Part shown: positions 1 through 64,000 of the stretch, in pieces
Position numbering within the stretch: position 1 is the first letter of the stretch
How the letters are laid out: every line of letters starts with the position of its first letter
NCBI GenBank assembly: GCA_903885375.1
Contig: CAISIK010000207.1
Location: 62,001-126,000 of the forward strand
DNA length: 64,000 nucleotides
Reading direction: 5' to 3'
Origin: an uncultured Pseudomonadota bacterium
GTDB taxonomy: Bacteria > Myxococcota_A > UBA796 > SXON01
The notes under the pieces: generated by a model
The model's database searches: none
What the model was told of the DNA's origin: nothing
Seen by the model: the letters and a program-made list of their open reading frames with translations, nothing else
Translations under genes and position numbers: made by a program

Positions 1-37
1 ACGTGTCGCAGGCGAGGAGGAGGAGGAGGCTGGTCAT
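1..37 (-). CDS. Lipoprotein, N-terminal fragment (runs off left edge)
   Basis: Read on the minus strand from the ATG at 37, the first twelve codons give MTSLLLLLACDT. This is a short hydrophobic signal ending in an LAC lipobox, the same style as many lipoproteins in this window. A GTG lies directly upstream at 40. About 9-14 nt further upstream, at 51-56, is a -10-like TACCGT. The gene is divergent from the SET gene that starts at 93. Only the signal peptide is visible, so function cannot be assigned. Confidence 0.6.
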   Translation of the reverse strand, partial: MTSLLLLLACDT

Positions 38-92
38 CACGGGCGGACGGTATCGCGACGGGCGGGCGGGGGCCCGGGCGTTAGGGGCCGGC

Positions 93-1208
93 GTGGCCGG
101 TGCCCCCCCCGATCCCGACTTCTTCGCCCTCGTGGAGTGGCTCCGGGACCGCGGCGGGTTCGTGGGCCCCTTGCGGCTCGCGCAGGTCGGTGGCCAGCGC
201 GAGCTCTTCGCCGCGGAGGACATCGTGTCGGGGCAACGCCTGCTCTCGGTGCCGCTTCGCGCCTGCCTGAATGATGCGCGAGCGAGGGAAACCCGGGCGG
301 GGGCGGCCGTGTACGCGGGATGGGAGGGCCCCGCCCGCGAGGGTGTGGCGCTGGCCGCGGCCTTCGCCGAGGTCCGCGCCTCTGGCGACCCGGAGTGGCA
401 GCCCTACCTGCGCACGGTGCCGTCGCGGGTGGAGGGCCGCCCGGCCGAGCTGTCGGCGGCCGATCGGGAGGCGTGCGAGGGCACGCTCGTGGGCGCCCTC
501 CTCGGCGATCTCGGGTGCCGCCACCAGCTCGAGTGGAGCTGGCTCGCGAAGGATGCCCAGGTCTTCGAAGGGTCGCCCGGCGCCTGGTCGGAGGTGCGGG
601 CGCTCGTCACCAGCCGCCAGTACCACCTGCACCCCTACGAGGGCACGGCGCTCGTGCCGGTGGCCGACCTCTTCAACCACACGCGCTCTCCCGACGTGGA
701 CTGGACGTTCGACCGGGATCGCGGCCGCTTCGAGGTGCACGCGCGTCGCGCGGCCTCCGCGGGTGCGCCGCTCCGCACCTCCTACGGGGCCAAGTCCAAC
801 GCGCGGCTCCTCGTGCACTACGGGTTCACGCTCGCCGAAAACGCTGACGATGAGGTGATGGTCGACCTCGGTGAGCTCGGCGTGGCCTGCCTCGGCTATC
901 CGCAGTGGGGTGGCGATCTCGCGGAGCTGCGGCGGGGGCTCGGCATCGACAGCGGCACGCCCGCCTCGCGGCGGTCGGGGTGGCGCCGGCTGTGTCGCGC
1001 CCTCGTGGAGCGCCGGTTTCGGCTCCGGAGGGTGCCCGCGGATCACCCCGCGCGGGTGGACCTGGAGCGGGTCGTCTCCGGGGAGCGCCGGGTCATCGAG
1101 GCCTGGCTCATCCGCTGTGCGCGCGGGCTCGCCCAGGTGGTGGAGCGGGGGGCCTCCCCGCCCCGGCGGTTGCGCCTCGTGGCCGGCCGGCACCGCCGCG
1201 ATCAGTGA
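93..1208 (+). CDS. SET domain protein (RuBisCO-LSMT/SETD-like lysine methyltransferase)
   Basis: The protein is 371 aa and has the bipartite SET signature of the plant RuBisCO LSMT and SETD3/SETD6 type. ADLFNH lies at about residue 191 and SYGAKSNARLLVHYGF at about 229. The Asn-His pair and the final Tyr-Gly-Phe are the S-adenosylmethionine and active-site elements of the family, and an iSET-like helical region lies between the halves. Such enzymes methylate protein lysines with SAM; the substrate here is unknown. The GTG at 93 is preferred because an AGGGG lies just upstream and because the preceding bases read as a lipoprotein start on the other strand. It converges on the CotH gene with a 7-nt overlap. 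The family call is firm; the substrate cannot be inferred. Confidence 0.78.
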   Translation: MAGAPPDPDFFALVEWLRDRGGFVGPLRLAQVGGQRELFAAEDIVSGQRLLSVPLRACLNDARARETRAGAAVYAGWEGPAREGVALAAAFAEVRASGDPEWQPYLRTVPSRVEGRPAELSAADREACEGTLVGALLGDLGCRHQLEWSWLAKDAQVFEGSPGAWSEVRALVTSRQYHLHPYEGTALVPVADLFNHTRSPDVDWTFDRDRGRFEVHARRAASAGAPLRTSYGAKSNARLLVHYGFTLAENADDEVMVDLGELGVACLGYPQWGGDLAELRRGLGIDSGTPASRRSGWRRLCRALVERRFRLRRVPADHPARVDLERVVSGERRVIEAWLIRCARGLAQVVERGASPPRRLRLVAGRHRRDQ

Positions 1209-2419
1209 TCGGCCACGCTCGAACGCAGCTGCGCAGGGCGGTCCTCGATCCAGGTCTGGAAGCAGGAGGCCTTGGCGTGGAAGGTGTCGATCCCCCACGG
1301 CCAGCGCGGGTCGGCCGCCACCGAGTCGGCGATGCGCGCTTCGGTCTCGGCGGCGAACCCGGCGAGGTCGGTCTCCTCCATGAGGTCGGCGATCTCGAGG
1401 GTGTGCGCCTCCACATCGGCCCAGCACGCGGCGTTGGCCCGGCACCATCGGGTGAGGTACGCGCCCGCCGTGGTGTTGAGCGCATCGAAGTACCCGGGTT
1501 CGCAGGGGCGATCCTCGTCGGGTGGGTAGGAGTAGCTCCAGGTGGAGTCCGCCCCCCAGGGGGATAGCGTCACGGAATCGGTGAGCGGGTCGTGATACAG
1601 ATAATAGTTGTTCAGGTTGTACGAATAACTATCGTTGTGGTTGACCGCCCGTTCGAGCGCGATGTATCGCGTAAGCCGCGCCCAGTCGAAGTGGGCCCGG
1701 ATCTCTTCCTCCTCCCCGCTGGCGGCGGCGGCGCAGGCCCGCGGGAGACCTGATTCGTCGTGGGCTTCGCCGAGGTCCTGCGGGGGGTAGTCGCCGCAGT
1801 CCCGGTCGAAGTCGCAGCTGCGACACATCTCGTAGAGGCCGCCGTTGCTGTCGGGCCAGTTCGCCTCCACGAACTGGTCGTCCATCGACTCCACGATGGT
1901 GTAGAGGCCGACCAGGTCGCCGTTGAACCGCACGTTGGCGTAGCCGGTGCGGGGGGCGGGGTTTCCGGCGAGCCGCCAGGTGCGGTAGGCGAGGGTCTCC
2001 GCCATCATCGAGCCGTCCCAGTAGTTGCTGTCGAGCGTCAGCCGCTCGCGCCCCTCCACCCGCAGGCCGGGGATGTACTCGTCGAACTTGAGCTTCCAGG
2101 CGGGCCGGGCATCGAGCCACTGGTAGGTGGAGCTCCCCTTGAGGCGCACGCCCACGGGCTCGTAACGTTCGCCGCGGAAGGTGAAGGCGCCTTCCACGTA
2201 CTCGGTCGGCGCCGCGGCGAGGGCCGCGATGGCCGCCTCGTCGAGCTCGATCTCCAGGTCCAGCACCCCGGTGTCGGCGAAGAACGCGGGCTCGTCGGGC
2301 CCGTTGTCCTCCCCGGACCCGCCGGGCAGGGCGATGGCTTCGTCGGCCGGCGGTGCGGCCGATGGGGGAAGGGCTTCGGGCGTGGCGAGGCACCCGGCCA
2401 CGAGGACGAACAGCCGCAT
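1202..2419 (-). CDS. CotH-family kinase-like lipoprotein
   Basis: The protein is 405 aa and starts at the ATG at 2419, 7 nt downstream of a strong GAGGAGG ribosome-binding site. The N-terminus MRLFVLVAGC is a lipoprotein signal, then an acidic low-complexity stretch and a CotH domain. Recognisable segments are VRLKGSSTYQWL (the ATP-binding lobe), IVESMDDQFVEANW, and NNYYLYHDPLTD followed by LSPWGADSTW. The last corresponds to the metal-binding PWDxDxxW motif, with Gly in place of the first Asp. CotH proteins are atypical extracellular protein kinases or structural spore-coat proteins; delta-proteobacterial lipoprotein versions are uncharacterised. The gene is divergent from the MopE-repeat lipoprotein gene, with 53 bp between the two starts. 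Confidence 0.8.
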   Translation of the reverse strand: MRLFVLVAGCLATPEALPPSAAPPADEAIALPGGSGEDNGPDEPAFFADTGVLDLEIELDEAAIAALAAAPTEYVEGAFTFRGERYEPVGVRLKGSSTYQWLDARPAWKLKFDEYIPGLRVEGRERLTLDSNYWDGSMMAETLAYRTWRLAGNPAPRTGYANVRFNGDLVGLYTIVESMDDQFVEANWPDSNGGLYEMCRSCDFDRDCGDYPPQDLGEAHDESGLPRACAAAASGEEEEIRAHFDWARLTRYIALERAVNHNDSYSYNLNNYYLYHDPLTDSVTLSPWGADSTWSYSYPPDEDRPCEPGYFDALNTTAGAYLTRWCRANAACWADVEAHTLEIADLMEETDLAGFAAETEARIADSVAADPRWPWGIDTFHAKASCFQTWIEDRPAQLRSSVADH

Positions 2420-2461
2420 GTCGTGCCTCCTCTCTTCGTGCGTATCCCGCCCGCGTCGTGT

Positions 2462-2467
2462 CATACT
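2462..2467 (+). promoter_or_regulatory. -10-like element 5 nt before the start codon
   Basis: CATACT ends 5 nt upstream of the ATG at 2473 and no ribosome-binding site is visible. Transcription from this element would begin at or next to the ATG, giving a leaderless mRNA. No convincing -35 is seen. Confidence 0.35.
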
Positions 2468-2472
2468 GCCCC

Positions 2473-4761
2473 ATGCGCCTCCTGCTGCTCCTTGCGCTCG
2501 TCGTCGGCTGTGAGAACTCCAGCGGGGGCAAGTCCTCCGACGTGGATGGAGATGGCCTCGCGGGCGCCGCCGATTGTGACGACACCGATGCCACCGTGGG
2601 CGGTCCTGCCGAGTGGGTGGTGGATGCCGACGGCGATGGCTACGGCGGGAGCGACGGGGTGGAGGCCTGCGAGCGGCCCGACGCCGCGGCCGACCTCACC
2701 GGCGACTGCGACGATGCCGATGCCAACGTGCATCCAGAGGCCCCCGAGCTGTGCGACGGCAAGGACAACGACTGCGACGGTGTGGTGGACGAGGAGATGG
2801 GCGAGACCTACTACGTGGATTCCGATGGTGACGGCTTCGGGGATCCGGACTCGGCTGCGGTGGCCTGCGAGCAGCCCATCGGGTCCGTCACCAACCCCGA
2901 CGACTGCGACGATGGCGACCCGGCCCGGTTCCCCGAGAACACGGAGGTGTGCAACGGCGTGGACGACGACTGTGACGGGGCCACCGACGAGGAGGTGGGG
3001 GACACCTTCTACGCCGACGTCGACGGCGATGGATACGGCGATGCTGCCTCACCGATCGTGGCGTGCGAGGCCCCGGCGGGCAGCGCCGCGAACGCCGACG
3101 ACTGCAACGATGGTGCCGCCGCGGTGAATCCCGCGGCCATCGAGCTGTGCAACGGGGTCGACGACGACTGCGACACACTGGTGGACGAGGATGACGCCGC
3201 CGACGCTCGCGACTGGTTCATCGATGGCGATGGGGATGGGTACGGCACTGATACATCCACCGTTGTATCATGTGTCGAGCCCGCGGGCTTCAGTGCTTCG
3301 GCCGATGACTGCGACGATGTCGAGGCGGCCATTCACCCGGGCGCCGCCGAGTCGGACTGCGCCGACCCGGTCGACTACAACTGCGATGGCAGCGTGGCCT
3401 TCGCCGACGCCGACGCCGACGGGTGGGCGGCGTGCACCGAATGCGACGACGCCGATGCCGGCGTGAACCCTGCGGCCACGGAGGTCTGCGACGGCAAGGA
3501 CAACGACTGCGATGGCACCGCCGACGAGCCCGACGCCACCGACGCGCTCACCTGGTATGCCGACGCCGATGGGGATGGGTACGGCGATGCCAGCGCCGAC
3601 CAGCGGGCCTGCGACGCACCGGCCGGAACGGTGGCGGATGCCACCGACTGCGATGATGCGGTCGCCGCCGTGAACCCGGGCGCCCCCGAGCTGTGCAACA
3701 GCCGCGACGATGACTGCGATGGCGAGGTGGACGAGGCGAGCGCCGCCGACGCCACCGTCTGGTACGCCGACGCCGATAGTGACGGGTACGGCGACGCCAC
3801 CACGCCCGAGAGCGCGTGCGATGCCCCCGCCGGGTTCGTGGCTGACAACACCGACTGCGACGACACGCGCCGCCTCAGTAGCCCGGCCGCCACCGAGTAT
3901 TGCAACACGGTGGACGACGACTGCAACGGCGTGGTCGATGATGCCGCGGCCGACGCCCGCACCTACTGGGCGGACTCCGACGGGGATGCGTACGGCGACG
4001 CCAGCGTGTCCACGACCGCCTGCGCCACCCCCGCGGGCTACGTCCGCGACGACGACGACTGCGACGACACCGACGCCGACATCAACCCGGCGGAGACCGA
4101 GATCTGCGACGACCTCGACAACGACTGTGATGGCACGATCGATGGCGTGTCGGAGCTCTTCGACTTCGACAGCGGCATCTCGTCGAGCTGGATGGCGCTC
4201 AACGGGCGGGCGGCCTCGGCCACCTCGGGGGGCAATGGCTTCCTCCGCGTGATGGACCTCACGGGGAGCGCCGTGGGCACCGCCTGGCTGGTGGAACGGA
4301 TGGACGCGGCCGATTTCGAAGTGAGCTTCTCCTTCCAGATACACGGCGGGAGCGGTGCGGACGGCCTTGCCTTCGCCTGGCTCTCCGACACCAGCACGGC
4401 CTCCATGGGCAGCTCCGGCGGCTACCTCGGCGTGTATGGGCTCCACGGGTACGCCGTGGAATTCGATACCTACACCAACGGCTGGGACACGAGCGAAAAC
4501 CACGTCGCGCTCATCAACCCGGCCACCATGTCCGACTACGTCGCCTCCTCGGCCATCCCCGAGCTGGAGGACACCGGCTGGCACGATGCCACCATCACCA
4601 TGACGGCCGGCACCGTGGAGGTGTGGGTGGATGGCACCCGGTACATCAACTACGCCATCGCCGGCTACAGCATGACCGACGCGATGATGGGGTTCACGGC
4701 CGGCACGGGGTCGCTCACGAACTACCACGACGTCGACGACCTCGAAATGACCTGTCCGTAG
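2473..4761 (+). CDS. Lipoprotein with MopE-type metal-binding repeats and C-terminal L-type lectin-like domain
   Basis: The protein is 762 aa. MRLLLLLALVVGC is a lipoprotein signal. Residues about 20-560 are some eight copies of an Asp/Cys-rich unit of 55-65 residues with the pattern DCDD...NP...E.CNGVDDDCDG..DE...YADxDGDGYG. This is the MopE-like 'putative metal-binding motif' family, with DxDxDG calcium-loop character. Residues about 560-762 lack Cys repeats and look like a bacterial L-type lectin: GADGLAFAWL, VEFDTYTNGWD, ENHVALI. Together this suggests a surface protein that binds Ca or Cu and a glycan. The start is the ATG that gives the lipobox. The unit at 3243-3275 uses codons much richer in A/T than its neighbours and contains a perfect TGATACA/TGTATCA inverted repeat. 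Confidence 0.82.
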   Translation: MRLLLLLALVVGCENSSGGKSSDVDGDGLAGAADCDDTDATVGGPAEWVVDADGDGYGGSDGVEACERPDAAADLTGDCDDADANVHPEAPELCDGKDNDCDGVVDEEMGETYYVDSDGDGFGDPDSAAVACEQPIGSVTNPDDCDDGDPARFPENTEVCNGVDDDCDGATDEEVGDTFYADVDGDGYGDAASPIVACEAPAGSAANADDCNDGAAAVNPAAIELCNGVDDDCDTLVDEDDAADARDWFIDGDGDGYGTDTSTVVSCVEPAGFSASADDCDDVEAAIHPGAAESDCADPVDYNCDGSVAFADADADGWAACTECDDADAGVNPAATEVCDGKDNDCDGTADEPDATDALTWYADADGDGYGDASADQRACDAPAGTVADATDCDDAVAAVNPGAPELCNSRDDDCDGEVDEASAADATVWYADADSDGYGDATTPESACDAPAGFVADNTDCDDTRRLSSPAATEYCNTVDDDCNGVVDDAAADARTYWADSDGDAYGDASVSTTACATPAGYVRDDDDCDDTDADINPAETEICDDLDNDCDGTIDGVSELFDFDSGISSSWMALNGRAASATSGGNGFLRVMDLTGSAVGTAWLVERMDAADFEVSFSFQIHGGSGADGLAFAWLSDTSTASMGSSGGYLGVYGLHGYAVEFDTYTNGWDTSENHVALINPATMSDYVASSAIPELEDTGWHDATITMTAGTVEVWVDGTRYINYAIAGYSMTDAMMGFTAGTGSLTNYHDVDDLEMTCP

Positions 4762-4763
4762 GG

Positions 4764-4834
4764 CCACCCCCTTGACGCCTCCGCGTGGCAGGCCTGCCGC
4801 GGCCGGGTGACGGTCGTCCGTCGTCAAGGGGTGG
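4764..4834. repeat. Nested inverted repeat in the intergenic region
   Basis: CCACCCCCTTGACG (4764-4777) faces CGTCAAGGGGTGG (4822-4834), 13 pairs with one bulged C. Inside it is the perfect 12-bp palindrome GGCAGGCCTGCC (4787-4798). There is no T-tract after the outer stem, so it does not look like a simple intrinsic terminator. It lies between the MopE/lectin gene and the HTH-like gene. Confidence 0.6.
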
Positions 4835-4908
4835 GCATGCCACGGAAGGAGGGGCGTTTTTTGGGTGGCGTGGCGCTTGCAACCGCCGGGCTCGTTCCTG
4901 GAGTGAAC

Positions 4909-5334
4909 GTGTCTGGATTGGATGTTTTCGAGGTTTCATGGCGAGTGGGCGCCGGGGAGTACCGCTTCTCCTCGCCGAGGTCGGTGTTCACCCTGCCGGA
5001 TGGGGCGGAGCTGGCGTTGCCCCTCGCGGCGTGGGCGGGGCTGCGGGAGGTGCTGCGGCTCCTCCCGGTCGCGCCCGGCGAGGCCAGCGAGGCGAGCGTG
5101 CCTCTCCCGAGCGGCAAGCCCACCCCCACCAACCGGGGAAAGGCCTGGCTCCCCGAGGAGGAGGAGCGGTGCGCGGCCGCCTGGACCTCCGGCGACGAGC
5201 CCGCCGAGATCGCGGTCGCGCTGGGAAGGAGTCGCGGCGCCGTGCTCGCGCGGCTGGTGAAGCTGGGGCTCTTGGAGGAGGGCGAAGCCGAGCTGCGCTT
5301 CCCGGTGGCGAAGGGCGGGGAGCCGGCCGGGTAG
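4909..5334 (+). CDS. Small protein with C-terminal HTH/SANT-like domain
   Basis: The protein is 141 aa from the GTG at 4909, which has GGAG 6 nt upstream. Earlier in-frame starts at 4837 and 4807 are possible. The first 65 residues look like a beta-rich domain (VFEVSWRVGAGEYRFSS). Residues about 80-125 fit a compact helical DNA-binding fold: AWLPEEEERCAAAWTSG, then PAEIAVALGRSRGAVLARL, then LGLLEEG. That is the 'W..EE...L...IA..LGRS..AI..RL..LG' pattern seen in SANT/Myb-like bacterial domains. It lies 30 bp upstream of the PARG-like gene and in the same direction, so the two may be co-transcribed. No specific function is known. Confidence 0.6.
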   Translation: MSGLDVFEVSWRVGAGEYRFSSPRSVFTLPDGAELALPLAAWAGLREVLRLLPVAPGEASEASVPLPSGKPTPTNRGKAWLPEEEERCAAAWTSGDEPAEIAVALGRSRGAVLARLVKLGLLEEGEAELRFPVAKGGEPAG

Positions 5335-5364
5335 GCGGCGCGGCGCGGGGATAAGCCACCCGCG

Positions 5365-6267
5365 ATGCTGCACGTGCTCCCCTGCCAGGACTCCCCTGCC
5401 GCCGCCGAAGCGTGCCGCACCGTGCTGGACATCCCGCATGAGCGCGCGGCTGAGCTCGGCCGGACCGCGGTGCGCGCTGCCGACGAGGGACACTATCTCG
5501 CCCTGGACGGCCGCCGCGTGGACTGGGCGCCGCTCGTGGCCCGGGCGGTCGCCGGCCGACGGAGCGTACGGCCCAGCGCCAGGCTTCCCCGCGCCCCGGC
5601 CCGACGCTTCCCCTGGACCACCGTGGTGGTTCGGAACGAAACCACCCTGGCCGCCGCGCAGCGCCTCGCCGCGCGCAACGTGCGGACACTCACCCTGAAC
5701 TTCGCCAACGGCGAGAACCCCGGTGGGGGGTTTCTACACGGCGCCCTGGCGCAGGAGGAGGCGCTCTGCCGCTCGAGCGCGCTGTACGCCACCCTCCGCG
5801 GGGATCGCATGTACGAGGCGCATGCGTGCCGCTCGGACCCCGACGCGAGCGACTGGATCATCCTCTCTCCCGCCGTCCCGGTGTTCCGTTCGGACGCCGG
5901 GGACCCACTCCCGGAGCCCTGGCTCGCCGACTTCGCGACTTGCGCCGCGCCCCAGGCGGCGGTCGTGGGCGTGGAGGAGTCGGGGGACCTGATGGAGAGT
6001 CGGATCCGCCGCCTGTTCGAGGTCGCGCATGCCTACGAGTACGAGGCGCTGGTGCTCGGGGCCTGGGGCTGCGGCGCGTTCGCGAACGATCCCCATCGCA
6101 TCGCCGGGATCTTCCACGAGGTGCTCGCGTCGGACTTTTTGCAGTGTTTCAGCGAGGTTGATTTCGCGATCGCCGACTTTTCGCCCGACCGACGGTACCT
6201 CGGGCCGTTTCGTGACACATTCGCCCGTGTTGGCGCGCCCGCGAGGAACGCCGGCCCCGCGCGCTGA
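5365..6267 (+). CDS. Microbial-type poly(ADP-ribose) glycohydrolase (TIGR02452/DUF2263-like)
   Basis: The protein is 300 aa with the PARG macrodomain signature: NFANGENPGGGFLHGA followed by LAQEEALCRSSALY at about residues 112-141. GGG-X6-8-QEE is the catalytic loop, with the paired Glu residues as catalytic acids. A second conserved block, VLGAWGCGAFANDP at about 230, forms the macrodomain phosphate loop. The enzyme would hydrolyse poly- or oligo-ADP-ribose, or reverse ADP-ribosylation, in the cytoplasm. The length matches free-standing bacterial homologues. No ADP-ribosyltransferase is encoded nearby; the upstream HTH-like protein is the only candidate partner. The start is the ATG at 5365, preceded by a -10-like ATAAGC. 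Confidence 0.85.
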   Translation: MLHVLPCQDSPAAAEACRTVLDIPHERAAELGRTAVRAADEGHYLALDGRRVDWAPLVARAVAGRRSVRPSARLPRAPARRFPWTTVVVRNETTLAAAQRLAARNVRTLTLNFANGENPGGGFLHGALAQEEALCRSSALYATLRGDRMYEAHACRSDPDASDWIILSPAVPVFRSDAGDPLPEPWLADFATCAAPQAAVVGVEESGDLMESRIRRLFEVAHAYEYEALVLGAWGCGAFANDPHRIAGIFHEVLASDFLQCFSEVDFAIADFSPDRRYLGPFRDTFARVGAPARNAGPAR

Positions 6268-6299
6268 GCCCGCTTCGCGCCGCCTGGCCCGTCCCCACG

Positions 6300-7502
6300 C
6301 TACTCCGCGTCGGCGAACTCCCAGAGCCGATACCGTCCTTCGAGCGGCCATTTCCCATTGGTGACCAGGAACGCGCTCTTGGCGCTCTCCTTCCAGCTGG
6401 GGAGCACCGTCACCGTGTCGCCTTCGCCCTCGTTCGCGTCGTCCGGCAGGTTCAGGCGATGGAAGGTGTCGCCGCTGCCATCCCCGAGGAAGAGCGAATC
6501 CGGGCGGTCGTGGTCGCGGTTGACCCCCTCGACCAGGAAGATGTCCATGTCGCCATCGCCGTTCGCATCGCCCATCGCGACGTCGCGACCGTGCACCAGC
6601 GCGGCGGCATGGTCCGTCTCGGGAAACCGACCCGCCCGGTTGAGCCGCACCGACAGCTCCTGCGCGGTGACGCCAAGCAGGTCGAGCCAGCCATCGGCGT
6701 TCACGTCGGCCAGCTCCGCGTCACGCAGGTGAAGGTCGGCCAGGCCGAGGTCGGCCGCCACGTCGGTGTACACGCCGCGGGGGGACTGGCGGTAGAGATA
6801 AATCCGCTCGCTGGCACACAACAGCAGGTCCTCCAGCCCGTCCTGATCCACGTCGCCGCGGGCGCTGCAGGTCGCGCCGATCTCGGCGCCCAGGCCGCTG
6901 CCGCTGTCCTCGGCGAGGCTGGCATCGCCGCCGGATACACCAAGGTAGTGCCGGTTCGGGCTTGGGAAGTCGACGCCTATCTCGTTGCCCACGAACAGGT
7001 CGGGGGATGCGTCGCCGTTGGAATCGAGAAACAGCACCTCCCGGCCGCGCCCGGCGCCATCCTCTGCGCCGGAGCCCACGACTTGGTTGTCGAAGCCGCT
7101 GCCGTCGGCCCGCTGCACCCAAAGCTCATCGAGTCCCGCCACCTCCGAGGTGCCCTGATGGGCGCCGATCACGGCGTAGAAGTCGAGGAGGCCATCGCCG
7201 TTCACGTCGGCGGCGTCGCAGCCGTGCCGGTCGGCGATCGGCAGGGTGAACCAGTGGGAGTACGCACCGTTGCCTTCGTTGCGGAGGATCGGCCACTCGG
7301 CGCGGTTGTGCGCGGGCACGATCAGATCGGCGTCGCCGTCGTTGTCGAAGTCGGCCACGCACGGTTCGCCCTGGGTCCCGACGCGCACGTCGAGGTCGGG
7401 GCTCGCGGCCGCCGCCACCTCCGACGGGATCAGGGAGGCCGTGCGCTCCGCCCCCGCCTCCTCGCAGGCGCCCAACCCGAGCAGCAGCAGGCCCGCGATC
7501 AC
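6300..7502 (-). CDS. FG-GAP/VCBS repeat lipoprotein
   Basis: The protein is 400 aa from the GTG at 7502; the signal MIAGLLLLGLGAC ends in a lipobox. The body contains at least six FG-GAP/VCBS-like calcium loops: DFDNDGDADL, DVNGDGLLDF, DSNGDASPDLF, DVDQDGLEDL, DVNADGWLDLL and DANGDGDMDIF. These predict a seven-bladed, integrin-alpha-like propeller on the cell surface. The start overlaps the stop of the upstream arylsulfotransferase-like gene by 4 nt (GTGA), so translation is probably coupled and the two lipoproteins are likely made together. The exact ligand is unknown. Confidence 0.82.
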   Translation of the reverse strand: MIAGLLLLGLGACEEAGAERTASLIPSEVAAAASPDLDVRVGTQGEPCVADFDNDGDADLIVPAHNRAEWPILRNEGNGAYSHWFTLPIADRHGCDAADVNGDGLLDFYAVIGAHQGTSEVAGLDELWVQRADGSGFDNQVVGSGAEDGAGRGREVLFLDSNGDASPDLFVGNEIGVDFPSPNRHYLGVSGGDASLAEDSGSGLGAEIGATCSARGDVDQDGLEDLLLCASERIYLYRQSPRGVYTDVAADLGLADLHLRDAELADVNADGWLDLLGVTAQELSVRLNRAGRFPETDHAAALVHGRDVAMGDANGDGDMDIFLVEGVNRDHDRPDSLFLGDGSGDTFHRLNLPDDANEGEGDTVTVLPSWKESAKSAFLVTNGKWPLEGRYRLWEFADAE

Positions 7503-8830
7503 CGCAGGGCCGGGATGCGTTCGGTGTAGCCGAAGCCGGTGCCGAGGGGGGAGCTCATCTGCCAACGCGCCGAGTCGTCGGCGTTGAGCTGGAGGACCAC
7601 GCCGGAGGTCGAATACGTGATGCGGGTGCCGCCTTCGTGGTCGCGCTCCACGTCGCCCAACGCATAGTTCCAGATGACGGGGTCGGCATGGTGGGCCCAC
7701 ACCTCGGTGAGCGTGCTGCGGTCGGCGTCGAACGCGTATTCCACGGGGTGGGAAACCCGGTCGTCGGCGGAATTGTCGAACACGAGCAGCCCGTCCTCGA
7801 GCCACTGGAACTGGTGCTGGCCGGAGAACGCCTCCGTCGGGCCTGCGAAGGGGAGGGAGGGGTCGTCGCCCCCGATTTGCTCCACCACCTCGCCGGAGGC
7901 CCGGTCGATTTTCACCAGCATGTCGAGGTTTCTCAACCCGAGCCAGTAGCTGTCCGACGCCGCTTCGTAGTCGAGCGCGTTGGCGTGCGTCCACAGTTCG
8001 CCATCGTCGTACCGCGAGGGGGTGGTGAGGGGGTCGAAGGCGTCGAACGCGCTCCACACCGTGCGCTCGGTGCCATCGGGCGAACGCTCCACCAGGGCGT
8101 TCCCGCGGTAACGCACGCCCTCCACCGTGCGGGCATCGCTCACGATGGCGGCGACGGTGCCATCGGGGAGCTCGGCGAAGTCGTGGTTCGCGGAGCGGAT
8201 GTGGATGCGCTCCAGCTCCTGGCCATCGAAGCGGACGCGCACGATGGCCGGATCCCCCTCCGCGCCGTCCCCATACGCAGCCACCATGTACAGTACGCTG
8301 GTGCCATCCACAGACAGGCGCTCCCGCGTGACGCCCATGCCCTGGCCCTCCACGTGGTACCAGACCACGCGGGCTTGAAGGTCGAAGATCGTGGCCGCGG
8401 TGTCGGCCCCGAGCGTGGGAACGAGCAACAGGTCCGTGCCCGCTTCGGGTGTGCCCTCCAGGGTGAGGTCGGCAAGGCCGGGCGGAAGCGTGCCGGTCGT
8501 GCCGATCGCCGGCTCCGTCGTCGGCGCTTCGCCCGACTCGGTGCAGCCCACGCGGAGTGAAACATCCACGTTGGAGGGGAGGTTGAGCAGGAGGCGACGG
8601 TGGGTGCGGGTGGGCCTGGGCTCGGGGTCGGTCGTCTGGCTCGTTTCCCCGTCCACGCCGTACGTCACCTCGCCAATGCACTCGCGGTCGCTCGTCCAGG
8701 TGGCGACGAGCGCGGTAGCCATGTGGGGGCTGGGCTCAACGACGATGTCGGTGAGCAGGAGCGGCGTGCAACCGGTCGAGAATGCCGTCAGAAACAGGGC
8801 GATGGCGGAGCGTGGCGCCGATGCGTTCAT
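7499..8830 (-). CDS. Arylsulfotransferase (ASST)-like beta-propeller lipoprotein
   Basis: The protein is 443 aa. The N-terminus ends in a lipobox (TAFSTGC). The central region matches ASST-family propellers: WTHANALDY at about residue 275, then LGLRNLDMLVKID, GQHQFQWLEDGLLVFDN, and W.YALGDVER. PAPS-independent arylsulfotransferases use a His in such blades to carry the sulfate. Candidate His residues are in WTHAN and FSGQHQF. Whether catalysis is retained is uncertain, because many lipoprotein members are uncharacterised. It overlaps the FG-GAP lipoprotein gene by 4 nt. An alternative view is a purely structural WD40-like propeller. Confidence 0.72.
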   Translation of the reverse strand: MNASAPRSAIALFLTAFSTGCTPLLLTDIVVEPSPHMATALVATWTSDRECIGEVTYGVDGETSQTTDPEPRPTRTHRRLLLNLPSNVDVSLRVGCTESGEAPTTEPAIGTTGTLPPGLADLTLEGTPEAGTDLLLVPTLGADTAATIFDLQARVVWYHVEGQGMGVTRERLSVDGTSVLYMVAAYGDGAEGDPAIVRVRFDGQELERIHIRSANHDFAELPDGTVAAIVSDARTVEGVRYRGNALVERSPDGTERTVWSAFDAFDPLTTPSRYDDGELWTHANALDYEAASDSYWLGLRNLDMLVKIDRASGEVVEQIGGDDPSLPFAGPTEAFSGQHQFQWLEDGLLVFDNSADDRVSHPVEYAFDADRSTLTEVWAHHADPVIWNYALGDVERDHEGGTRITYSTSGVVLQLNADDSARWQMSSPLGTGFGYTERIPALR

Positions 8831-8939
8831 GGGTGCGTCGCAGGTTTACCCTGCTCCGAAGCCCACCGCATCGGTGGCGGTCGGCGGGCCGGGCGCGAGT
8901 CGCGTGAAGGGCGCGTGCGGGAAGCGCGTACGGAGGGGC

Positions 8940-8987
8940 ACTTCGGTTGCGGCTGCGGCGCTCGCCGGGCGAAATTGCAACCGAAGT
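8940..8987. repeat. Stem-loop, 11-bp perfect stem
   Basis: ACTTCGGTTGC (8940-8950) pairs perfectly with GCAACCGAAGT (8977-8987) around a 26-nt loop. A third TTCGGTTGC follows at about 9014-9022. The hairpin sits in the 288-bp gap upstream of the ASST-like gene. No T-run follows on either side. Confidence 0.65.
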
Positions 8988-8990
8988 CGC

Positions 8991-9008
8991 CTCTCTCCGG
9001 GAAGAGAG
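8991..9008. repeat. Short stem-loop
   Basis: CTCTCT (8991-8996) pairs with AGAGAG (9003-9008) across a 6-nt loop, immediately after the 8940-8987 stem-loop. The dense packing of hairpins suggests this gap is a structured intergenic region rather than a hidden gene. Confidence 0.45.
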
Positions 9009-9061
9009 GGAGGTTCGGTTGCGCCGAGGGCGCCGCCCCGTTCGGCGGCCGCCGCGCCGTT

Positions 9062-9116
9062 GGCACCGCCGCGACCGGTCCCGGGTCGGGCGCTCGCTGG
9101 CGCGGTTTGCGGTGCC
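9062..9116 (+). repeat. Hairpin repeat, copy 1 of 5 (CGCGACC family)
   Basis: The stem is GGCACCGC (9062-9069) with GCGGTGCC (9109-9116). The loop begins with CGCGACC, then GGTCC, then CGGGT, and carries CGCTCGCTGGC before the 3' arm. The same loop start follows the 5' stem in all five copies, while stem sequences differ. This copy lies just past the 3' end of the mono-haem lipoprotein gene. Confidence 0.65.
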
Positions 9117-9118
9117 GC

Positions 9119-9559
9119 CTACTCCAGCGCCCCGGCTTCTACCCAGGTGCGGATCATCCCGATCTCGTGGGTGCTCAGCGGGGTGACGTCGCGCTGGCCC
9201 TCGGGGGGCATCGCGTCGCCGAACTGCGGATCGTCCCCGATCTTCTCGATGAGCAGCGAAGCGGTGAGGTCGCCGGGCACCACGTAGAAACGGCCTTCGT
9301 CCTGCACGGCTTCCTCCCCCAGCAGCCGGGTGTAGGTCGCGGTGGCATCGCCCGGAACCACGAAACGACCGATGTAGTCGCTCTGGTGGCAGCCGCCGCA
9401 GCGGGCCTCGAGGAGCGGGAAAACGTCGGACCAGCCGGGCGGGTCGCCGCTGGTGTCCCAGGTGATGTCCGCCGCTTCGGCGGTGTCGGGCGCCTCGCCC
9501 GTCTCGCGGACATCGTTGGATTCGAGGGGAGCGCAGGCGAGGGAGAGAAGCAGAAACAT
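9119..9559 (-). CDS. Small c-type mono-haem lipoprotein
   Basis: The protein is 146 aa from the ATG at 9559, with TGGAGG 5 nt upstream. MFLLLSLAC is a lipoprotein signal, then an Asp/Thr/Glu-rich linker to about residue 42. CGGCH at 54-58 is a c-type haem site, and DAMPPEG at about 118 offers the distal Met ligand. This is the pattern of planctomycete- and myxobacterial-type cytochrome c-like domains attached to the membrane. It is divergent from the LysR gene with 87 bp between starts, the usual arrangement for a LysR regulator and its target. Confidence 0.75.
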   Translation of the reverse strand: MFLLLSLACAPLESNDVRETGEAPDTAEAADITWDTSGDPPGWSDVFPLLEARCGGCHQSDYIGRFVVPGDATATYTRLLGEEAVQDEGRFYVVPGDLTASLLIEKIGDDPQFGDAMPPEGQRDVTPLSTHEIGMIRTWVEAGALE

Positions 9560-9600
9560 CGGACCTCCAGATGCTGCATCGTCGCCCGGCCCGATCTCGG

Positions 9601-9636
9601 TGTAAATCAGGATATATTGAACTGTACTGTATGGAG
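9601..9636. promoter_or_regulatory. AT-rich divergent control region (probable LysR target)
   Basis: This is the only strongly AT-rich stretch of the divergent gap. It contains TATATTGAAC and the direct repeat ACTGTACTGT. A GGAG at 9633-9636 serves the LysR start at 9647. A LysR-type regulator would be expected to bind here, but no clean T-N11-A dyad can be assigned by eye. Confidence 0.4.
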
Positions 9637-9646
9637 TAGCCGAACA

Positions 9647-10540
9647 ATGCTTCCGGACTCGGAGAGCCTGCGGTGTGTCGATCTCGCCGCATCCCTCCTG
9701 AACTTCCGCGCCGCGGCAGCCCGGGCGGGGCTCTCGCCGGCGGCGTTCAGCGACCGCATCCAGCGCTTCGAGGAGCAGCTGGGCGTGCGGCTGTTCACCC
9801 GCACCACGCGCTCGGTGCAGCTCACGGAGGTGGGCGAGCGGCTGCTGCCCCAGATACGGGTCTGCCTTGAGGACCTGCGCGTGCTGGCCCGGCTCGCCGA
9901 GGCCGACCGCGGGGCCGAACCGTGGACGCTCACGTTGGGCACCCGCTGGGAGCTGGGGCTCTCCTGGGTCGTCCCCGCGCTGGGCGCCTTGCGGAGCGCC
10001 CACCCCGAGCGCACGATCCATCTCGCCTTCGGCGACAGCCCCGACCTCCTGGAGGGGGCCCGCCGCGGCGCCCCCGATGCCGTGGTCACGAGCTACCGGG
10101 TGCTCGTGCCGGACCTGGTGTCCGAGCCGCTGCACGAGGAGGCGTACACGTTCGTCGCCGCTCCCGCCTGCCTGGTCCGCGCCCCCCTCGACGGCCCGGC
10201 CGACGCCCGCCATCACGTGCTCCTCGACGCGCTCCCCGACCTCCCGCTCTTCCGCTACCTGCTCGACGCCACCGGCGGCGGTGAGCCCTGGCCCTTCGCC
10301 GGGACCGAGCTGCTGGGCGCCATCGGCGCGGTCCGCGCCCGTGCGCTCCTGGGCGCCGGCGTGGCCGTCCTTCCCGCCTACTTCGTGGCCGGCGATGTCG
10401 CCGCGGGCCACCTCGTCAGGGTGATGCCCGAGGTGAAGCTCCCCAGCGACCAGTTCCGCCTGTGGTGGCGGCGTGGTCACCCTCGCGCGGGGGGGCTGCG
10501 CGAGCTCGCGGCCGAGCTCAGGGCGATGCCGTTGCGGTGA
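9647..10540 (+). CDS. LysR-family transcriptional regulator
   Basis: The protein is 297 aa, the normal LysR length. The N-terminal winged HTH (residues about 8-60) has NFRAAAARAGLSPAAFSDRI, then RFEEQLGVRLFTRTTRSVQLTEVGE, the classical LysR helix-turn-helix and wing. Residues about 90-290 are the periplasmic-binding-protein-like effector domain. The ATG at 9647 has GGAG 10 nt upstream. Its divergent neighbour, the mono-haem lipoprotein, is the most likely target. The effector is not predictable. Confidence 0.88.
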   Translation: MLPDSESLRCVDLAASLLNFRAAAARAGLSPAAFSDRIQRFEEQLGVRLFTRTTRSVQLTEVGERLLPQIRVCLEDLRVLARLAEADRGAEPWTLTLGTRWELGLSWVVPALGALRSAHPERTIHLAFGDSPDLLEGARRGAPDAVVTSYRVLVPDLVSEPLHEEAYTFVAAPACLVRAPLDGPADARHHVLLDALPDLPLFRYLLDATGGGEPWPFAGTELLGAIGAVRARALLGAGVAVLPAYFVAGDVAAGHLVRVMPEVKLPSDQFRLWWRRGHPRAGGLRELAAELRAMPLR

Positions 10541-10558
10541 GGCGCTGCCCCGGCGCCG

Positions 10559-11865
10559 CTACCGGGCGCAGGTCCCCGACGTGCAGGTGACGGAGGTCTC
10601 TCCGTCGTAGTCGTAGAAGTTGCCTCCATAGGCCACGTCGCCGTACTCGCCGGCGGTGGCGCCGCGTCCGAAGTCGATGCCCAGGATGTCGGCGCGGCCG
10701 TCCACCCAGGTGATCTGCACGGCGTAGTTGGTGCCGCGGGTCATGCTGCCGCCCGAGAGCGTGGCGTCGGGCTGCCCGCCGGAGCCGAGAGACTCCCGGA
10801 GCGTCAGGCAACTGTCCCAGACCTCGTCGCAGGTGATGTCCGACCACTCGGTGGCCACGCCGCGCACGCCGGCGCCGGCGTACTGGCCGGCGATGGAGAC
10901 GCCTGACACGACCGAGGGGGCCCACCCGAGGTCGAGCGCCGCGGAGGCTTCGTTGTTGCTGAAGCTGCCCCCGGTGACGGTGAGCGGCCCGCCCGGCCGG
11001 ACGTACACCGTGGCGAGCGTGCCGCCAGCGACGTTGTCGGTGAAGCTCGTGCCGGTGAGGTCGAGGTTCTGGTCGTCGAAGTTGCGCGTCCAGTCGACGT
11101 CCAGCGCGCCGCCGCCGGCGTTTCCGAGGCCGGAGAAGGCGCTGCCGGTGATGGCGGCCGCCGGACCGAGGAGGGTCACGCTCATGCCGCCGGCGGCGTG
11201 GTCGCGCACCGTCACGCCGTTGAGCGCGAGCTCCCACCAGGACCCGCTCACGGCCACGGAGTTGTAGCCGGCGCGGGGCTGCAGGACGCTTTCGGTGACG
11301 TTCAGCACCGCCCCCGGGTCGACGGAGCTGAGCGCCCCACCGGTCACCGTCAGGCGCGACACATCCACCTCGGCGCCCCCGCACGGGTCGCCATCGCCGC
11401 CGCACTGCAGGTAGAGCGGCAGGTCGCCCCGGAGCTCGAGGTCGGATAGCGTGATGCCGGCGGCGGCGGTGGCGAGGACGGCCACACCGTCCTCCCCGTC
11501 CACCACGGCGGGGCGCGAGGGGTCCGCCGACGTGAGCGTGAGGCGTTGGCGGGGGCCCACTACCACGTTGAGCCGGTAGGTCTCGCCGCAGAGCGCGAGC
11601 TCACCGCTCGCCGGCGCGCTCCAGGTCGCCACGGCGCTGGCGCCGCCCCCGCCGATGTCCGCCGCCGCGACCTCCACGGCCTCCCCGCCCGCGGGCGTCC
11701 ACGTTGCCGCGCACGGCACGCCGGTGTCGGTGTCGGTGTCGGTGTCCCTGTCGGTGTCGGTGTCGGTGTCGGCGTCGGTGTCGCGTGCGCCGGTGTCGTT
11801 CCCACCGCGTCGGTGTCGTCGGGTTCGGAGCAGGCGAGGAGGAGGAGGGCGTTGAGGGCGTGCAT
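10559..11865 (-). CDS. Asp/Thr-linker lipoprotein with beta-helix-like body; apparent frameshift near 11800
   Basis: The start at 11865 gives MHALNALLLLAC, a lipoprotein signal, then SEPDDTDAVG. About 60 nt in, the frame carrying this signal changes into a Thr-Pro run, while the Asp-Thr repeat and the whole downstream protein (GVPCAATW onward) continue in a second frame with no signal of its own. Adding one base in the GGGAAC run (plus strand 11798-11806) restores a single protein of about 435 aa. The body is rich in Gly/Ser/Val with right-handed beta-helix-like rungs and ends in CTSGTCAR. This could be a sequencing error, a real inactivation, or a phase switch. Confidence 0.6.
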
Positions 11866-12043
11866 GGAATCTCCGGTCGCACCGTAGCCGTGGCCCGGCG
11901 AGCCCGAACCTCACAGCCATCTCTCACGGGGGCGGGCTTCTGCCGCTCGCCCGGCGCCGAGGCGCTCCGTAGGCCCCCAGATAACCGCGCTGTAAGCGTG
12001 ACTCGGCGGCCCCGTGCGTACCTTGGGTGCACATGGAGCCGCG

Positions 12044-12688
12044 ATGACCCTGCTTCTTCTTCTGGCCTGCACCACCGCCACGGACAACAACTTCACGGGA
12101 AAAGCCGCCTATCGGGACGCCCCGACGGACTCTTCCGGGTCGGCGAAGGAGGCCCAGCCGGTAGCGCGGGAGGACGGCGGCGATCAGTCCATCCAGTTCA
12201 CCAGCTCGTTCGAGGGGAACGGCACCTTCGGCGATCTCACCGACATCTGCCTGCCGGCCGACGGCTCGTTCACTGGCACCAGCAGCTCGGAGGGCGCGAT
12301 CGACTCGGACGGCAACTTCAGCGGGGAGGTGAGCGCCGCGGGCTCGGGCTCCGTGCTGAAGTCCACGCTGGGCTGCGTCACGTCGGACCTCGACATCGAC
12401 GCGCTGACGTCCATCACCATCGTCGCCTTCATCGAGGCCGACAGCGAGAACTGCACCTACTACTGCGAGTCGAACGCGCGGGCCGAATGCGAGTCGGACA
12501 GCGACCGCGCGGCCTGCGAAGCCGACCTGGCTGCGAGCTGCGAGGAGGAGTGCACGACCGAGCACACCTCGATCCTCGCCGAGATCACCATCGATGGCGG
12601 CGCGAGCCTGGAGGCGATCAACAACGGCATGGACGGCGAGGTCTTCGGCGCCTTCACGAGCGAGCTCACGTTCGACACGCTGGACTGA
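12044..12688 (+). CDS. Lipoprotein of unknown function with Cys-rich segment
   Basis: The protein is 214 aa. MTLLLLLAC is a lipoprotein signal and GGAG lies 6 nt before the ATG. The mature protein is acidic, with beta-strand-like repeats (GSFTGTSSSEGAIDSDGNFSG). Between residues about 137 and 180 it holds eight Cys, spaced as paired CxxxC-like elements (CTYYC, CESDSDRAAC, CEEEC). These are probably disulphides or a metal site. No family is recognised. It is divergent from the frameshifted lipoprotein gene and followed by two inverted hairpin repeats. Confidence 0.7.
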   Translation: MTLLLLLACTTATDNNFTGKAAYRDAPTDSSGSAKEAQPVAREDGGDQSIQFTSSFEGNGTFGDLTDICLPADGSFTGTSSSEGAIDSDGNFSGEVSAAGSGSVLKSTLGCVTSDLDIDALTSITIVAFIEADSENCTYYCESNARAECESDSDRAACEADLAASCEEECTTEHTSILAEITIDGGASLEAINNGMDGEVFGAFTSELTFDTLD

Positions 12689-12707
12689 GCCCCCCGCGCC
12701 GGCGCCG

Positions 12708-12755
12708 AGCCGCGCAGCGGTAGGCGGGTCCCCCGAGGTGGGTCGCGGCGCGGCT
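12708..12755 (-). repeat. Hairpin repeat, copy 2 of 5 (CGCGACC family)
   Basis: The stem is AGCCGCGC (12708-12715) with GCGCGGCT (12748-12755). Read on the minus strand the loop starts CGCGACC, then CACCT, then CGGGGG, matching the other copies. It is inverted relative to copy 3, which begins 14 bp later; the pair resembles a REP-type inverted doublet. Confidence 0.7.
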
Positions 12756-12769
12756 TCCCGTCCGGTTGG

Positions 12770-12819
12770 GCAAACCGCCGCGACCGGTCGCGGGGGGCGC
12801 GCTCGCTGGCGCGGTTTGC
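12770..12819 (+). repeat. Hairpin repeat, copy 3 of 5 (CGCGACC family)
   Basis: The stem is GCAAACCGC (12770-12778) with GCGGTTTGC (12811-12819), nine perfect pairs. The loop begins CGCGACC, GGTCG, CGGGGG and contains CGCTCGCTGGC like copy 1. It is in opposite orientation to copy 2. Confidence 0.7.
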
Positions 12820-12894
12820 GGCGCCGCCGAGCGGGTTTCGGCAAGACGTCGCGGGATCCGGCGACCGTTTTCGTAGGGGGGTCGAGGACTCCCC

Positions 12895-14322
12895 ATGCTC
12901 ACCCGTTCGCTCCCGCTGCTCCTGCTCCTGTCGGTCGCCTGCACCGACACCACCCCCGTGCCGGAGGGCGACCCCGTGCTCGGCGCGGCCGACCCGGGCT
13001 GGTGGGGCGTCGTGGGCCCGCGGATCGCCAACGACAGCCGGCGGATCCACGACGAGGCGGGGGTCTACACCGCCCACGTGGGCGAGCTGACGGCCCGCTT
13101 CGAGCCCAACGCCGTGCGGCTCCGCGCTGGGGGCACGGCCGGACCGGTGGTGGCGCTGCGCGGGTGGGATGTGGGCGGCGGCTGGCAGGAAGCGGGGGCG
13201 CAAGCGCCGCGGCTCGGTGGCTGCGCCCCCGGCCCGGAGCTCGACCCGGCCGGGCGCTGCCTGGCACGGCTGGAGTACCGTCGCGGCGGGCTCACCGAGT
13301 GGTGGGCGAGCACGGCGGCCGGCTACGAGCAGGGCTTCGAGGTGGCGAGCGCGGCGGGCGGCGTGGTGGAGCTGGAGCTCGCCACGGGGAGCGAGGTCAG
13401 GGGGGAGGGCGGCCGGCTGCGGCTGCACCCGCCGGAGGGCCTCGTGATCCGCGTGGACGTGGCGGGTGCGGCCTTCCCGGTCACCATCGACCCGCTCTAC
13501 GTCCCGGCGGAGACCGCGTTCGAAGAAGCCGACGGGGCGGCGCTGCACGGCTACGCGCTCAGCACCGGCGATGTGAACGGCGATGGCTACGTGGATGCCG
13601 TCGTGGGCGCGCCGAGCTCCGACGTCACCGCCACGGACGGGGGCGCACTCTACAGCTACCTCGGCTCCGCGAGCGGTCTCGGTGCCTCCGGCACCCGGTA
13701 CGCGCCCGCCTACGGGGCGAGCGCCAACCTCGGCGCTGCGGTGAGCATCGACGGCGATGTCACCGGCGACGGCTACGACGATCTGGTGTGGGGCGCGCCC
13801 GGGTACAGCAGTGATGAGGGCGCAGTTGGGCTCGTTCTCGGCAGCTCGAGCGGCCTCTCGGGAAGAGCGGTCTCGGCCTGCACCTTTGCCAGCACGGGGG
13901 CCTGGGGCACGGCCGTGAAGATCGTCCCCGACTGGGACGGCGACGGCGGCGACGAGGTGGTCACGGGTGCACCCGACTACGACAGCGCCACGGGGCTCGT
14001 ATACGGGTTCCGGGGCACGTCGACCGGCTGGACGACCCAGGGAATCGACTCCGGGAGCGCGGCCGGCGACGAGTTCGGTGCCAGCTTCGTGGTGGGCGAC
14101 TTCGAGGGCGATGGCGAGGAGGACCTCGTGATCGGCGCCCCGGGGGGTGGGTACGCGAGTGTGCTCTCGCACGTGTACTACACCGCCGCGGCCTCCAACA
14201 GCGGCGCGCGCTCACCGGGGCCGCGGACAGCCGGTTCGGGGCGAGCCTCACGGCGGCCGACCTCGACGCCGGTGGCGGCGAGCCCGGCCACGAACGTTGA
14301 CGAGGCCACCCCCGCGCCGTAG
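12895..14322 (+). CDS. FG-GAP repeat lipoprotein with disrupted 3' end
   Basis: The protein is 475 aa as read. MLTRSLPLLLLLSVAC is a lipoprotein signal. Residues about 40-200 are a beta-rich domain. From about 220 there are FG-GAP blades: DVNGDGYVDAVVGAP, DVTGDGYDDLVWGAP, DWDGDGGDEVVTGAP and FEGDGEEDLVIGAP. The blade pattern stops at about residue 430. The last 40 residues in this frame are low-complexity Arg/Pro/Ser. An adjacent frame instead reads ADSRFGASLTAADLD, the expected next blade, before a stop at about 14300. A single-base loss in the GCGCGC run near 14205 would explain this, and even then the protein ends early. It is probably a surface adhesin-like propeller that is decaying or mis-sequenced at its end. 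Confidence 0.7.
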   Translation: MLTRSLPLLLLLSVACTDTTPVPEGDPVLGAADPGWWGVVGPRIANDSRRIHDEAGVYTAHVGELTARFEPNAVRLRAGGTAGPVVALRGWDVGGGWQEAGAQAPRLGGCAPGPELDPAGRCLARLEYRRGGLTEWWASTAAGYEQGFEVASAAGGVVELELATGSEVRGEGGRLRLHPPEGLVIRVDVAGAAFPVTIDPLYVPAETAFEEADGAALHGYALSTGDVNGDGYVDAVVGAPSSDVTATDGGALYSYLGSASGLGASGTRYAPAYGASANLGAAVSIDGDVTGDGYDDLVWGAPGYSSDEGAVGLVLGSSSGLSGRAVSACTFASTGAWGTAVKIVPDWDGDGGDEVVTGAPDYDSATGLVYGFRGTSTGWTTQGIDSGSAAGDEFGASFVVGDFEGDGEEDLVIGAPGGGYASVLSHVYYTAAASNSGARSPGPRTAGSGRASRRPTSTPVAASPATNVDEATPAP

Positions 14323-14331
14323 AGCGGGATC

Positions 14332-14697
14332 ATGGACCCCCTCGAAGCCCTCGGCCCGCTGGAAGCCCGCGTCATGGGCGCGCTGTGGTCCACCGGCACG
14401 GGCACGGCGCGGGAGGTGTGCACCACCCTCGCCGAGGAGTGGGCGTACACGACGATCATGACGACGCTCGACCGGCTCCACAAAAAGGACATGCTCGCGC
14501 GCGAGAAGGAGGGGCTGGCGTGGCGGTACCGGCCCGTGCTCGCCCGCGATGCGTTCGAGCGCGCGCGCGTCGACGCGCTCGCCGCGCGCCTCCTCGGAGC
14601 GCGGCGCGACCTCGGTCTGGCCGCGCTCGTCGACGCGGCCGATGCGGCCACGCTCGATCGCCTCGCGGAGCTCATCGAGGCGCGTCGGCGCCCATGA
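14332..14697 (+). CDS. BlaI/MecI/CopY-family repressor
   Basis: The protein is 121 aa with the Penicillinase_R winged helix: LGPLEARVMGALW, then TAREVCTTL, then WAYTTIMTTLDRLHKKDML and the wing EGLAWRYRPV. This is the complete family signature, with a C-terminal helical dimerisation tail. BlaI and CopY proteins repress divergent or downstream genes by binding TACA/TACTAC-type palindromes and are inactivated by an M56 partner or by metal. The M56 gene overlaps its stop by 4 nt (ATGA). A BlaI-type palindrome lies at 15679-15697, just ahead of the efflux genes. Confidence 0.9.
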   Translation: MDPLEALGPLEARVMGALWSTGTGTAREVCTTLAEEWAYTTIMTTLDRLHKKDMLAREKEGLAWRYRPVLARDAFERARVDALAARLLGARRDLGLAALVDAADAATLDRLAELIEARRRP

Positions 14698-15671
14698 TCG
14701 CCACGCTCGGCGCCTTCCTCGAGACGGTCGCGGTGCTCGCCGCCGCCTCGGCGCTCGCGTCGTTCGCGGTCCTGCCCGCGCTCGCGGGGGTGCGTCGGCT
14801 GCGGCTCGCCCCGGCCGTTCGTGCCGACCTCGCCCTCGCCGCCGCCGCGCTGCCTGCGGGCGCCGTCGTCGTCGTGGCGGTCGCCGTGGCGTTCCCCAGC
14901 GCGCTCGATCTCCTCGGCTTCGTGGCCGACCACTGCGACGATCACGGCGGCCACGGGCACCTCTGCCTCGCCCACCCCGGCGTGGCGGCGCCGTCGTTGG
15001 TGGCCATCGGCGCGTTGGTTGTCGCCTCCACCCTGCTACGCGCGGGCCGCTGGGTGGCGACCCGCGCGGCCGCCGCGCGCGACCTCGCGGCCTTGCTGCG
15101 GCTCGGCGTGCCGGCCGCCGAGGGGCCGGACGTCGTCTGCGTCGATGGCCGCACCGTGCTCTGCCACGCAGCGGGCGCGTGGGCGCCCCGGGTGCTCGTG
15201 TCCACCCGCCTGATCGCCGGCCTCCCCGCCGAGCTCCTCTCCGCCGCCCTCGAACACGAGCGCGCCCATGTGAGGCGTCGCGATGTGCTCGCCCGTGATG
15301 TCCTCACCGTCCTCGGGCTCCTCGCCTGGCCCGGCGTGCTGTCCGCGGCGGTGGCAGCCTGGGAACAAGCCGCCGAGGAGGCCGCCGATGCGGCGGCGGC
15401 GGCGCGTTTCGGGGGCCCCTTGACCGCGAGGACCCTGATCGCGGTGGCCCGGATGTCCCTTTCACCGGCGCCTGCGGCCAGGCCCATCGTCGGCGCCCGC
15501 CTCGAACAACGCGTCCGTGCCCTGCTCGATCGTCCGCCGCGCCACCGCCCGGCGCTCGCGCTGGTGGCGGTCCCGGCGCTGTTCGTCGGCCTCGTGCCCT
15601 TGGCGGCGCTGAACGCCGAGCCGCTGCACCACGCCGCCGAGACGGCGCTGCACTACATCCTCGAAGCTTGA
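14694..15671 (+). CDS. M56 (BlaR1/MecR1-type) membrane metallopeptidase with His/Cys-rich loop, probable metal sensor
   Basis: The protein is 325 aa. There are hydrophobic segments at about 8-33, 45-70 and 98-116, then a cytosolic zinc-protease region with HERAH (residues 188-192, the HExxH motif) and a Glu/Asp-rich helix at about 226-232 that would supply the third ligand, then more hydrophobic helices to about 310. BlaR1's penicillin-binding sensor domain is absent. Between the second and third hydrophobic segments is HCDDHGGHGHLCLAH (residues 80-94), seven His/Cys in 15 residues, predicted to be a metal-binding loop. Together with the adjacent BlaI-type gene and the downstream cation-efflux genes this suggests a metal-triggered protease that inactivates the repressor. 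Topology and signal are inferred. Confidence 0.82.
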   Translation: MIATLGAFLETVAVLAAASALASFAVLPALAGVRRLRLAPAVRADLALAAAALPAGAVVVVAVAVAFPSALDLLGFVADHCDDHGGHGHLCLAHPGVAAPSLVAIGALVVASTLLRAGRWVATRAAAARDLAALLRLGVPAAEGPDVVCVDGRTVLCHAAGAWAPRVLVSTRLIAGLPAELLSAALEHERAHVRRRDVLARDVLTVLGLLAWPGVLSAAVAAWEQAAEEAADAAAAARFGGPLTARTLIAVARMSLSPAPAARPIVGARLEQRVRALLDRPPRHRPALALVAVPALFVGLVPLAALNAEPLHHAAETALHYILEA

Positions 15672-15697
15672 CGCGGCTCTACTACGCATAGTAGTAG
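15668..15697 (+). promoter_or_regulatory. BlaI-type operator overlapping a probable leaderless promoter
   Basis: CTACTACGCATAGTAGTAG at 15679-15697 is a perfect 7-bp inverted repeat with a 5-nt spacer. Its core resembles known BlaI boxes of the TACTAC...GTAGTA type. A TTGACG (-35-like, 15668-15673) overlaps the M56 stop codon. A -10 at about 15691-15696, 17 bp away, would lie inside the right arm and start transcription at or near the ATG at 15703. Bound repressor would therefore block the promoter directly. No ribosome-binding site precedes the ATG. Confidence 0.72.
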
Positions 15698-15702
15698 GCG
15701 CG

Positions 15703-17280
15703 ATGCTGCGCGTACTCCCGCTCCTCGCCCTCGCGCTCGCCTGCTCGGGACTCGGTCTCCCTGACGCTCATGACCACGAAGGCGAAGGCGCCCACGGTCA
15801 CGGCGAGGCCGCCGAGGATCCGCGCCCCGACAACGCCGTGACCCTCTACCAGGGCGGCGTTGAGCTCTTCATGGAGTACCCGACGCTCGTGGTGGGGCAG
15901 GAGTCGCCGCTCATCGCGCACTTCACCGACACCCGCGATCCGAAGGGCTTCGTGTGGGTGACGGAGGGGAGCGTCGTGGCCACGCTTCGCTTCGAGGATG
16001 GCACCCAGGAGAGCTTCGCGGCAGACAAGCTGCTGCGAAACGGCATCTTCAAGCCAATCGTGAAGCCCGCGCGGGCCGGACGGGCGTCGTTTTCGCTCGC
16101 CCTCACGGGACACCCCGCCGCCGGCACGGTCGAGGTCGGGGAGGTCACGGTGTACCCCACGATCGAGGCGGCGGTCGCGGCCGCGCCGGCCGAGGAGCCC
16201 GGCGAGCCGACCGTCGGCTACCTGAAGGAGTCGCAGTGGAAGACGACGTACGCCACGGCGGCCGCGGAGGCGGGCACGGTGCGGGCGGGCGTGCGCGCTA
16301 CCGGCGAGCTCCGCGCGGTGGGGGGCGCCGAGGCGGAGCTGTCCGCCCCGGTGGCCGGTCGCCTGCTGCTGCGGGAGCCGCTCTACGTCGGACGCGCGGT
16401 CGAGAAGGGCCAGCTGCTGGCGGAGATCGTGCCCATCGTGGATGCCGACCGCTCGGGCCTCGACGCGACCCTCGCGGAGGCCGCGGCCGAGCTCGGCCTC
16501 GCGGAGCGGGCGCTGGAGCGCGCCCGAGCGCTTCACCCCGCGGTGGTCTCCGAGCGCGAGCTTCGGGAAGCCGAAGCGGCGCTCACCTCCGCCCGAGCGC
16601 GCGCGGAGGCGGCCGAGGCGCGGGTGGCCGTGGTCCGGGGCGCCCAGACGGGGGGCGGGGCCGGCGCGTCGGGGGCCGCGTTCGCGCTGCGTGCACCGTT
16701 CGCCGGGGTGATCGTGAGCACCGACGCCGTCACGGGCCGCAGCGTCGCCGCCGGGGATGCCGTGGCCCGCATCGTCGATCCGCGGGAGGTGTGGCTGTAC
16801 GCGCGGGTGTCCGAGACGGATGCCGCACGGGCAGGCAGCCCGGTAGGCGCCACGTTCTCCCTCTCCGGCTCCGACGAGGTGATCGACATCGCCGCCCGCA
16901 ACGGCCGGCTCGTCTCCGTGGGCGCCGCGCTCGACCCCGCCACCCGCACGCTGCCCGTGATCTTCGCCCTCGACAACCCCGACGGCGCGCTGAAGCCGGG
17001 GATGTTCGTGCGATCGACGATCTTCACCGGGGAGAGCAGCGAGGGCGTCGTCATCCCCGCCACGGCGGTGGTGGACGACGGCGGGCGTCCGACCGTTTTC
17101 GTCATGGAGGGAGGCGAGGCGTTCTACAAGCGCGTGGTCCGGCTGGGCGCGCGCGATGGCGACCGGGTGCAGGTGCTTTCCGGTGTCGCCGCGGGCGAGA
17201 GGGTCGTGAGCAGCGGCGCCTACGAGGTCCACCTTTCCACCGTGTCCGGGGCCATCCCCGAGCACGGTCACGCCCACTGA
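15703..17280 (+). CDS. RND efflux periplasmic adaptor (CusB/CzcB-like) with His-rich ends
   Basis: The protein is 525 aa. A lipoprotein signal (MLRVLPLLALALAC) is followed by a His-rich segment (DAHDHEGEGAHGHG, about residues 21-34). Residues about 45-150 form an extra beta domain (VTLYQGGVELFMEYPTLVVG) found in some heavy-metal adaptors. The membrane-fusion core follows: lipoyl halves around LSAPVAGRLLLREPLYVGRAVEKGQLL and RAPFAGVIVSTDAVTGRSVAAGD, with a helical hairpin between, then beta-barrel and membrane-proximal domains. The C-terminus is PEHGHAH. It links the RND pump to the TolC-like channel and may load metal. The extra His clusters argue for a divalent cation or Cu/Zn rather than drugs. 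Confidence 0.85.
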   Translation: MLRVLPLLALALACSGLGLPDAHDHEGEGAHGHGEAAEDPRPDNAVTLYQGGVELFMEYPTLVVGQESPLIAHFTDTRDPKGFVWVTEGSVVATLRFEDGTQESFAADKLLRNGIFKPIVKPARAGRASFSLALTGHPAAGTVEVGEVTVYPTIEAAVAAAPAEEPGEPTVGYLKESQWKTTYATAAAEAGTVRAGVRATGELRAVGGAEAELSAPVAGRLLLREPLYVGRAVEKGQLLAEIVPIVDADRSGLDATLAEAAAELGLAERALERARALHPAVVSERELREAEAALTSARARAEAAEARVAVVRGAQTGGGAGASGAAFALRAPFAGVIVSTDAVTGRSVAAGDAVARIVDPREVWLYARVSETDAARAGSPVGATFSLSGSDEVIDIAARNGRLVSVGAALDPATRTLPVIFALDNPDGALKPGMFVRSTIFTGESSEGVVIPATAVVDDGGRPTVFVMEGGEAFYKRVVRLGARDGDRVQVLSGVAAGERVVSSGAYEVHLSTVSGAIPEHGHAH

Positions 17281-17290
17281 AGGGGTCGCC

Positions 17291-20200
17291 GTGAACCGCC
17301 TCATCCGCTGGTCCATCGACCACCGCTTCCTGGTGCTGGTCGTCTCCGCGCTCCTGCTCGTCTGGGGTCTCGTCGTGGCGCGTCGTATGCCCGTGGACGT
17401 TTTCCCGGACATCACGGCGCCCACCGTCACCGTCGTCACCGAGGCGCACGGGCTCGCGCCGGAGGAGGTCGAGACGCTCGTCACCTTCCCCATCGAGACC
17501 GGGGTGAACGGCGCGACCGGCGTCCGCCGCGTCCGATCGGCCAGCGGCGTCGGCATCTCGATCGTGTGGGTGGAGTTCGACTGGGGCACCGACATCCGCG
17601 ACGCGCGCCAGGTCGTGAACGAGAAGCTCCAGCTCGTCGGGCCGCAGCTCCCCCAGGACATGGCGCCGCCGACGATGGCCCCCGTCTCGTCGGTCATGGG
17701 GGAGATCCTGTTCCTATCCGTGGCGTGGAAGGAGCCGGCGGCCGACGAGGCCGGGCAGCTCTCGCAGGCGATGATCGCGCGGAGTACCGCCGATCAGGTG
17801 CTGCGGAAGCGCATCCTGGCGGTGGCCGGCGTCTCCCAGGTCGTACCCATCGGCGGCGCGGTGAAGCAGGCGCAAGTCCGGGTACGCCCCGAGGCGATGG
17901 CGGCCTACGGCATCAGCTTCGAGGCCGTTGCCCACGCGCTCCGGGGCGGGAGCGCGAACGGCTCGGGCGGGTTCGTCTCCGAGAACGGCCAGGAGCTCCT
18001 CCTCCGGGTGGTCGGGCGCGCCGAGGACGTGGAGGCCCTGGGCGCCACGGTGGTGGAGGTGCGGGACGGCACCCCGATCCACGTCCGCGACCTCGCCGCA
18101 GTGGAGATGGGGCCGAAGGTGAAGCGGGGCGAAGGATCGTCGAACGCGCGGCCGGCGGTCGTGCTCGCCGTCATGAAGCAGCCCGAGGCCAACACCCTCG
18201 ACCTCACGGCGCGCATCGACGGGATGCTCGACGAGATCGAGCCGACCCTGCCGGCCGGGCTCGTCGTGGACCGGCAGGTCTTCCGGCAGGCGGACTTCAT
18301 CTCGTCCGCCGTGGACAACGTTTCCGAGGCGCTGCGGGACGGCGCGATCCTCGTGGCGGTCATCCTCCTGCTCTTCCTCGGCAACTTCCGCGCCGCGGCC
18401 ATCTCGCTCGCGGCGATCCCGCTCTCGCTCGTCGTGGCCGTGCTCGTCCTCGACCAGCTCGGCATCACGCTCAACACGATGACGCTCGGCGGGCTCACCA
18501 TCGCCATCGGGTCGGTCGTGGACGACGCGATCATCGACGTGGAGAACGTCTACCGGCGCCTGCGAGAGAACGCGGGGTTGCCCGAGGGCGACCGGCGAGG
18601 GGGGCTGGATGTCGTCTACGCCGCCTCCGTGGAGGTCCGCACCTCCATCGTTTTCGCCACGCTCATCATCATCCTCGTGTTCCTCCCGCTCTTCTTCCTG
18701 TCCGGCGTCGAGGGGCGGATGCTCGCCCCGCTCGGGCTCGCCTACATCGTGTCGATCGCGAGCTCGCTCCTGGTGGCGATGACGCTCACCCCGGCGCTGG
18801 CCGCCATCGCCCTGCCGCGCTCGGCAGCCACCGCACACGAGAGCCGGGTGATGGGCTGGCTCAAGCGCGCGTATGCCCCAAGCCTCCGCGGCGCCCTCGC
18901 CCACCCGTGGCTCGTGCTCGGCGCGTCCGGGCTGGCCCTCCTCGCCGCCTTGGCGGTTCTGCCCTTCCTCGGGCGCTCCTTCCTCCCGGAGTTCAACGAG
19001 GGCGCGCTCACGCTGAACGTCGTGACGCTGCCCGGCTCGTCCCTGGAGCAGTCCGACGCGCTCGGGCGCCGCGTGGAGGAGGTCCTGCTCGGCTTTCCCG
19101 AGGTGGCGGGCACGGCGCGGCGCACCGGCCGCGCGGAGCTGGACGAGCACGCGCAGGACGTCAACGCTTCCGAGCTGGACGTGCGCCTCGATGTGTCACG
19201 CGGCGAACGAGGCCGCGACCTGTTCCTCGCGGACCTGCGCAAGGCGCTCGCACAGGTGCCGGGCGCGGTCATCACCGTTGGCCAGCCGCTCTCGCACCGC
19301 ATCGATCACATGCTCTCGGGGAGCCGCTCCGCCATCGCCATCAAGGTGTTCGGGGACGACCTGGGCACGCTCCGCCAGATCGCCGAGCAGATCGCCGAGT
19401 CGGTGAAGACGGTACCCGGCGCCGTGGACGTGTCCGTGGAGCAGCAGGTCGACATCCCGGCCCTCGAGGTGCGCGCCGACCGGGATCAGCTCGCGCGCTA
19501 CGGCCTGGGCGCCGGGGAGCTCGCGGAGGCGGTGGAGCGCGCCTGGACCGGCGAGAACGTGGGGATGCTGGTGGAGGGGCAACGAACCCTCGACATCGTG
19601 CTGATGCTGGACGAGCGCGCGCGGGATGGCATCGAGGCCGTGGCGGCCACGCCGATCGACACCCCGGTGGGCGTCACGGTGCCGCTCGGCGCGCTGGCGA
19701 CGATCACGCGCGCCGCGAGCCCCAACACGATCTCCCGCGAGGGCGTCGTGCGGAAGATGGTGGTCCAGGCGAACGTCGCGGAGCGCGACCTCGCCGCGGT
19801 GGTCGAGGACATCCGGGCGAAGGTCGCCGCCGACGTGCCGCTTCCCGAGGGCTACTTCGTGGTGTACGGCGGGCAGTTCGAGAGCGCGGCCGAGGCCACC
19901 CGCACCATCGGGCTCCTGTCCATCGCCGTGGTCTTCGGCATCGGTGTGCTCCTGGTCGTCGCGCTCGGCTCGGTTCGAAACGCCGTCATGACGTTGATCA
20001 ACCTGCCGCTCGCGCTCATCGGGGGGGTGTTCGCGGTGGCCCTCACCTCCGGCGTCGTCTCGATCCCCGTGCTCGTCGGCTTCATCACGCTCTTCGGCAT
20101 CGCCACCCGCAACGGGATCATGATGGTGACCCACTTCGAGCACCTGCTCGCCGAGGGCCGGAGCGTGCAGGAGGCCGTGATCCACGGCTCCATGGAGCGG

Positions 20201-20434
20201 CTCGCCCCCATCCTCATGACGGCGCTCTGCGCCGGGCTCGCGCTCGTCCCGCTGGTCCTCGCGGCCGACGAGCCCGGGAACGAGATCCAGGGACCGATGG
20301 GCGTCGTGCTCCTCGGCGGACTCCTCACGAGCACGGCGCTGAACATGGTGGTGGTGCCCGTCCTCTTCCAGCGCTTCGGGCGGCGAGCACCCCGCGAGCT
20401 GCCCCCTGTGGCCCTGACGGGAGGTGAGGCGTGA
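17291..20434 (+). CDS. Heavy-metal efflux RND transporter (CusA/CzcA family)
   Basis: The protein is 1047 aa, full length for an RND pump. It starts at a GTG with AAGGGG 6 nt upstream. MNRLIRWSIDHRFLVLVV begins TM1, and PVDVFPDITAPTVTVVTEAHG is the HAE/HME N-terminal signature. TM4 carries AIGSVVDDAIIDVENVYRRL. In CzcA the matching stretch has Asp402, Asp408 and Glu415; here the first is Ala, the second and the Glu are kept, and an extra Asp follows. This places it in a less-studied HME subgroup. Repeated porter domains and a second TM set (FGIATRNGIMMVTH) complete the fold. It would export cations from periplasm or cytoplasm by proton antiport. It is followed by the TolC-like gene with a GTGA overlap. 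Confidence 0.92.
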   Translation: MNRLIRWSIDHRFLVLVVSALLLVWGLVVARRMPVDVFPDITAPTVTVVTEAHGLAPEEVETLVTFPIETGVNGATGVRRVRSASGVGISIVWVEFDWGTDIRDARQVVNEKLQLVGPQLPQDMAPPTMAPVSSVMGEILFLSVAWKEPAADEAGQLSQAMIARSTADQVLRKRILAVAGVSQVVPIGGAVKQAQVRVRPEAMAAYGISFEAVAHALRGGSANGSGGFVSENGQELLLRVVGRAEDVEALGATVVEVRDGTPIHVRDLAAVEMGPKVKRGEGSSNARPAVVLAVMKQPEANTLDLTARIDGMLDEIEPTLPAGLVVDRQVFRQADFISSAVDNVSEALRDGAILVAVILLLFLGNFRAAAISLAAIPLSLVVAVLVLDQLGITLNTMTLGGLTIAIGSVVDDAIIDVENVYRRLRENAGLPEGDRRGGLDVVYAASVEVRTSIVFATLIIILVFLPLFFLSGVEGRMLAPLGLAYIVSIASSLLVAMTLTPALAAIALPRSAATAHESRVMGWLKRAYAPSLRGALAHPWLVLGASGLALLAALAVLPFLGRSFLPEFNEGALTLNVVTLPGSSLEQSDALGRRVEEVLLGFPEVAGTARRTGRAELDEHAQDVNASELDVRLDVSRGERGRDLFLADLRKALAQVPGAVITVGQPLSHRIDHMLSGSRSAIAIKVFGDDLGTLRQIAEQIAESVKTVPGAVDVSVEQQVDIPALEVRADRDQLARYGLGAGELAEAVERAWTGENVGMLVEGQRTLDIVLMLDERARDGIEAVAATPIDTPVGVTVPLGALATITRAASPNTISREGVVRKMVVQANVAERDLAAVVEDIRAKVAADVPLPEGYFVVYGGQFESAAEATRTIGLLSIAVVFGIGVLLVVALGSVRNAVMTLINLPLALIGGVFAVALTSGVVSIPVLVGFITLFGIATRNGIMMVTHFEHLLAEGRSVQEAVIHGSMERLAPILMTALCAGLALVPLVLAADEPGNEIQGPMGVVLLGGLLTSTALNMVVVPVLFQRFGRRAPRELPPVALTGGEA

Positions 20435-21576
20435 TCGTGCTCCTGTGCGGGCTCGCGCTCGCGATGACCCCCGCCGAGGCCGTGCGCGCCGCTACGGCGA
20501 ACGATCCGGCGCTCGCCGGTGCCGAGTCGGCGCTGCTGTCCGCCACGGGGGCCCGTCGCTCGGCGAGCTGGTTGCGGTCGAACCCCGGGATCGAACTTTC
20601 GGCCGACGCCGGCGGAGCGCGGCTGGGCGCCTCGGTCACCCAGGACATCTCCCTCTCGGGCGCCGGGGTCGCAGATGCACGGAGCGGCCGGTACGCGGTG
20701 GAGGCCGCGGAGGCCGGGCTGACCCGGGCGCGGATCACCACCGCGGCCGAGGCCCGGCGCGCGTGGGCCCGGCTCGCGGCTGCCGATGGCGCCCTTCGCG
20801 CCACGGAGGGGGAACGGGCCAGCGCCACTGCGGTCCGCGCCGCGGCCGAGGCCCGCCGCGCGGCGGGCGAGGCCTCGGATCTGGAGCTCGAGCTCGCGCG
20901 GCTGGAGGAGGCGGGGGCGGTGGCCGCCTGGCTCGCGGCGGTCGACGAGCGGGTGGAGGCGCAGTCGGCCCTCGCCGCGCTCACCGGCGAGGCCGGGGCC
21001 AGCGCGGAGGGCGACCCCCTCTCGGCGGTCCCGACCGCCGGCGCGGCCAGCCCGCGTTCGGATGTGGCGGCCGCGGAGGCGCGGGTGGAGTCCGCCCGCG
21101 CCGCGCTCGCCCGGGAGCGGGCCGAGGCGGTCCCCTCGGTGGGCGTGGGCGCGTTCCTGGAGCTGGAGGGCGAGCGCACGCTCGCGGGGCCTGCGCTGCG
21201 CGTCGAGCTGCCCATTTGGCAGCAGAACGCGGCGGGCCGCGGCGCGGCGAAGGGCGATCTCCGGGTGGCCGAAGCCGAAGCGGCGTCGGCGCGGGCGCGC
21301 GCCGAGGTGGAACAACGGTCCGCCGCGGAGCGGCTCGTCCGGCTCGGCGGGTCCGGCGCCTCCCTCGCCCCCGGGGTGGACGCCTCCGCGGAGGCCGCCT
21401 TGATGGCCATCGGCGCCGGCGTGGAGCGCGGGCAGATCAACCCGGCCCACGCCGCGCTGCTGCGCGCCCGCGTCTTCGCGGGCCAGCGGGGATGGTACGC
21501 GGCGCGGCTGGCGGAAGCGGAGGGGCGTATCGACGCGGCCCTCGCGATCGAGGACGCCGCGCTCCTCGCGCCCTGA
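20431..21576 (+). CDS. TolC/CzcC-like outer-membrane efflux protein
   Basis: The protein is 381 aa from the GTG at 20431, overlapping the pump stop by 4 nt. A short signal (MIVLLCGLALA) is followed by two Ala/Glu/Arg-rich coiled-coil repeats (EAVRAATANDPALAGAES at about 12-30, SDVAAAEARVESARAALARE at about 210-230) with beta-strand regions between (GIELSADAGGARLGAS, VGVGAFLELEGE). This is the two-fold TolC arrangement, shorter than most (about 420-450 aa). It is the likely channel of the tripartite pump with the two preceding proteins. Confidence 0.82.
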   Translation: MIVLLCGLALAMTPAEAVRAATANDPALAGAESALLSATGARRSASWLRSNPGIELSADAGGARLGASVTQDISLSGAGVADARSGRYAVEAAEAGLTRARITTAAEARRAWARLAAADGALRATEGERASATAVRAAAEARRAAGEASDLELELARLEEAGAVAAWLAAVDERVEAQSALAALTGEAGASAEGDPLSAVPTAGAASPRSDVAAAEARVESARAALARERAEAVPSVGVGAFLELEGERTLAGPALRVELPIWQQNAAGRGAAKGDLRVAEAEAASARARAEVEQRSAAERLVRLGGSGASLAPGVDASAEAALMAIGAGVERGQINPAHAALLRARVFAGQRGWYAARLAEAEGRIDAALAIEDAALLAP

Positions 21577-21600
21577 GGCTCCGGTCCGTCGTTGGCGGCG

Positions 21601-21647
21601 AGCCGCGCGGCCTGGGCTCGCCCCCCGAGGTGGGTCGCGGCGCGGCT
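21601..21647 (-). repeat. Hairpin repeat, copy 4 of 5 (CGCGACC family)
   Basis: The stem is AGCCGCGC (21601-21608) with GCGCGGCT (21640-21647). The minus-strand loop starts CGCGACC, CACCT, CGGGGG, nearly identical to copy 2. It sits between the convergent ends of the TolC-like and decarboxylase genes. Confidence 0.7.
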
Positions 21648-21663
21648 CCCCGACCGGCTTCGC

Positions 21664-22194
21664 CTACCCGGCGGCGCTGGCTTCGATGCGGGCCAGCACG
21701 TCGGCCGGCTCGGCGAGCCCGCCGGGCCCCACGTCGCCACAGGCGAGCCGCTTCTCGGTGGGGGCCACGATGTCGTAGCGGCCGAGGTCGGCCAGCCAGC
21801 CGAGGTTGCGCACGACCACGGGGTTGAGCCACATCTCGGTGTTCATCGCCGGGGCGAGCACCACACGCCGCCCGCGGGGGAGCGCCATGAGCACGGTGGA
21901 GGGCGCATCGTCGGCGAGGCCGCAGGCGAGCTTCCCGAGGAAGTTTGCGCTCGCGGGGGCTACGGCGGCCACGTTGGCCCACTTGGCCCACTCGATGTGG
22001 GCGAGCGCGTCGGCGAAGGTGTCGGTCATCACCGGATGGCCGGAGAGGGCCTCGAAGGTGGTCGGCCCCACGAAGGTCGGGGCGGAGCGGGTCATCACCA
22101 CCCGAACGGCGTGCCCGCGCTTCACGGTGAGCGACACGAGCTCGCAGGCCCGGTAGGCGGCGATCCCGCCGGTCACGCACAACAGCACGTTCAT
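21664..22194 (-). CDS. coaC: Stand-alone phosphopantothenoylcysteine decarboxylase (flavoprotein)
   Basis: The protein is 176 aa of the HFCD flavoprotein family. TGGIAAYRACELV at the N-terminus binds FMN, HIEWAKWANVAAVAPASAN carries the catalytic His, and PAMNTEMW and ACGDVGPGGLAEP are the substrate-recognition and active-site Cys motifs. The enzyme decarboxylates 4'-phosphopantothenoyl-cysteine in CoA synthesis. Most bacteria fuse it to the synthetase CoaB; here the protein ends after the decarboxylase and no CoaB is encoded next to it. The start overlaps the stop of the lipoprotein hydrolase gene by 4 nt. Another HFCD role, such as a lantibiotic-type decarboxylase, is less likely given the intact motifs. 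Confidence 0.8.
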   Translation of the reverse strand: MNVLLCVTGGIAAYRACELVSLTVKRGHAVRVVMTRSAPTFVGPTTFEALSGHPVMTDTFADALAHIEWAKWANVAAVAPASANFLGKLACGLADDAPSTVLMALPRGRRVVLAPAMNTEMWLNPVVVRNLGWLADLGRYDIVAPTEKRLACGDVGPGGLAEPADVLARIEASAAG

Positions 22195-24011
22195 TTCGAC
22201 AGCTCCGGCGCGCCCTCGGCGGCGCTCTCGAGGAAGTCCTTGTAGAGGTCCCTGGCGTCGGCATCGTCGTAGATGGCGAAGTGGCCTTGCCCGGGGAACT
22301 GGGCGAGTCCGGCGGTGACCTCCGACCCGGTCCAGGACCGCACGTTGGCGGCGAGGGGGCGGTCATCGGCGCCCAGGCCCCGGAGCGGGTAACCATCGGG
22401 CTCCGAGGCCATCGAACCCGCCACGGGCAGGCGCGCAGCCGTGGCCAGCGACTCGATGGTGAAGGGGGGCGTGTAGGTGTCCTCGAGGCCCTCTGTGAGG
22501 AGGATCGACACCGGCGGGCCGGCGGGCCAGCGCGGCTCCTGCGAGAACCAGTAGGGCGCGTAGTTCATCGGGTCGGTGGCCTCGCTCAGCATCTGCACGA
22601 GGCCGAGCACCGGGTGCAGCGTGGTGAGCGTGCCGGAGGGCACGCCCATGGCGGCGGCGAGGAGCGGCTCCACGGGGATGGGGTCGACCTTCAGGATGGC
22701 GCTCGCGGCGGTGCCGCCGCCCGCGGCGGAGAGGCCCACGGCGTTGCAGCGGCGGGCCAGCCACGGGGCGCCGAGGGCTCCCACCATCGCGCCCTGGCTG
22801 TGCCCGAAGAAGCTGAGCTGGTCGTGCCGCACGCGGATCGGCGTGCCATCGATCACGAAGTCGTTCCCCGCCTCCGTGAGCCGTTCGGCGAGCCAGATCT
22901 GGTCGGCGGCGCCCTGCCGGAAGCTGGTGCGCCCGGCCTCTGGGTTGGTGTAGTTGAAGGTGTCGAACTCCACGTTCGTGTCTTCGGTGCCGCGGTCGGC
23001 GTGGAGCGGCTGCGAGATGCCGAAGACGGCGAGGCCGCGGTAGCCGAGCGCCGGCCCCTCCGCGGTGGACCCCTCGGTGAAGCTCGTGTAGTCGCCGCCG
23101 GTGCCGTGGCTGTAGAGCACGAGCGGCCAGCCCCCCTCCGGGGCCTCGTCCTTCGGGACCGTGAGGGCGAAGCGCACCCGCTCCCACCCCTGCACCTGGG
23201 CGTTGCCGGCGGCGTCGAACACAAAACCGCCGCCCTCGTGGTAGGGCCGCTCCCCGGCTTGCCAGATGGGCACCGTGACGAACCCTTCGAACACGTTCAC
23301 CGACGAGCCCTCACCGCGGATCGTCACCTCGGGCTCCCACGCGGGGCGCCCGACCCGGCCGGACTGGATCGCCTCGGCCACACGCGCGAGCTCGCCCACG
23401 GGGTCCTGGGTGGTGAAGCGGGTGGCGGCGCCGATGCTCTCGAGGTCGACCCCCGCGGTGCCGAGCGTGTCGACCGTGCCGAGCCAGTAGGGGTCTTCCT
23501 CCCAGCCGGAGGGCATGGCGCCGGGACGGGCGAGGGGAGACCGGACCACCAGCGCGTAGCGCGTGGCCGGCCGGAGCGGGAACCCCGGCATGGGGGCCAC
23601 AGCGAGCAGGTTGGTGGCGCCGTACTGGTCGGGCTCCTCGGTGAACTGGGCGACGACCGGGAAACGTTCCCCGCGGAACGGGCTCCGCATGTCCACATCG
23701 AGGAGCATCACGGGGCTGTCCTCGCCGAGGCTCGCCTCGGGGTCCGGCAGAAGATCCGCCGCGATGGGCTCGGCGAACCGTATGTAGATCGGGCTGTTGG
23801 TTCCCCACCCATCCAGCGCGGGCGCAAGCGCGAGGTAGGTGTCGAAGATCGGCATCACGCCGGCCCCGGGAAAGCCGGTGAGGTCGGGGTGACCCTCCAC
23901 CATGCGCGTGTCGGAAGGGAAGGGGCGGTCCCAGAAACCCTCGCCCTCGAGGATGACCGCGCTGCCCGTGTACGGGCCGGAGGAGGTGCACGCGGCGAGC
24001 AGGAGAATCAT
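22191..24011 (-). CDS. Alpha/beta-hydrolase lipoprotein
   Basis: The protein is 606 aa from the ATG at 24011, giving the lipoprotein signal MILLLAAC. Residues about 30-300 are a beta-rich Ig-like/VirJ-type domain (RPATRYALVVRSPLA). Then comes an alpha/beta-hydrolase core: WPLVLYSHGTGGDYTSF is the oxyanion region, FFGHSQGAMVGAL the nucleophile elbow (GHSQG), and GQGHFAIYD the catalytic His near the C-terminus. Substrate is unknown; an esterase or lipase at the cell surface is likely. A -10-like TACGCT lies 8 nt before the start. It is co-translated with the decarboxylase gene and divergent from purC. Confidence 0.75.
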   Translation of the reverse strand: MILLLAACTSSGPYTGSAVILEGEGFWDRPFPSDTRMVEGHPDLTGFPGAGVMPIFDTYLALAPALDGWGTNSPIYIRFAEPIAADLLPDPEASLGEDSPVMLLDVDMRSPFRGERFPVVAQFTEEPDQYGATNLLAVAPMPGFPLRPATRYALVVRSPLARPGAMPSGWEEDPYWLGTVDTLGTAGVDLESIGAATRFTTQDPVGELARVAEAIQSGRVGRPAWEPEVTIRGEGSSVNVFEGFVTVPIWQAGERPYHEGGGFVFDAAGNAQVQGWERVRFALTVPKDEAPEGGWPLVLYSHGTGGDYTSFTEGSTAEGPALGYRGLAVFGISQPLHADRGTEDTNVEFDTFNYTNPEAGRTSFRQGAADQIWLAERLTEAGNDFVIDGTPIRVRHDQLSFFGHSQGAMVGALGAPWLARRCNAVGLSAAGGGTAASAILKVDPIPVEPLLAAAMGVPSGTLTTLHPVLGLVQMLSEATDPMNYAPYWFSQEPRWPAGPPVSILLTEGLEDTYTPPFTIESLATAARLPVAGSMASEPDGYPLRGLGADDRPLAANVRSWTGSEVTAGLAQFPGQGHFAIYDDADARDLYKDFLESAAEGAPELSK

Positions 24012-24057
24012 CGCCGCGCAGCGTAGCCCGGCGCCCCGGTGGTTGATAGCCGGCCGC

Positions 24058-24786
24058 ATGTTCGCCCCCACTCCCGACAAGCTCCGGTACGAAGGCAAGG
24101 CCAAGCAGATCTACGCTACGGACGATCCGGCGTTGATCGTGATGCACTACAAGGATGATGCCACCGCCTTCAACGGCGTGAAGAAGGCGCAGATCGCCGA
24201 CAAGGGCGTGATCAACTGCCGCCTCTCCACGTACTTCATGGAGATGATGGCCAAGGCGGGCATCCCCTCGGCCTTCATCGAGCAGATCGGTCCGCGCGAT
24301 CAGCTCTGCCACGTGGTGGAGATCATCCCGGTGGAGGTGGTGGTTCGCAACGTGGTGGCGGGCTCGCTCGCCAAGCGCCTCGGCGTGCCGGAAGGCGGCC
24401 GGCTGGCGCGCCCGCTGGTCGAGCACTTCTACAAGTCCGATGCGCTCAACGACCCGCAGATCAACGAGGATGGCGCGATCCTCATGGGCTACGCCGCCGG
24501 CTGGGAGCTCGCCGCCATGCGCGAGTACTCGCTGCGCGTGAACGACGCCCTGCGCACCTTCTGGGATGGCCTCGGGGTAGACCTCGTGGACTTCAAGCTG
24601 GAGTTCGGCCGCCAGAACGGCCGCGTGGTGCTGGCCGACGAGATCAGCCCCGATGGCAGCCGCCTCTGGGAGCGCGCCACCGGCCGCAAGCTCGACAAGG
24701 ATGTATTCCGCCGCGATCTTGGCGATCTCAGCGAAACGTATCGTGAGCTGTATCAGCGTGTGTTCGGCGAGTCCCTCGGCGGCTGA
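24058..24786 (+). CDS. purC: Phosphoribosylaminoimidazole-succinocarboxamide synthase (SAICAR synthase)
   Basis: The protein is 242 aa, the usual bacterial PurC length. YEGKAKQIYAT at the N-terminus is the ATP-binding signature, with DDATAFNGVKK, then VVEIIPVEVVVRNVVAGSL and VDFKLEFG, then DEISPDGSRLW, the canonical family block. The enzyme joins CAIR and aspartate using ATP in purine synthesis. The ATG at 24058 is 7 nt after a TGATAGC, with no ribosome-binding site. The last 60 bases (24705-24760) have unusually A/T-rich codons. The purine pathway is not clustered here. Confidence 0.95.
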   Translation: MFAPTPDKLRYEGKAKQIYATDDPALIVMHYKDDATAFNGVKKAQIADKGVINCRLSTYFMEMMAKAGIPSAFIEQIGPRDQLCHVVEIIPVEVVVRNVVAGSLAKRLGVPEGGRLARPLVEHFYKSDALNDPQINEDGAILMGYAAGWELAAMREYSLRVNDALRTFWDGLGVDLVDFKLEFGRQNGRVVLADEISPDGSRLWERATGRKLDKDVFRRDLGDLSETYRELYQRVFGESLGG

Positions 24787-24810
24787 GCCGGCGGTCGGGC
24801 GCACGCCCCC

Positions 24811-25794
24811 TCACACGCTGCACCAGAGCTCCATCGCGAAGGCATCGAGCCCGAGGCGGTCGAGCGCGGCCACGCCCTCGGCGAGGCGAGGGTCGTCGGG
24901 CGCGTAGAGCGCCACCACGCTGCCATCGCCGCCGGCGCCGGAGAATTTGGCCCCGAGCGCGCCCGCCTGCCGGAGCGCGCGGACCGCCTTCACCAGCCCC
25001 GGCGCGCGGAGCTCGGGGAACGCGGGCATGAGCTCCTCCTCGTAGATTTCCTGGCACACGTTCATGGAGGCGCCGAGCGAGGCGAGATCGCCCTCGAGGA
25101 GGGCCACGCGGGCATGTCGCGCCTGCTGGCCGAAGCCATCGAGGGCGCCGCGTACGGCACCCACCCGGCGTACGCCCTCCCAGTCGCGCACGGCCACCTC
25201 GCCGCGATGGTGCCGGCCGAGCGTTTCGAGGATGGCGACGGTGTTGCGCGGCGAGGAGAAGGAGCCCACCGCGAGGCCGAAGTGGGCGGGGAGGGGCTCG
25301 CCATCGGCCTCATCGCCGTTGAATCGTAGGTAGAGGGGGGTGCCCCACGCACAGGCGAGCGGGTCGAGCCGGCCGCAGTTCACGCCGCATTCCACGGCCT
25401 CGGCGCGCCAGGCCAGCTCGGCCACCTCGGTCGGGTGGAGCACCCGGCCCGCCGCCTCCGCGAACGCCCGCACGAGGGCCACGCACACCGCCGCCGACGA
25501 GGAGAAGCCCCGGCCCGCCGGCAGCTCGCCTTCGATGTGCACCGCGCCCCCGCACGGCACGCCCCACGCCGCGGCGCACACCCGCGCCACCGCCGGCACG
25601 AACCGCAAGGCGCCGGGCTCGCCCTCGCCCGACCAGGCCAGCGCCTCGCCCTCCAGCACCGCCGTGGCGGAGAGGCCGGCCGCGGGGCGCAGGCGCACCC
25701 GCACGAAGCGGTCCATCGGCACCACGATGGCGGCGCCGCCCGCCCAGTCGTTGTGCTCCCCCACGAGGCAGATGCGGCCCGGGACCGCGATCAC
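24811..25794 (-). CDS. GHMP-family sugar/mevalonate-type kinase
   Basis: The protein is 327 aa from the GTG at 25794. Motif 1 is ICLVGEHNDWAGG, closest to the galactokinase GEHTDY box. Motif 2 is LPAGRGFSSSAAVCVAL, the ATP-phosphate loop. Motif 3 is KFSGAGGDGSVVAL near the C-terminus. All three GHMP motifs are intact, so it should be an active small-molecule kinase. Galactokinase, mevalonate kinase or a heptose/arabino-kinase are all possible; the Asn-Asp-Trp variation prevents a firm choice. Its start overlaps the upstream ATP-grasp gene by 4 nt, so the two probably act on one pathway. Confidence 0.8.
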   Translation of the reverse strand: MIAVPGRICLVGEHNDWAGGAAIVVPMDRFVRVRLRPAAGLSATAVLEGEALAWSGEGEPGALRFVPAVARVCAAAWGVPCGGAVHIEGELPAGRGFSSSAAVCVALVRAFAEAAGRVLHPTEVAELAWRAEAVECGVNCGRLDPLACAWGTPLYLRFNGDEADGEPLPAHFGLAVGSFSSPRNTVAILETLGRHHRGEVAVRDWEGVRRVGAVRGALDGFGQQARHARVALLEGDLASLGASMNVCQEIYEEELMPAFPELRAPGLVKAVRALRQAGALGAKFSGAGGDGSVVALYAPDDPRLAEGVAALDRLGLDAFAMELWCSV

Positions 25795-26642
25795 GCCGGC
25801 CTCCCAGGCGAGCGCAGCGCCTGGGCCAGTGCTTCGGCGAACCGGGCCGGCGCCTCGGGGTGCATCCGGAGGAACAGCTCCGGTTCGATGAGCTCCACCT
25901 CCACGAGCCGCGGGCCGCGGGCCGTTTCGATCCAGTCCACCCGGGCGTAGGCACAACCGGCCGGACACGCACGCAGAACCGCCTCGCCCTCGACGATGAG
26001 CGCTGCGCCGATCTCCGTGGCCTCCACGCTGCCGCCGTGCTCCTCGTGCACGAGGAACCCGCCGGCCGCCGGGCGCTTGCGGAGCGCGTGGCTGAACTCC
26101 CCGCCGAGGTAGATTGCGGACACCTCGCCGGCCTCCACCACGTCGGCGAGGAAGGGCTGCACGAGGTAGTCGCCGTCGGGCAGGCACCCGAGCCAGGACT
26201 CCTCGTGGAGGGTGTCGGCGTGGAGCTGACGCACGCCTTCGCCCGCGGCCGACACGCACGGTTTTACGATGAGGCGCTCCCAGCCGGTGGACTCCGCCAC
26301 CTCGGCGAGCGCCTCGCGCGGGGCCACCACCGAGGGGATGATGGACGCGCCCGCCTCGGCGAGCTCGAGCAGGTAACGTTTGTCGCTGTTCCACCGCACC
26401 GCCTCGAGCGGGTTCAGGCAGGGGGAGAGCGGGGCGAGCGCGCCGAGGAAGGCACTCCGGGCCCGGTAGTAGTTCCAGGGCGAGCGGATCACCCAGCCGG
26501 CGAGGTCGTAGGCGGGGATGGCGCGCTCCCAGGGCACGAAACGTACGTCGAAGCCCAGGGCGGCGAGGGGGGCCACCGCGAGCCGGTCGTCGGCGGTGCC
26601 GTCGGGGCGGAGGGAGTCGGTGAGGAAGGCGAGGGGTCGCAC
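25791..26642 (-). CDS. ATP-grasp carboxylate-amine ligase-like protein
   Basis: The protein is 283 aa. VIRSPWNYY, NPLEAVRWNSDKRYLLEL, IVKPCVSAAGEGV and LVQPFLADVVEAGEVSAIYLGG match the ATP-grasp fold of the cycloserine DcsG / prokaryotic glutathione-synthetase-like group. VDWIETARGPRLVEVELIEP is the Mg-binding end. It would ligate a carboxylate to an amine or thiol through an acyl phosphate. It starts at a GTG, 7 nt after GGATAGCC, and overlaps the GHMP kinase gene, so the pair looks like a two-gene modification operon. Product unknown. Confidence 0.78.
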   Translation of the reverse strand: MRPLAFLTDSLRPDGTADDRLAVAPLAALGFDVRFVPWERAIPAYDLAGWVIRSPWNYYRARSAFLGALAPLSPCLNPLEAVRWNSDKRYLLELAEAGASIIPSVVAPREALAEVAESTGWERLIVKPCVSAAGEGVRQLHADTLHEESWLGCLPDGDYLVQPFLADVVEAGEVSAIYLGGEFSHALRKRPAAGGFLVHEEHGGSVEATEIGAALIVEGEAVLRACPAGCAYARVDWIETARGPRLVEVELIEPELFLRMHPEAPARFAEALAQALRSPGRPA

Positions 26643-26676
26643 CGGCGCCGGCTATCCCGCCGGGTGAGATTGCCGG

Positions 26677-27498
26677 ATGCGGTTCGGTGGGATTCGGCTC
26701 GGCGTGGTAGGGGTGGGCCTCGGGGCGGCGGCCGCGGCGTGGGCCATCTTCGTGGAGCCATCGCTCCTGTGGCTGCGCGAGGAGTCGGTGGCGGTGGCGG
26801 GCTGGCCCGGCGCGCCGCTGCGGGTGGCGCTCGTGTCCGACCTGCACGCGGGCGCCCCCTTCTCCGACCTCGCGAAGATGCGGCGGGTGGCCGCGCTCGT
26901 GGCCGCCCAGGACCCCGATCTGGTGCTGCTCCTCGGCGACTACGGCATCACGGAGGTTCCCGGGGGCACGCCCATCCCCGTCGCGGAATGGGCGCCTGGG
27001 TTCGGGGCCATCCCCGCGCCGCTGGGCGTCTTCGGGGTGCTCGGCAACCACGACTGGTGGGACGACGCCGCGAGCATTCGGGCGGGCCTCGAAGCCGCCG
27101 GAGTGGGGGTGCTGGAGAACGCGGCCGTCCCCCTTGGGTCGGGGGAGGACACCTTCTGGCTGGTGGGCGTGGGCGATGCCTTCACGGAGCACGACCGCGT
27201 GGCCACCGCGCTCGAAGCGGTGCCGCAAGGGGCGAAGGTGCTGGCGATGTCGCACGGGCCCACGGTCATCGATGAGCTCGGGCGGCGGGCCAGCCTCGTG
27301 GTGGCCGGCCACACCCACGGCGGGCAGGTCTACCTCCCGCTCTTCACCGAGGCGCTCCTCAAGATGCGATGGCGGCGCGGCCTCTACGAGGAGGGGGGCG
27401 TCCCGCTCTACATCACGTCCGGCGTGGGCAGCAGCGTCCTGCCGATCCGCTTCGGGGTGCCTCCCGAGGTGGTGCTCCTCACCGTGCGGCCGGGCTGA
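26677..27498 (+). CDS. Membrane-anchored metallophosphoesterase (YaeI-like)
   Basis: The protein is 273 aa. It has an N-terminal hydrophobic anchor (residues about 5-25), then the calcineurin-type motifs in order: VSDLHAG, LLLGDYG, VLGNHDWW, MSHGP and VVAGHTHGGQ. These bind two metals at the active site. YaeI-like proteins act as phosphodiesterases at the outer face of the membrane, for example on UDP-diacylglucosamine-type lipids in relatives. Divergent from the ATP-grasp gene. Confidence 0.88.
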   Translation: MRFGGIRLGVVGVGLGAAAAAWAIFVEPSLLWLREESVAVAGWPGAPLRVALVSDLHAGAPFSDLAKMRRVAALVAAQDPDLVLLLGDYGITEVPGGTPIPVAEWAPGFGAIPAPLGVFGVLGNHDWWDDAASIRAGLEAAGVGVLENAAVPLGSGEDTFWLVGVGDAFTEHDRVATALEAVPQGAKVLAMSHGPTVIDELGRRASLVVAGHTHGGQVYLPLFTEALLKMRWRRGLYEEGGVPLYITSGVGSSVLPIRFGVPPEVVLLTVRPG

Positions 27499-27510
27499 CC
27501 GCCCGCCGGC

Positions 27511-28572
27511 TCACCCCTTCGACATCCCGATCTGGCGGCCGGAGCGACCCGTGGTTCCGGCCACCGGCTTGTTCATCACCAGCGCTTTTCCCTGGGCAAA
27601 ACCTGCGTTCGAGGCTTCATCGCCCCGGGAGGAGGTGAAGCGGATCGAGCGCAGGCGCCCCCAGCGTTTGCCCACGAAGGCCTTTGCCGCAGGATCGCCC
27701 ACCCACACGAGGCCCGCCTTCGCGCTCTCGGTGGCGCTCTGTTTCAGGCGTTCTTCGAAACCCCGTACGAGGCCCGACAGGTAGCGGGCGTGCTCGGCGG
27801 GCCCGGCGAGACCCTTCGCCTTGCCATCGATCGCCCACAGGCGCTCGGCCTGGGCCACGAGCCATTCGTGCACCCACTCGGCCATCTCCACGTTTCCGGG
27901 GGTGCCGCACACCTCGAGCGTGGTGAGCCAGCGGTCGGTGGCCACGTGGTACACGCGCACCCACAACGTCTCCACGAAGAAGTGGTCGCGCAGGAGGCCG
28001 GAGAGGAGGCGGCGCCAGGCCGGGGTCCGGCCGGAGGGCGTGCCGAGGTGCCGCCAGCTGTAGTTCGAGGGCGGGGCCTGGAGGTTGTGGAGCAGCATCT
28101 GCCGGCGCGCCTCGGCCATCGCGGCTTCCGCTTCGTTCCGGTTGCTGCTGCCGGCGAGGGCGAGGAGCTTCTCCACGCGGCGGTGCACCCGGGCCTCCTC
28201 GGGGTTCGCCGCGGGGAGGCCGGCCGCCTTGGCATCGATGCCGAAGCGTTCGCACACGTCGCGGAACGCCGGCCCGTGGGCCGACTCATCCTTGACACAC
28301 AATACTTCCGACGTGTATTGATGCGCGATCTCGTGGCGAAGAACCTCGGTGACCACGCCCCACGGCTTGCCGTGCACCAGCGCACGGGCCAGCGTGATGG
28401 TGCGGGTGGCGGCCGACCAGCTGCCCAGCTGCTTCTCGGTGTCGGAGAGCTCGAACGCCGGGGGCTTCAGCGAGTCCCGGAGCTGGAAGTGGTTCACCCG
28501 GCGCCACTCCTGGAGCAGCGCGCGCAGGTAGCGCTGCTCGAGGTGCGTGGGGTAGGCGGGTGGCGGCTTCAT
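27511..28572 (-). CDS. SprT-like zinc metalloprotease domain fused to DUF2786
   Basis: The protein is 353 aa. Residues about 1-125 form a SprT-like domain: WSAATRTITLAR, then TEVLRHEIAHQYTSE with the HExxH zinc site at about 81-85, then the third His in SAHGPAFRDVC. Residues about 130-300 begin with VEKLLALAGSSNRNEAEAAM, the DUF2786 signature. The C-terminal 40 residues are basic. SprT-like proteases act on DNA-protein crosslinks in other organisms, but this fusion is uncharacterised. It begins one base after the SerA-like gene stops, so they form an operon. Confidence 0.82.
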   Translation of the reverse strand: MKPPPAYPTHLEQRYLRALLQEWRRVNHFQLRDSLKPPAFELSDTEKQLGSWSAATRTITLARALVHGKPWGVVTEVLRHEIAHQYTSEVLCVKDESAHGPAFRDVCERFGIDAKAAGLPAANPEEARVHRRVEKLLALAGSSNRNEAEAAMAEARRQMLLHNLQAPPSNYSWRHLGTPSGRTPAWRRLLSGLLRDHFFVETLWVRVYHVATDRWLTTLEVCGTPGNVEMAEWVHEWLVAQAERLWAIDGKAKGLAGPAEHARYLSGLVRGFEERLKQSATESAKAGLVWVGDPAAKAFVGKRWGRLRSIRFTSSRGDEASNAGFAQGKALVMNKPVAGTTGRSGRQIGMSKG

Positions 28573-28573
28573 G

Positions 28574-29887
28574 TCAGTCGACGAGGAGCTGACGGAGCGA
28601 GCGGACGGCGTGCTTCTCGCCGGTCACGGCGGCGGCACGCGCGGCGATGCCGGCGAGCTGCTCATCGGTGAGGGGGCGATCGAGGGCGAGCAGATCGTAG
28701 GCCACGCCGTAGTCCTCGAAGTCCTGGTGTACGGTGCTGAGGTTGCTCGCCCCCGACTCGAAGATCGCGTCCTGCACGGCCTTGCGGGAGCCGCGCACGG
28801 TGCTGTGCACCACGGCGAGGAGCGCGCTGCCGGGGGCCAGCTCGGCGAGCTCGAGGTTGAGGCGTGGGCGCAGGGTGCAGTCGCGGAGGGCGCCGCGGGT
28901 GGAGAAGGCCGCCACCGTCTGGGCCACGCGGCGAGCGATGCGGGGTTGGGCATCGACCGTGGCGGCGCCGAGGTGGGGGGTCGTGGCCACCCGGGGCTCC
29001 TGGGCGTAGGGGTTCTCCCAGGGGCCGGCCCCGCGGGGCTCCTCCGGGTACACATCCACGGCGGCGCGGCGCACGGCCTTGCAGGCGATGGCGTGCAGCA
29101 GGTCGGCGGGATCGTAGAGGAAGCCGCGTGCGAGGTTCAGGAAGAGGCGAGGGGAGTTGTCGGGCCGATCGGCGGCGAGCTGCAGGAAGTGTTCGCGCGT
29201 GATGAGGGCGCGGTTGCTGCGGCCGCGGGTGTCCTCCGCGCTCACGTGTACGCTCACCATGTCGCTGCCGCGGAAGAGCGCCTCCATGCTGGGCGCGGCC
29301 TCCCACCCCATCTCCACCCCGACCTCGAGCGCCACGGCCCGCGTGTCGAAGAACAGGATGCGCAGGCCGAGCGCCTCGGCGGCGCGCGCGGTGGCGCGGC
29401 CGATGTTCCCGAGGCCGAGGATGCCGAGGACACGGCCCCGCACCTCGAAACGTTCGTTCTGCGACTTGTCGAAGCCGCCGGCTCGGGTGTGGTCGTAGGT
29501 CTCGTACAGGCGACGGGAGAGCGCGATCAGGTTGCCGATCACCAGCTCCACCACGCTCCGGCCGTTGCTCACCGGGTCGTTGAACACGAGCACGCCGTGG
29601 TCGGCGCAGGCCCGCTTGTCCACGCTGTCATCGCCGATGCAGCACAGCACCACCGCCTGGAGGTCGGGCGCGGCCGCGAGGACCTCGCGGGTAACGGGCA
29701 CCCGGCTCCGCTTGAAGAGCAGATCGTGGCCGCCGGCGGCGAGCCACTCGGCGAGCTGGACTTCATCGGGAACGGTGGCGCGGCGATCGACCTCGATGCC
29801 CTGCGCGTGCAGGAGCTCATCGAGAACGGGGTCGGGGGCTTCGACGACGAGGGCCTTCTTGAAGCGGCCGGGATGGATTCGGGTCAT
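28574..29887 (-). CDS. serA: D-3-phosphoglycerate dehydrogenase-like 2-hydroxyacid dehydrogenase
   Basis: The protein is 437 aa. The Rossmann domain carries GILGLGNIGRATA (NAD site), the catalytic region has LNLARGFLYDPADLL (the Arg) and TTPHLGAAT (the His), and DVYPEEPRG marks the SerA subgroup. The C-terminal region from about residue 330 (LLAVVHSTVRGSRKAVQDAI) resembles an ACT regulatory domain. It would oxidise 3-phosphoglycerate, the first step of serine synthesis; another D-2-hydroxyacid substrate is possible. It lies upstream of the SprT-DUF2786 gene with a 1-nt gap. Confidence 0.85.
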   Translation of the reverse strand: MTRIHPGRFKKALVVEAPDPVLDELLHAQGIEVDRRATVPDEVQLAEWLAAGGHDLLFKRSRVPVTREVLAAAPDLQAVVLCCIGDDSVDKRACADHGVLVFNDPVSNGRSVVELVIGNLIALSRRLYETYDHTRAGGFDKSQNERFEVRGRVLGILGLGNIGRATARAAEALGLRILFFDTRAVALEVGVEMGWEAAPSMEALFRGSDMVSVHVSAEDTRGRSNRALITREHFLQLAADRPDNSPRLFLNLARGFLYDPADLLHAIACKAVRRAAVDVYPEEPRGAGPWENPYAQEPRVATTPHLGAATVDAQPRIARRVAQTVAAFSTRGALRDCTLRPRLNLELAELAPGSALLAVVHSTVRGSRKAVQDAIFESGASNLSTVHQDFEDYGVAYDLLALDRPLTDEQLAGIAARAAAVTGEKHAVRSLRQLLVD

Positions 29888-30032
29888 TGCGCGCGGGCTA
29901 TCATGACGGCCGCCACGGGGATGGCTCGCGTCGGGTTGTAGCGCGGGGCGGCCGTGCGATACGCTGCTTCCATGGCAGTTCTCTCGCGGACGGAGCGGGT
30001 TCGTTGAAGGAGCCCTCGCGAGCGCCGGCCGG

Positions 30033-30057
30033 GGAATTTCGGGGTGCGGGATCGATT
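30033..30057 (+). promoter_or_regulatory. Candidate ECF-type (autoregulated) promoter
   Basis: GGAATTT (30033-30039) resembles the GGAAC/GGAAT -35 of ECF sigma promoters. About 15-16 bp later comes TCGATT (30052-30057). It lies 45 bp before the sigma-factor ATG in an otherwise featureless 214-bp gap. Autoregulation is typical of ECF operons, but the motif is short. Confidence 0.35.
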
Positions 30058-30101
30058 CTTTTGCGGCCCCTAGCGGGTCGCGGGTCGAAGGAGCAGTCCT
30101 G

Positions 30102-30653
30102 ATGTCGATCCCCGACGCCGAACTGAGTGAGCTCTACGTGCGCTACGCTCCTGTCCTCCACGCCCGCGCCCGCAGCATCCTCGGCAACGACGCCGAGGCC
30201 GGCGATGCCGTCCAGGAGACCTTCGTGCGCCTCGTTCGCGGGTACGAGGCCTTCCGGGGTGAGTCCTCGCCGCTCACCTGGCTCTACCAGGTGAACACCA
30301 ACTGGTGTCTCAACCAGCTCCGCAACCGGAAGGGTCACCAGAAGAAACACGAGGACCGCCGCGCCGACGTGCAGCCCCGCGAATCGGTGGAGCCCGAGGT
30401 GGACCGGATCGACGACGCCCGCATCCGCGCGCTCCTCGCGGAAGAGGATGACGAGACGCAGCGGATCGTCGTCCATCTCTTCTTCGACGAGATGACCCGC
30501 GAGGAGACCGCCGTGGCCGTCGGCATCTCCGTGCCCACACTGCGGAAGCGGCTCGATGCGTTCCTGCGTCGCGCCCGCCGCGGGATGGGGCTCGCCGTGG
30601 TCGCGAGCGCGGTGGTGTGGCTCTGCTGGACCGCGTTCGGGGGGGCGCCATGA
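30102..30653 (+). CDS. ECF RNA polymerase sigma factor with C-terminal membrane segment
   Basis: The protein is 183 aa. Region 2 is YVRYAPVLHARARSILGND, then AGDAVQETFVRLVRGYEAFRG, then SPLTWLYQVNTNWCLNQLRNRK. Region 4 is LFFDEMTREETAVAVGISVPTLRKRL. AAGGAG lies 7 nt upstream of the ATG. The last 25 residues (GMGLAVVASAVVWLCWTAFGGAP) form one hydrophobic helix, which is unusual and could tether the sigma factor to the membrane. The ATG of the next gene overlaps its stop by 4 nt. Confidence 0.9.
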   Translation: MSIPDAELSELYVRYAPVLHARARSILGNDAEAGDAVQETFVRLVRGYEAFRGESSPLTWLYQVNTNWCLNQLRNRKGHQKKHEDRRADVQPRESVEPEVDRIDDARIRALLAEEDDETQRIVVHLFFDEMTREETAVAVGISVPTLRKRLDAFLRRARRGMGLAVVASAVVWLCWTAFGGAP

Positions 30654-31408
30654 ACCGGCTGAACGACGGCTCGCGACCCTCCCGCGTGCGCCTCGCGCGG
30701 GTGCTCACCGGCGAGGAACGGCTGAAGCCGGGCGAGTCGGAGGCGGCCCTCGAAGCGTTCGCGGCGGAGGTGGCCGCCGCTCCCCCGCCCGCGTTCGACC
30801 TCGCCGATCTGCGGGTGCGCGCCACGGCGCTGTCGGAGGCGGAGATGCAGGCCGCCCTCGCGCGCCCCACGCCGCGTCCGGAGGGCGTGATCGTCCCCCT
30901 CTTCCGGCGGGTCGCGCCCGGCCTCGTGTCGGCGCTCGCCATCGCGGCGGCGGCGCTCTTCTTCCTGCGCCCACCCGCCTCCGAAGGCGTGCGCATCAAG
31001 GGGGAGGCCCACCTCGGCTTCGATGTGTCGCGCGGCAGCCAGGCCTTTCCCGGCGCCCCCGATACGGTGGTGCAGGCGGGCGATCGCATCCGCTTCCACT
31101 ACGGATCGGGCGGCGCAGAAACGCTGGTGATCGTCGGCGTGGATGCCACGGGCACCGTGCAGACCTACTGGCCCGACGAGGGTGATGCCCCGGTGGGCAT
31201 CGAGCCGGGCGATCACGTGCTCGCGGGCAGCGTGCAGCTCGACGACGCCCCGGGGCCCGAGGTTTTCGTGGCGGTCTTCGATGGCACGCCCGCGGATGTC
31301 GTCGCCGACGTGGTGGCGGCCGCCTGGAGCGAGGGCGGCGTGGAGGCCGTCGTGGAGCTCGACGAGCTGCGCCACGACGTGGCCGTGCTCGTGCTGGAAA
31401 AGCGGTGA
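30650..31408 (+). CDS. Single-pass membrane protein, anti-sigma-like position
   Basis: The protein is 252 aa. About 85 cytoplasmic residues come first (RVRLARVLTGEERLKPGESEAA), then one hydrophobic segment at about 89-107 (VSALAIAAAALFFL), then a roughly 145-residue extracytoplasmic beta-rich domain (RIRFHYGSGGAETLVIVGVDATG). No zinc-finger HxxxCxxC anti-sigma motif is present. Position and topology suggest an anti-sigma or sensory partner for the preceding ECF factor. The extracellular domain resembles the DUF4384-like beta domains often next to caspase-like proteins. It overlaps the caspase gene by 4 nt (GTGA). Confidence 0.7.
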   Translation: MNRLNDGSRPSRVRLARVLTGEERLKPGESEAALEAFAAEVAAAPPPAFDLADLRVRATALSEAEMQAALARPTPRPEGVIVPLFRRVAPGLVSALAIAAAALFFLRPPASEGVRIKGEAHLGFDVSRGSQAFPGAPDTVVQAGDRIRFHYGSGGAETLVIVGVDATGTVQTYWPDEGDAPVGIEPGDHVLAGSVQLDDAPGPEVFVAVFDGTPADVVADVVAAAWSEGGVEAVVELDELRHDVAVLVLEKR

Positions 31409-32976
31409 CGGGCGGGCTCCTCCTCGTGGCGATGGCCGCAGCGGAGGTCCAGCGCTTCGCGGTGGTCGTGGGCAACAACGAGGGGGCGCAGGGCGACGAC
31501 GCGCTGATCTTCGCCGAGCAGGACGCCCGCAAGATCCACGGCGTGCTTACCGAGCTGGGTGGCGTGTCGCTGATGAACACCCGGACGTTGCTCGGGAAGG
31601 GCCGCGGCGACCTCATCCGCGAGATGGCGGCGATGCAGGGTCCCATCGCGAGCGCGAAGCAGAACGGCAACGAGGCCGTCCTCTACTTCTACTACTCGGG
31701 GCACGCGGATGAGGATGGGCTCCACCTCGGCACCACCGAGGTGGCGTGGTCGGAGCTCAGCGCCATGCTGGATCGTTCCGGTGCCGACGTGCGCGTGGCC
31801 TTCGTGGATGCCTGCCAGTCGGGCGCCATGACCCGCCGCAAGGGCGGCGCGCGGGCCCCCGGCTTCGTGCTCGACCTCGAGGAGCGGCTCGATGCGCGCG
31901 GCTCGGTGGTGGTGACGAGCAGCGCGAGCGATGAGGCGAGCCAGGAGTCCGACGAGATCGGCGGCTCCTACTTCACGCATTTCCTCGCCTCGGCGCTCAG
32001 CGGCAGCGCCGACGCCGATCGGGATGGCCGCGTGACACTCGCTGAAACATATCGATACGTGTATCACGAGACAGTGTTTCGAACCTCGTCTTCTCGCGTA
32101 GGTACCCAGCACCCCACCGAGGCCTCCAACCTCTCCGCCAACGGCGAGCTCGTGCTCACTGAGATGGGTCGTTCGGGCACCGGCACGCTCCAGCTCCCCG
32201 GCGAGAACGCCGGCACGTTCGCGGTGTTCGACGTGGAGCGCCGCATGTTCGTTTCCGAGGTGGAGGTGGCCGGCGCCGACCGGCAGGTGGCGCTGCGCCC
32301 CGGCCGCTACCTCGTGCAGCGCCGGCTGCCGGCCCACCTCTCCGTGGCGGAGGTGCAGCTCGCGGCGCGCGGGGTGGTGCGGGTGGAAGCATCCCAGTTT
32401 CGCCGTGGTGAGTACGAGAGCGACGTGGCGAAGGGCTCCATTGACGCCACCATCCGCACCGCCAAGCGGCCGAAGCTCTCGCTCCGGTTGAACGTGGCGG
32501 GCAGGGCCTTCAGCGATCCGGTGGTGCAAACGGCGTACTTCCCCACCACGGGCGCCATGGGCGTGGAGGGGCGCTTCGACTGGAGGGAAGGCCAGTACGT
32601 AACGGGCGACTTCCTGGTGGGGAGCGGCGGCGGCTCGCTCAGCATCGAGGGGCTCGACTACCCGGTGGCCGTGGGGCTCGACTCCACCACCTTCGGGGTG
32701 GGCGCCGGCTGGCGGAGCCCCGAATTCATCGTGCAGGCGGGCGGAGGCGTTCACCTCGAAGCCTTCTGGTTGCGGCGACGTTTCCCCGACGCGGGCGTGC
32801 CCGATCAGGAGCTGTTCTCCGTGGCGCCCGGCCTCGCCGGATGGGTGGGCGTGCACCCCGGCCAGTGGCAGATCGACCTGCAGCTCCGCGTTCACTACCT
32901 CCCCTATGTGGTGGATGGCCGCGACCTGGGGATGGGCTTTTCCGAGCTGATGCTCGGACTGGGGTACCGGCTGTGA
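31405..32976 (+). CDS. Secreted caspase-like (C14) protein with C-terminal beta-barrel-like region
   Basis: The protein is 523 aa from the GTG at 31405. A short signal (TGGLLLVAMAAAEV) precedes a C14 p20 domain: FAVVVGNNEG, FAEQDARKIHGVLTELGG, then YFYYSGHADEDG with catalytic His100 and AFVDACQSGA with catalytic Cys137. Both catalytic residues are present. Residues about 160-230 include GSYFTHFLASALSG. From about 265 the sequence becomes a beta-rich, Gly- and aromatic-rich region (RFDWREGQYVTGDFLVGSGGG) that may be an outer-membrane barrel or carbohydrate-binding fold. The codons around 32043-32080 are unusually A/T-rich. Third gene of the sigma operon. Confidence 0.85.
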   Translation: MTGGLLLVAMAAAEVQRFAVVVGNNEGAQGDDALIFAEQDARKIHGVLTELGGVSLMNTRTLLGKGRGDLIREMAAMQGPIASAKQNGNEAVLYFYYSGHADEDGLHLGTTEVAWSELSAMLDRSGADVRVAFVDACQSGAMTRRKGGARAPGFVLDLEERLDARGSVVVTSSASDEASQESDEIGGSYFTHFLASALSGSADADRDGRVTLAETYRYVYHETVFRTSSSRVGTQHPTEASNLSANGELVLTEMGRSGTGTLQLPGENAGTFAVFDVERRMFVSEVEVAGADRQVALRPGRYLVQRRLPAHLSVAEVQLAARGVVRVEASQFRRGEYESDVAKGSIDATIRTAKRPKLSLRLNVAGRAFSDPVVQTAYFPTTGAMGVEGRFDWREGQYVTGDFLVGSGGGSLSIEGLDYPVAVGLDSTTFGVGAGWRSPEFIVQAGGGVHLEAFWLRRRFPDAGVPDQELFSVAPGLAGWVGVHPGQWQIDLQLRVHYLPYVVDGRDLGMGFSELMLGLGYRL

Positions 32977-33881
32977 TCCTCCTTCTCGCCCTCGCCGCGG
33001 GTTGCGGCACCGTGAGCAACGACCCCTTCAACGACGACGCCGACTTCCTCGCGGCGTTGCCCACGGAGGATCAGCAGACGCTGCGGTTCGGCGAGGACAC
33101 CACGGCGGAGGCGGCGCGCGGCATCGGCGAACGGGCGGAGCTCGTGGAGCTGTCGATCGCCGTGGCGACCACCGTGAACGGCTTCGTTTTCGGCGTGCTC
33201 GACCTGCTCGAAGGCGTGCGCGGGCTCCCGCCGGCCAGCCGCACGGAGGACGGGCGCCGCTGGGGCCCCGCCGAGCTCGACTGCAACGTGGATGGCTCGC
33301 TCCTGATGTCGCGCGAGGCTGCGGTGTACGACTGGAGCGTGGTGGGCCACCAGGCCGGAGAGGAAACCGACGCCACCGTGCTGTACGGCACCCACTTCGG
33401 CGGGGCGTCGGTCAAGGCGGGGGATGGCGTGTTCGTGTGGGACCACTCGCGCTGGTCCGCGTGGTGTGGCGCCGACGAAGGGGGCATCGTGTCGGTGGCG
33501 TACGACAACCGGGAGGGCGTGGACCTGCTCGTCTCCCTGGAGGACTTCTTCCGGAGCGGCGAGGCGCCCGCCGACCGCGACTACGCCTACCGTCACACCG
33601 ATGCGGAGGGCGACTTCGAGTACCGCACGGAGGCCGACCTCGACGACTCGGGCACGCCGGCCAACGTGGAGGTCCGCGACCGCTGGGTTCCCGGGGTGGG
33701 CGGACGGTCCGACGCGCAGGTGTCCGGGGGGCGCTTCGGCGACGAGGTGTGGGTGTGGAGCCAGTGCTGGGGCGCCACCGGCGCGCTGGTCTACGAGGTG
33801 GACAACCTCGGGCTCGTCGAGGAGGCGGGCGCCGGCTCGGAGTGTGTGTACGCCGAGGCGGCGGGGTTGGAGCGGATCTGA
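32973..33881 (+). CDS. Lipoprotein of unknown function
   Basis: The protein is 302 aa from the GTG at 32973, overlapping the caspase stop by 4 nt. MILLLALAAGC is a lipoprotein signal. The mature part has a helical region (AEAARGIGERAELVELSIAV) followed by a beta-rich domain with aromatic/Asp-rich strands (FVWDHSRWSAWCGAD, EGDFEYRTEADLDD). No family is recognised. As the last gene of the sigma / membrane / caspase operon it is probably a surface component of the same response. Confidence 0.75.
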   Translation: MILLLALAAGCGTVSNDPFNDDADFLAALPTEDQQTLRFGEDTTAEAARGIGERAELVELSIAVATTVNGFVFGVLDLLEGVRGLPPASRTEDGRRWGPAELDCNVDGSLLMSREAAVYDWSVVGHQAGEETDATVLYGTHFGGASVKAGDGVFVWDHSRWSAWCGADEGGIVSVAYDNREGVDLLVSLEDFFRSGEAPADRDYAYRHTDAEGDFEYRTEADLDDSGTPANVEVRDRWVPGVGGRSDAQVSGGRFGDEVWVWSQCWGATGALVYEVDNLGLVEEAGAGSECVYAEAAGLERI

Positions 33882-34657
33882 TCCTGCCCGTCTGGAAACC
33901 GGCGGGATGGACCCCGCTCGAGCTTCTCGAAGCCAGCCGCGCCCGCCACGGCCTCGCGGCCGGCGAGCCCGTCGTCTACGCCGGCCGGCTCGACCCGATG
34001 GCCGACGGCGTGGTCCTCCTCCTCTCGGGGGCCGACCGCCACGACCTCGCCGCACACCTGAAGCACGACAAGGAGTACGTGGCCCGCTTCCTCTTCGGCG
34101 TGCGCAGCGACACCCACGATGCCCTCGGACGGCTCCACCCGGAGCCGCCGCCGCCGCCGCTCGCCACCTGCCTCCGCTCGGTGGGCGCGCTCGCCGGAGT
34201 CCACACCCTGCCCCTACCCGTCTGGTCGGCCTACAAGGTGCGCGGACGGCCGCTCCACGCCTGGGCCGCAGAGGGTCGCGTGGACGAGATCACCGTTCCA
34301 GCACGGGAGATGTGCGTGCACAGCGTGACGGGCGTGACGGGCCGCGCGGTGCCCGCGGCGGCGCTCGTCGAGGAGGTCGCCGCGCGGATCGGGCGGGTGC
34401 GCGGCACCTTCCGCCAGGAGGCCGCGCTCTTCGACTGGCGGGCGCTCGCGATGCCGCTGGTGGAAGTGACCGCCACGCTCACGGTGTCGAGCGGCACCTA
34501 CGTGCGGGCGCTGGCGGAACGGCTGGGTCGCGAGCTGGGCTCGGGTGGCCTGCTGCTCGGACTCACCCGCACCCGCGTGGGGCCCTTCACCGCCCCCGCG
34601 CCGGCCGATGCGTCAGCGCATGACCTTGGCGGCGAAGACCGCGATCACCGCGAGTAG
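33842..34657 (+). CDS. truB: tRNA pseudouridine-55 synthase
   Basis: The protein is up to 271 aa. ILPVWKPAGWTPLELLE is the N-terminal TruB signature, VYAGRLDPMADGVVLLL carries the catalytic Asp, YVARFLFGVRSDTHDALG the next conserved block, and VTATLTVSSGTYVRALAERLGREL the RNA-binding motif. The start is uncertain: a GTG at 33842 lies inside the upstream gene. A CTG at 33878, overlapping that gene's stop as CTGA and with GGAG 5 nt upstream, fits the usual TruB N-terminus better. The 3' end overlaps the convergent membrane gene by 45 nt. Confidence 0.88.
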   Translation: MCVRRGGGVGADLILPVWKPAGWTPLELLEASRARHGLAAGEPVVYAGRLDPMADGVVLLLSGADRHDLAAHLKHDKEYVARFLFGVRSDTHDALGRLHPEPPPPPLATCLRSVGALAGVHTLPLPVWSAYKVRGRPLHAWAAEGRVDEITVPAREMCVHSVTGVTGRAVPAAALVEEVAARIGRVRGTFRQEAALFDWRALAMPLVEVTATLTVSSGTYVRALAERLGRELGSGGLLLGLTRTRVGPFTAPAPADASAHDLGGEDRDHRE

Positions 34658-35020
34658 CAGGCCCACGCCGCGCACCGGGATGACCCACCTCGCCGAGGCG
34701 CTCTCCTTGATGCCCATGTGGGAGGCGAGCACCATCACGATGCCCACGAAGGCCGCGCCGACCTTGGCGTGGATCCACGCGCCAGAGGAGAAGATCGCCA
34801 TCCCCTGCGGGTTGACGAAGAGCAGCGCGATGCCGAGCACCAGCGTGAGGCCGGCGGTGATCCGCTCCACGAGCACGTTCCGCGCCAGCACGAGGCGGCG
34901 GATGGCGGCGCCGTCGGCCGGGTTGCGGCCGGCGTGTACGAGGGCGGCATCCGTGGCCACGCCCATGCCGAAGAAGGACATCACCACGGCGATGTGGAAG
35001 AACAGCACGTAGGGGTACAT
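34613..35020 (-). CDS. Four-helix membrane protein, HemJ/CopD-superfamily-like
   Basis: The protein is 135 aa from the ATG at 35020. There are four predicted membrane helices, at about 4-24, 48-68, 80-100 and 112-132. FFHIAVVMSFFGMG in helix 1 and WIHAKVGAAFVG in helix 3 match the HemJ pattern of an early His and a His-x-Lys near residue 83. HemJ is the oxygen-independent-type protoporphyrinogen oxidase; CopD-like or DUF2269-like proteins share this fold. No other haem genes are nearby. Upstream ATGs exist, but this start best fits the family length. Confidence 0.6.
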   Translation of the reverse strand: MYPYVLFFHIAVVMSFFGMGVATDAALVHAGRNPADGAAIRRLVLARNVLVERITAGLTLVLGIALLFVNPQGMAIFSSGAWIHAKVGAAFVGIVMVLASHMGIKESASARWVIPVRGVGLLLAVIAVFAAKVMR

Positions 35021-35094
35021 GGGGAATCCGGCTCCCCCGGCGGGTATCCCGTTCACCCGCGTAGGGGCTCCCGCCCGCCGGGTTACCGGCCGCG

Positions 35095-35865
35095 ATGTCA
35101 CTCCGTCGTGTTGCCCTCGCCGACCTCACCGTGCGCGGCGAGCGCGCCTTCCGCGAGGTGCCGCTGTACGGTCGGCTGAAGGCCTGCCTCCACGACGACG
35201 GGGTGGTCTTTCTCGTGGCCGACGGCGAGGCCGCGAACCCCGACCGCGTGCGGTTCCTGAACCTCACCTTCTGGCACGCTGGCGAGACCAGCGACGTGCT
35301 GGTGGACGACAGCATCGAGGCCGACGTCGTGGCCCACGCGGCGTGGCACCATGCCGCGGGCCGCGCCCTCGCCACGGGGCTTCCGCCCACCGCCGCCGCG
35401 CTGCTGCTGGGTGAGTCGGTGGCGAGCGCGTTCGATGTGTACGTGGTCGGGCGCATGCTGCGGACCGGCCGGCAGACGGCCTACCTGCGGAGCCAGATGC
35501 CCCTGATGGCCGCGGCGGCCGCCGAGGCCGGCTTCGAGGCGGCGGGGGTAGCGGCGATGTTCCAGACAGTGGCCGACGACCCCGACGAGGCCTTCGCCGA
35601 CCTCCGCGGGCTGCTCTTCGAGTCGAGCCTCGCGCTCCTGGCGTGCGCCGGGCCCGGGGAGGCCGCCGCCTGCCTGCTCCGCTTCGAGTCGCACCGCTTC
35701 TCCTGCCTCCTCCACCACTTCGCCTTGTCGAGCTGGGTGCTGTACGCCCGAGCCTACGCCGGGAGCCCGGTTGCCGAAGATGCGGCCATGCTCGCCGATG
35801 CGGCCATGCGCGCTTCGCCGCGCGCGCTGGCCTGGCTCGAAGCCCACTGGCTGCCGCGCGCCTGA
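35095..35865 (+). CDS. Protein of unknown function
   Basis: The protein is 256 aa, without signal peptide or membrane helix. The first 75 residues are beta-rich (LTVRGERAFREVPLYGRLKACLHDDGVVFLV). The rest is Ala-rich and helical with several His (VVAHAAWHHAAG; FSCLLHHFALSSW). No family can be named. The start is the ATG at 35095 within a TTACC-GGCCGCG context, like other starts here. It lies between a membrane gene and a peptidase gene on the opposite strand. Confidence 0.7.
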   Translation: MSLRRVALADLTVRGERAFREVPLYGRLKACLHDDGVVFLVADGEAANPDRVRFLNLTFWHAGETSDVLVDDSIEADVVAHAAWHHAAGRALATGLPPTAAALLLGESVASAFDVYVVGRMLRTGRQTAYLRSQMPLMAAAAAEAGFEAAGVAAMFQTVADDPDEAFADLRGLLFESSLALLACAGPGEAAACLLRFESHRFSCLLHHFALSSWVLYARAYAGSPVAEDAAMLADAAMRASPRALAWLEAHWLPRA

Positions 35866-35871
35866 GTCGGG

Positions 35872-37092
35872 TCAGGTGCGGGGCCGGCTCCGCCGCCAAA
35901 GTGCGAGGAGGAGGAGGCCGGCGCCCACCTCGTCGAGGGGTACGCGGGTGCCGGGGGCACCCCCATCGCCGCCCGCCCCGGAGTCGCCCGCACCGGCGCC
36001 GCAGCCCACCTCGGCGAAGGGGGTGCGGCGGCCGGGCACGGGGCTCGAAGGGGCCGTCGTCGGTCGGGGGTCGGGCACCGACTCCCCACCGCTGTCGCCC
36101 GGTTCGGGGTCGGGGTCGCCCACGGTGCCCACGCAGCTCGCCGACAGGTTGAAGCCGCTGGCGATGCCGTCGTACCCGTCGACCACGAGGGTGTAGGTCA
36201 CGTTGGCGGTAGCATTGAAGGCGAGCCACTCCTCCGAGGCCTCGCTGTTGGTGGAGCAGGTGATCGCCCCGCTGCCATCGCAGGCCGCCGAGCCGAGCAC
36301 GAAGAGATCGATGTCGCCGCCCATGCCAGTGAGGCCGAGGGTGACGGGCTCGTCGATGGGGGTGGAGAAGCTGTAGGCGATCTCCGGGCCGGAGGTCGGC
36401 CATTCGCCGCAGCCGTAGAGCGAGTGGGACTGGGTGGCGCCGCCGGTGTTGTTCGCCGAGGAGATCGTCTGCCCGCAGGAGAGCGTGGCCACCACGGTGC
36501 AGGGGCCGGCGTTCTGGCAGGAACCACCGGGCAGGCCGCCGTAGGCGCCCTGATCGAGCCAGTAGGTGGGCGGGGCGGAGCAGGAGCCATCGAAGGGATC
36601 ACTCGCCGACCCGCTCGACTCCCGCACCTCGAAGTGTACGTGGGGGCCGGTGCTGTTTCCGGAGCTGCCGCCGTAGCCGAGGTGCGTGCCGCACCCCACG
36701 TACTGGCCCACCGCCACCGCCACGGTCCACTGCTTGAGGTGGGCGTAGTAGGTGCTGCGGCCGTCGGCGTGCGCGATCTTCACGTAGTTGCCGAAGCCGC
36801 CGCCGCCGCCGCAGTCCCCCGTGGAGCAGCGGTCGTACTCGCCGTCGTTCACGGCCACCACCGTGCCCTCGGCGGCGGCCACGATCTCGCGCCCCTCGTC
36901 CATCCCGCTCCACGAGCCGAAGCCGAAGTCGCTGCCGTTGTGGCCGCTGTAGGTGATGCCGCCGCAGCCCCAGTCGGTGCTGCCGCCGTGGTCCTTGTAG
37001 GCAGTGGGGTAGAAGGCGCCGTAGTGGGCATCCCCCGCCGGGAACCGGTACTCCTGGGCCATGGCGAGGGCGGCGAGCAGGATCAGCGCCAT
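35872..37092 (-). CDS. Secreted M23 endopeptidase with PPC domain and C-terminal anchor
   Basis: The protein is 406 aa. A cleavable signal (MALILLAALAMAQ) is followed by the LytM/M23 fold: YSGHNGSDFGFG supplies the first His and Asp, and GPHVHFEVRE the HxH zinc motif. Residues about 190-300 contain a beta-sandwich like a prepeptidase C-terminal (PPC) domain (VTLGLTGMGGDIDLFVLG). The tail is a Pro/Gly-rich linker, a GCGAG motif, a hydrophobic helix (GAGLLLLALW) and Arg residues, resembling MYXO-CTERM-type sorting tails. It would cleave peptidoglycan or peptide crosslinks outside the cell. Confidence 0.85.
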   Translation of the reverse strand: MALILLAALAMAQEYRFPAGDAHYGAFYPTAYKDHGGSTDWGCGGITYSGHNGSDFGFGSWSGMDEGREIVAAAEGTVVAVNDGEYDRCSTGDCGGGGGFGNYVKIAHADGRSTYYAHLKQWTVAVAVGQYVGCGTHLGYGGSSGNSTGPHVHFEVRESSGSASDPFDGSCSAPPTYWLDQGAYGGLPGGSCQNAGPCTVVATLSCGQTISSANNTGGATQSHSLYGCGEWPTSGPEIAYSFSTPIDEPVTLGLTGMGGDIDLFVLGSAACDGSGAITCSTNSEASEEWLAFNATANVTYTLVVDGYDGIASGFNLSASCVGTVGDPDPEPGDSGGESVPDPRPTTAPSSPVPGRRTPFAEVGCGAGAGDSGAGGDGGAPGTRVPLDEVGAGLLLLALWRRSRPRT

Positions 37093-37679
37093 GACACCTC
37101 CCGCGCCCCATCGGCGGTCTGCCACCGGAGCCTGTCGCCGTCGAAATGGAGGGTGTCGCGGTGCGGCGGCGGCACGAACCCGGGGGGTGGCCCCCCGGCC
37201 GGGCGCGCGAGCCCCACGTTGGTGAGGGGCCGGGGAGGGGACCTCCCCAGCGTGTCGCCCACGAAGACCTGCGGGAGGCCATCGGGGGAGGCCACCCACG
37301 CCACGGCGGTGTCGGCGACGGCCACCCGATCGGGGCGCCCGCCGGACACGACCGTGACCGGCTGGCCGAGGCTGCCCCCCTCCGCCGACCAGCATTGGAG
37401 CGCGCCCTTGCCATCGGGAATGTCGCCCACCGCGCAGAGGGTGGCGTCGTTCACCACCGGCGCCTCGTAGAGGCCCGTGGCCAACGCGATCCGCTCGGGA
37501 CCGAAGAGGGTGGTGCCCTCCATCGCCAGGGACACCCCCCCCACCCGCAAGCCGCCCTGCCCGCTCCACGCGTGATCCGTGCCCTCCGGCCCCTCCTCCC
37601 GCGAGACGGACGCCGCGGGCGACGCCCTCGGCACGTCCGCCGGAGCGCCGCAGGCAAGGGTCAGCAACAGGGCGAGCAC
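37083..37679 (-). CDS. Lipoprotein of unknown function
   Basis: The protein is 198 aa from the GTG at 37679. MLALLLTLAC is a lipoprotein signal. The mature chain is beta-rich (LRVGGVSLAMEGTTLFGPERIALATG, GRPDRVAVADTAVAWVASPDG) and ends in a short basic tail. It looks like part of a propeller or jelly-roll, but no family is recognised. Its 3' end overlaps the start of the M23 gene by 10 nt, so the two are co-transcribed. Confidence 0.7.
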   Translation of the reverse strand: MLALLLTLACGAPADVPRASPAASVSREEGPEGTDHAWSGQGGLRVGGVSLAMEGTTLFGPERIALATGLYEAPVVNDATLCAVGDIPDGKGALQCWSAEGGSLGQPVTVVSGGRPDRVAVADTAVAWVASPDGLPQVFVGDTLGRSPPRPLTNVGLARPAGGPPPGFVPPPHRDTLHFDGDRLRWQTADGAREVSWR

Positions 37680-37726
37680 GCCCTACGATAGCCCAACGCC
37701 GAACTTGCGCCCGTCTCCTGCTCGCT

Positions 37727-37755
37727 TTGCGCGTCGTCAAGGATTGGTGTAGACT
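37727..37755 (+). promoter_or_regulatory. Sigma-70-type promoter
   Basis: TTGCGC (37727-37732) and TAGACT (37750-37755) are separated by 17 bp. The predicted start site is around 37762, followed by a short leader with GAGG before the ATG at 37771. Confidence 0.5.
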
Positions 37756-37770
37756 GCCCGCGAGGTATCC

Positions 37771-38986
<1,216 letters not shown>

Positions 38987-39000
<14 letters not shown>

Positions 39001-40591
39001 GTCTCCCGCGCTTCACCTGAGGAGCCCCCGCCGGTCGGTTCTCCGACTGGCGGGGGTTTTCCTTCTTGGGTGCAGCGAGGAAGGAGGCGGCTCCGGGGAG
39101 GCCCGATCGTTGCCGGAAGCGGCGCCCTCCGTGGAGGGGGCCGCGGCGCTCACGCGCCTCTCCCTCGACCTGCTCGGTCGCCGACCGCCTCCCGAGGCGA
39201 TCGCCACGGCCGATGCAGCCGCGTTCGAAACCCTTCGCCTCGCCGCCGCCGCCGACCCGGCGCTCGGCCGGCGCGCCGCCTGGCTCTGGAACGAGTCGCT
39301 GCACCTCGCCGCCTGGCGGGACGACCTCGCGCGGCTCTCGTCGCTCGACCCGGCCACCATGCGGAGCCTCGCCTGGGAGCCGCTCGCCGGCATCGAGGCG
39401 ATCGTGAACGAGGACCGACCGTTCACCGATATCTTCACCGCTTCGGAGTGGCCCGCCGATGCCACGGTGGCTTCGCTCTGGGGGTTGGATCCCGCCGTGG
39501 AGGGAGAGGCCTGGGCGTGGACCCGGTACAGCGATGGCCGTCCGCTCGCTGGCCTCCTCTCAACCAACGGCCTGTGGATGCGCTACCAGGCCGATCAGAC
39601 GAACTTCCACCGGCGGCGCGCCAACATGCTGGCGCGGGTGTTCCTGTGCGCGGACTTCTTCGAGCGCGAGGTGGAGTTCGAGGCCGACGTGGCGCTGGGC
39701 GGCGCGGACGTGGAGAGCGCGGTGCGCGACGTCGGCGCGTGCGCGAGCTGCCACGCTTCGCTCGACCCTCTCGCCGGCTTCCTCGGTGGGTTCTCCGAGC
39801 GCTCGGAGCCCACGGATCTCGCCTCGGCGGGCGCGTACAGCCCGTGGCTCGCCGACTGGGCCGCCGCCCGCAGCGCGCCGGCGTACTTCGGCAACCCCGG
39901 CGCCGACGTGGCCGACCTCGGCCGCTTCCTCGCCGCCGACCCCCGTGTGCCGCGTTGCGTGGTCCGCCGCGCCTACGAGGGGCTCACCGAGGCCTCCTTC
40001 GACGAGGCTCCGGAACGCGAGGCGCTCGTGAGCGCCTTCGTGGAAGGCGGTCTCCGGTGGGACACGTTGGCGCTCGCCATCGTGGAGACGGAGGCCTGGC
40101 AACGACCCGGCAGCCGGCGGCTCTCGGTGGACCAGACCGCCGTTTCCCTCACCGAAGCGCTCGGCCTGCCCCGGAGCGAGACCGGGGCCTGGGAGGGGCT
40201 CGATGATGTGCTGCTCGACGGAGAGCTGCGCGTGCTCGCGGGCGACTCCGACGATGTGAACGCGCTCACGCGCATCCGCGTGGCGGCGCCGGGCCAGCTC
40301 CTCGCCGCCGAGTGGCTCGCCGCGGTGGCCGTTCCCGAGGCGATCGCCCTCGACCGGGCGCGGCAGCCCGCGCAACGCCTGCTGCTCCCGGCTGATGAAA
40401 CGACCGTCGACGAAGCGGTGGTCCGTGCCCAGCTGGGAACGCTCGCCGCCCGGCTGCTCGGGCGGGTCGTGGAGCCGGGCGGCGCGGCGGAGGACCGCCT
40501 CTTCGCCCTCTGGTCGGGCGCGGATGCCGAGGACCGGTGGGGGGAGGTCGTCGAGGCGCTGGTGCGCCACCCTGAAGCGGGGCTCCACTGA
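38987..40591 (+). CDS. DUF1588/DUF1592-like c-haem lipoprotein (Tat-type signal)
   Basis: The protein is about 534 aa. The start is uncertain: GTG at 38987 is the nearest in-frame start that includes SPRRSVLRLAGVFLLGC, a twin-Arg lipoprotein signal. Helical regions follow, then RRANMLARVFLCADFF and CASCHASLDPLAGF at about residue 260. This CxxCH block is typical of the DUF1588/1592 proteins that occur with DUF1501 partners in planctomycetes and myxobacteria. The C-terminal half has no motif I recognise. It is followed by a CxxCH lipoprotein gene and a DUF1501 gene with overlapping stops and starts. Confidence 0.72.
39025..39060 (+). terminator. Rho-independent terminator-like hairpin overlapping the next coding sequence
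   Basis: The arms are 39025-39038 and 39043-39056, 14 pairs with one G-T, a TTCT loop, and TTTTCCTTCTT after the stem. It lies 25 nt past the stop of the repeat lipoprotein. It also falls within the segment that encodes the Arg-Arg signal peptide of the next gene, so it may regulate that gene. Confidence 0.8.
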
Positions 40592-41517
40592 TGCTCCTGC
40601 CCCTCCTCCTCGCGTGCACCGATCCCGTGGCCCCCACCCCGGAGCCGATCGCCGCGGCGGCGTGCGGGGACTGGGCTTCTGTCGGCCAGCCCTTCGCCCT
40701 CGGTTGGTGCACGTCGTGCCACTCGAGCCGGCTTCCCGCCGGCCACCGCTATGGCGCGCCCGAGGGGGTGGACCTCGACACGCTCGCGGGGATGCGGAAG
40801 TGGTCGGAGCGGGTGTCGGTGCGGGCGCTGGGCGATGACGCGGACATGCCCCCCGGTTCGCATGCCTCGGCGTCCGAGCGCGCGGCCCTCGCGGCCTGGA
40901 TCGCCTGCGGCGCGCCCGGCGAGGAGGCGTCGATGCCCGAGGGAGAGCGGGATGCCGATCTGCTCGGCGCCGTCACGCTCACCGGGGGCGTCACGGAGGC
41001 CGACGGCGGTGTGCTCCTCAGCCAGAACCTCGACGGCGAGGGGTGGCTGCGCCAGTCCTTCGTCGGCTGGCCCGAGTCGGGCCTCGCCGCAGCGCTGGTC
41101 GGCCCGGATGGCGGCGTCGCCGAGTCGGTGTCGTTCGAGCCTCCGTTGGCTGTGTGGGACGACGCCGAGCGCACGCTGCAGTCCGCGGTGGTCGCCACCC
41201 GCGAGGGCGCCGCCGGGGTGGTGGTGGCGGAGGAGGACTGGACGGTGACCCGCGAGGTGGACGCCCAGCCCGACCCACGCTTCATGGAGGCGGCGCCCGA
41301 GCGCGTGGTGGCCGAGGTGGACGGCGAAGCCGCGTTCGTGTGGTGGTTCTCCCCGACCCGAATGCTCGTGGCCCAGGCCATGCGCCTCGAGGACGGCACC
41401 TGGCGGAGCGTGCTGAACACCGCACCCGTGGCGCAACGCCCGTCCGGGGACGGCTTCCCGCTGGAGGCCGGCGGTTCGTGGGCGGCGCGCGGCACCCTGC
41501 TCGCGGTGGCGCCATGA
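40591..41517 (+). CDS. Mono-haem c-type lipoprotein
   Basis: The protein is 308 aa. MLLPLLLAC is a lipoprotein signal. CTSCHSSRLPAGHRYG at about residue 36 has one CxxCH, and DADMPPGSHASASE about 50 residues later offers the Met ligand, as in small cytochrome c domains. Residues about 120-308 are a beta-rich domain of unknown type. It shares one base with the stop of the preceding gene (TGATG) and overlaps the DUF1501 gene by 4 nt. Confidence 0.75.
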   Translation: MLLPLLLACTDPVAPTPEPIAAAACGDWASVGQPFALGWCTSCHSSRLPAGHRYGAPEGVDLDTLAGMRKWSERVSVRALGDDADMPPGSHASASERAALAAWIACGAPGEEASMPEGERDADLLGAVTLTGGVTEADGGVLLSQNLDGEGWLRQSFVGWPESGLAAALVGPDGGVAESVSFEPPLAVWDDAERTLQSAVVATREGAAGVVVAEEDWTVTREVDAQPDPRFMEAAPERVVAEVDGEAAFVWWFSPTRMLVAQAMRLEDGTWRSVLNTAPVAQRPSGDGFPLEAGGSWAARGTLLAVAP

Positions 41518-42713
41518 CTTCGCGGCGAGGGTTTCTCGGCGGGGGGCTGGTGGCGCTGGCCGCCGGCCTCGCGACACGGCGTGCGCGGGCCGCCGAGGAG
41601 CAGTTCCTGCTGGTGTACTGGATCAAGGGCGGGTGGGACCAGACCTACGCCTTCGACCCGCACTTCGACAGCGACTTCGTGGACCGTGATCCGGCGAGCG
41701 CGCCGGCGGAGGTTTCGGGGATTCCTTTCGCGGACGCGGAGGACCGCCCCGCGGTCAAGGCCTTCTTCACGGAGTGGGGGAGCCGCACCGCCGTGCTGAA
41801 CGGCATCGCGGCGGGATCGATCTCGCACGATGTAGGCACCCGCCTGATGCTCAGCGGCAAGGCCGACCTCTCCACCGCCGACCTGCCCACCCGGCTGGCT
41901 GCGGCGTGCGGGAGCTCCCTCGCGGTGCCGCACGCCGTCGTGGCGGGCCCAAGTCTCCCGGGCGAGCTCGGCGGCGTCGTGACCCGCTTCGACGAGACGC
42001 TCCTCGCCGCCGCCCGCGGCGAGCGACCGCTCCCCCGCGATGAAGCGCGGGATGTGCGCATCCGCGCCTTCCTCGACGCCGAAGCGGCCGCGGCGTCCGA
42101 TCCCGCCCACGCCGAATGGGCGCTCGCCGCGGCGCGGCTCCCCACCCTGCGGTCCTTCGCCCAGGAGTACCGGGGCGGCGTGGCCTCGGAGGCCGACCGC
42201 GTACATCTCGTGGCGGCGCTGTTCGGCGCTGGCCTGTCGCGCACCGCCATCCTCTCGGGGGCGATGCCGCAGATGGCCCAGTGGGATTCGCACGTGCAGA
42301 ACCGCGACTGGCAGACCCGCTGCTACGACCTCTGCTTCTCCAACCTCGCGGGATTGTGCAGCACGCTGTCGAACACCCCGGGTCCCGGTGGCGGCTCGCT
42401 CCTCGATCGCACCCGCATCCTCGTCCTTTCCGAGATGGGGCGCCAACCCACCGAGAACGCCCAGGGCGGCAAGGACCACTGGCCCACCACCTCGGCGATG
42501 CTGATCGGCGCGGGCGTGGCCGGCGGGCGGGTGTACGGGGGCACCGACGCCACCCTCGCGGCGCGCGGGATGGACCGCGCCACCGGCGAGCCCGACGACG
42601 CCGCCGCGCGGTTCGGGCCCGACGATCTCGCCGCCACGATCGCGTTGGGCTTCGACGTGGACCCCGGCGAGCTCGCGCCGGGTGGGGCCCCGCTCACCGC
42701 GATCTGGGCCTGA
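41514..42713 (+). CDS. DUF1501 family protein (Tat-exported, sulfatase-like fold)
   Basis: The protein is 399 aa. MTSRRGFLGGGLVALAAGLA is a twin-arginine signal. Conserved DUF1501 elements include FLLVYWIKGGWDQTYAFDP near the start, WDSHVQNRDWQTRCYDL, ILVLSEMGRQPTENAQGGKDHWP and VYGGTD. DUF1501 proteins have an alkaline-phosphatase/sulfatase-like fold and usually accompany DUF1588/1592 or DUF1800 partners; the biochemical role is unsettled. Here it is the last gene of a three-gene unit. Confidence 0.85.
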   Translation: MTSRRGFLGGGLVALAAGLATRRARAAEEQFLLVYWIKGGWDQTYAFDPHFDSDFVDRDPASAPAEVSGIPFADAEDRPAVKAFFTEWGSRTAVLNGIAAGSISHDVGTRLMLSGKADLSTADLPTRLAAACGSSLAVPHAVVAGPSLPGELGGVVTRFDETLLAAARGERPLPRDEARDVRIRAFLDAEAAAASDPAHAEWALAAARLPTLRSFAQEYRGGVASEADRVHLVAALFGAGLSRTAILSGAMPQMAQWDSHVQNRDWQTRCYDLCFSNLAGLCSTLSNTPGPGGGSLLDRTRILVLSEMGRQPTENAQGGKDHWPTTSAMLIGAGVAGGRVYGGTDATLAARGMDRATGEPDDAAARFGPDDLAATIALGFDVDPGELAPGGAPLTAIWA

Positions 42714-42766
42714 CCGGGGCCCGCTTCCCCCTCGGCGCGGCCGGCCCGGTTAGCTTTTCGGCCACG

Positions 42767-43759
42767 ATGCCACACTTCGAAGAAGGCACTACGCTCGACC
42801 GGTTCCTGCTCGACACCATGCGGGCGCGGCCAGGTGCCACAGGGCAGCTCGTCACCCTGCTCAAACAGGTCGCCCTCGCCGGCAAGCTGGTGAATGCCCG
42901 CGTGCAGCGCGCGGGGCTGGCCGGGATGCTGGGTGCGGTCGGGGGCATGAACATCCAGGGCGAGTACGTCCAGAAGCTCGATGTCTACGCCAACGACACC
43001 TTCAAGCGCGCGCTGGAACACGCCGGCGTCTGCTGCATGATCGTGAGCGAGGAGGACGAGGAGCAGATGCTCATCCCCGCCGACTACGAGGCGGGCGAGT
43101 ACATCTTCTCCATGGACCCCCTCGATGGGTCCAGCAACATCGACACCAACGCCTCCATCGGCACCATCTTCGGCATCCACCGCAAGGTGAGCGCGGGCCG
43201 CGATGGCGCCCCCGCCGATGTGCTCCGCGCGGGCCGCGAGCTCGTGTGCGCCGGGTATGTGCTCTATGGCGCGGGCACGATGCTGGTGCTCAGCACCGGC
43301 GCGGGCGTTCACGGCTTCACGCTCGACCCGAGCGTGGGCGAGTTCTTCCTCTCCCACCTCGACATCCGTCTCCAACCCTCTACGCGCGCGTACAGCTGCA
43401 ACGAGGCCTACAGCGCACAGTGGGATCCGCGCCTGCAGGCCTGGCTCGCGGGCCTGAAGGAGCCCTCCCTCGGCTGGTCGGCCCGCTACATCGGGTCGCT
43501 CGTGGGCGACTTCCACCGCAACCTGGTGAAGGGCGGGGTGTTCCTGTACCCGCCCACCGCCAAGGCCCGGCAGGGCAAGCTCCGGATGCTCTACGAGGCC
43601 CAGCCGCTCGCCTTCCTCGCGGAAGCGGCGGGGGGCGCGGCGAGCGATGGGCACATGCCCATCCTCGACAAGGTGCCCACCAGCCTGCACGAACGATCGC
43701 CGCTGTACATCGGCAATGCGGAGGCGGTCGCGCGCATCGTGGAGGTGCTCAACTCATGA
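42767..43759 (+). CDS. fbp: Fructose-1,6-bisphosphatase, class I
   Basis: The protein is 330 aa, the class I length. IVSEEDEEQ and MDPLDGSSNIDTN are the metal-binding motifs, with ASIGTIFGIH, YVLYGAGTMLVLSTG, YIGSLVGDFHRNL, KGGVFLYPPT and KLRMLYEAQPLAFLAE completing the family. It removes the 1-phosphate in gluconeogenesis. The ATG at 42767 has no clear ribosome-binding site but a TTAGCT element about 15 nt upstream. The next gene overlaps its stop by 4 nt. Confidence 0.95.
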   Translation: MPHFEEGTTLDRFLLDTMRARPGATGQLVTLLKQVALAGKLVNARVQRAGLAGMLGAVGGMNIQGEYVQKLDVYANDTFKRALEHAGVCCMIVSEEDEEQMLIPADYEAGEYIFSMDPLDGSSNIDTNASIGTIFGIHRKVSAGRDGAPADVLRAGRELVCAGYVLYGAGTMLVLSTGAGVHGFTLDPSVGEFFLSHLDIRLQPSTRAYSCNEAYSAQWDPRLQAWLAGLKEPSLGWSARYIGSLVGDFHRNLVKGGVFLYPPTAKARQGKLRMLYEAQPLAFLAEAAGGAASDGHMPILDKVPTSLHERSPLYIGNAEAVARIVEVLNS

Positions 43760-44775
43760 GCGCGAGCGCGGGGCTCGGGCCCAACGCGGCGGCCGCCAAC
43801 TGGGAGTTGGAGGGCGAAGAAGTGGTGGAGCAGACCACCGTGCCTGGCGAGCGTGCCCGCATCCTGAAGTCCCGCCTTCGCCTCGGGAGCCGCCTCTCCG
43901 TGGTGCGTAAACGGCTGCCCTGCGTGGAGGGCCCCCCGGTGGTGCTGGTGCACGGGTTCGCGCAGAACCGGTACACCTGGCACAGCTCCGGCCGTTCGAT
44001 GAGCGCGTGGCTGGCCTCGCAGGGCCTCGACGTGTACGTGCTCGAGCTCCGGGGCCACGGCAACAGCCGGGCCAGCGGCTCGCCGGAGCGCTTCTCCGAC
44101 TACGTGGATGATGCCGCAGAGCTGGCCGCCGCCATCGGCGAGCCGGCCTTCTGGGTGGGCCACTCCCTCGGTGGGGCCGTTTCCTATGCGCTGGCCACCC
44201 GCACCCCGGTTCGCGGGGTCGTCGGAATCGGGGCCGTGTACCGCTTTGCCCAGCACAATCGGGTGGTGAACTGGCTCACCCGCGCCTCCCATCTGGCGCG
44301 CGCCCGCGGCCTCTTCGGCGGCGTGTCGGTGCGTACCCGCTTTGCCGGCCAGCTCCTCGGCCGCCTCTACAGCATCTCGGACATCGCCGGCTACGCCTTC
44401 CCGGTGAGCGGCTGGGCGCCCGGCAGTCTCGAGCCGGAGCTCCTTGCCGAGCGTCTGGAGCGCGGGTTCGACTGGACGAGCCTGCACGTGTGGCTGGACA
44501 TGTCGCGCTGGGCCCACGAGGGCGGCTTCGACTACGCCCAAGCCTGGGCGGCCGCCGATGTGCCGCTGCTCGTCATCACGGGTGATCTCGACCACCTGAT
44601 GCCGCCGCCGGATGCCCGGGCCGCCTTCACCGAGTCCGGGAGCCGAGACAAGCAGCTCCTCGAGCTCGAACCGTGGAACACCGGCGCCCACTGGGGCCAC
44701 CTCGACCTCGTCAGCGGCAAGGCCGCGCCCGAGCACGTGTGGGCGCCCGTCCGTCGCTGGATCGGGGAGCGGTAG
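43756..44775 (+). CDS. Alpha/beta hydrolase
   Basis: The protein is 339 aa. VVLVHGFAQNRYTW is the oxyanion-hole segment, WVGHSLGGAVSYAL the nucleophile elbow (GHSLG), DLDHLMPPPD supplies the Asp region and WGHLDLVSGKAAPEHVW the catalytic His. No signal peptide, so cytoplasmic. It resembles the poly-hydroxyalkanoate-type or epoxide-hydrolase-like branch, but substrate is unknown. Coupled by ATGA overlap to the fbp gene and followed by the kinase gene after 1 nt. Confidence 0.82.
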   Translation: MSASAGLGPNAAAANWELEGEEVVEQTTVPGERARILKSRLRLGSRLSVVRKRLPCVEGPPVVLVHGFAQNRYTWHSSGRSMSAWLASQGLDVYVLELRGHGNSRASGSPERFSDYVDDAAELAAAIGEPAFWVGHSLGGAVSYALATRTPVRGVVGIGAVYRFAQHNRVVNWLTRASHLARARGLFGGVSVRTRFAGQLLGRLYSISDIAGYAFPVSGWAPGSLEPELLAERLERGFDWTSLHVWLDMSRWAHEGGFDYAQAWAAADVPLLVITGDLDHLMPPPDARAAFTESGSRDKQLLELEPWNTGAHWGHLDLVSGKAAPEHVWAPVRRWIGER

Positions 44776-44776
44776 C

Positions 44777-47700
44777 GTGGGCGGCACCCAGCTCATCCAC
44801 GGGTGTCCGCTCCTCGAGCGGATCGGTGAGGGTGGTATCGCGGATGTCTTCCGGTCGGAGTGGCAGGGCCGCCCCGTCGCCCTCAAGGTGCTGCGCGATC
44901 CGGAGCGGGTGTCGGTGGCCCGACGTTTCGTGCGCGAGGGGCGCCTCCTGCAGCGGTTGCAGCACGCGGGCCTGGTGCGCTGCCTGGCGATCTTCGAGGG
45001 CGAGAGCCCGGCGCTCGTGCTCGAGCTCCTCCGCGGCAGCCCGCTCGATGAACGGGTGGCCCGGCGTCCGCTCAGCGGCGATGAGGCCATGCACCTCGGC
45101 GCGGCCGTGCTGCGTACGCTCCAGCACCTGCACGAGAACGGCATCATTCACCGGGACGTGAAGGCGTCGAACATCTTCTGCACGGACGACAACCGCACCG
45201 TCCTGATGGATCTCGGGCTCGCCGCCGACGCGGCCGACCCGCTCACCACTACGCTGGGCGATGTCCTCGGCACCTACGCCTACATGGCGCCGGAGCAGAT
45301 CGCGGGCGCCCAGAGCGACCATCGGTGCGACCTCTACAGCCTCGGCGTGACGCTCTACGAGGCGGTTTCCGGCGCACGACCCTACAACGCGCGCTCGGCG
45401 GCGGCCTGGCTGGTGGCCCACCGCAGCGGCGAGGCCACGCCGCTCGGCGAGGTGGCCTCGGGCCTGCCGGTCCGTTTCGCCGCGCTCGTGGACCGCCTCA
45501 TGGCGCGCGACCCGGCGGTGCGGCCGCCCTCGGCGGCGGTGGCGCTGGCGCTCCTGACGGGCGCGTCGGGCATGCGCTTCTCCCTGCACTCGCCGGTGCT
45601 CGCCGGGCGGAGCGCCGCCATCGGCGCGGTGAGCGCGGCCCTCGATGCGGGCGGCTGCATCCAGCTTACCGGCCCGCCCGGCGCGGGGTTCGGCGCGCTG
45701 GCGCGTCGGATTCGGCAGCTGGCGGCCGAGTCGGGCGTGGAGGTGATCGGGTTGCGGGGGCGCCGGAGAATGAAGCCCGCCGATGTGTGCACCGCGCTGG
45801 CCTTCGAGCTCAGTCGCTTCGGGCTCCCCATGGCCGAAGACGAGGCCTCGCTCCAAGCGCTGCTCGAGGACCTGGCGCGCGAAGGGGTGGTGCTGCTGCT
45901 CGCGGAGGAGGTCGACGCGCTCGGCGCCGATGCGTTCGCCGTGCTGCAGCGGGCCAGCATGGTCGCGGGTGTGGCGGCGGTCCACCTCGGCACGGAGATG
46001 CCTTCGGTGGCCGGCGCTCGCCGCTTGCCGCTCCGTCCGCTCGCCGTCGACGAGGTCCGGCGTCTGGCGGAGGGCATGCTGGCCTCGCACGCCGTTCCCG
46101 TCGCCTTCGATCAGGCGTTGACGGAGGCCGCGGGGGGGCTCCCCGCGCTCGTGGTGGCGCTCGTTCGGGAGCAGGTGGAGGCCGGCACGCTCCGCTGCGA
46201 GGGCCTGGCGCAGACGGGCCAGCCGGTGTGGACGTGGGATGCCTCGTCGGGCATCGTTCCGGGCGAGAGCACCCGCCGGATGCTGGAGCGCGGCCTCCGG
46301 AGCCTGTCGGAGCCGGCGCGTCGGGTGCTCGCGGTGCTCGCCGTGGCCGACGACACCGTGCCCACCGAGCTCCTCGAGGCGGCCGCCGGGACCACCGGGG
46401 ATGGGCTCGAGGTGGGGCAGTTGGTGTCCCGGGGGCTCGTGCAGACCTGGTCCGAGGGGGGCGAGGGTTGGGTGCGGGTGGCGCGGGCGAGCGTGGAGAA
46501 GCTCGTCCTCGAAGGCCTGACCCGCGACCAACGGAACGAAATCCACGCGGCGCTCGCCGATGCCGCGGAGGCGCGCGGCGATGGGGAGTGGGAGCGGCGG
46601 TTCCGGCTCTTCCACCGCTCGCTCGCGATTCCGGGCGGCGAAGGTGCCACCGCCCTCCTCGAGCTCGGCGAGTTCCTCGCGCACTCCGGGCGCCCGGTGC
46701 GCGCGCTCCGCATGCTCGACCTGCCGGGGACCGGGGGTGACACGCTGCCGCCCGCGCTGCTGCCTCGCCGGGCCATCGCCCGGGCAGAGGCGCTCATCAC
46801 GCTCGGCCGCCTGAGCGAAGCGCTCAACGCGCTCGCCGCCGGCGCGAGGCTCGCCGAGGGGCTGCCCTCGTTCGAGGATCGCGTGGGGGTGGACGCGCTC
46901 GAGATGGAGATCCTCCTCGGCATCGGGAGCCCACCGAGCGTGCCGCTGGTGGAGCGGGTGAGCGCCCAGGTGAACGACGGCCACGCGGGCGTGCTCCTGT
47001 CGCTCGGGCTCCTCGCCTCGGTGCGGGGGCAGCTCGCCACGGCGCTCGCGCTCCTTACGGCCGCCATCGACGTGTGCAACTCCCGGATCGACCGGCTCGC
47101 GGTGCGGGCCAACATCGCCCTCGCCGAGGTGCTCGTGCTCCTGGGGCGGGTGGCCGAGGCCGAACGGGTGATGACGGGCGTTGTGCGCGAGCTGCGCGGC
47201 CGGGACCGTCCCACCTTGTTCGCGGCCGCCACTGTCTGTCTGGCGCGCGTGGAGCGGGCCCTGGGCCACCTGGGCCGGGCCAGCGAGCTGCTCGAAACCG
47301 GCCTGGACCTCCATCGAATCTCGATGTCCCCGTCCTCGCTGGGAACCGACGTGCTCACGGCGTCGATCCACCTCGGTGCGGGCGAAGCCGAAAGTGCGGC
47401 GCGGGCCCTCTCCCGCGTGGGCGCGTTGGGGGGAGCGGTGCTGTACGCGGTGCGTGCGGAGTACTTCGAGGTGCTCGCCGAGCTGCGCCGTTTCCAGGGC
47501 GATGGCCCCTCCGCGCTCGCCGCCCACCTTGCCGCGGCGGAGGCCGCCCGGACGGCCGACGATGGCCTCCGGCTCGCCTACCACGAGGCGATGGCCGCGC
47601 TCCGCACCGCGAACGCCACCCTCACGGCCGACGCGGTGGGCCGTCTCAGCGAGATCGGCGCCCCGCGGCACCTCGCGCAGGTGTACCTCGTGGGGGGCTT

Positions 47701-47956
47701 GATCGGTCGCGATGCCGACATCCTGGCGTCGGCGGAGCAGTGTGCGCGCGCCTCCGAGGACCCGCTCCTGCTCCTCGAGGTCCTGTACGCCACGCGCAGC
47801 TCCGCCGGCCGGCCCGAGGCGAGGGTGCTCGCGCGGGCGGTGCTGGGGGGCCTCAACGGCACGGCACGGGATGCCTTCCGGGACCTGCCCGCCCTGGTCT
47901 GGGCGCTGGCGGCGCCCGACCGGGCGTCGGGGGACGCGCGTGATACGCGGGCGTGA
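44777..47956 (+). CDS. Serine/threonine kinase with degenerate AAA module and TPR-like C-terminus
   Basis: The protein is 1059 aa from the GTG at 44777, with GGGGAG 8 nt upstream. Residues 1-275 are a Hanks kinase: GEGGIADVF (Gly loop), VALKVLRD (Lys), HRDVKASN (catalytic loop), MDLGLAAD in place of DFG, then GTYAYMAPEQ. Residues about 280-560 look like an AAA/STAND ATPase, but the P-loop reads LTGPPGAGFGALA with no Lys after the Gly-rich turn, and LLLAEEVDALG is the Walker B-like strand. From about 600 to the end the sequence is helical repeats, TPR-like. Known kinase-AAA-TPR proteins (PknK/MalT-like) transmit signals to regulators. Confidence 0.87.
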   Translation: MGGTQLIHGCPLLERIGEGGIADVFRSEWQGRPVALKVLRDPERVSVARRFVREGRLLQRLQHAGLVRCLAIFEGESPALVLELLRGSPLDERVARRPLSGDEAMHLGAAVLRTLQHLHENGIIHRDVKASNIFCTDDNRTVLMDLGLAADAADPLTTTLGDVLGTYAYMAPEQIAGAQSDHRCDLYSLGVTLYEAVSGARPYNARSAAAWLVAHRSGEATPLGEVASGLPVRFAALVDRLMARDPAVRPPSAAVALALLTGASGMRFSLHSPVLAGRSAAIGAVSAALDAGGCIQLTGPPGAGFGALARRIRQLAAESGVEVIGLRGRRRMKPADVCTALAFELSRFGLPMAEDEASLQALLEDLAREGVVLLLAEEVDALGADAFAVLQRASMVAGVAAVHLGTEMPSVAGARRLPLRPLAVDEVRRLAEGMLASHAVPVAFDQALTEAAGGLPALVVALVREQVEAGTLRCEGLAQTGQPVWTWDASSGIVPGESTRRMLERGLRSLSEPARRVLAVLAVADDTVPTELLEAAAGTTGDGLEVGQLVSRGLVQTWSEGGEGWVRVARASVEKLVLEGLTRDQRNEIHAALADAAEARGDGEWERRFRLFHRSLAIPGGEGATALLELGEFLAHSGRPVRALRMLDLPGTGGDTLPPALLPRRAIARAEALITLGRLSEALNALAAGARLAEGLPSFEDRVGVDALEMEILLGIGSPPSVPLVERVSAQVNDGHAGVLLSLGLLASVRGQLATALALLTAAIDVCNSRIDRLAVRANIALAEVLVLLGRVAEAERVMTGVVRELRGRDRPTLFAAATVCLARVERALGHLGRASELLETGLDLHRISMSPSSLGTDVLTASIHLGAGEAESAARALSRVGALGGAVLYAVRAEYFEVLAELRRFQGDGPSALAAHLAAAEAARTADDGLRLAYHEAMAALRTANATLTADAVGRLSEIGAPRHLAQVYLVGGLIGRDADILASAEQCARASEDPLLLLEVLYATRSSAGRPEARVLARAVLGGLNGTARDAFRDLPALVWALAAPDRASGDARDTRA

Positions 47957-49491
47957 TGTCCCGCCTCGATCCCCATGCCCTGGTCCTCATTGATCCCCGC
48001 AGCGGGGAGGAAGTGGGCTCGCTCCCTTGCACCCCCGTCGAGGCGGTGCCGGATCTCGTCCGGGCGGCGCGCGAGGCGGGCGTGGCCTGGCGCCAGCGGC
48101 CGCTCGAGGAGCGCATCGGGGTGGTGCGCGGCCTCGGCAACGCCATCCTCGCCCGCGGGGCGGAGCTGGTGGCCATGCTCGGGGCCGAGCTCGGCAAGCC
48201 GGCCGGCGAGGCGTGGACGAGCGAGATCGTCACCATGGGCGAGCTGTTCGATCACTGGCTGGCGGTGATCGAGGATGAGCTGGAGGCGATCCCGCTCGAG
48301 CTCAACCCGCTGAACTACCCCGGCAAGCAGATCCGGGTGGAGCCCGAGGCGCTCGGCGTCATCGGCCTCATCATGCCGTGGAACTACCCGGTGCACCTGC
48401 CGATGCGCACGATCGTCCCGGCGCTGCTCGCGGGCAACGCCGTCGTGTTCAAGCCGAGCGAGCATGCCCCTCGCTGCGGGGCGCTCCTCGCGGAGGTCTT
48501 CGCGGCTGCGCTGCCCGCCAACCTCGTGGTGACCGTGCAGGGCGGCCCCGCGCAGGGCGCCGCCGTGATCGACGCCGGCGTGGACAAGGTCATCTTCACC
48601 GGCAGCGGCGCTGGGGGGCGCGCGGTGGCGGCGCGGGCCGCCCAGCACCTCATCCCCTGTGCGCTCGAGCTCGGCAGCAAGGATGCGGCGCTCGTGCTGC
48701 ACGACGCGAAGATGCCCCGAGCCGTGGAGGGCATCGTGTGGGGCGCCTTCCACAACGCCGGTCAGGACTGCGCGAGCGTGGAGCGGGTGCTCGTGGACCA
48801 GCGCATCGCCGAGCGCTTCGTGGCCGACGTGGTGAAGGCCGCGCAGGCGCTGCGCGTGGGGGAGGATGTCGGGCCGCTGGTGAACGAGGCGGCCTTGAAC
48901 AAGGTGCATGCCCAGGTGCAGGAGGCGGTGGCCCGCGGGGCCGTGCTCCACTGCGGCGGCGCGCCCACGGGCACCGGCTACTTCTACCCGGCCACCGTCC
49001 TCACGAACGTGCCGCTCGATTGCGCGCTGTGGCGCGAGGAGACCTTCGGCCCCGTGCTGCCGATCGCGGTCTTCACCAGCGAGGAGGAAGCAGTCACGAT
49101 GGCGAACGACTCTCCCTACGGCCTGTGCGTGAGCGTGTGGTCGAAGGATGTGGCGCGTGCCGAAGCCCTGGCGCTGCGGGTGCGGTGCGGCGTGAGCTTC
49201 GTGAACAACTGCTGCTTCTCGGGGCCGATGGGCGGCGCAGCGTGGGGTGGGCGAGGGGAGAGCGGCTACGGCGCCACCGGCTCGCGCTGGGGCCTCGCTG
49301 GCCTCGTTCACCCTCGCACGGTGGTGATCGACCGCTCGGGTGGGGCAAAGGAGATATGGTGGTTCCCCTACACGCCGGCCCTGAGCCAGATGGCCTCCGG
49401 GCTGGTAGAGATGGGTCGCTCAGGCGGCTCCAGGCTCGCGGGCGTGAAGAACACGCTGGGTGGGCTTCTTGGTCGCTGGAAAAAAACGTGA
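47956..49491 (+). CDS. Aldehyde dehydrogenase family protein
   Basis: The protein is 511 aa. VIGLIMPWNYPVHLP is the PWN motif, VFKPSEHAP the NAD-binding Lys block, FTGSGAGGRAVAARAAQHLI the Rossmann region, LELGSKDAALVLHD carries the general-base Glu, and NAGQDCASVERVLVD the catalytic Cys. EETFGPVLPI is the conserved third region. A C-terminal hydrophobic/basic extension (about residues 455-511) is unusual and may bind membrane. Probable NAD(P)-dependent oxidation of an aldehyde. The first base overlaps the stop of the kinase gene. Confidence 0.9.
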   Translation: MSRLDPHALVLIDPRSGEEVGSLPCTPVEAVPDLVRAAREAGVAWRQRPLEERIGVVRGLGNAILARGAELVAMLGAELGKPAGEAWTSEIVTMGELFDHWLAVIEDELEAIPLELNPLNYPGKQIRVEPEALGVIGLIMPWNYPVHLPMRTIVPALLAGNAVVFKPSEHAPRCGALLAEVFAAALPANLVVTVQGGPAQGAAVIDAGVDKVIFTGSGAGGRAVAARAAQHLIPCALELGSKDAALVLHDAKMPRAVEGIVWGAFHNAGQDCASVERVLVDQRIAERFVADVVKAAQALRVGEDVGPLVNEAALNKVHAQVQEAVARGAVLHCGGAPTGTGYFYPATVLTNVPLDCALWREETFGPVLPIAVFTSEEEAVTMANDSPYGLCVSVWSKDVARAEALALRVRCGVSFVNNCCFSGPMGGAAWGGRGESGYGATGSRWGLAGLVHPRTVVIDRSGGAKEIWWFPYTPALSQMASGLVEMGRSGGSRLAGVKNTLGGLLGRWKKT

Positions 49492-49509
49492 AACGCAGGT
49501 GGTGTGCTG

Positions 49510-50256
49510 ATGCGGTATCTCGGACTTGACCTGGGCCTCACTCCCCGAGACAGCTCGGGGGGAGTGGTGCTGGAACAGGCAGAAGGCGGCGTGCGCGTTG
49601 CCTCCGCCGACTCGTTGCGTGCCCACGAGGACACGCTGCGATGGCTCGCGCGCAATCGCCCCCGATCGGGCTGCGTGCTGGCCATGAACGCGCCGGTGAT
49701 CGTGGAGAACCTCTCGGGCAGCCGCCCGTGCGACAAGCTCCTCGCCGAGCACTTTTCGGTGTACCGGATCGACGAATACGCGAACAACACCGTGTCGTCC
49801 TCCCACCCGCGCACGATGGCCAAGGGCCTCGCGCGCATGGGCTTCAGCTTCGACCCGGCCAGCACCGCGGCCGAGCGCCTCATTGAAACCCACACGCCCT
49901 CGGCGCAGATCCTCCTCTTCGGGATCGACCGCCCCATTCGCATGAAGGCGGGGCCCATCGGCGGGCGCAAGGAAGCCGTGGCGCGGCTCCGCGAGCTCAT
50001 CGTGGAGAAGCTGTGCACGGGCGTGCCCCGGCTCCTGCCCTCCCCGGCGCTCGACACGATGCTCTCCGCCCACCTGCCCGATCTCAACGGCACGCGCCTC
50101 GGTGAGCTGGAGGAGCGCCTCGAGGCCCTACTCGTGGCCTACATCGCGGCCTGGCTGGGCGAGAACGGCTCGGAGGCCTGCGCCTTCCTCGGCGATCTCA
50201 CGCGGGGCTACATCCTCCTGCCCGACCCGACCCGGTTCGAGGCCACGCAGGGTTGA
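49510..50256 (+). CDS. DUF429 domain protein
   Basis: The protein is 248 aa. MRYLGLDLGLTPRDSSGGVV begins like an RNase H-fold acidic strand, then VLAMNAPVIVEN, SGSRPCDKLLAE and RPIRMKAGPIGG, which together match DUF429 (predicted RNase H-like nuclease fold). Acidic residues in the first strand and at about Asp115 would form the active site; the function is unproven. The start is the ATG at 49510, preceded by AGGTGGT. It is 18 nt downstream of the aldehyde dehydrogenase gene. Confidence 0.75.
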   Translation: MRYLGLDLGLTPRDSSGGVVLEQAEGGVRVASADSLRAHEDTLRWLARNRPRSGCVLAMNAPVIVENLSGSRPCDKLLAEHFSVYRIDEYANNTVSSSHPRTMAKGLARMGFSFDPASTAAERLIETHTPSAQILLFGIDRPIRMKAGPIGGRKEAVARLRELIVEKLCTGVPRLLPSPALDTMLSAHLPDLNGTRLGELEERLEALLVAYIAAWLGENGSEACAFLGDLTRGYILLPDPTRFEATQG

Positions 50257-50322
50257 GCGTCGTCGGGTGCGGGCCTCCGGCCGCGCCCGTGCCGGGATAG
50301 CCGCCGCGCGAACGGAAGGCCG

Positions 50323-52806
50323 ATGAGCACCCGAGGATTCACCGACAAGTCCATGCAGTTCGAAGCCCGCTTCGGCGGGTGGGGGCTCGACCGGCGCGCG
50401 TACGCGGAGCCCGGCGTGGAGGACCACTACGCACCCGACCGCAGCGTGGAGATCACCGGGTACCACCTCCAACTCTGGATCGATCCCGTGGCGCGCACGC
50501 TCCGGGGCGAGGCGCGGATCGAAGTGCGCTGGCTGCCCGGGCAGTCCGGCGAGCTGGTGCTCGACGCCGAGGGCCTGCAGATCGGTTCGGTCACCTCCCT
50601 CGCGGGTGGGCCGCTCACGTTCTGGACCGGCGAGGGCAAGCTCCGGGTGCCCCACACCGACGGGATCGTGGTCCGGTGGACGGCCGAGCCCCGCCGCGGC
50701 CTGTACTTCGTGGGCCCCACGGAGGCCGAGCCCCTGCGCTCTCCCCAGGCGTGGACGCAGTGCCAGGACCAAGACGCCCACCACATCTTCCCCTGCCTCG
50801 ATCATCCCTCGGTGAAGCACCCGTGGCGCGTTCGGATCCACGGGCCGGCCGGCTTCGAGGTGGTGGGCAACGGCCGCCGGGAGGGCGAGGACTGGGTGGT
50901 GGACGAACCCATGCCCGCCTACCTCTTCACCGCCGTGGTGGCGCAGCTCGACCTGCACCGGGACCACAGCGGCGCCATCCCCGTGAACTACTACGTGCCG
51001 CTCGGTACGCCGTTCTCGCAGGTGCAGCGGGCCTTCGCGAAGACGCCGGCCATGGTGGCGATGCTCTCCGAGCAGTACGGCGCCTACCCCTGGGCCCGCT
51101 ACGACCAGGTGGTGGTGCACGACTTCATCTTCGGCGGCATGGAGAACGTCGGGGCCACCACGCTCTTCGACCTCGTGCTCATCGATGAGGAGGCTGGGAT
51201 CGACTCGGACATGGAGTCGCTCGTGGTGCACGAGCTCGCGCACCAGTGGTGGGGCGATCTGGTCACCTGCCAGGACTGGTCGCAGGCGTGGCTGAACGAA
51301 GGCTGGGCCACGCTCACCGAGTCCATCTGGTTCACGCACGCCCGCGGCGCCGAGGAGGGGGCCTGGCACCTCTGGGAGCAGGCGCGCGACTACTTCGCCG
51401 AGGATGGCGGCCGCTATCGCCGCGGCATCGTGAGCTACCGCTTCAAGCACCCCATCGACATGTTCGACCGGCACATCTACGAGAAGGGCGCGCTGGTCCT
51501 GCACACGCTGCGTACCGTGCTCGGCGCGGATGCGTTCCAGGCTGGCGTGCGGCTCTACCTCGACCGCCATCGTCACAGCACGGTGCACACACGGCACCTG
51601 CAGCGGGCCTTCGAGGAGGCCTCCGGGCGCAACCTCGACGGATTCTTCTCCCAGTACGTCTTCGGCGCGGGCCATCCCCAGCTCCGGGTGGAGCTTGGCT
51701 GGGCCGAAGGGTCGTTGCGCGTCACCGTGAAGCAGACGCAGGAAGGGGAGGGAGTCGCCCCGGTCTTCCGCGTGCCGCTGGTGATCGAGGCCGCGGGCCA
51801 GAAGCACACGCTCCTCGTGGATGCCCGCGAGCGGACGTGGCAATTCGCCGCCCCGGAGCGACCGGCCTGGGTCGGGGTGGACTCGCACTTCGCCGTGCTG
51901 GCCGACCTCACGCTGGCCGGGCCGGTGTGGCTCCTCGCGGGGAGCCTCGCGCAGGACCCGGGCGCGGTCGGTCGAGTGCGGGCCGCCCGCGCGCTGGCGG
52001 CCGATTGCAGCCGCGAAGCCCTCGCGGCGCTCTCGCTCGCGCTCGGCGCCGATCCCTTCTGGGGCGTTCGCACCGAGCTCGCCGACGCCCTGGCGAGCAC
52101 GGGCAGCATCGCGGCGCTCGAAGCGCTGCGCGCCGCCACCGGCGAGAAGGACCCTCGCGTTCGGCGCGCCATCGTGGCCGCGCTGGGGCGGTTCCGCACC
52201 GAGGGGGTGGATGCCACCGTCGTTGCGCTTCAGGGCGACCCCTCCATCCACGTGCGCGGCGAGGTGGCCCGCGTGCTCGGCCGCCTCCGCTCCCCGAAGG
52301 CCCGCGAGGTGTGCGAGGCGCTCCTCGCCTCGCCGAGCTGGGGCGAGGTGCTGCGCGCCCGCGCGCTGGAGGGGCTCGGCGCCACGGCCGACGCCGCGAA
52401 CCGCGACCTCCTGCTCGACTGGACCTCGCCCGAGCGCCCCTCCCGGGCGCGGGCCGCGGCCGCGGCGGCCCTGGCCCGGCTGGGCAACGACGTGGAGGGC
52501 GTGCGCCGTGCCGCCGCCGAGCGCCTGATCGTCCTCGCCGAGGATGCCAACTACCGCGTGCAAGTGGCCTCGATCACGGCGCTGGGCACGCTGCGCGAGG
52601 CGTCCTCGCTGCCGGTGCTGTCCCGCATCCACGGCTCCGCCGGGGATGCCCGCTGCCGTCGCCTGGCCTGGGAGGCGATGCAGAACGTGCGCGAGGGCCG
52701 CACAAGCGAAGGCGGCCTCGCCGCGCTGCGCCGCGAGGTAGAGAACCTCGTGGAGGACAACCGCAAGCTCCGCGACCGGGTCGGGAAGATCGAGGCGCCC
52801 GGATAG
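50323..52806 (+). CDS. M1 family metallopeptidase with HEAT-like C-terminus
   Basis: The protein is 827 aa. FGGMENVGATT is the M1 exopeptidase motif, VVHELAHQWWGD the HExxH zinc site, and WLNEGWATLTE supplies the third ligand Glu. No signal peptide is obvious. From about residue 545 the sequence changes to helical HEAT-like repeats of about 31 residues (LAGSLAQDPGAVGRVRAARAL and on), and it ends with a short coiled coil (LRREVENLVEDNRKLRDRV). Bacterial M1 enzymes trim N-terminal residues. GGAAGG precedes the ATG. The ROK-like gene follows immediately. Confidence 0.9.
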   Translation: MSTRGFTDKSMQFEARFGGWGLDRRAYAEPGVEDHYAPDRSVEITGYHLQLWIDPVARTLRGEARIEVRWLPGQSGELVLDAEGLQIGSVTSLAGGPLTFWTGEGKLRVPHTDGIVVRWTAEPRRGLYFVGPTEAEPLRSPQAWTQCQDQDAHHIFPCLDHPSVKHPWRVRIHGPAGFEVVGNGRREGEDWVVDEPMPAYLFTAVVAQLDLHRDHSGAIPVNYYVPLGTPFSQVQRAFAKTPAMVAMLSEQYGAYPWARYDQVVVHDFIFGGMENVGATTLFDLVLIDEEAGIDSDMESLVVHELAHQWWGDLVTCQDWSQAWLNEGWATLTESIWFTHARGAEEGAWHLWEQARDYFAEDGGRYRRGIVSYRFKHPIDMFDRHIYEKGALVLHTLRTVLGADAFQAGVRLYLDRHRHSTVHTRHLQRAFEEASGRNLDGFFSQYVFGAGHPQLRVELGWAEGSLRVTVKQTQEGEGVAPVFRVPLVIEAAGQKHTLLVDARERTWQFAAPERPAWVGVDSHFAVLADLTLAGPVWLLAGSLAQDPGAVGRVRAARALAADCSREALAALSLALGADPFWGVRTELADALASTGSIAALEALRAATGEKDPRVRRAIVAALGRFRTEGVDATVVALQGDPSIHVRGEVARVLGRLRSPKAREVCEALLASPSWGEVLRARALEGLGATADAANRDLLLDWTSPERPSRARAAAAAALARLGNDVEGVRRAAAERLIVLAEDANYRVQVASITALGTLREASSLPVLSRIHGSAGDARCRRLAWEAMQNVREGRTSEGGLAALRREVENLVEDNRKLRDRVGKIEAPG

Positions 52807-52807
52807 C

Positions 52808-54094
52808 GTGCGCACGCTCGCCGACATCCTCACCGAGCTGGGACGCCACCCCCGGGCCGTGCCGTGGCGCATCCGCCTTCACCAGCGCTGGGGCACGGCC
52901 TCCTCCCCTCGGGAGTTCGTCGTCTTCGCACCGGCGCTGGGGCGCTCGGTGTGGCCGGTGCTGGCGCGGGCCCACAACGCGAGCATCCTGTTCAACCCGG
53001 CCGCCGTGGAGCTCGTCTCCCCGCTCCCCGAGGGCGACCTCGAGCCGGTGCTGGGCCGCGTGCGCTCCGTGCACAAGGTGCCCTTCTTCATCGCGCCGGC
53101 GCATGTGGAGTCGCGTCCGGAGCTGGATGTGCCCAGCGTGGACCGTCCGGTCCTTCAGCCCCCGGGCCCGGGCCTGGCGATGGGCCTCGACATCGGCGGC
53201 ACCGGCATGAAGGTGGTGGCGATGCGGGAGGAGGCGGTCGTGGCCAGCGCCTCCGGCACCACCTGGCCGCCCGGCGAGTACGGCATCGACTCGCTCGTGC
53301 GGCGCTGCCGCGAGCTCCTGCGGGAGGTGGCGGGTAGCGCCCCGATCGGGTCGCTCGGGATCGGGCTCGCGGCGCCGCTCGGCGTGGGCGGGCAGGTGTT
53401 GGAGCTCTCCACCATCCTTCGCGAGCGCGTGGGCGACACCGCCGCCTTCGCCGGTTTTGCCGACCGCGTGTCGGAGGGCCTCGTGGATGGCCCGGTGGTG
53501 ATGTTCAACGATCTGAGCAACCTCGGGCGACATCTCTCGGCGGGCGGGGCGCGCCGGCTGGTGCGCGTGCAGATCGGCACGAGCTTCGGCGGCTGCTGGA
53601 TCGATGCCGACGGCGAGGTCGTGGCCACCGAGATGGGCCGGCTCGTCGTGGACCTCAGCCCCGACGCCACCCCGCACACCTACCTCCCGCTCACCGGGGC
53701 CATGCGCACCTACCTCAGCAACGTGGGCGTGGGCCGGGCGCTCGCCGCGTGCGGCATCGAGGCGGCGCCCTCGCAGTCCGGTCATGCCCTGCGGGCTGCC
53801 CTCGAAGCGGGCGACCCGCGGGCCGCCGAGGTGGTGCAGCGGCTCGCCGCCGTGATGGTGGGCGTGGTCCAGGAGTTCGCCACCCTGCTTGTGGGCATCG
53901 AGACCGTGGAGTGCGGGGGCAGCATGCTCCAGGGCCCCGCGGGCGCGCTCCTGCAGTCGCTGGTGTCGGCCTCGGCGCCGCTGCCCTTCCGGGTGTCGCC
54001 GCGCCCGGGGGAGGATGGAGCCATCGCCGCAGCGCTGGCGCCGCGGGTGGGGGCGCCGCTCCGGGGGCACCGCCGGATCGGGGGCGGTCGGTGA
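52808..54094 (+). CDS. ROK-like sugar kinase/regulator with N-terminal extension
   Basis: The protein is 428 aa from the GTG at 52808, one base after the preceding stop. Residues about 1-120 have no recognised motif. Residues about 121-420 are an ASKHA/ROK fold: GLDIGGTGMKVVAM is phosphate-1, PVVMFNDLSNLGRHLS the phosphate-2/Asp region, and GTSFGGCWID with ECGGSMLQGPAG follow. The zinc-binding CxCGxxGCxE motif of ROK kinases is absent. It could be a glucokinase-like enzyme or a non-catalytic sensor. The DUF2183-like gene overlaps its stop by 4 nt. Confidence 0.75.
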   Translation: MRTLADILTELGRHPRAVPWRIRLHQRWGTASSPREFVVFAPALGRSVWPVLARAHNASILFNPAAVELVSPLPEGDLEPVLGRVRSVHKVPFFIAPAHVESRPELDVPSVDRPVLQPPGPGLAMGLDIGGTGMKVVAMREEAVVASASGTTWPPGEYGIDSLVRRCRELLREVAGSAPIGSLGIGLAAPLGVGGQVLELSTILRERVGDTAAFAGFADRVSEGLVDGPVVMFNDLSNLGRHLSAGGARRLVRVQIGTSFGGCWIDADGEVVATEMGRLVVDLSPDATPHTYLPLTGAMRTYLSNVGVGRALAACGIEAAPSQSGHALRAALEAGDPRAAEVVQRLAAVMVGVVQEFATLLVGIETVECGGSMLQGPAGALLQSLVSASAPLPFRVSPRPGEDGAIAAALAPRVGAPLRGHRRIGGGR

Positions 54095-55047
54095 GCGAAT
54101 CCTCGGGGGCGCCGGGCATGCGGGTGTACCGCTGGGACCTCGACAAGACCTACCTGCTCACCGACTTCGACTCGTGGCGGGGGCTCGTGCGCACGGCGAT
54201 GGAGCCGGCTTCGGCCAAGCGTGCCGTGCCGGGGGCCACCGCGCTGGTTCGGGAGCTGGGGAGGGAGGCGCCCGGCTGGCGGCCGCGCGTGCACATCGTG
54301 AGCGGCTCGCCCACGCAGATGCGGGCCACGCTGGAGGAAAAGCTCCGGCTCGATGGCGTGCGCTACGACTCGCTGGTGCTCAAGGACAACATGGGCAACC
54401 TCAAGCGGGGGCGCCTTCGCGCGGTGCGCGGGCAGTTCGGCTACAAGCTCCCGGAGCTGGTGGCCGGGCGCGTGGGGCTCGGCGCCGCGGTGACCGAGTC
54501 GCTCTTCGGCGACGATGCCGAGATCGACGCCGTCGTGTACTCCGTGTACGCCGACGCCGTGGCCGGCCGGATCGGCGCGGTCGAGCTCTCTCGCCTCCTC
54601 GAGGCGGGCGGGGCCTACAGCGATGACGTGGTGCGCACCCTGGCCGCGCTGCGGCGGGTGGCCATCGCCGATGCCGTGGAGCGCATCTTCATCCGCATCG
54701 ACAAGGGCCGCCCGCTCGCGGACTTCCGCCCGCTGGGCAGTCGCGTGGTGCCTGTACGCACCTGGTACGCGGCGGCGCTCGTGCTCACCGGCGCGGGGGA
54801 GCTGCCCGCGCGGGCGCTCGCCCCGGTACTGGAGGGGAGTGGCCTCGGCGAGGCGGCGGCCCTCGCCGAGCTCCACGACATGCTCGAGCGCGGGCACGCC
54901 GAGTCCGCGGGCCTCTCGCGGGTGGTCGAGGCCCTCCCGGCCGGCGCCGACGCGCTCCTCGGCCGGCGCTGGGAGTACCGCGCGCCCGCGGCGCCGGCGG
55001 GCGTGGACTACCTCGGCATCCTCGGGCGGTTCCGGCCGCGCAAGTGA
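54091..55047 (+). CDS. DUF2183/App1-like HAD phosphatase-like protein
   Basis: The protein is 318 aa from the GTG at 54091, overlapping the ROK-like stop; the ATG at 54118 is the alternative start. YRWDLDKTYLLTDF carries the HAD-type catalytic Asp pair, VHIVSGSPTQMRATLEEKL is the second block and DSLVLKDNMGNLKRGR the third. This matches the DUF2183 phosphatidate-phosphatase (App1) layout. ESLFGDDAEIDAVVYS supplies the last acidic residues. The substrate, lipid or phosphate ester, is unknown. It follows the M1 and ROK-like genes as a probable operon. Confidence 0.75.
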   Translation: MSESSGAPGMRVYRWDLDKTYLLTDFDSWRGLVRTAMEPASAKRAVPGATALVRELGREAPGWRPRVHIVSGSPTQMRATLEEKLRLDGVRYDSLVLKDNMGNLKRGRLRAVRGQFGYKLPELVAGRVGLGAAVTESLFGDDAEIDAVVYSVYADAVAGRIGAVELSRLLEAGGAYSDDVVRTLAALRRVAIADAVERIFIRIDKGRPLADFRPLGSRVVPVRTWYAAALVLTGAGELPARALAPVLEGSGLGEAAALAELHDMLERGHAESAGLSRVVEALPAGADALLGRRWEYRAPAAPAGVDYLGILGRFRPRK

Positions 55048-55106
55048 GCGCGCTGATGCCTCGCGTACCGTTGTCGGCTTTTTGTGAAACAGTTGCGCGC
55101 GCGACC

Positions 55107-55135
55107 TTGAGTGGGAACGCGCAGCGGTCTACGAT
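55107..55135 (+). promoter_or_regulatory. Strong sigma-70-type promoter giving a near-leaderless mRNA
   Basis: TTGAGT (55107-55112) and TACGAT (55130-55135) are exactly 17 bp apart. Transcription would begin at about 55141-55143, only a few bases before the ATG at 55145. No ribosome-binding site fits. Confidence 0.65.
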
Positions 55136-55144
55136 CCTGTTGAA

Positions 55145-56728
55145 ATGCTCCTCCTTGCCGCCGTCCGCCTGGGCTTCGCTGCCGACGAGTTCGGGGACTA
55201 CACCTACTACTACGGTGACATCCACGTTCACACGGGGGTTTCCGGCGATGCCGGCTCGTCGGACATTCGCTGCAAGGGCGATTGTGGCGCCTACGCCGAC
55301 ACCTTCCAGTCCGGGCGCGACAACGGCCTCGATTTCATGGCCATCACGGACCACATCAACGGCAGCACCACCGTGGCGTCGGCCTCGGGCATGGCCGACG
55401 ACTTCGCGCTGGCCGCCAGCGAGCTCGACGAGGCGGGGGGATTCATCACCATCCCCGGCACGGAAGTGTGGGCCCAGGTGGCCGGCGTGCACCTCGGCCA
55501 CCGCACGCTGCTGATGTTCGCCGACGATGCCACGCTCTCGGGCATCACGCTGACCGACCTGCAGCCGGTCGGCTCCAGCGCGGTCGACATGGGGAGCTGC
55601 GCCGCGATGGAGACCTGGGCGAGCAACCTCGAGGCCAGCTGGGGCTCCATCGTGCTCCTGCCCCACCACCCGGCCGTGACCCGCCCGATGTGGACGGACT
55701 GGACCTGCTACGAGTCGGCCTACGAGCCGATCGTGGAGATCTACTCCGAGCACGGCAACAGCATGGGCGATGGCCTCGGCTACGACGACGTGTGGAGCGG
55801 CGAACACGCCGGCAGCACGGTCCTCGACGCCATCGATCCCACCGGGCTCGCGCTGCAGATGGGGTTCGTCGCCGGCACCGACAAGCACAACTCGCGCGGC
55901 GGCGATGTCTGCTCGCTCGACACGGAGCTCACGAGTCACCCCTACGGCGGCGGACTCACCGTGGTGGTGCTGCCCACCGGGGAAACGTTCAACCGCGCCG
56001 CCATCTACGAAGCGATGATGGACCATCGCACCCTCGCCACCAGCGGGCCGATGATGCCGGTGGAGCTGCGCTTCGAGAGCGGCGGCGCCGCGCTGGCCGA
56101 CCTCGGCGAGTCCGTGGGGCTCCCCACCGCGCAGGACCTCGACGTCTTCGCGGCCGTGCCCGGCGATCTCGCCGCCTACGTGACGGAGGTGGTGGCCGTC
56201 ACCCCGACCACCCGCACCACGATGGACGACCTCGGCGGCGGCGAGTGGAGCACTACCATCGACACCACGGAGGCCACGGGCTGGGTGTACGTGCAGGTGG
56301 AGATCGACGGCGACCTCTGGTACGGCACCGGCGGCTGCGATGACGGCGGCTCCGACACGCTCGAGTACGTGTGGACCTCTCCCGGCTACATCACCGAAGT
56401 GGCGGGCGATCTCGACGTGGACGGGCTCACCGTGGCCGACGGCGACTGCGACGATGGCGACGACACGATCTACGTCGGCGCCGAAGAGATCGGCGGGGAT
56501 GGCATCGATCAGGACTGCGATGGCGCCGACGGCCTCGTGGAAGGCATCTTCGACACGGGGGCCGTGACCCTCGACCCGGACACCGGCACCGTGGCGGAGA
56601 TCGTGGCCACGGCCCCGGCCGACCCTGCGGAGGCCCCGGCGGTGGCGCCGACCGTGAAGAAGGGCGTGAAGGGCAAGAAGATCGCGGCGGGCATCCGGTC
56701 GAAGTCGTGGTGGATGCGCCGTCGTTAG
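55145..56728 (+). CDS. Secreted PHP-domain protein with MopE-like repeat and basic C-terminus
   Basis: The protein is 527 aa. After a short hydrophobic N-terminus (MLLLAAVRLGFAADE) the PHP/DUF3604-like motifs appear: YYGDIHVHTG (first metal ligands), FMAITDHING, LPHHPAV, then GTDKHNSRGGD. A beta-sandwich follows. At about residue 425 one MopE-type unit (DVDGLTVADGDCDDGDDTIY, then DGIDQDCDG) appears. The C-terminus is Pro/Ala-rich and ends in Lys/Arg (KKGVKGKKIAAGIRSKSWW). PHP proteins are metal-dependent phosphoesterases; the substrate is unknown. The 3' end overlaps the convergent radical SAM gene by 4 nt. Confidence 0.8.
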   Translation: MLLLAAVRLGFAADEFGDYTYYYGDIHVHTGVSGDAGSSDIRCKGDCGAYADTFQSGRDNGLDFMAITDHINGSTTVASASGMADDFALAASELDEAGGFITIPGTEVWAQVAGVHLGHRTLLMFADDATLSGITLTDLQPVGSSAVDMGSCAAMETWASNLEASWGSIVLLPHHPAVTRPMWTDWTCYESAYEPIVEIYSEHGNSMGDGLGYDDVWSGEHAGSTVLDAIDPTGLALQMGFVAGTDKHNSRGGDVCSLDTELTSHPYGGGLTVVVLPTGETFNRAAIYEAMMDHRTLATSGPMMPVELRFESGGAALADLGESVGLPTAQDLDVFAAVPGDLAAYVTEVVAVTPTTRTTMDDLGGGEWSTTIDTTEATGWVYVQVEIDGDLWYGTGGCDDGGSDTLEYVWTSPGYITEVAGDLDVDGLTVADGDCDDGDDTIYVGAEEIGGDGIDQDCDGADGLVEGIFDTGAVTLDPDTGTVAEIVATAPADPAEAPAVAPTVKKGVKGKKIAAGIRSKSWWMRRR

Positions 56729-58086
56729 GCGCGCCCGTGCCACGCCACGCGCGCGCGGTGGAAGGGCCACCGCGCTGCGTGCCAGGGCAGGGCGGCGGCG
56801 CGGCGAAGCCCGCGGCGGTCGGGGGAGGGCGCGAAGCTGAGCCAGGCGTGCTCGGCGCGCAAGAGCTCGCGGAGCGAATCGTAGAAGGGCTGCGGAAATG
56901 CCCCCGCGAAGAGCACCTCGTTGCCCATGGCCGTGGCCCAGTTCGGGCGGGCCAGCGAGTCCTTCACCGCGGCGTGAAACGGGGTGCCGGGCAGCGGGTA
57001 GGCCACGCTCACGCCGATCTCGTCGGGGCGCAGCTCGCGGACCATCTCGAGGGTGGCGAGCGCCTCGCGGTAGCCCTCGCCGGGGTAGCCGAGCTGCAGG
57101 AAGAAGCCCACGCGGATGCCGGCACCCCGCAGGCGCGCCGAGGCGGTGGCGATGTCGGCGCGGGTCTGGTCCTTGTCCATGGCGGCGAGCACGCCGTCGC
57201 TGCCGCTCTCGGCGCCCATCCACACCTCGGTGCAGCCGGCCGCGGCGAGGTCCGCCACGTAGGCGCCCTCGCGGACGAGGTCGGCGCGGGTGTTGCAGCG
57301 GAAGGGGAGGGGATCGACGCCCAACCGCGCCCGGAGCTCGCGTAGCCAGGCGGGTTTGACGGCGAAGATGTCGTCGGTGAACCAAAGCCCGTCGGGCGGG
57401 GTGGGGCCGGCGCGGAGCCGCGCGATCTGGCCGACGACCCGCTCCGGGGAGGCCGCGTGGTAGCTCCGGCCCCACGTGGGCTTGGCGCACCAGTTGCACC
57501 GGTAGGGGCACCCCCGCGCCGTGGAGATGTTGAGCTCCCACCGGCCATGCCGCGCCCGCCACCGGGAGGCATACGCCGGGAGGTTGGCGAGCTCAAACGC
57601 GGGATCGGGCAGGGCATCGAGATCGGTGCGCGGGCGACCGGCGGGCACGCGCGCCGGGAGCGGCTCGCCGAGGGCGAAGGCGAGCACGGCATCGTCGGCC
57701 TCGCCGCGCACCACCACCGCGGCGCCAGCCGCCTCGTAGGGCTCGGGGTGGTCGGTGGGGTCGGGGCCGGCCACCAGCACCTCGGCCCCCGCCTCGCGTG
57801 CGCTCGCCACCATCTCCAGCGCCGCGGCCCGCTGCACCGTGGTGCACATCTTCACGGGGATGCTGTGCGGGTCGCTCACGATGGCCACGCGAGCGGGGCG
57901 GTGCCCGGCGAGGGCCAGCGCGAAGGCCCGGGCGTCGGGTTCGAGGGTGGCGTCGAACAGCGCAACCTGCACGCCGCGGGCGCGCGCCTCGGCCGCGCTC
58001 ACCAGCGTGCCGAGCGGCGGGTAGGGGCGGCCGGCGGCAACCTCGGCCGCATCGAGCGCCATGCGGTAGGGGCTCGCGATCAGCAC
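56725..58086 (-). CDS. B12-binding radical SAM protein
   Basis: The protein is 453 aa from the GTG at 58086. The N-terminal Rossmann-like cobalamin domain (residues about 1-150: PPLGTLVSAAEARARG, VAIVSDPHS, VLVAGPDPT) lacks the DxHxxG of base-off B12 binders. The radical SAM core begins with STARGCPYRCNWCAKP (CxxxCxxC, about 201-208), and ESGSDGVLAAMDKD and LGYPGEGYREALATLE follow. Members act in hopanoid/lipid methylation and other carbon modifications. The upstream gene is an EamA transporter with 8 nt between. Confidence 0.85.
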   Translation of the reverse strand: MLIASPYRMALDAAEVAAGRPYPPLGTLVSAAEARARGVQVALFDATLEPDARAFALALAGHRPARVAIVSDPHSIPVKMCTTVQRAAALEMVASAREAGAEVLVAGPDPTDHPEPYEAAGAAVVVRGEADDAVLAFALGEPLPARVPAGRPRTDLDALPDPAFELANLPAYASRWRARHGRWELNISTARGCPYRCNWCAKPTWGRSYHAASPERVVGQIARLRAGPTPPDGLWFTDDIFAVKPAWLRELRARLGVDPLPFRCNTRADLVREGAYVADLAAAGCTEVWMGAESGSDGVLAAMDKDQTRADIATASARLRGAGIRVGFFLQLGYPGEGYREALATLEMVRELRPDEIGVSVAYPLPGTPFHAAVKDSLARPNWATAMGNEVLFAGAFPQPFYDSLRELLRAEHAWLSFAPSPDRRGLRRAAALPWHAARWPFHRARVAWHGRA

Positions 58087-58094
58087 GTGGGAGC

Positions 58095-58964
58095 CTATCC
58101 GCGCCGCGTGGCCACGAGCATGCCGGCCACCGTGATGACGCCCGCGAGGAGCGTACGCCCATCGAGCGTTTCGCCGAGCACGACGTACGCCACGGCCGCG
58201 GCGATGGAGGGCTGGAGGCACACGAAGACGGCCACCACGCTCGATGGGAGCGAGCGCAGCGCCACGAGGTTGAGGAGGTAGGTGCCCACGGTGGTGCCGA
58301 AGACGATGGCGAGGAGCGCGCTCCAGGCCGCCGCGTCGGGGTGGTTCGGCGCGGGGACGCCCGTGACGGCCAGCACCGGCAGCACCCCCCAGGTGAACAA
58401 CCAGGCGGCGAGCGACCAGGGGCTCAGGGTGAGCAGGAGATCGCGCCCGAGCACGAGGTAGATGGCGTAGGAGAAGGAGTTGCCGAGCACCATCACGTCG
58501 CCCAGCCACTCGCCGCCGTCGAGCGACGCCCGACTGGTGACGACGAGCGCGGAGCCGGCGAAAGCGAGCGCGATGCCCACCACCCGGTGGGCCTTCAACG
58601 CCTCGCGGCCTGCGAGAACCGCCACGACGATCGTGGCCACCGGAACCGTGGTGACGAGGATGGTGGCGTGCGTGGCCGAGGTGCGCTCGAGCCCGTACAT
58701 GAAGAGGAGCTGGTTGGCGACGATGCCGAACGCCGAGGCGAGCGCCACCCGCCCGTGCATGGCCCAGGAAAGCGAGGGCTCGCCCCGCGCCAGTCGAACG
58801 ATCTGGAACACCGCCGCCGCGCCCACCACCCGCGCGAGCGACACCCCGCCGGCCCCGAACGCCGGGAAGGCCAGCTTGGAGAGGACGGCGTGCAGGCCGA
58901 ACAGCACCTGCACCGTGAGCAGCGCGATGAGCGGGCGACGAGAGAGCGTGGGGGGGCCCGACAC
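58095..58964 (-). CDS. EamA/DMT-family transporter
   Basis: The protein is 289 aa with ten predicted membrane helices in two EamA repeats. The first repeat spans about 10-140 (LHAVLSKLAFPAFG, ATILVTTVPVATIVVAVLAG), the second about 150-285 (GTYLLNLVALRSLPSSVVAVF, LGETLDGRTLLAGVIT). The family exports metabolites. The start GTG at 58964 lies 9 nt after GCTAAC. It is directly upstream of the radical SAM gene on the same strand, so a shared role is possible. Confidence 0.88.
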   Translation of the reverse strand: MSGPPTLSRRPLIALLTVQVLFGLHAVLSKLAFPAFGAGGVSLARVVGAAAVFQIVRLARGEPSLSWAMHGRVALASAFGIVANQLLFMYGLERTSATHATILVTTVPVATIVVAVLAGREALKAHRVVGIALAFAGSALVVTSRASLDGGEWLGDVMVLGNSFSYAIYLVLGRDLLLTLSPWSLAAWLFTWGVLPVLAVTGVPAPNHPDAAAWSALLAIVFGTTVGTYLLNLVALRSLPSSVVAVFVCLQPSIAAAVAYVVLGETLDGRTLLAGVITVAGMLVATRRG

Positions 58965-59014
58965 GCGCCCCGGTTAGCGTGCCCGCCCCACCCGGGACAG
59001 CCCCCGGCGGCGAT

Positions 59015-59063
59015 CCGATGCGCGCCGAGGGAGGAACCCCCGAGGACGGTCGCGGCGCATCGG
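59015..59063 (-). repeat. Hairpin repeat, copy 5 of 5 (CGCGACC family)
   Basis: The stem is CCGATGCGC (59015-59023) with GCGCATCGG (59055-59063), nine perfect pairs that differ from all other copies. The minus-strand loop begins CGCGACC, GTCCT, CGGGGG, identical in start to copies 2 and 4. The changed but still paired stem supports a conserved structure. Confidence 0.7.
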
Positions 59064-59066
59064 CCT

Positions 59067-59714
59067 TCAGTCCACCGGGAGGGAGCAGCCATCGTCGGCG
59101 AGGTAGTTCACGCCGGTGCTGTCCCAGTACCCATCGCCGAGCGGGTTGCCCGAGGCGGGGAAGTACCAGGAGGCGCTGCCATCGCCGAGCTGTTCGATGG
59201 CGTAGGTCTCGTTCATCTGCTCGTAGCCGGCGTAGAGCGAGGGGGGGCATGTGGTGCGGTCGAGGTTCACGTCGGCCACGACGCGCACGCCGTAGTCGCA
59301 GGTGTCGCATGCGCCGGCGCCGGTGACCTCGATCTCGCTGAGGTCGAAGTGCACCTCGCAGTCCTCTAGGCCGTGGTCGTACCAGGCGGTGTTGCCGAAG
59401 AAGTACCAGGCTTCCACCCCGGTGAAGCCGGCTTCGGGATCACCCGTGAGCTCGCCCCAGTACCAGGCCCGCGCGGCGGGAACATCGGTGTGCCCGGCGA
59501 TCTCCTCGCAGTCCTCGCCGCTCTTCACCATGGCGTCGCGCGCGTCGGGGAGGCCGCTCGTGCCGGTGTCCTCGGCGGTGTCGGCGCCGGTGTCCTCGCT
59601 GGTGTCGGTGCTGGTGTCGACGTTGCCGGAGGTGTCGACGGGCGAGCCGGTGTCGCCCGGCTTGTCGGCGTCGGGGTCGGGCTCGGTGCAGGCGGCGAGG
59701 AGCAGGAGGAGCAT
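59067..59714 (-). CDS. Lipoprotein with Asp/Thr linker, unknown function
   Basis: The protein is 215 aa from the ATG at 59714. MLLLLLAAC is the signal. Residues about 10-45 are an Asp/Thr/Ser/Glu linker (TSTDTSEDTGADTAEDTG). The rest is beta-rich with several aromatics and two Cys pairs (GAGACDTCDYGVRVVAD). The -10 TACAAT at 59721-59726 is 6 nt from the start codon. The gene is divergent from the OmpA-like gene, with 90 bp between starts. Confidence 0.75.
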   Translation of the reverse strand: MLLLLLAACTEPDPDADKPGDTGSPVDTSGNVDTSTDTSEDTGADTAEDTGTSGLPDARDAMVKSGEDCEEIAGHTDVPAARAWYWGELTGDPEAGFTGVEAWYFFGNTAWYDHGLEDCEVHFDLSEIEVTGAGACDTCDYGVRVVADVNLDRTTCPPSLYAGYEQMNETYAIEQLGDGSASWYFPASGNPLGDGYWDSTGVNYLADDGCSLPVD

Positions 59715-59720
59715 GACGGG

Positions 59721-59726
59721 ATTGTA
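59721..59726 (-). promoter_or_regulatory. Consensus-like -10 TACAAT next to start codon
   Basis: On the minus strand TACAAT ends 6 nt before the ATG at 59714, so the mRNA would begin at or near the start codon. No ribosome-binding site is visible. Confidence 0.5.
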
Positions 59727-59804
59727 GCCGGCGAGCCGACGCGCGGCCCGGGGAACCGGCGGGGGTGGAGCGGTGTCCCAAGGCTTCCACGGATAGGGGT
59801 CTTC

Positions 59805-60788
59805 ATGCTCTTCCTCCTCGCCACCTCCGCGCTCGCCCAGGACCTGGACTTCGGGATCACGCCCTCGCCCGGTCCTAAAGAAAACCCCGCCTTCTTCCTC
59901 ACGCCCACGCGCGACGTGAAGACCCTGTTCGTGGACTGCAACGCCGGCGGCAAGCAGGTGAAGCTGGAGAAGACCTCCATCAAGGCGATGAACAAGGTCA
60001 CCATCACGCTGCCGCGCAACGAACGCGTCACCACGGCCTCGTGTTTCGTGCGCGCCGGCTTCGTGGACGGCGACGTGGTGGAGATGGATGTGCCGCTCGA
60101 GTGGCAGTACAGCGTGGCCCTGAGCGTGGACCTCGGCAAGGCCTCCGCCGACCTCGAGGCGAAGACGGTGACGGTGTCGGCCACCGCCCGGGTGGACGAG
60201 GCCGAGATCATCGCCTACGGCGCCGGCAAGGAGATCATCGACAAGCGCGTGGTTTCGCTCGGCACCGGCCCCGGCGAGGTGAGCGTGCCGTTCGTGGGTG
60301 ACCCGGCCGACGTCGTGCTGCTCGATGTCACGCTCAAGAGCGGCGGCTCCTGGAGCGGTTTTACCTACTCGCCCTGGTTCCTCGACATCCCGCACGACGA
60401 TGTGCTCTTCGCCAGCGACAGCGACGTGATCGCGGCCGACCAGGAGTGGAAGCTCGTCAAGGTGCTCGAGCAGCTCAACGAGGTGGTGGCCAAGTACGGC
60501 TCGATGGTGCCGGTGAAGCTCTACATCGCCGGTTGCACCGACACGGTAGGCGACGCGGGCCACAACTCGGAGCTCAGCGCGCGTCGGGCCCGCTCGATCG
60601 GCCGCTGGCTGAAGTCGCACGGCTACTCCGGGCCCATCTTCACGCACGGCTTTGGCGAGAGCCTGCTCGCGGTGCAGACGGGCGACGGCGAGGACAACAT
60701 CCTCAACCGTCGCGCGCTCTACCTCGTGGGGGCGAACCCGCCGCCCGCGGGCTCCGGCATCCCGCGCGTGGGCTGGTCGCCGCTGTAG
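59805..60788 (+). CDS. OmpA-family outer-membrane/cell-wall protein
   Basis: The protein is 327 aa. MLFLLATSALAQD is a cleavable signal. Residues about 20-200 are beta-sandwich-like (VTITLPRNERVTTASCFVRAG). From about residue 215 the OmpA-like peptidoglycan-binding domain appears: KLYIAGCTDTVGDAGHNSELSARRARSI, GRWLKSHGY and EDNILNRRALYLV. The Asp and Arg that bind diaminopimelate are present. It links envelope to peptidoglycan. A decayed toxin-antitoxin segment follows. Confidence 0.85.
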   Translation: MLFLLATSALAQDLDFGITPSPGPKENPAFFLTPTRDVKTLFVDCNAGGKQVKLEKTSIKAMNKVTITLPRNERVTTASCFVRAGFVDGDVVEMDVPLEWQYSVALSVDLGKASADLEAKTVTVSATARVDEAEIIAYGAGKEIIDKRVVSLGTGPGEVSVPFVGDPADVVLLDVTLKSGGSWSGFTYSPWFLDIPHDDVLFASDSDVIAADQEWKLVKVLEQLNEVVAKYGSMVPVKLYIAGCTDTVGDAGHNSELSARRARSIGRWLKSHGYSGPIFTHGFGESLLAVQTGDGEDNILNRRALYLVGANPPPAGSGIPRVGWSPL

Positions 60789-60793
60789 GCGGG

Positions 60794-61063
60794 TGGTTGA
60801 AACGCGGGCTTGACGCAGCGGCCAAGCGGTACGCGGCGGCCTCCGGAACCTCGGTGTCGCGACTGGTGGCGGGACTCCTGGCCGCGCATTGTGTCCCCAC
60901 GCTTCACTCCCTGGCCACACGTTCGCGCTCCGGTGGGGAGCTTTCGAGGACGCCGTATGCGCCGCGGCGGCGGGGGCTTCCGGCTGTCAGATCATCACGA
61001 CGCGGGACCCGCGCGGGTTCAAGGGCTCGACCTGCCCTGCGCTCACTCCGCTCGTGACCCTGG
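60794..61063 (+). pseudogene. Decayed toxin-antitoxin locus (antitoxin and PIN-toxin fragments)
   Basis: This is most of the 479-bp stretch without an intact gene. Frame 60794 encodes LKRGLDAAAKRYAAASGTSV then SRLVAGLLA, matching the core of DUF6364-type antitoxins. A second frame from about 60920 encodes WGAFEDAVCAAAAGASGCQI then ITTRDPRGFKG, the C-terminal hallmark of PIN-domain toxins ('edA...aaa.gcd.IiTRDp.gFk.s'). The first roughly 100 PIN residues and the antitoxin start are missing and frames do not join, so a deletion has removed the middle. Neither piece has a credible start. The rest of the gap (61064-61250) shows nothing recognisable. Confidence 0.6.
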
Positions 61064-61256
61064 CGCTCCACCACGGGCACGTCGACGCCCGCCGACGGCG
61101 GCGGCGATCGCCCCCGCCCCGCCGCCCGGGTACTGCAGCGGCCGCAAAATGTCTCGTGGTATGTGTCACCGTGTATCAGCCGAGCCCCGAGCCCCAGTGC
61201 GTCGGCCTCCCTCCGCCGGCCGAAATGCGAACGTCATTCCCGCGCGTTCGGCGCGA

Positions 61257-61262
61257 TACCTT
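61257..61262 (+). promoter_or_regulatory. -10-like TACCTT next to start codon
   Basis: TACCTT within GCGATACCTTCCGTGATG lies 5 nt before the ATG at 61268. The context closely resembles the region ahead of the lipoprotein start at 37 on the minus strand (GCGATACCGTCCG). A leaderless or near-leaderless transcript is likely. Confidence 0.35.
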
Positions 61263-61267
61263 CCGTG

Positions 61268-63490
61268 ATGCTCCCACTGCTTCTCGCGCTCGGCTGCCCC
61301 CACCAGGCGGAGACGCCGGCCCTGCCCGCGGAGCCGTGGTTCCCGCTGGGGCGGAGCGAGCTGGCGCCGTGGTCGCTGCCGGAGCGGGACAGCTGGCGTG
61401 ACGCGATGGTTGCGCAGGACGCATTCGCGATGGACGCCGCCCTCGACCGCCAGGGTCGCGTCTGGGTGGCCACGCTGGAGCCGGACCCCGACGGCGCCCA
61501 GCTCCGAGTCAGGGTGCATGACCGCTCTGCGTGGACCCTTCTGCCCGGCGTGCGACTCCCCCGCATCCGAAACGGGGTGGTCAGCCTCACCACGGACAGC
61601 GCCGATCGTCCCGTCGTTGCCTGGGTGGTGGCGCCTGACTCGGACGAACCCTCGGCCCTCCGGAACGGGTGGTCGCGGTGGACAGGCGAAGGCTGGATCG
61701 GAGGGGGGCTTCCGGAGATCCCGGACGAGTCCGAGGGGGCGGTGGGCGTGGTCGTCGTCAACGACGGCGTTCGCGTCTACCGTTGGCTCCCGGACTGGCG
61801 CCGCGGCGAGCATCGCGTCGCCGACGTCGACGTTGCCGTCGGGAAATGGGCAGCGCACGCCGTGCCACACGGCCGACTATGGACCACGCCATCCGTTGGC
61901 GGTCGACACGAATGGGCGGTGCTGACGCCCGACAGTGACGCGGTCCTTTGGTCCGGCCCGGATGTCCTCGATCCTCCGGCGCCGGAGCTCCTCCAGGTGC
62001 ACAGCGAGTACGACGATGAGGGAGAGCCGCTCCCGACGCCGGTCCCCCGAGGCCCCGCACTCCTGGCCGACGATGCCGGGAGATGGAGGTGGCTCGCGGC
62101 CCGCGGGGACGGCACGAACGCGGCCGTAGCCGCGTCGGGCGATCGTACCTGGCTCCTCGAGGGCTACCCGCACCTGGTCGGAACGCACTACGGGAACGAG
62201 GTGAACCGGCTCGCGATATGGCAAGAGGCCGGCGTCGGCTGGAAGCCTCTTACTGCAGCGCACCTGCCGACGGGACTGCTCTACTTCGAGGACATCCGCC
62301 TCCTCCCGACTCCCGCACCGACGCTCGTGATGGAGCAGACGGGCGGACGGGTCGACGTGCTGCGATGGACCGGCCGCGACTGGTGGGGCCTGGATGGTGA
62401 GCCCTCCCAGTCGGGCGAGCTCTCTGCCCCGGAACGGGCCGCCTCCGACCCGGAATTCATGGGCAATCTCCTCCAATGGAGCGAGCGGGATGACGACGGC
62501 GACCGACTTGTGTCCTCCCGGTGGACCGGAACGTCGTGGGCCTCGAACACGACCCTGCGTCTGCCGGGGGGCCCGTGGCTGTCCGTCGTGGACGCGGGCT
62601 CCTACCACTTTTTCGTCCGCATCGAAGGGACCTGGGACCGGCTGTGGGGCCTGATGGGGCAGACGCCACCGCGGCAGATGCTCCGTTGGCATGGTGCGTC
62701 CAGCGCGAAGCTACCGCCGATCGAGGTGCAGAACCCTGTCCCCGGACGCTGCGGAGACAGGGAACAACCCTCGTGCGAGGCCAAAGCCTTTGTCCAGCTC
62801 CCGGACGGGACGCTCCTGGCCGCCGTCCACCCAGGCCAGCCGTCCAGCGATCGCCTCAGCCTTGACGACGAGGAGGCGCCTCCGCGTGCCTGGGAGCTGC
62901 ACCGCTATCTGAGCGGCGCGTGGACGCTGGACGGCACCCTGCCGGGCGCATGGTGGAGACCAGTGGCGCTGGGGGGCGGCGAGCCCGCGTCGCTCCTGGT
63001 CGGCGATGTGGTGTACATGCGCGAAGCGGGCGTGTGGCGCGAGATTGAGTCGCCAGGAGCCGTTGTGATGCCGCGCGCGGTGGGGCTCGGTGGCCAGCGG
63101 CTCCTGCTCTCGTGGATCACCGACCCCGAGTTCGCCGGCAACCCCGAGCTCGGCGGCCGGCTCATGGCCGCCGAGTTCGACGGAACCCGCTGGCTTCCAC
63201 GAGTGGTCGGCCTCCCCGAACGGGTCGCGGGTGACCGCGTGCTCGCCGTGGGCCCCGACGGCACGCCCTGGCTCGCGTGGACCGACGCGGGGGAAGTACT
63301 GCTTCGCCGTTGGAACGGCGCCGCCTGGGAGGGGGTCGACGGCTCGGGTTCCGGCGGCGGCGTGTCGAACTCCGCGTCGAGCTCCGATCAGCCCGCCATC
63401 GGCTTCCTCGATGGCAAGGTCTGCGTCGCGTGGATCGAAGCCTCAGACCAGGCGCCCGGCGTAAACGTCCGTTGCCACGCGATCCCGTAA
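61268..63490 (+). CDS. Large lipoprotein, propeller-like, unknown function
   Basis: The protein is 740 aa. MLPLLLALGC is a lipoprotein signal. The chain repeats a blade-like pattern of about 50-60 residues containing Trp- and Asp-rich strands: DRQGRVWVATLEPD, DSADRPVVAWVV, RWTGEGWIGGGLPE, RWTGRDWWGLDGE, RWNGAAWEGVDG. This suggests two or more beta-propellers, as in sialidase- or YVTN-like folds. There are no catalytic motifs I can name. It ends with two Cys (GKVCVAWIE, VNVRCHAIP). Codon use is less extreme in GC than its neighbours, and it follows the decayed toxin-antitoxin segment. Confidence 0.75.
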   Translation: MLPLLLALGCPHQAETPALPAEPWFPLGRSELAPWSLPERDSWRDAMVAQDAFAMDAALDRQGRVWVATLEPDPDGAQLRVRVHDRSAWTLLPGVRLPRIRNGVVSLTTDSADRPVVAWVVAPDSDEPSALRNGWSRWTGEGWIGGGLPEIPDESEGAVGVVVVNDGVRVYRWLPDWRRGEHRVADVDVAVGKWAAHAVPHGRLWTTPSVGGRHEWAVLTPDSDAVLWSGPDVLDPPAPELLQVHSEYDDEGEPLPTPVPRGPALLADDAGRWRWLAARGDGTNAAVAASGDRTWLLEGYPHLVGTHYGNEVNRLAIWQEAGVGWKPLTAAHLPTGLLYFEDIRLLPTPAPTLVMEQTGGRVDVLRWTGRDWWGLDGEPSQSGELSAPERAASDPEFMGNLLQWSERDDDGDRLVSSRWTGTSWASNTTLRLPGGPWLSVVDAGSYHFFVRIEGTWDRLWGLMGQTPPRQMLRWHGASSAKLPPIEVQNPVPGRCGDREQPSCEAKAFVQLPDGTLLAAVHPGQPSSDRLSLDDEEAPPRAWELHRYLSGAWTLDGTLPGAWWRPVALGGGEPASLLVGDVVYMREAGVWREIESPGAVVMPRAVGLGGQRLLLSWITDPEFAGNPELGGRLMAAEFDGTRWLPRVVGLPERVAGDRVLAVGPDGTPWLAWTDAGEVLLRRWNGAAWEGVDGSGSGGGVSNSASSSDQPAIGFLDGKVCVAWIEASDQAPGVNVRCHAIP

Positions 63491-63881
63491 CGGGAGCTGG
63501 CCCGTTCGAATTCCATCCCGCTGCTTGACGTCGCACAATGCGGCGCGACGCGATCCTGGGCCCAAGGAAGCCGACGGAAGCGAACACCCGCCCGTGTCAC
63601 CGCCCCCGCGCCTCGGGCGCCGCGTCGCTCCCCCGCCCCCCAACGCCAGGCCGGTGCAGCCAGCCCCCGCGGCAAGGCGTCGGGCTCCTCCCCGGGCCGA
63701 CGCCCCGCCGGTTCGATGACAAGCCGGGTGACGGTGCGGGTCGCCCCGACCGAGGCCCGCTTCGGGCCGACGGAGGGGTGCCCCGCACCGGCAGGCCCCC
63801 ACGCCAACGTCCCGGCTCCCGTCCCGCCGCCGAAGCCCGACGCCGCCCCCGCGCCCGGGGCGCCGCGTCGTGCCCGGCCGA
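63491..63881. other. 391-bp intergenic region, no gene recognised
   Basis: The sequence is very GC-rich. Open frames on both strands give only Arg/Pro/Ala-rich low-complexity products with no motif, signal or usable start context. No hairpin with a T-run, no tRNA and no member of the CGCGACC hairpin family is evident. Confidence 0.5.
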
Positions 63882-64000
63882 CTACTGCAGCACGTAGGTG
63901 GCGCCGAGCTCGAGCGCGAGGACGTGCTCGTCGATCGTGCCGACCGCGCCGATGTCGGTCGTCGGGAGGTAGTGGTAGTCCCACGAGAGCCCGGCCCGGA
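63882..64000 (-). CDS. Outer-membrane beta-barrel-like protein, C-terminal fragment (runs off right edge)
   Basis: On the minus strand 39 codons remain before the TAG at 63882-63884: alternating residues such as LSWDYHYLPTTDIGAVG and DEHVLALELGATYVLQ, which fit the last two strands of an outer-membrane barrel. Most of the gene lies outside the window, so the family is unknown. Confidence 0.6.
   Translation of the reverse strand, partial: RAGLSWDYHYLPTTDIGAVGTIDEHVLALELGATYVLQ

Follow-up and report, generated by a model that had tools for sequence, protein, structure and literature searches.

Judged from its sequence, the locus described here probably constitutes a self-contained metal-responsive derepression switch for a heavy-metal efflux pump; we put the probability of this reading at about 0.7. 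It lies in a stretch of DNA of 64 kb (the window), and all coordinates are positions in this window. The gene for a BlaI-type repressor is followed by those for an M56 protease, an adaptor, an RND pump and an outer-membrane factor, all co-directional on the + strand:

14332..14697, + strand, BlaI/MecI/CopY-family winged-helix repressor, 121 aa (PF03965 87 bits, cut-off 22.6)
14694..15671, + strand, M56 membrane metalloprotease, BlaR1-like, 325 aa (PF05569 34.4 bits, cut-off 31)
14931..14975, + strand, codons for M56 residues 80-94, HCDDHGGHGHLCLAH, a candidate extracytoplasmic metal loop at the EL1 position (conservation in 81 loci)
15255..15269, + strand, codons for the catalytic HERAH, residues 188-192 (H188 and H192 in 81/81 loci, E189 in 80/81)
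15627..15641, + strand, codons for the C-terminal HHAAE (residues 312-316), which may form the other half of the metal site (conservation in 81 loci)
15679..15694, no strand, palindrome CTACTACGCATAGTAG located 8 nt ahead of the adaptor start codon, a candidate operator for BlaI (from sequence)
15703..17280, + strand, RND periplasmic adaptor, CzcB/CusB type (TIGR01730 158 bits, PF16576)
17291..20434, + strand, CusA/CzcA-family heavy-metal RND pump, 1047 aa (TIGR00914 823 bits, cut-off 701)
20431..21576, + strand, TolC-like outer-membrane efflux factor (PF02321 63.5 bits)

The genes for repressor and protease overlap by 4 nt, as do those for the RND pump and the outer-membrane factor. Our re-check agrees with the original prediction in coordinates, gene order and strand, and the profile matches bear out its assignment of a BlaI-type repressor and of adaptor, RND and TolC-like genes.

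The M56 protein has a catalytic set of the BlaR1 type, consisting of H188ExxH192, D197 and the gluzincin motif E228xxxD232. The HExxH had correctly been described as intact and the penicillin sensor as missing: domain profiles matched the M56 and M48 families only and found no penicillin-binding family, and the protein ends at residue 325. Its predicted structure resembles BlaR1 in the N-terminal helices, the EL1 loop and the protease domain. All seven His/Cys claimed for residues 80-94 are present (H80, C81, H84, H87, H89, C91, H94), and their proposed place between hydrophobic segments is supported, the Cys/His loop matching EL1 of BlaR1 in position. None of 20000 shuffles of the M56 protein contained at least seven Cys/His in 15 residues. 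The C-terminal motif is LHHAAE (H312, H313, E316). By analogy with BlaR1, loop and tail are predicted to lie away from the catalytic residues, on the opposite side of the membrane. The original prediction did not mention this tail, nor D197 or E228xxxD232, nor that the repressor lacks a motif for binding metal. A plasmid search with the M56 protein gave no match, and a search of PDB sequences returned just two weak HigA matches.

Conservation was counted in 81 loci, i.e. all higher-scoring loci including the window, taken irrespective of the loop. In the loop, H80 is kept in 72, C81 in 79, H89 in 75, C91 in 80 and H94 in 73 of these; in the tail, H312 and E316 are each kept in 80 and H313 in 60. 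In their degree of invariance, C81, C91 and H312/E316 come close to the catalytic residues. This count replaces an earlier one on 74 sequences including the window, which was dropped as circular: conservation was there partly by construction, since the selection pattern held C81, C91 and mostly H89/H94, whereas H312 and E316 were in no selection pattern. The median identity of 28% refers to this pattern-picked set of 74 sequences.

Near-invariance is compatible with a structural site no less than with a sensing one. Loop and tail might hold a permanent structural zinc, the protease responding, for example, to misfolding of the pump or to envelope stress, and loop-bearing M56 proteins without a downstream pump do occur. 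Against this, the loops differ in their Cys/His pattern (HC..H.HLC..H, CHC..HLC..H, DDC..C, C..DH..C, CxxHxHCD), one being His-only (HWHH), and they track the class of the neighbouring pump, as detailed below, which a purely structural site need not do. We consider a structural zinc unlikely.

The repressor itself holds no metal motif, its only Cys/His being C30 and H50, and there is no C-terminal CxC. The BlaI-like palindrome described just before the pump genes is present at 15679-15694. An exact search with CTACTANNNNTAGTAG gave one match in the 64-kb window and one in the whole 6.0-Mb assembly, both being this site, which is a putative operator of BlaI. The pattern CTAC-N(6-9)-GTAG occurs at most 260 bp after the M56 gene in 10 of 11 window-class loci (the window, nine loci of same-order genomes and L025), L043 being the one without. 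A consensus scan of 14100-15760 for promoters gave none.

These features suggest the following mechanism. At rest, a BlaI dimer would occupy 15679-15694 and block transcription of the adaptor, pump and outer-membrane factor genes. The M56 protein would act as a BlaR1-type membrane protease with a cytoplasmic active site, in which an extracytoplasmic metal site replaces the penicillin-binding domain. This site would be formed by H80, C81, H89, C91 and H94 of EL1 and probably completed by H312 and E316 of the C-terminal tail. Excess periplasmic metal binding there would pull on helix 3, the link from EL1 to the protease domain, whereupon M56 would cleave BlaI and the pump would be produced. As the metal sensed, a divalent cation, for instance zinc or cadmium, is the likeliest candidate, but it may also be copper.

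The original prediction proposed a comparison of genomes, and this comparison supports a linkage to HME-type pumps. A Cys- or His-bearing loop was found in 80 of 89 M56 proteins with a downstream RND gene compared to 4 of 23 without, and the pump passed the HME cut-off at 33 of 34 loop-bearing loci tested compared to 1 of 9 loopless ones, both comparisons being inflated by the relatedness of the loci. This relatedness also weakens the pump-class argument against a structural zinc. In two of the loop-bearing loci, L161 and L187, the loop call rests on a pair of adjacent Cys and nothing else; leaving them out gives 78/89 and 31/32. The linkage count comprises 134 classified loci minus 22 with a contig end less than 5 kb downstream of M56. 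As the loci were picked via an alignment of loop-bearing sequences (A1), the counts do not give the loop frequency among all M56 proteins. Loops were called by regular expressions with rows corrected by eye (counted as loop-bearing in this way: L110, L137, L142, L161, L183, L187 and the truncated L143; L144 is of the DDC..C type). Rows L020, L024 and L026 (the latter two being the loci L040 and L041) and L059 (no profile match) were left out, as were an upstream second pump in L037 (377 bits) and, from the tree described below, L025 and L171. A first automatic count (at least two Cys in a fixed segment; 87/89 vs 5/23) was dropped because, among the loopless proteins, it had also counted Cys located within transmembrane helices.

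The expectation that the loop occurs only in pump-linked M56 proteins does not hold strictly: L099, L117, L126 and L145 have a loop and no downstream RND gene. Pfam searches of nine neighbours of L099, L103, L117, L126, L143 and L145 found no transporter except an OEP gene beside L143. Conversely, efflux-linked homologues do not always carry the loop: loopless M56-BlaI-RND clusters exist (L027, L031, L032, L033, L035, L037, L038), and L036 is likewise loopless beside an RND gene, its contig beginning just before the M56 gene with no BlaI seen. All seven pumps tested from the loopless clusters are below the HME cut-off, the partial pump of L033 being left out.

M56 genes are common in the genomes searched (213 of 377 matched), and 23 of the 112 M56 genes with enough downstream sequence have no RND gene there. 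The pair in the window might accordingly be an ordinary BlaR1-like or stress-responsive M56-BlaI pair with chance neighbours and no role in metal response. However, the gene order was found again in distant genomes in three phylum-level searches, the loop marks pump-linked M56 proteins, and the palindrome directly precedes the pump genes. Already unlikely given the recurrence, this explanation appears to us the least probable.

The pump of the window passes the curated HME-RND cut-off of TIGR00914, and its closest solved structures are ZneA and CusA. H669 and H673 occupy the places of ZneA D654 and D658. At the places of CusA methionines 573, 623 and 672, which we take to be the positions of a CusA-type Cu(I)/Ag(I) pump, there are N, A and H, and no methionine. 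TM4 reads AIGSVVDDAIIDVEN and lacks the DFG-DGA-VEN motif that characterises the HME1/HME2 subfamilies in TM helix IV (PMC3637150). At the places compared with ZneA and CusA, the residues argue against a CusA-type copper site, although they do not name a metal.

By eye, the adaptor of the window is a lipoprotein with a His-rich N terminus (H23/H25/H31/H33) and further His at its C terminus (H521/H523/H525). A lipobox is recognisable in 11 of 47 adaptors of HH-type pumps, and the 70 residues following it contain 7-17 His; among adaptors of other pumps 6 of 23 are readable, with 1-11 His, and of the EE type 0 of 7. The metal might thus be read by another protein in the periplasm, for instance at the His-rich N terminus of the adaptor, or, M56 being itself a zinc enzyme, at the catalytic zinc site as a measure of the cytoplasmic zinc level. 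Either would leave the conservation of the M56 loop and tail unexplained, and we regard this possibility as quite improbable.

The proposed switch shares with BlaR1/BlaI and MecR1/MecI the protease fold, the HExxH, the D at +5 past the second His, the ExxxD, the EL1 position, the adjacent BlaI gene and the palindrome at the target. It differs in having a Cys/His EL1 and a short HHxxE tail but no C-terminal penicillin-binding domain, and in that M56 precedes an HME pump and not, as in staphylococcal systems, a beta-lactamase or PBP2a. CopY/TcrY belong to the same repressor family; the repressor of the window scores 49.6 bits with TIGR02698, under the cut-off of 121.95. CopY copper repressors have a C-terminal CxCx4CxC metal site, whereas the repressor of the window with its single Cys (C30) has no CxC site. 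Copper is bound directly by CopY (PMC10141476). The tripartite pump corresponds to CusCBA, CzcCBA and ZneCBA. Heavy-metal pumps of the Cus/Czc kind are regulated by the two-component systems CusRS/CzcRS; here, the regulators are BlaI and M56.

A regulatory parallel is PetP/PetR of Synechocystis: as in the window, a BlaR1-type membrane protease is found beside a BlaI/CopY-family repressor and no beta-lactam is involved. The signal is copper, PetR is lost through proteolysis, and it both represses and activates, its targets being plastocyanin and cytochrome c6 (petE/petJ). In the window, palindrome and adjoining genes belong to an efflux pump. The idea of a BlaR-type pathway sensing cations instead of beta-lactams is supported by loop position, conservation, HME linkage and palindrome, but this published copper precedent means that a metal-sensing BlaR-type protease is not new in principle. 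No paper on a BlaI/M56-controlled metal pump was among the matches listed in open-licence full texts, where some matches to 'BlaI' were to the author Blair.

In the well-known cases, metal pumps that face the periplasm are controlled by two-component systems, by anti-sigma factors or by cytoplasmic repressors. If our reading is true, BlaR1-type regulated proteolysis would be a further path from metal outside the cytoplasm to a promoter, frequent among the Myxococcota genomes sampled, with the beta-lactam receptor architecture retargeted via a swap of EL1 and the C-terminal extension. The pair could then serve as a simple test bed for the control of the protease by EL1, which BlaR1 structures leave partly open, and possibly as a two-gene metal biosensor. 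More generally, BlaR1-like proteases in at least three phyla may be widespread, undescribed one-protein periplasmic metal receptors in which interchangeable metal-binding EL1 loops and a shared C-terminal HxxxE have taken the place of the penicillin-sensing domain, and which turn on the adjacent HME pump via regulated BlaI proteolysis; for this extension we see the odds as even. In that case, two small proteins would match the job of a CusRS/CzcRS two-component system.

In 75 M56-RND pairs, an HLC-type loop and a His-His pump (H669/H673 in the window) occur together in 45 and are both absent in 28; only one of them is found in two pairs (L042, L183). On the M56 tree there are four independent pump changes, which the loop motif follows in two while staying unchanged in two (sign test p 0.5). 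If the trait is defined instead by a minimum of 3 or 4 His, a mean of 2.7 changes go in the same direction and 0 are opposed (p 0.25). A strict loop-to-pump code was rejected on these tests and on counterexamples from Rubrivivax-phylum genomes, in which the same loop adjoins pumps of the other site type, and the pairing is kept only as a pattern of descent.

All five genes of the proposed cluster were confirmed at the positions originally assigned to them.

14332-14697, + strand: BlaI-type repressor (PF03965, 87 bits)
14694-15671, + strand: M56 protease, the stop codon ending at 15671 (PF05569, 34.4 bits)
15703-17280, + strand: adaptor, starting at 15703 (TIGR01730, 158 bits)
17291-20434, + strand: RND pump (TIGR00914, 823 bits, above the curated heavy-metal efflux (HME) cut-off of 701)
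20431-21576, + strand: outer-membrane factor (OEP; PF02321, 63.5 bits)

The BlaI and M56 genes overlap by 4 nt, as do the RND and OEP genes. A long ORF (12895-14322), by eye a repeat-type secreted protein, ends 9 nt upstream of blaI; its C-terminal tail is apparently out of frame, which may reflect truncation or a frameshift. A second M56 gene of the same genome (L059, G000:C141, about 7446-9324, - strand) adjoins a BlaI-like ORF recognized by eye, and gave no match to the loop-family profile at E 1e-4.

The metal-binding role had been ascribed to seven His/Cys residues in a loop of the M56 protein (residues 80-94), located at the position of the BlaR1 signalling loop EL1. Conservation was counted in all 81 higher-scoring survey loci including the window, which were chosen regardless of the loop and detected with a profile built from 21 loop-bearing sequences. 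Five of the seven positions are conserved (C91 in 80, C81 in 79, H89 in 75, H94 in 73 and H80 in 72), whereas H84 (51/81) and H87 (47/81) are variable. A previous count, made on 74 sequences that had been selected for the loop (median pairwise identity 28%), was discarded because its figures for the loop were in part circular. Some loop was present in all 19 order-level loci examined, of 20 matches outside the window's own genome. The catalytic residues H188, H192 and D232 occur in all 81 proteins, E189 and E228 in 80 and D197 in 75. Furthermore, a C-terminal motif past the last hydrophobic helix, absent from the original prediction, is conserved, too (H312 and E316 in 80/81 each, H313 in 60/81). 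BlaR1 is N-out and C-out; by analogy, loop and tail would lie on the same, extracytoplasmic face, and we infer that they share one metal. One M56 relative (L047:5544-6494) has HARAH in place of HExxH, possibly an inactive protease or else a sequence error.

Most simply, the locus would be read as a BlaR1-type switch in which periplasmic metal brings about derepression. Its nearest published counterpart is PetP/PetR of Synechocystis, in which a copper-activated BlaR-like protease degrades a BlaI/CopY-like repressor (PMC7896320, PMC12292863, PMC10141476, PMC13421787). The targets of PetP/PetR are plastocyanin and cytochrome c6, not efflux, whereas the window pair adjoins an efflux pump. A metal-responsive BlaR-type protease/repressor is already known from this system; searches of the open-licence literature turned up no report of a metal pump under M56/BlaI control.

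The 31-nt gap between the M56 and adaptor genes (15671 to 15703) contains the palindrome CTACTACGCATAGTAG at 15679-15694, directly before the pump genes as originally noted; an exact copy of CTACTANNNNTAGTAG occurs nowhere else in the 6.0-Mb assembly. Allowing up to two mismatches gives 57 places per strand, versus 336 for a reversed control pattern, so that only the exact copy is informative. In the window, the stretch 12473-15678 holds no further match even at three mismatches, hence none precedes blaI; the blaI-M56 pair is probably not under the same operator in the window. A consensus promoter scan (14100-15760) yielded nothing; by eye only, TTGACG (15668-15673) could serve as a -35 element. 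The window BlaI contains one Cys and one His, and none of 126 BlaI open frames of the survey has CxC in its last 40 residues.

CTAC-N(6-9)-GTAG lies within 260 bp after the M56 gene in 10 of 11 window-class loci (the window, nine loci of same-order genomes and L025; the motif is missing at L043) and in 21 of the 81 higher-scoring loci. Palindromes differ in other lineages, e.g. TACGAC..GTCGTA in loci of the CHC loop class (L049-L058, L090). In several of these it stands both upstream of blaI and downstream of M56, which suggests autoregulation there. CGATTG-CAATCG palindromes occur in a few other loci.

A search with protein P0001 gave matches in 18 of 58 genomes (own genome counted) and a profile search of the phylum in 213 of 377, loci being drawn from among the matches listed. 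We classified 134 M56 proteins (19 order-level, 60 higher-scoring, 40 lower-scoring, 14 further loci and the window), assigning loop classes automatically and then correcting them by eye. The loop had been expected only, and always, beside efflux genes. The first expectation held in part: 80 of 89 M56 proteins with an RND gene within 6 kb downstream carry a Cys- or His-bearing EL1, but so do 4 of 23 without RND in at least 5 kb downstream (L099, L117, L126, L145; the other 19 are loopless). The second was contradicted by the nine loopless RND-linked proteins (L027, L031-L033, L035-L038, L171). The remaining 22, truncated by contig ends, comprise 17 loop and 5 loopless proteins.

Loop patterns were HC..H.HLC..H (window type), CHC..HLC..H, DDC..C, C..DH..C and CxxHxHCD. 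L099, L117 and L126 combine a window-type loop and HxxxE tail with no RND in more than 9 kb downstream, possibly as orphan metal sensors for a distant pump. L189 (G113:C222, about 1-11505) holds two tandem BlaI-M56 pairs in one genome. The first has a loop of the CxxHxHCD type and is accompanied by an adaptor, OEP and DFG-DGS pump of its own; the following pair has a window-type loop. At L052 (about 2981-4502) the adaptor gene matched as two separate pieces, i.e. broken or a frameshift error.

In the Myxococcota set, 25 of 26 scored pumps adjoining loop-bearing M56 proteins exceed the TIGR00914 cut-off (L137 scores 645), and all seven pumps of loopless L027, L031, L032 and L035-L038 fall below it (395-682). 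TIGR00914 is nevertheless the best model for several of these seven, which may therefore be distant HME relatives. The pump of loopless L171 scores 725, above the cut-off, and the locus lacks a BlaI match.

In two further phyla, those of a Rubrivivax and an Acidobacteria record, matches occurred in 29 of 398 and 86 of 247 genomes. Among 20 loci examined from them, L235-L239 and L243-L248 have the window-type loop. L240 and L242, adjoining RND pumps, have a His-only HWHH loop and HHxxE tail, and the L240 pump passes the HME cut-off. L241 has a Cys/His loop and no RND match beside M56; L249-L254 are loopless and lack a co-directional RND gene. All eight loop-bearing loci scored pass TIGR00914 (760-1576); a divergent pump at loopless L253 does not (573). 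Over all sets, 33 of 34 loop-bearing versus 1 of 9 loopless loci scored pass (Fisher p 5e-7, a descriptive value because relatedness is ignored).

When 75 M56 proteins were placed on a tree, the seven-member loopless RND group formed one clade and thus represents one event, not seven. The His-His signature of the pump changes four times; the HLC loop follows twice, shows no difference twice and never runs counter to it. Loop and pump are both altered in the DDC..C clade (L144, L146-L148) nested within the HLC group; L042 has an altered pump and kept its loop, and L183 pairs a pump of the His-His type with a His-rich loop of another kind. Outside Myxococcota, the window-type loop accompanies Met/Glu pumps (L235, L236, L238, L239, L243) as well as His-His pumps (L244-L248). 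The loop is thus a good marker of HME linkage without being specific to a single pump type.

The solved structures nearest to the window pump are ZneA and CusA. The places of the CusA methionines 573, 623 and 672 are taken by N, A and H, and those of ZneA D654 and D658 by H669 and H673. HME1 and HME2 carry DFG-DGA-VEN in TM4 according to PMC3637150, whereas TM4 of the window pump reads AIGSVVDDAIIDVEN. Together, these residues argue against a CusA-type copper/silver site; candidate substrates would include zinc, cadmium, nickel, cobalt and others.
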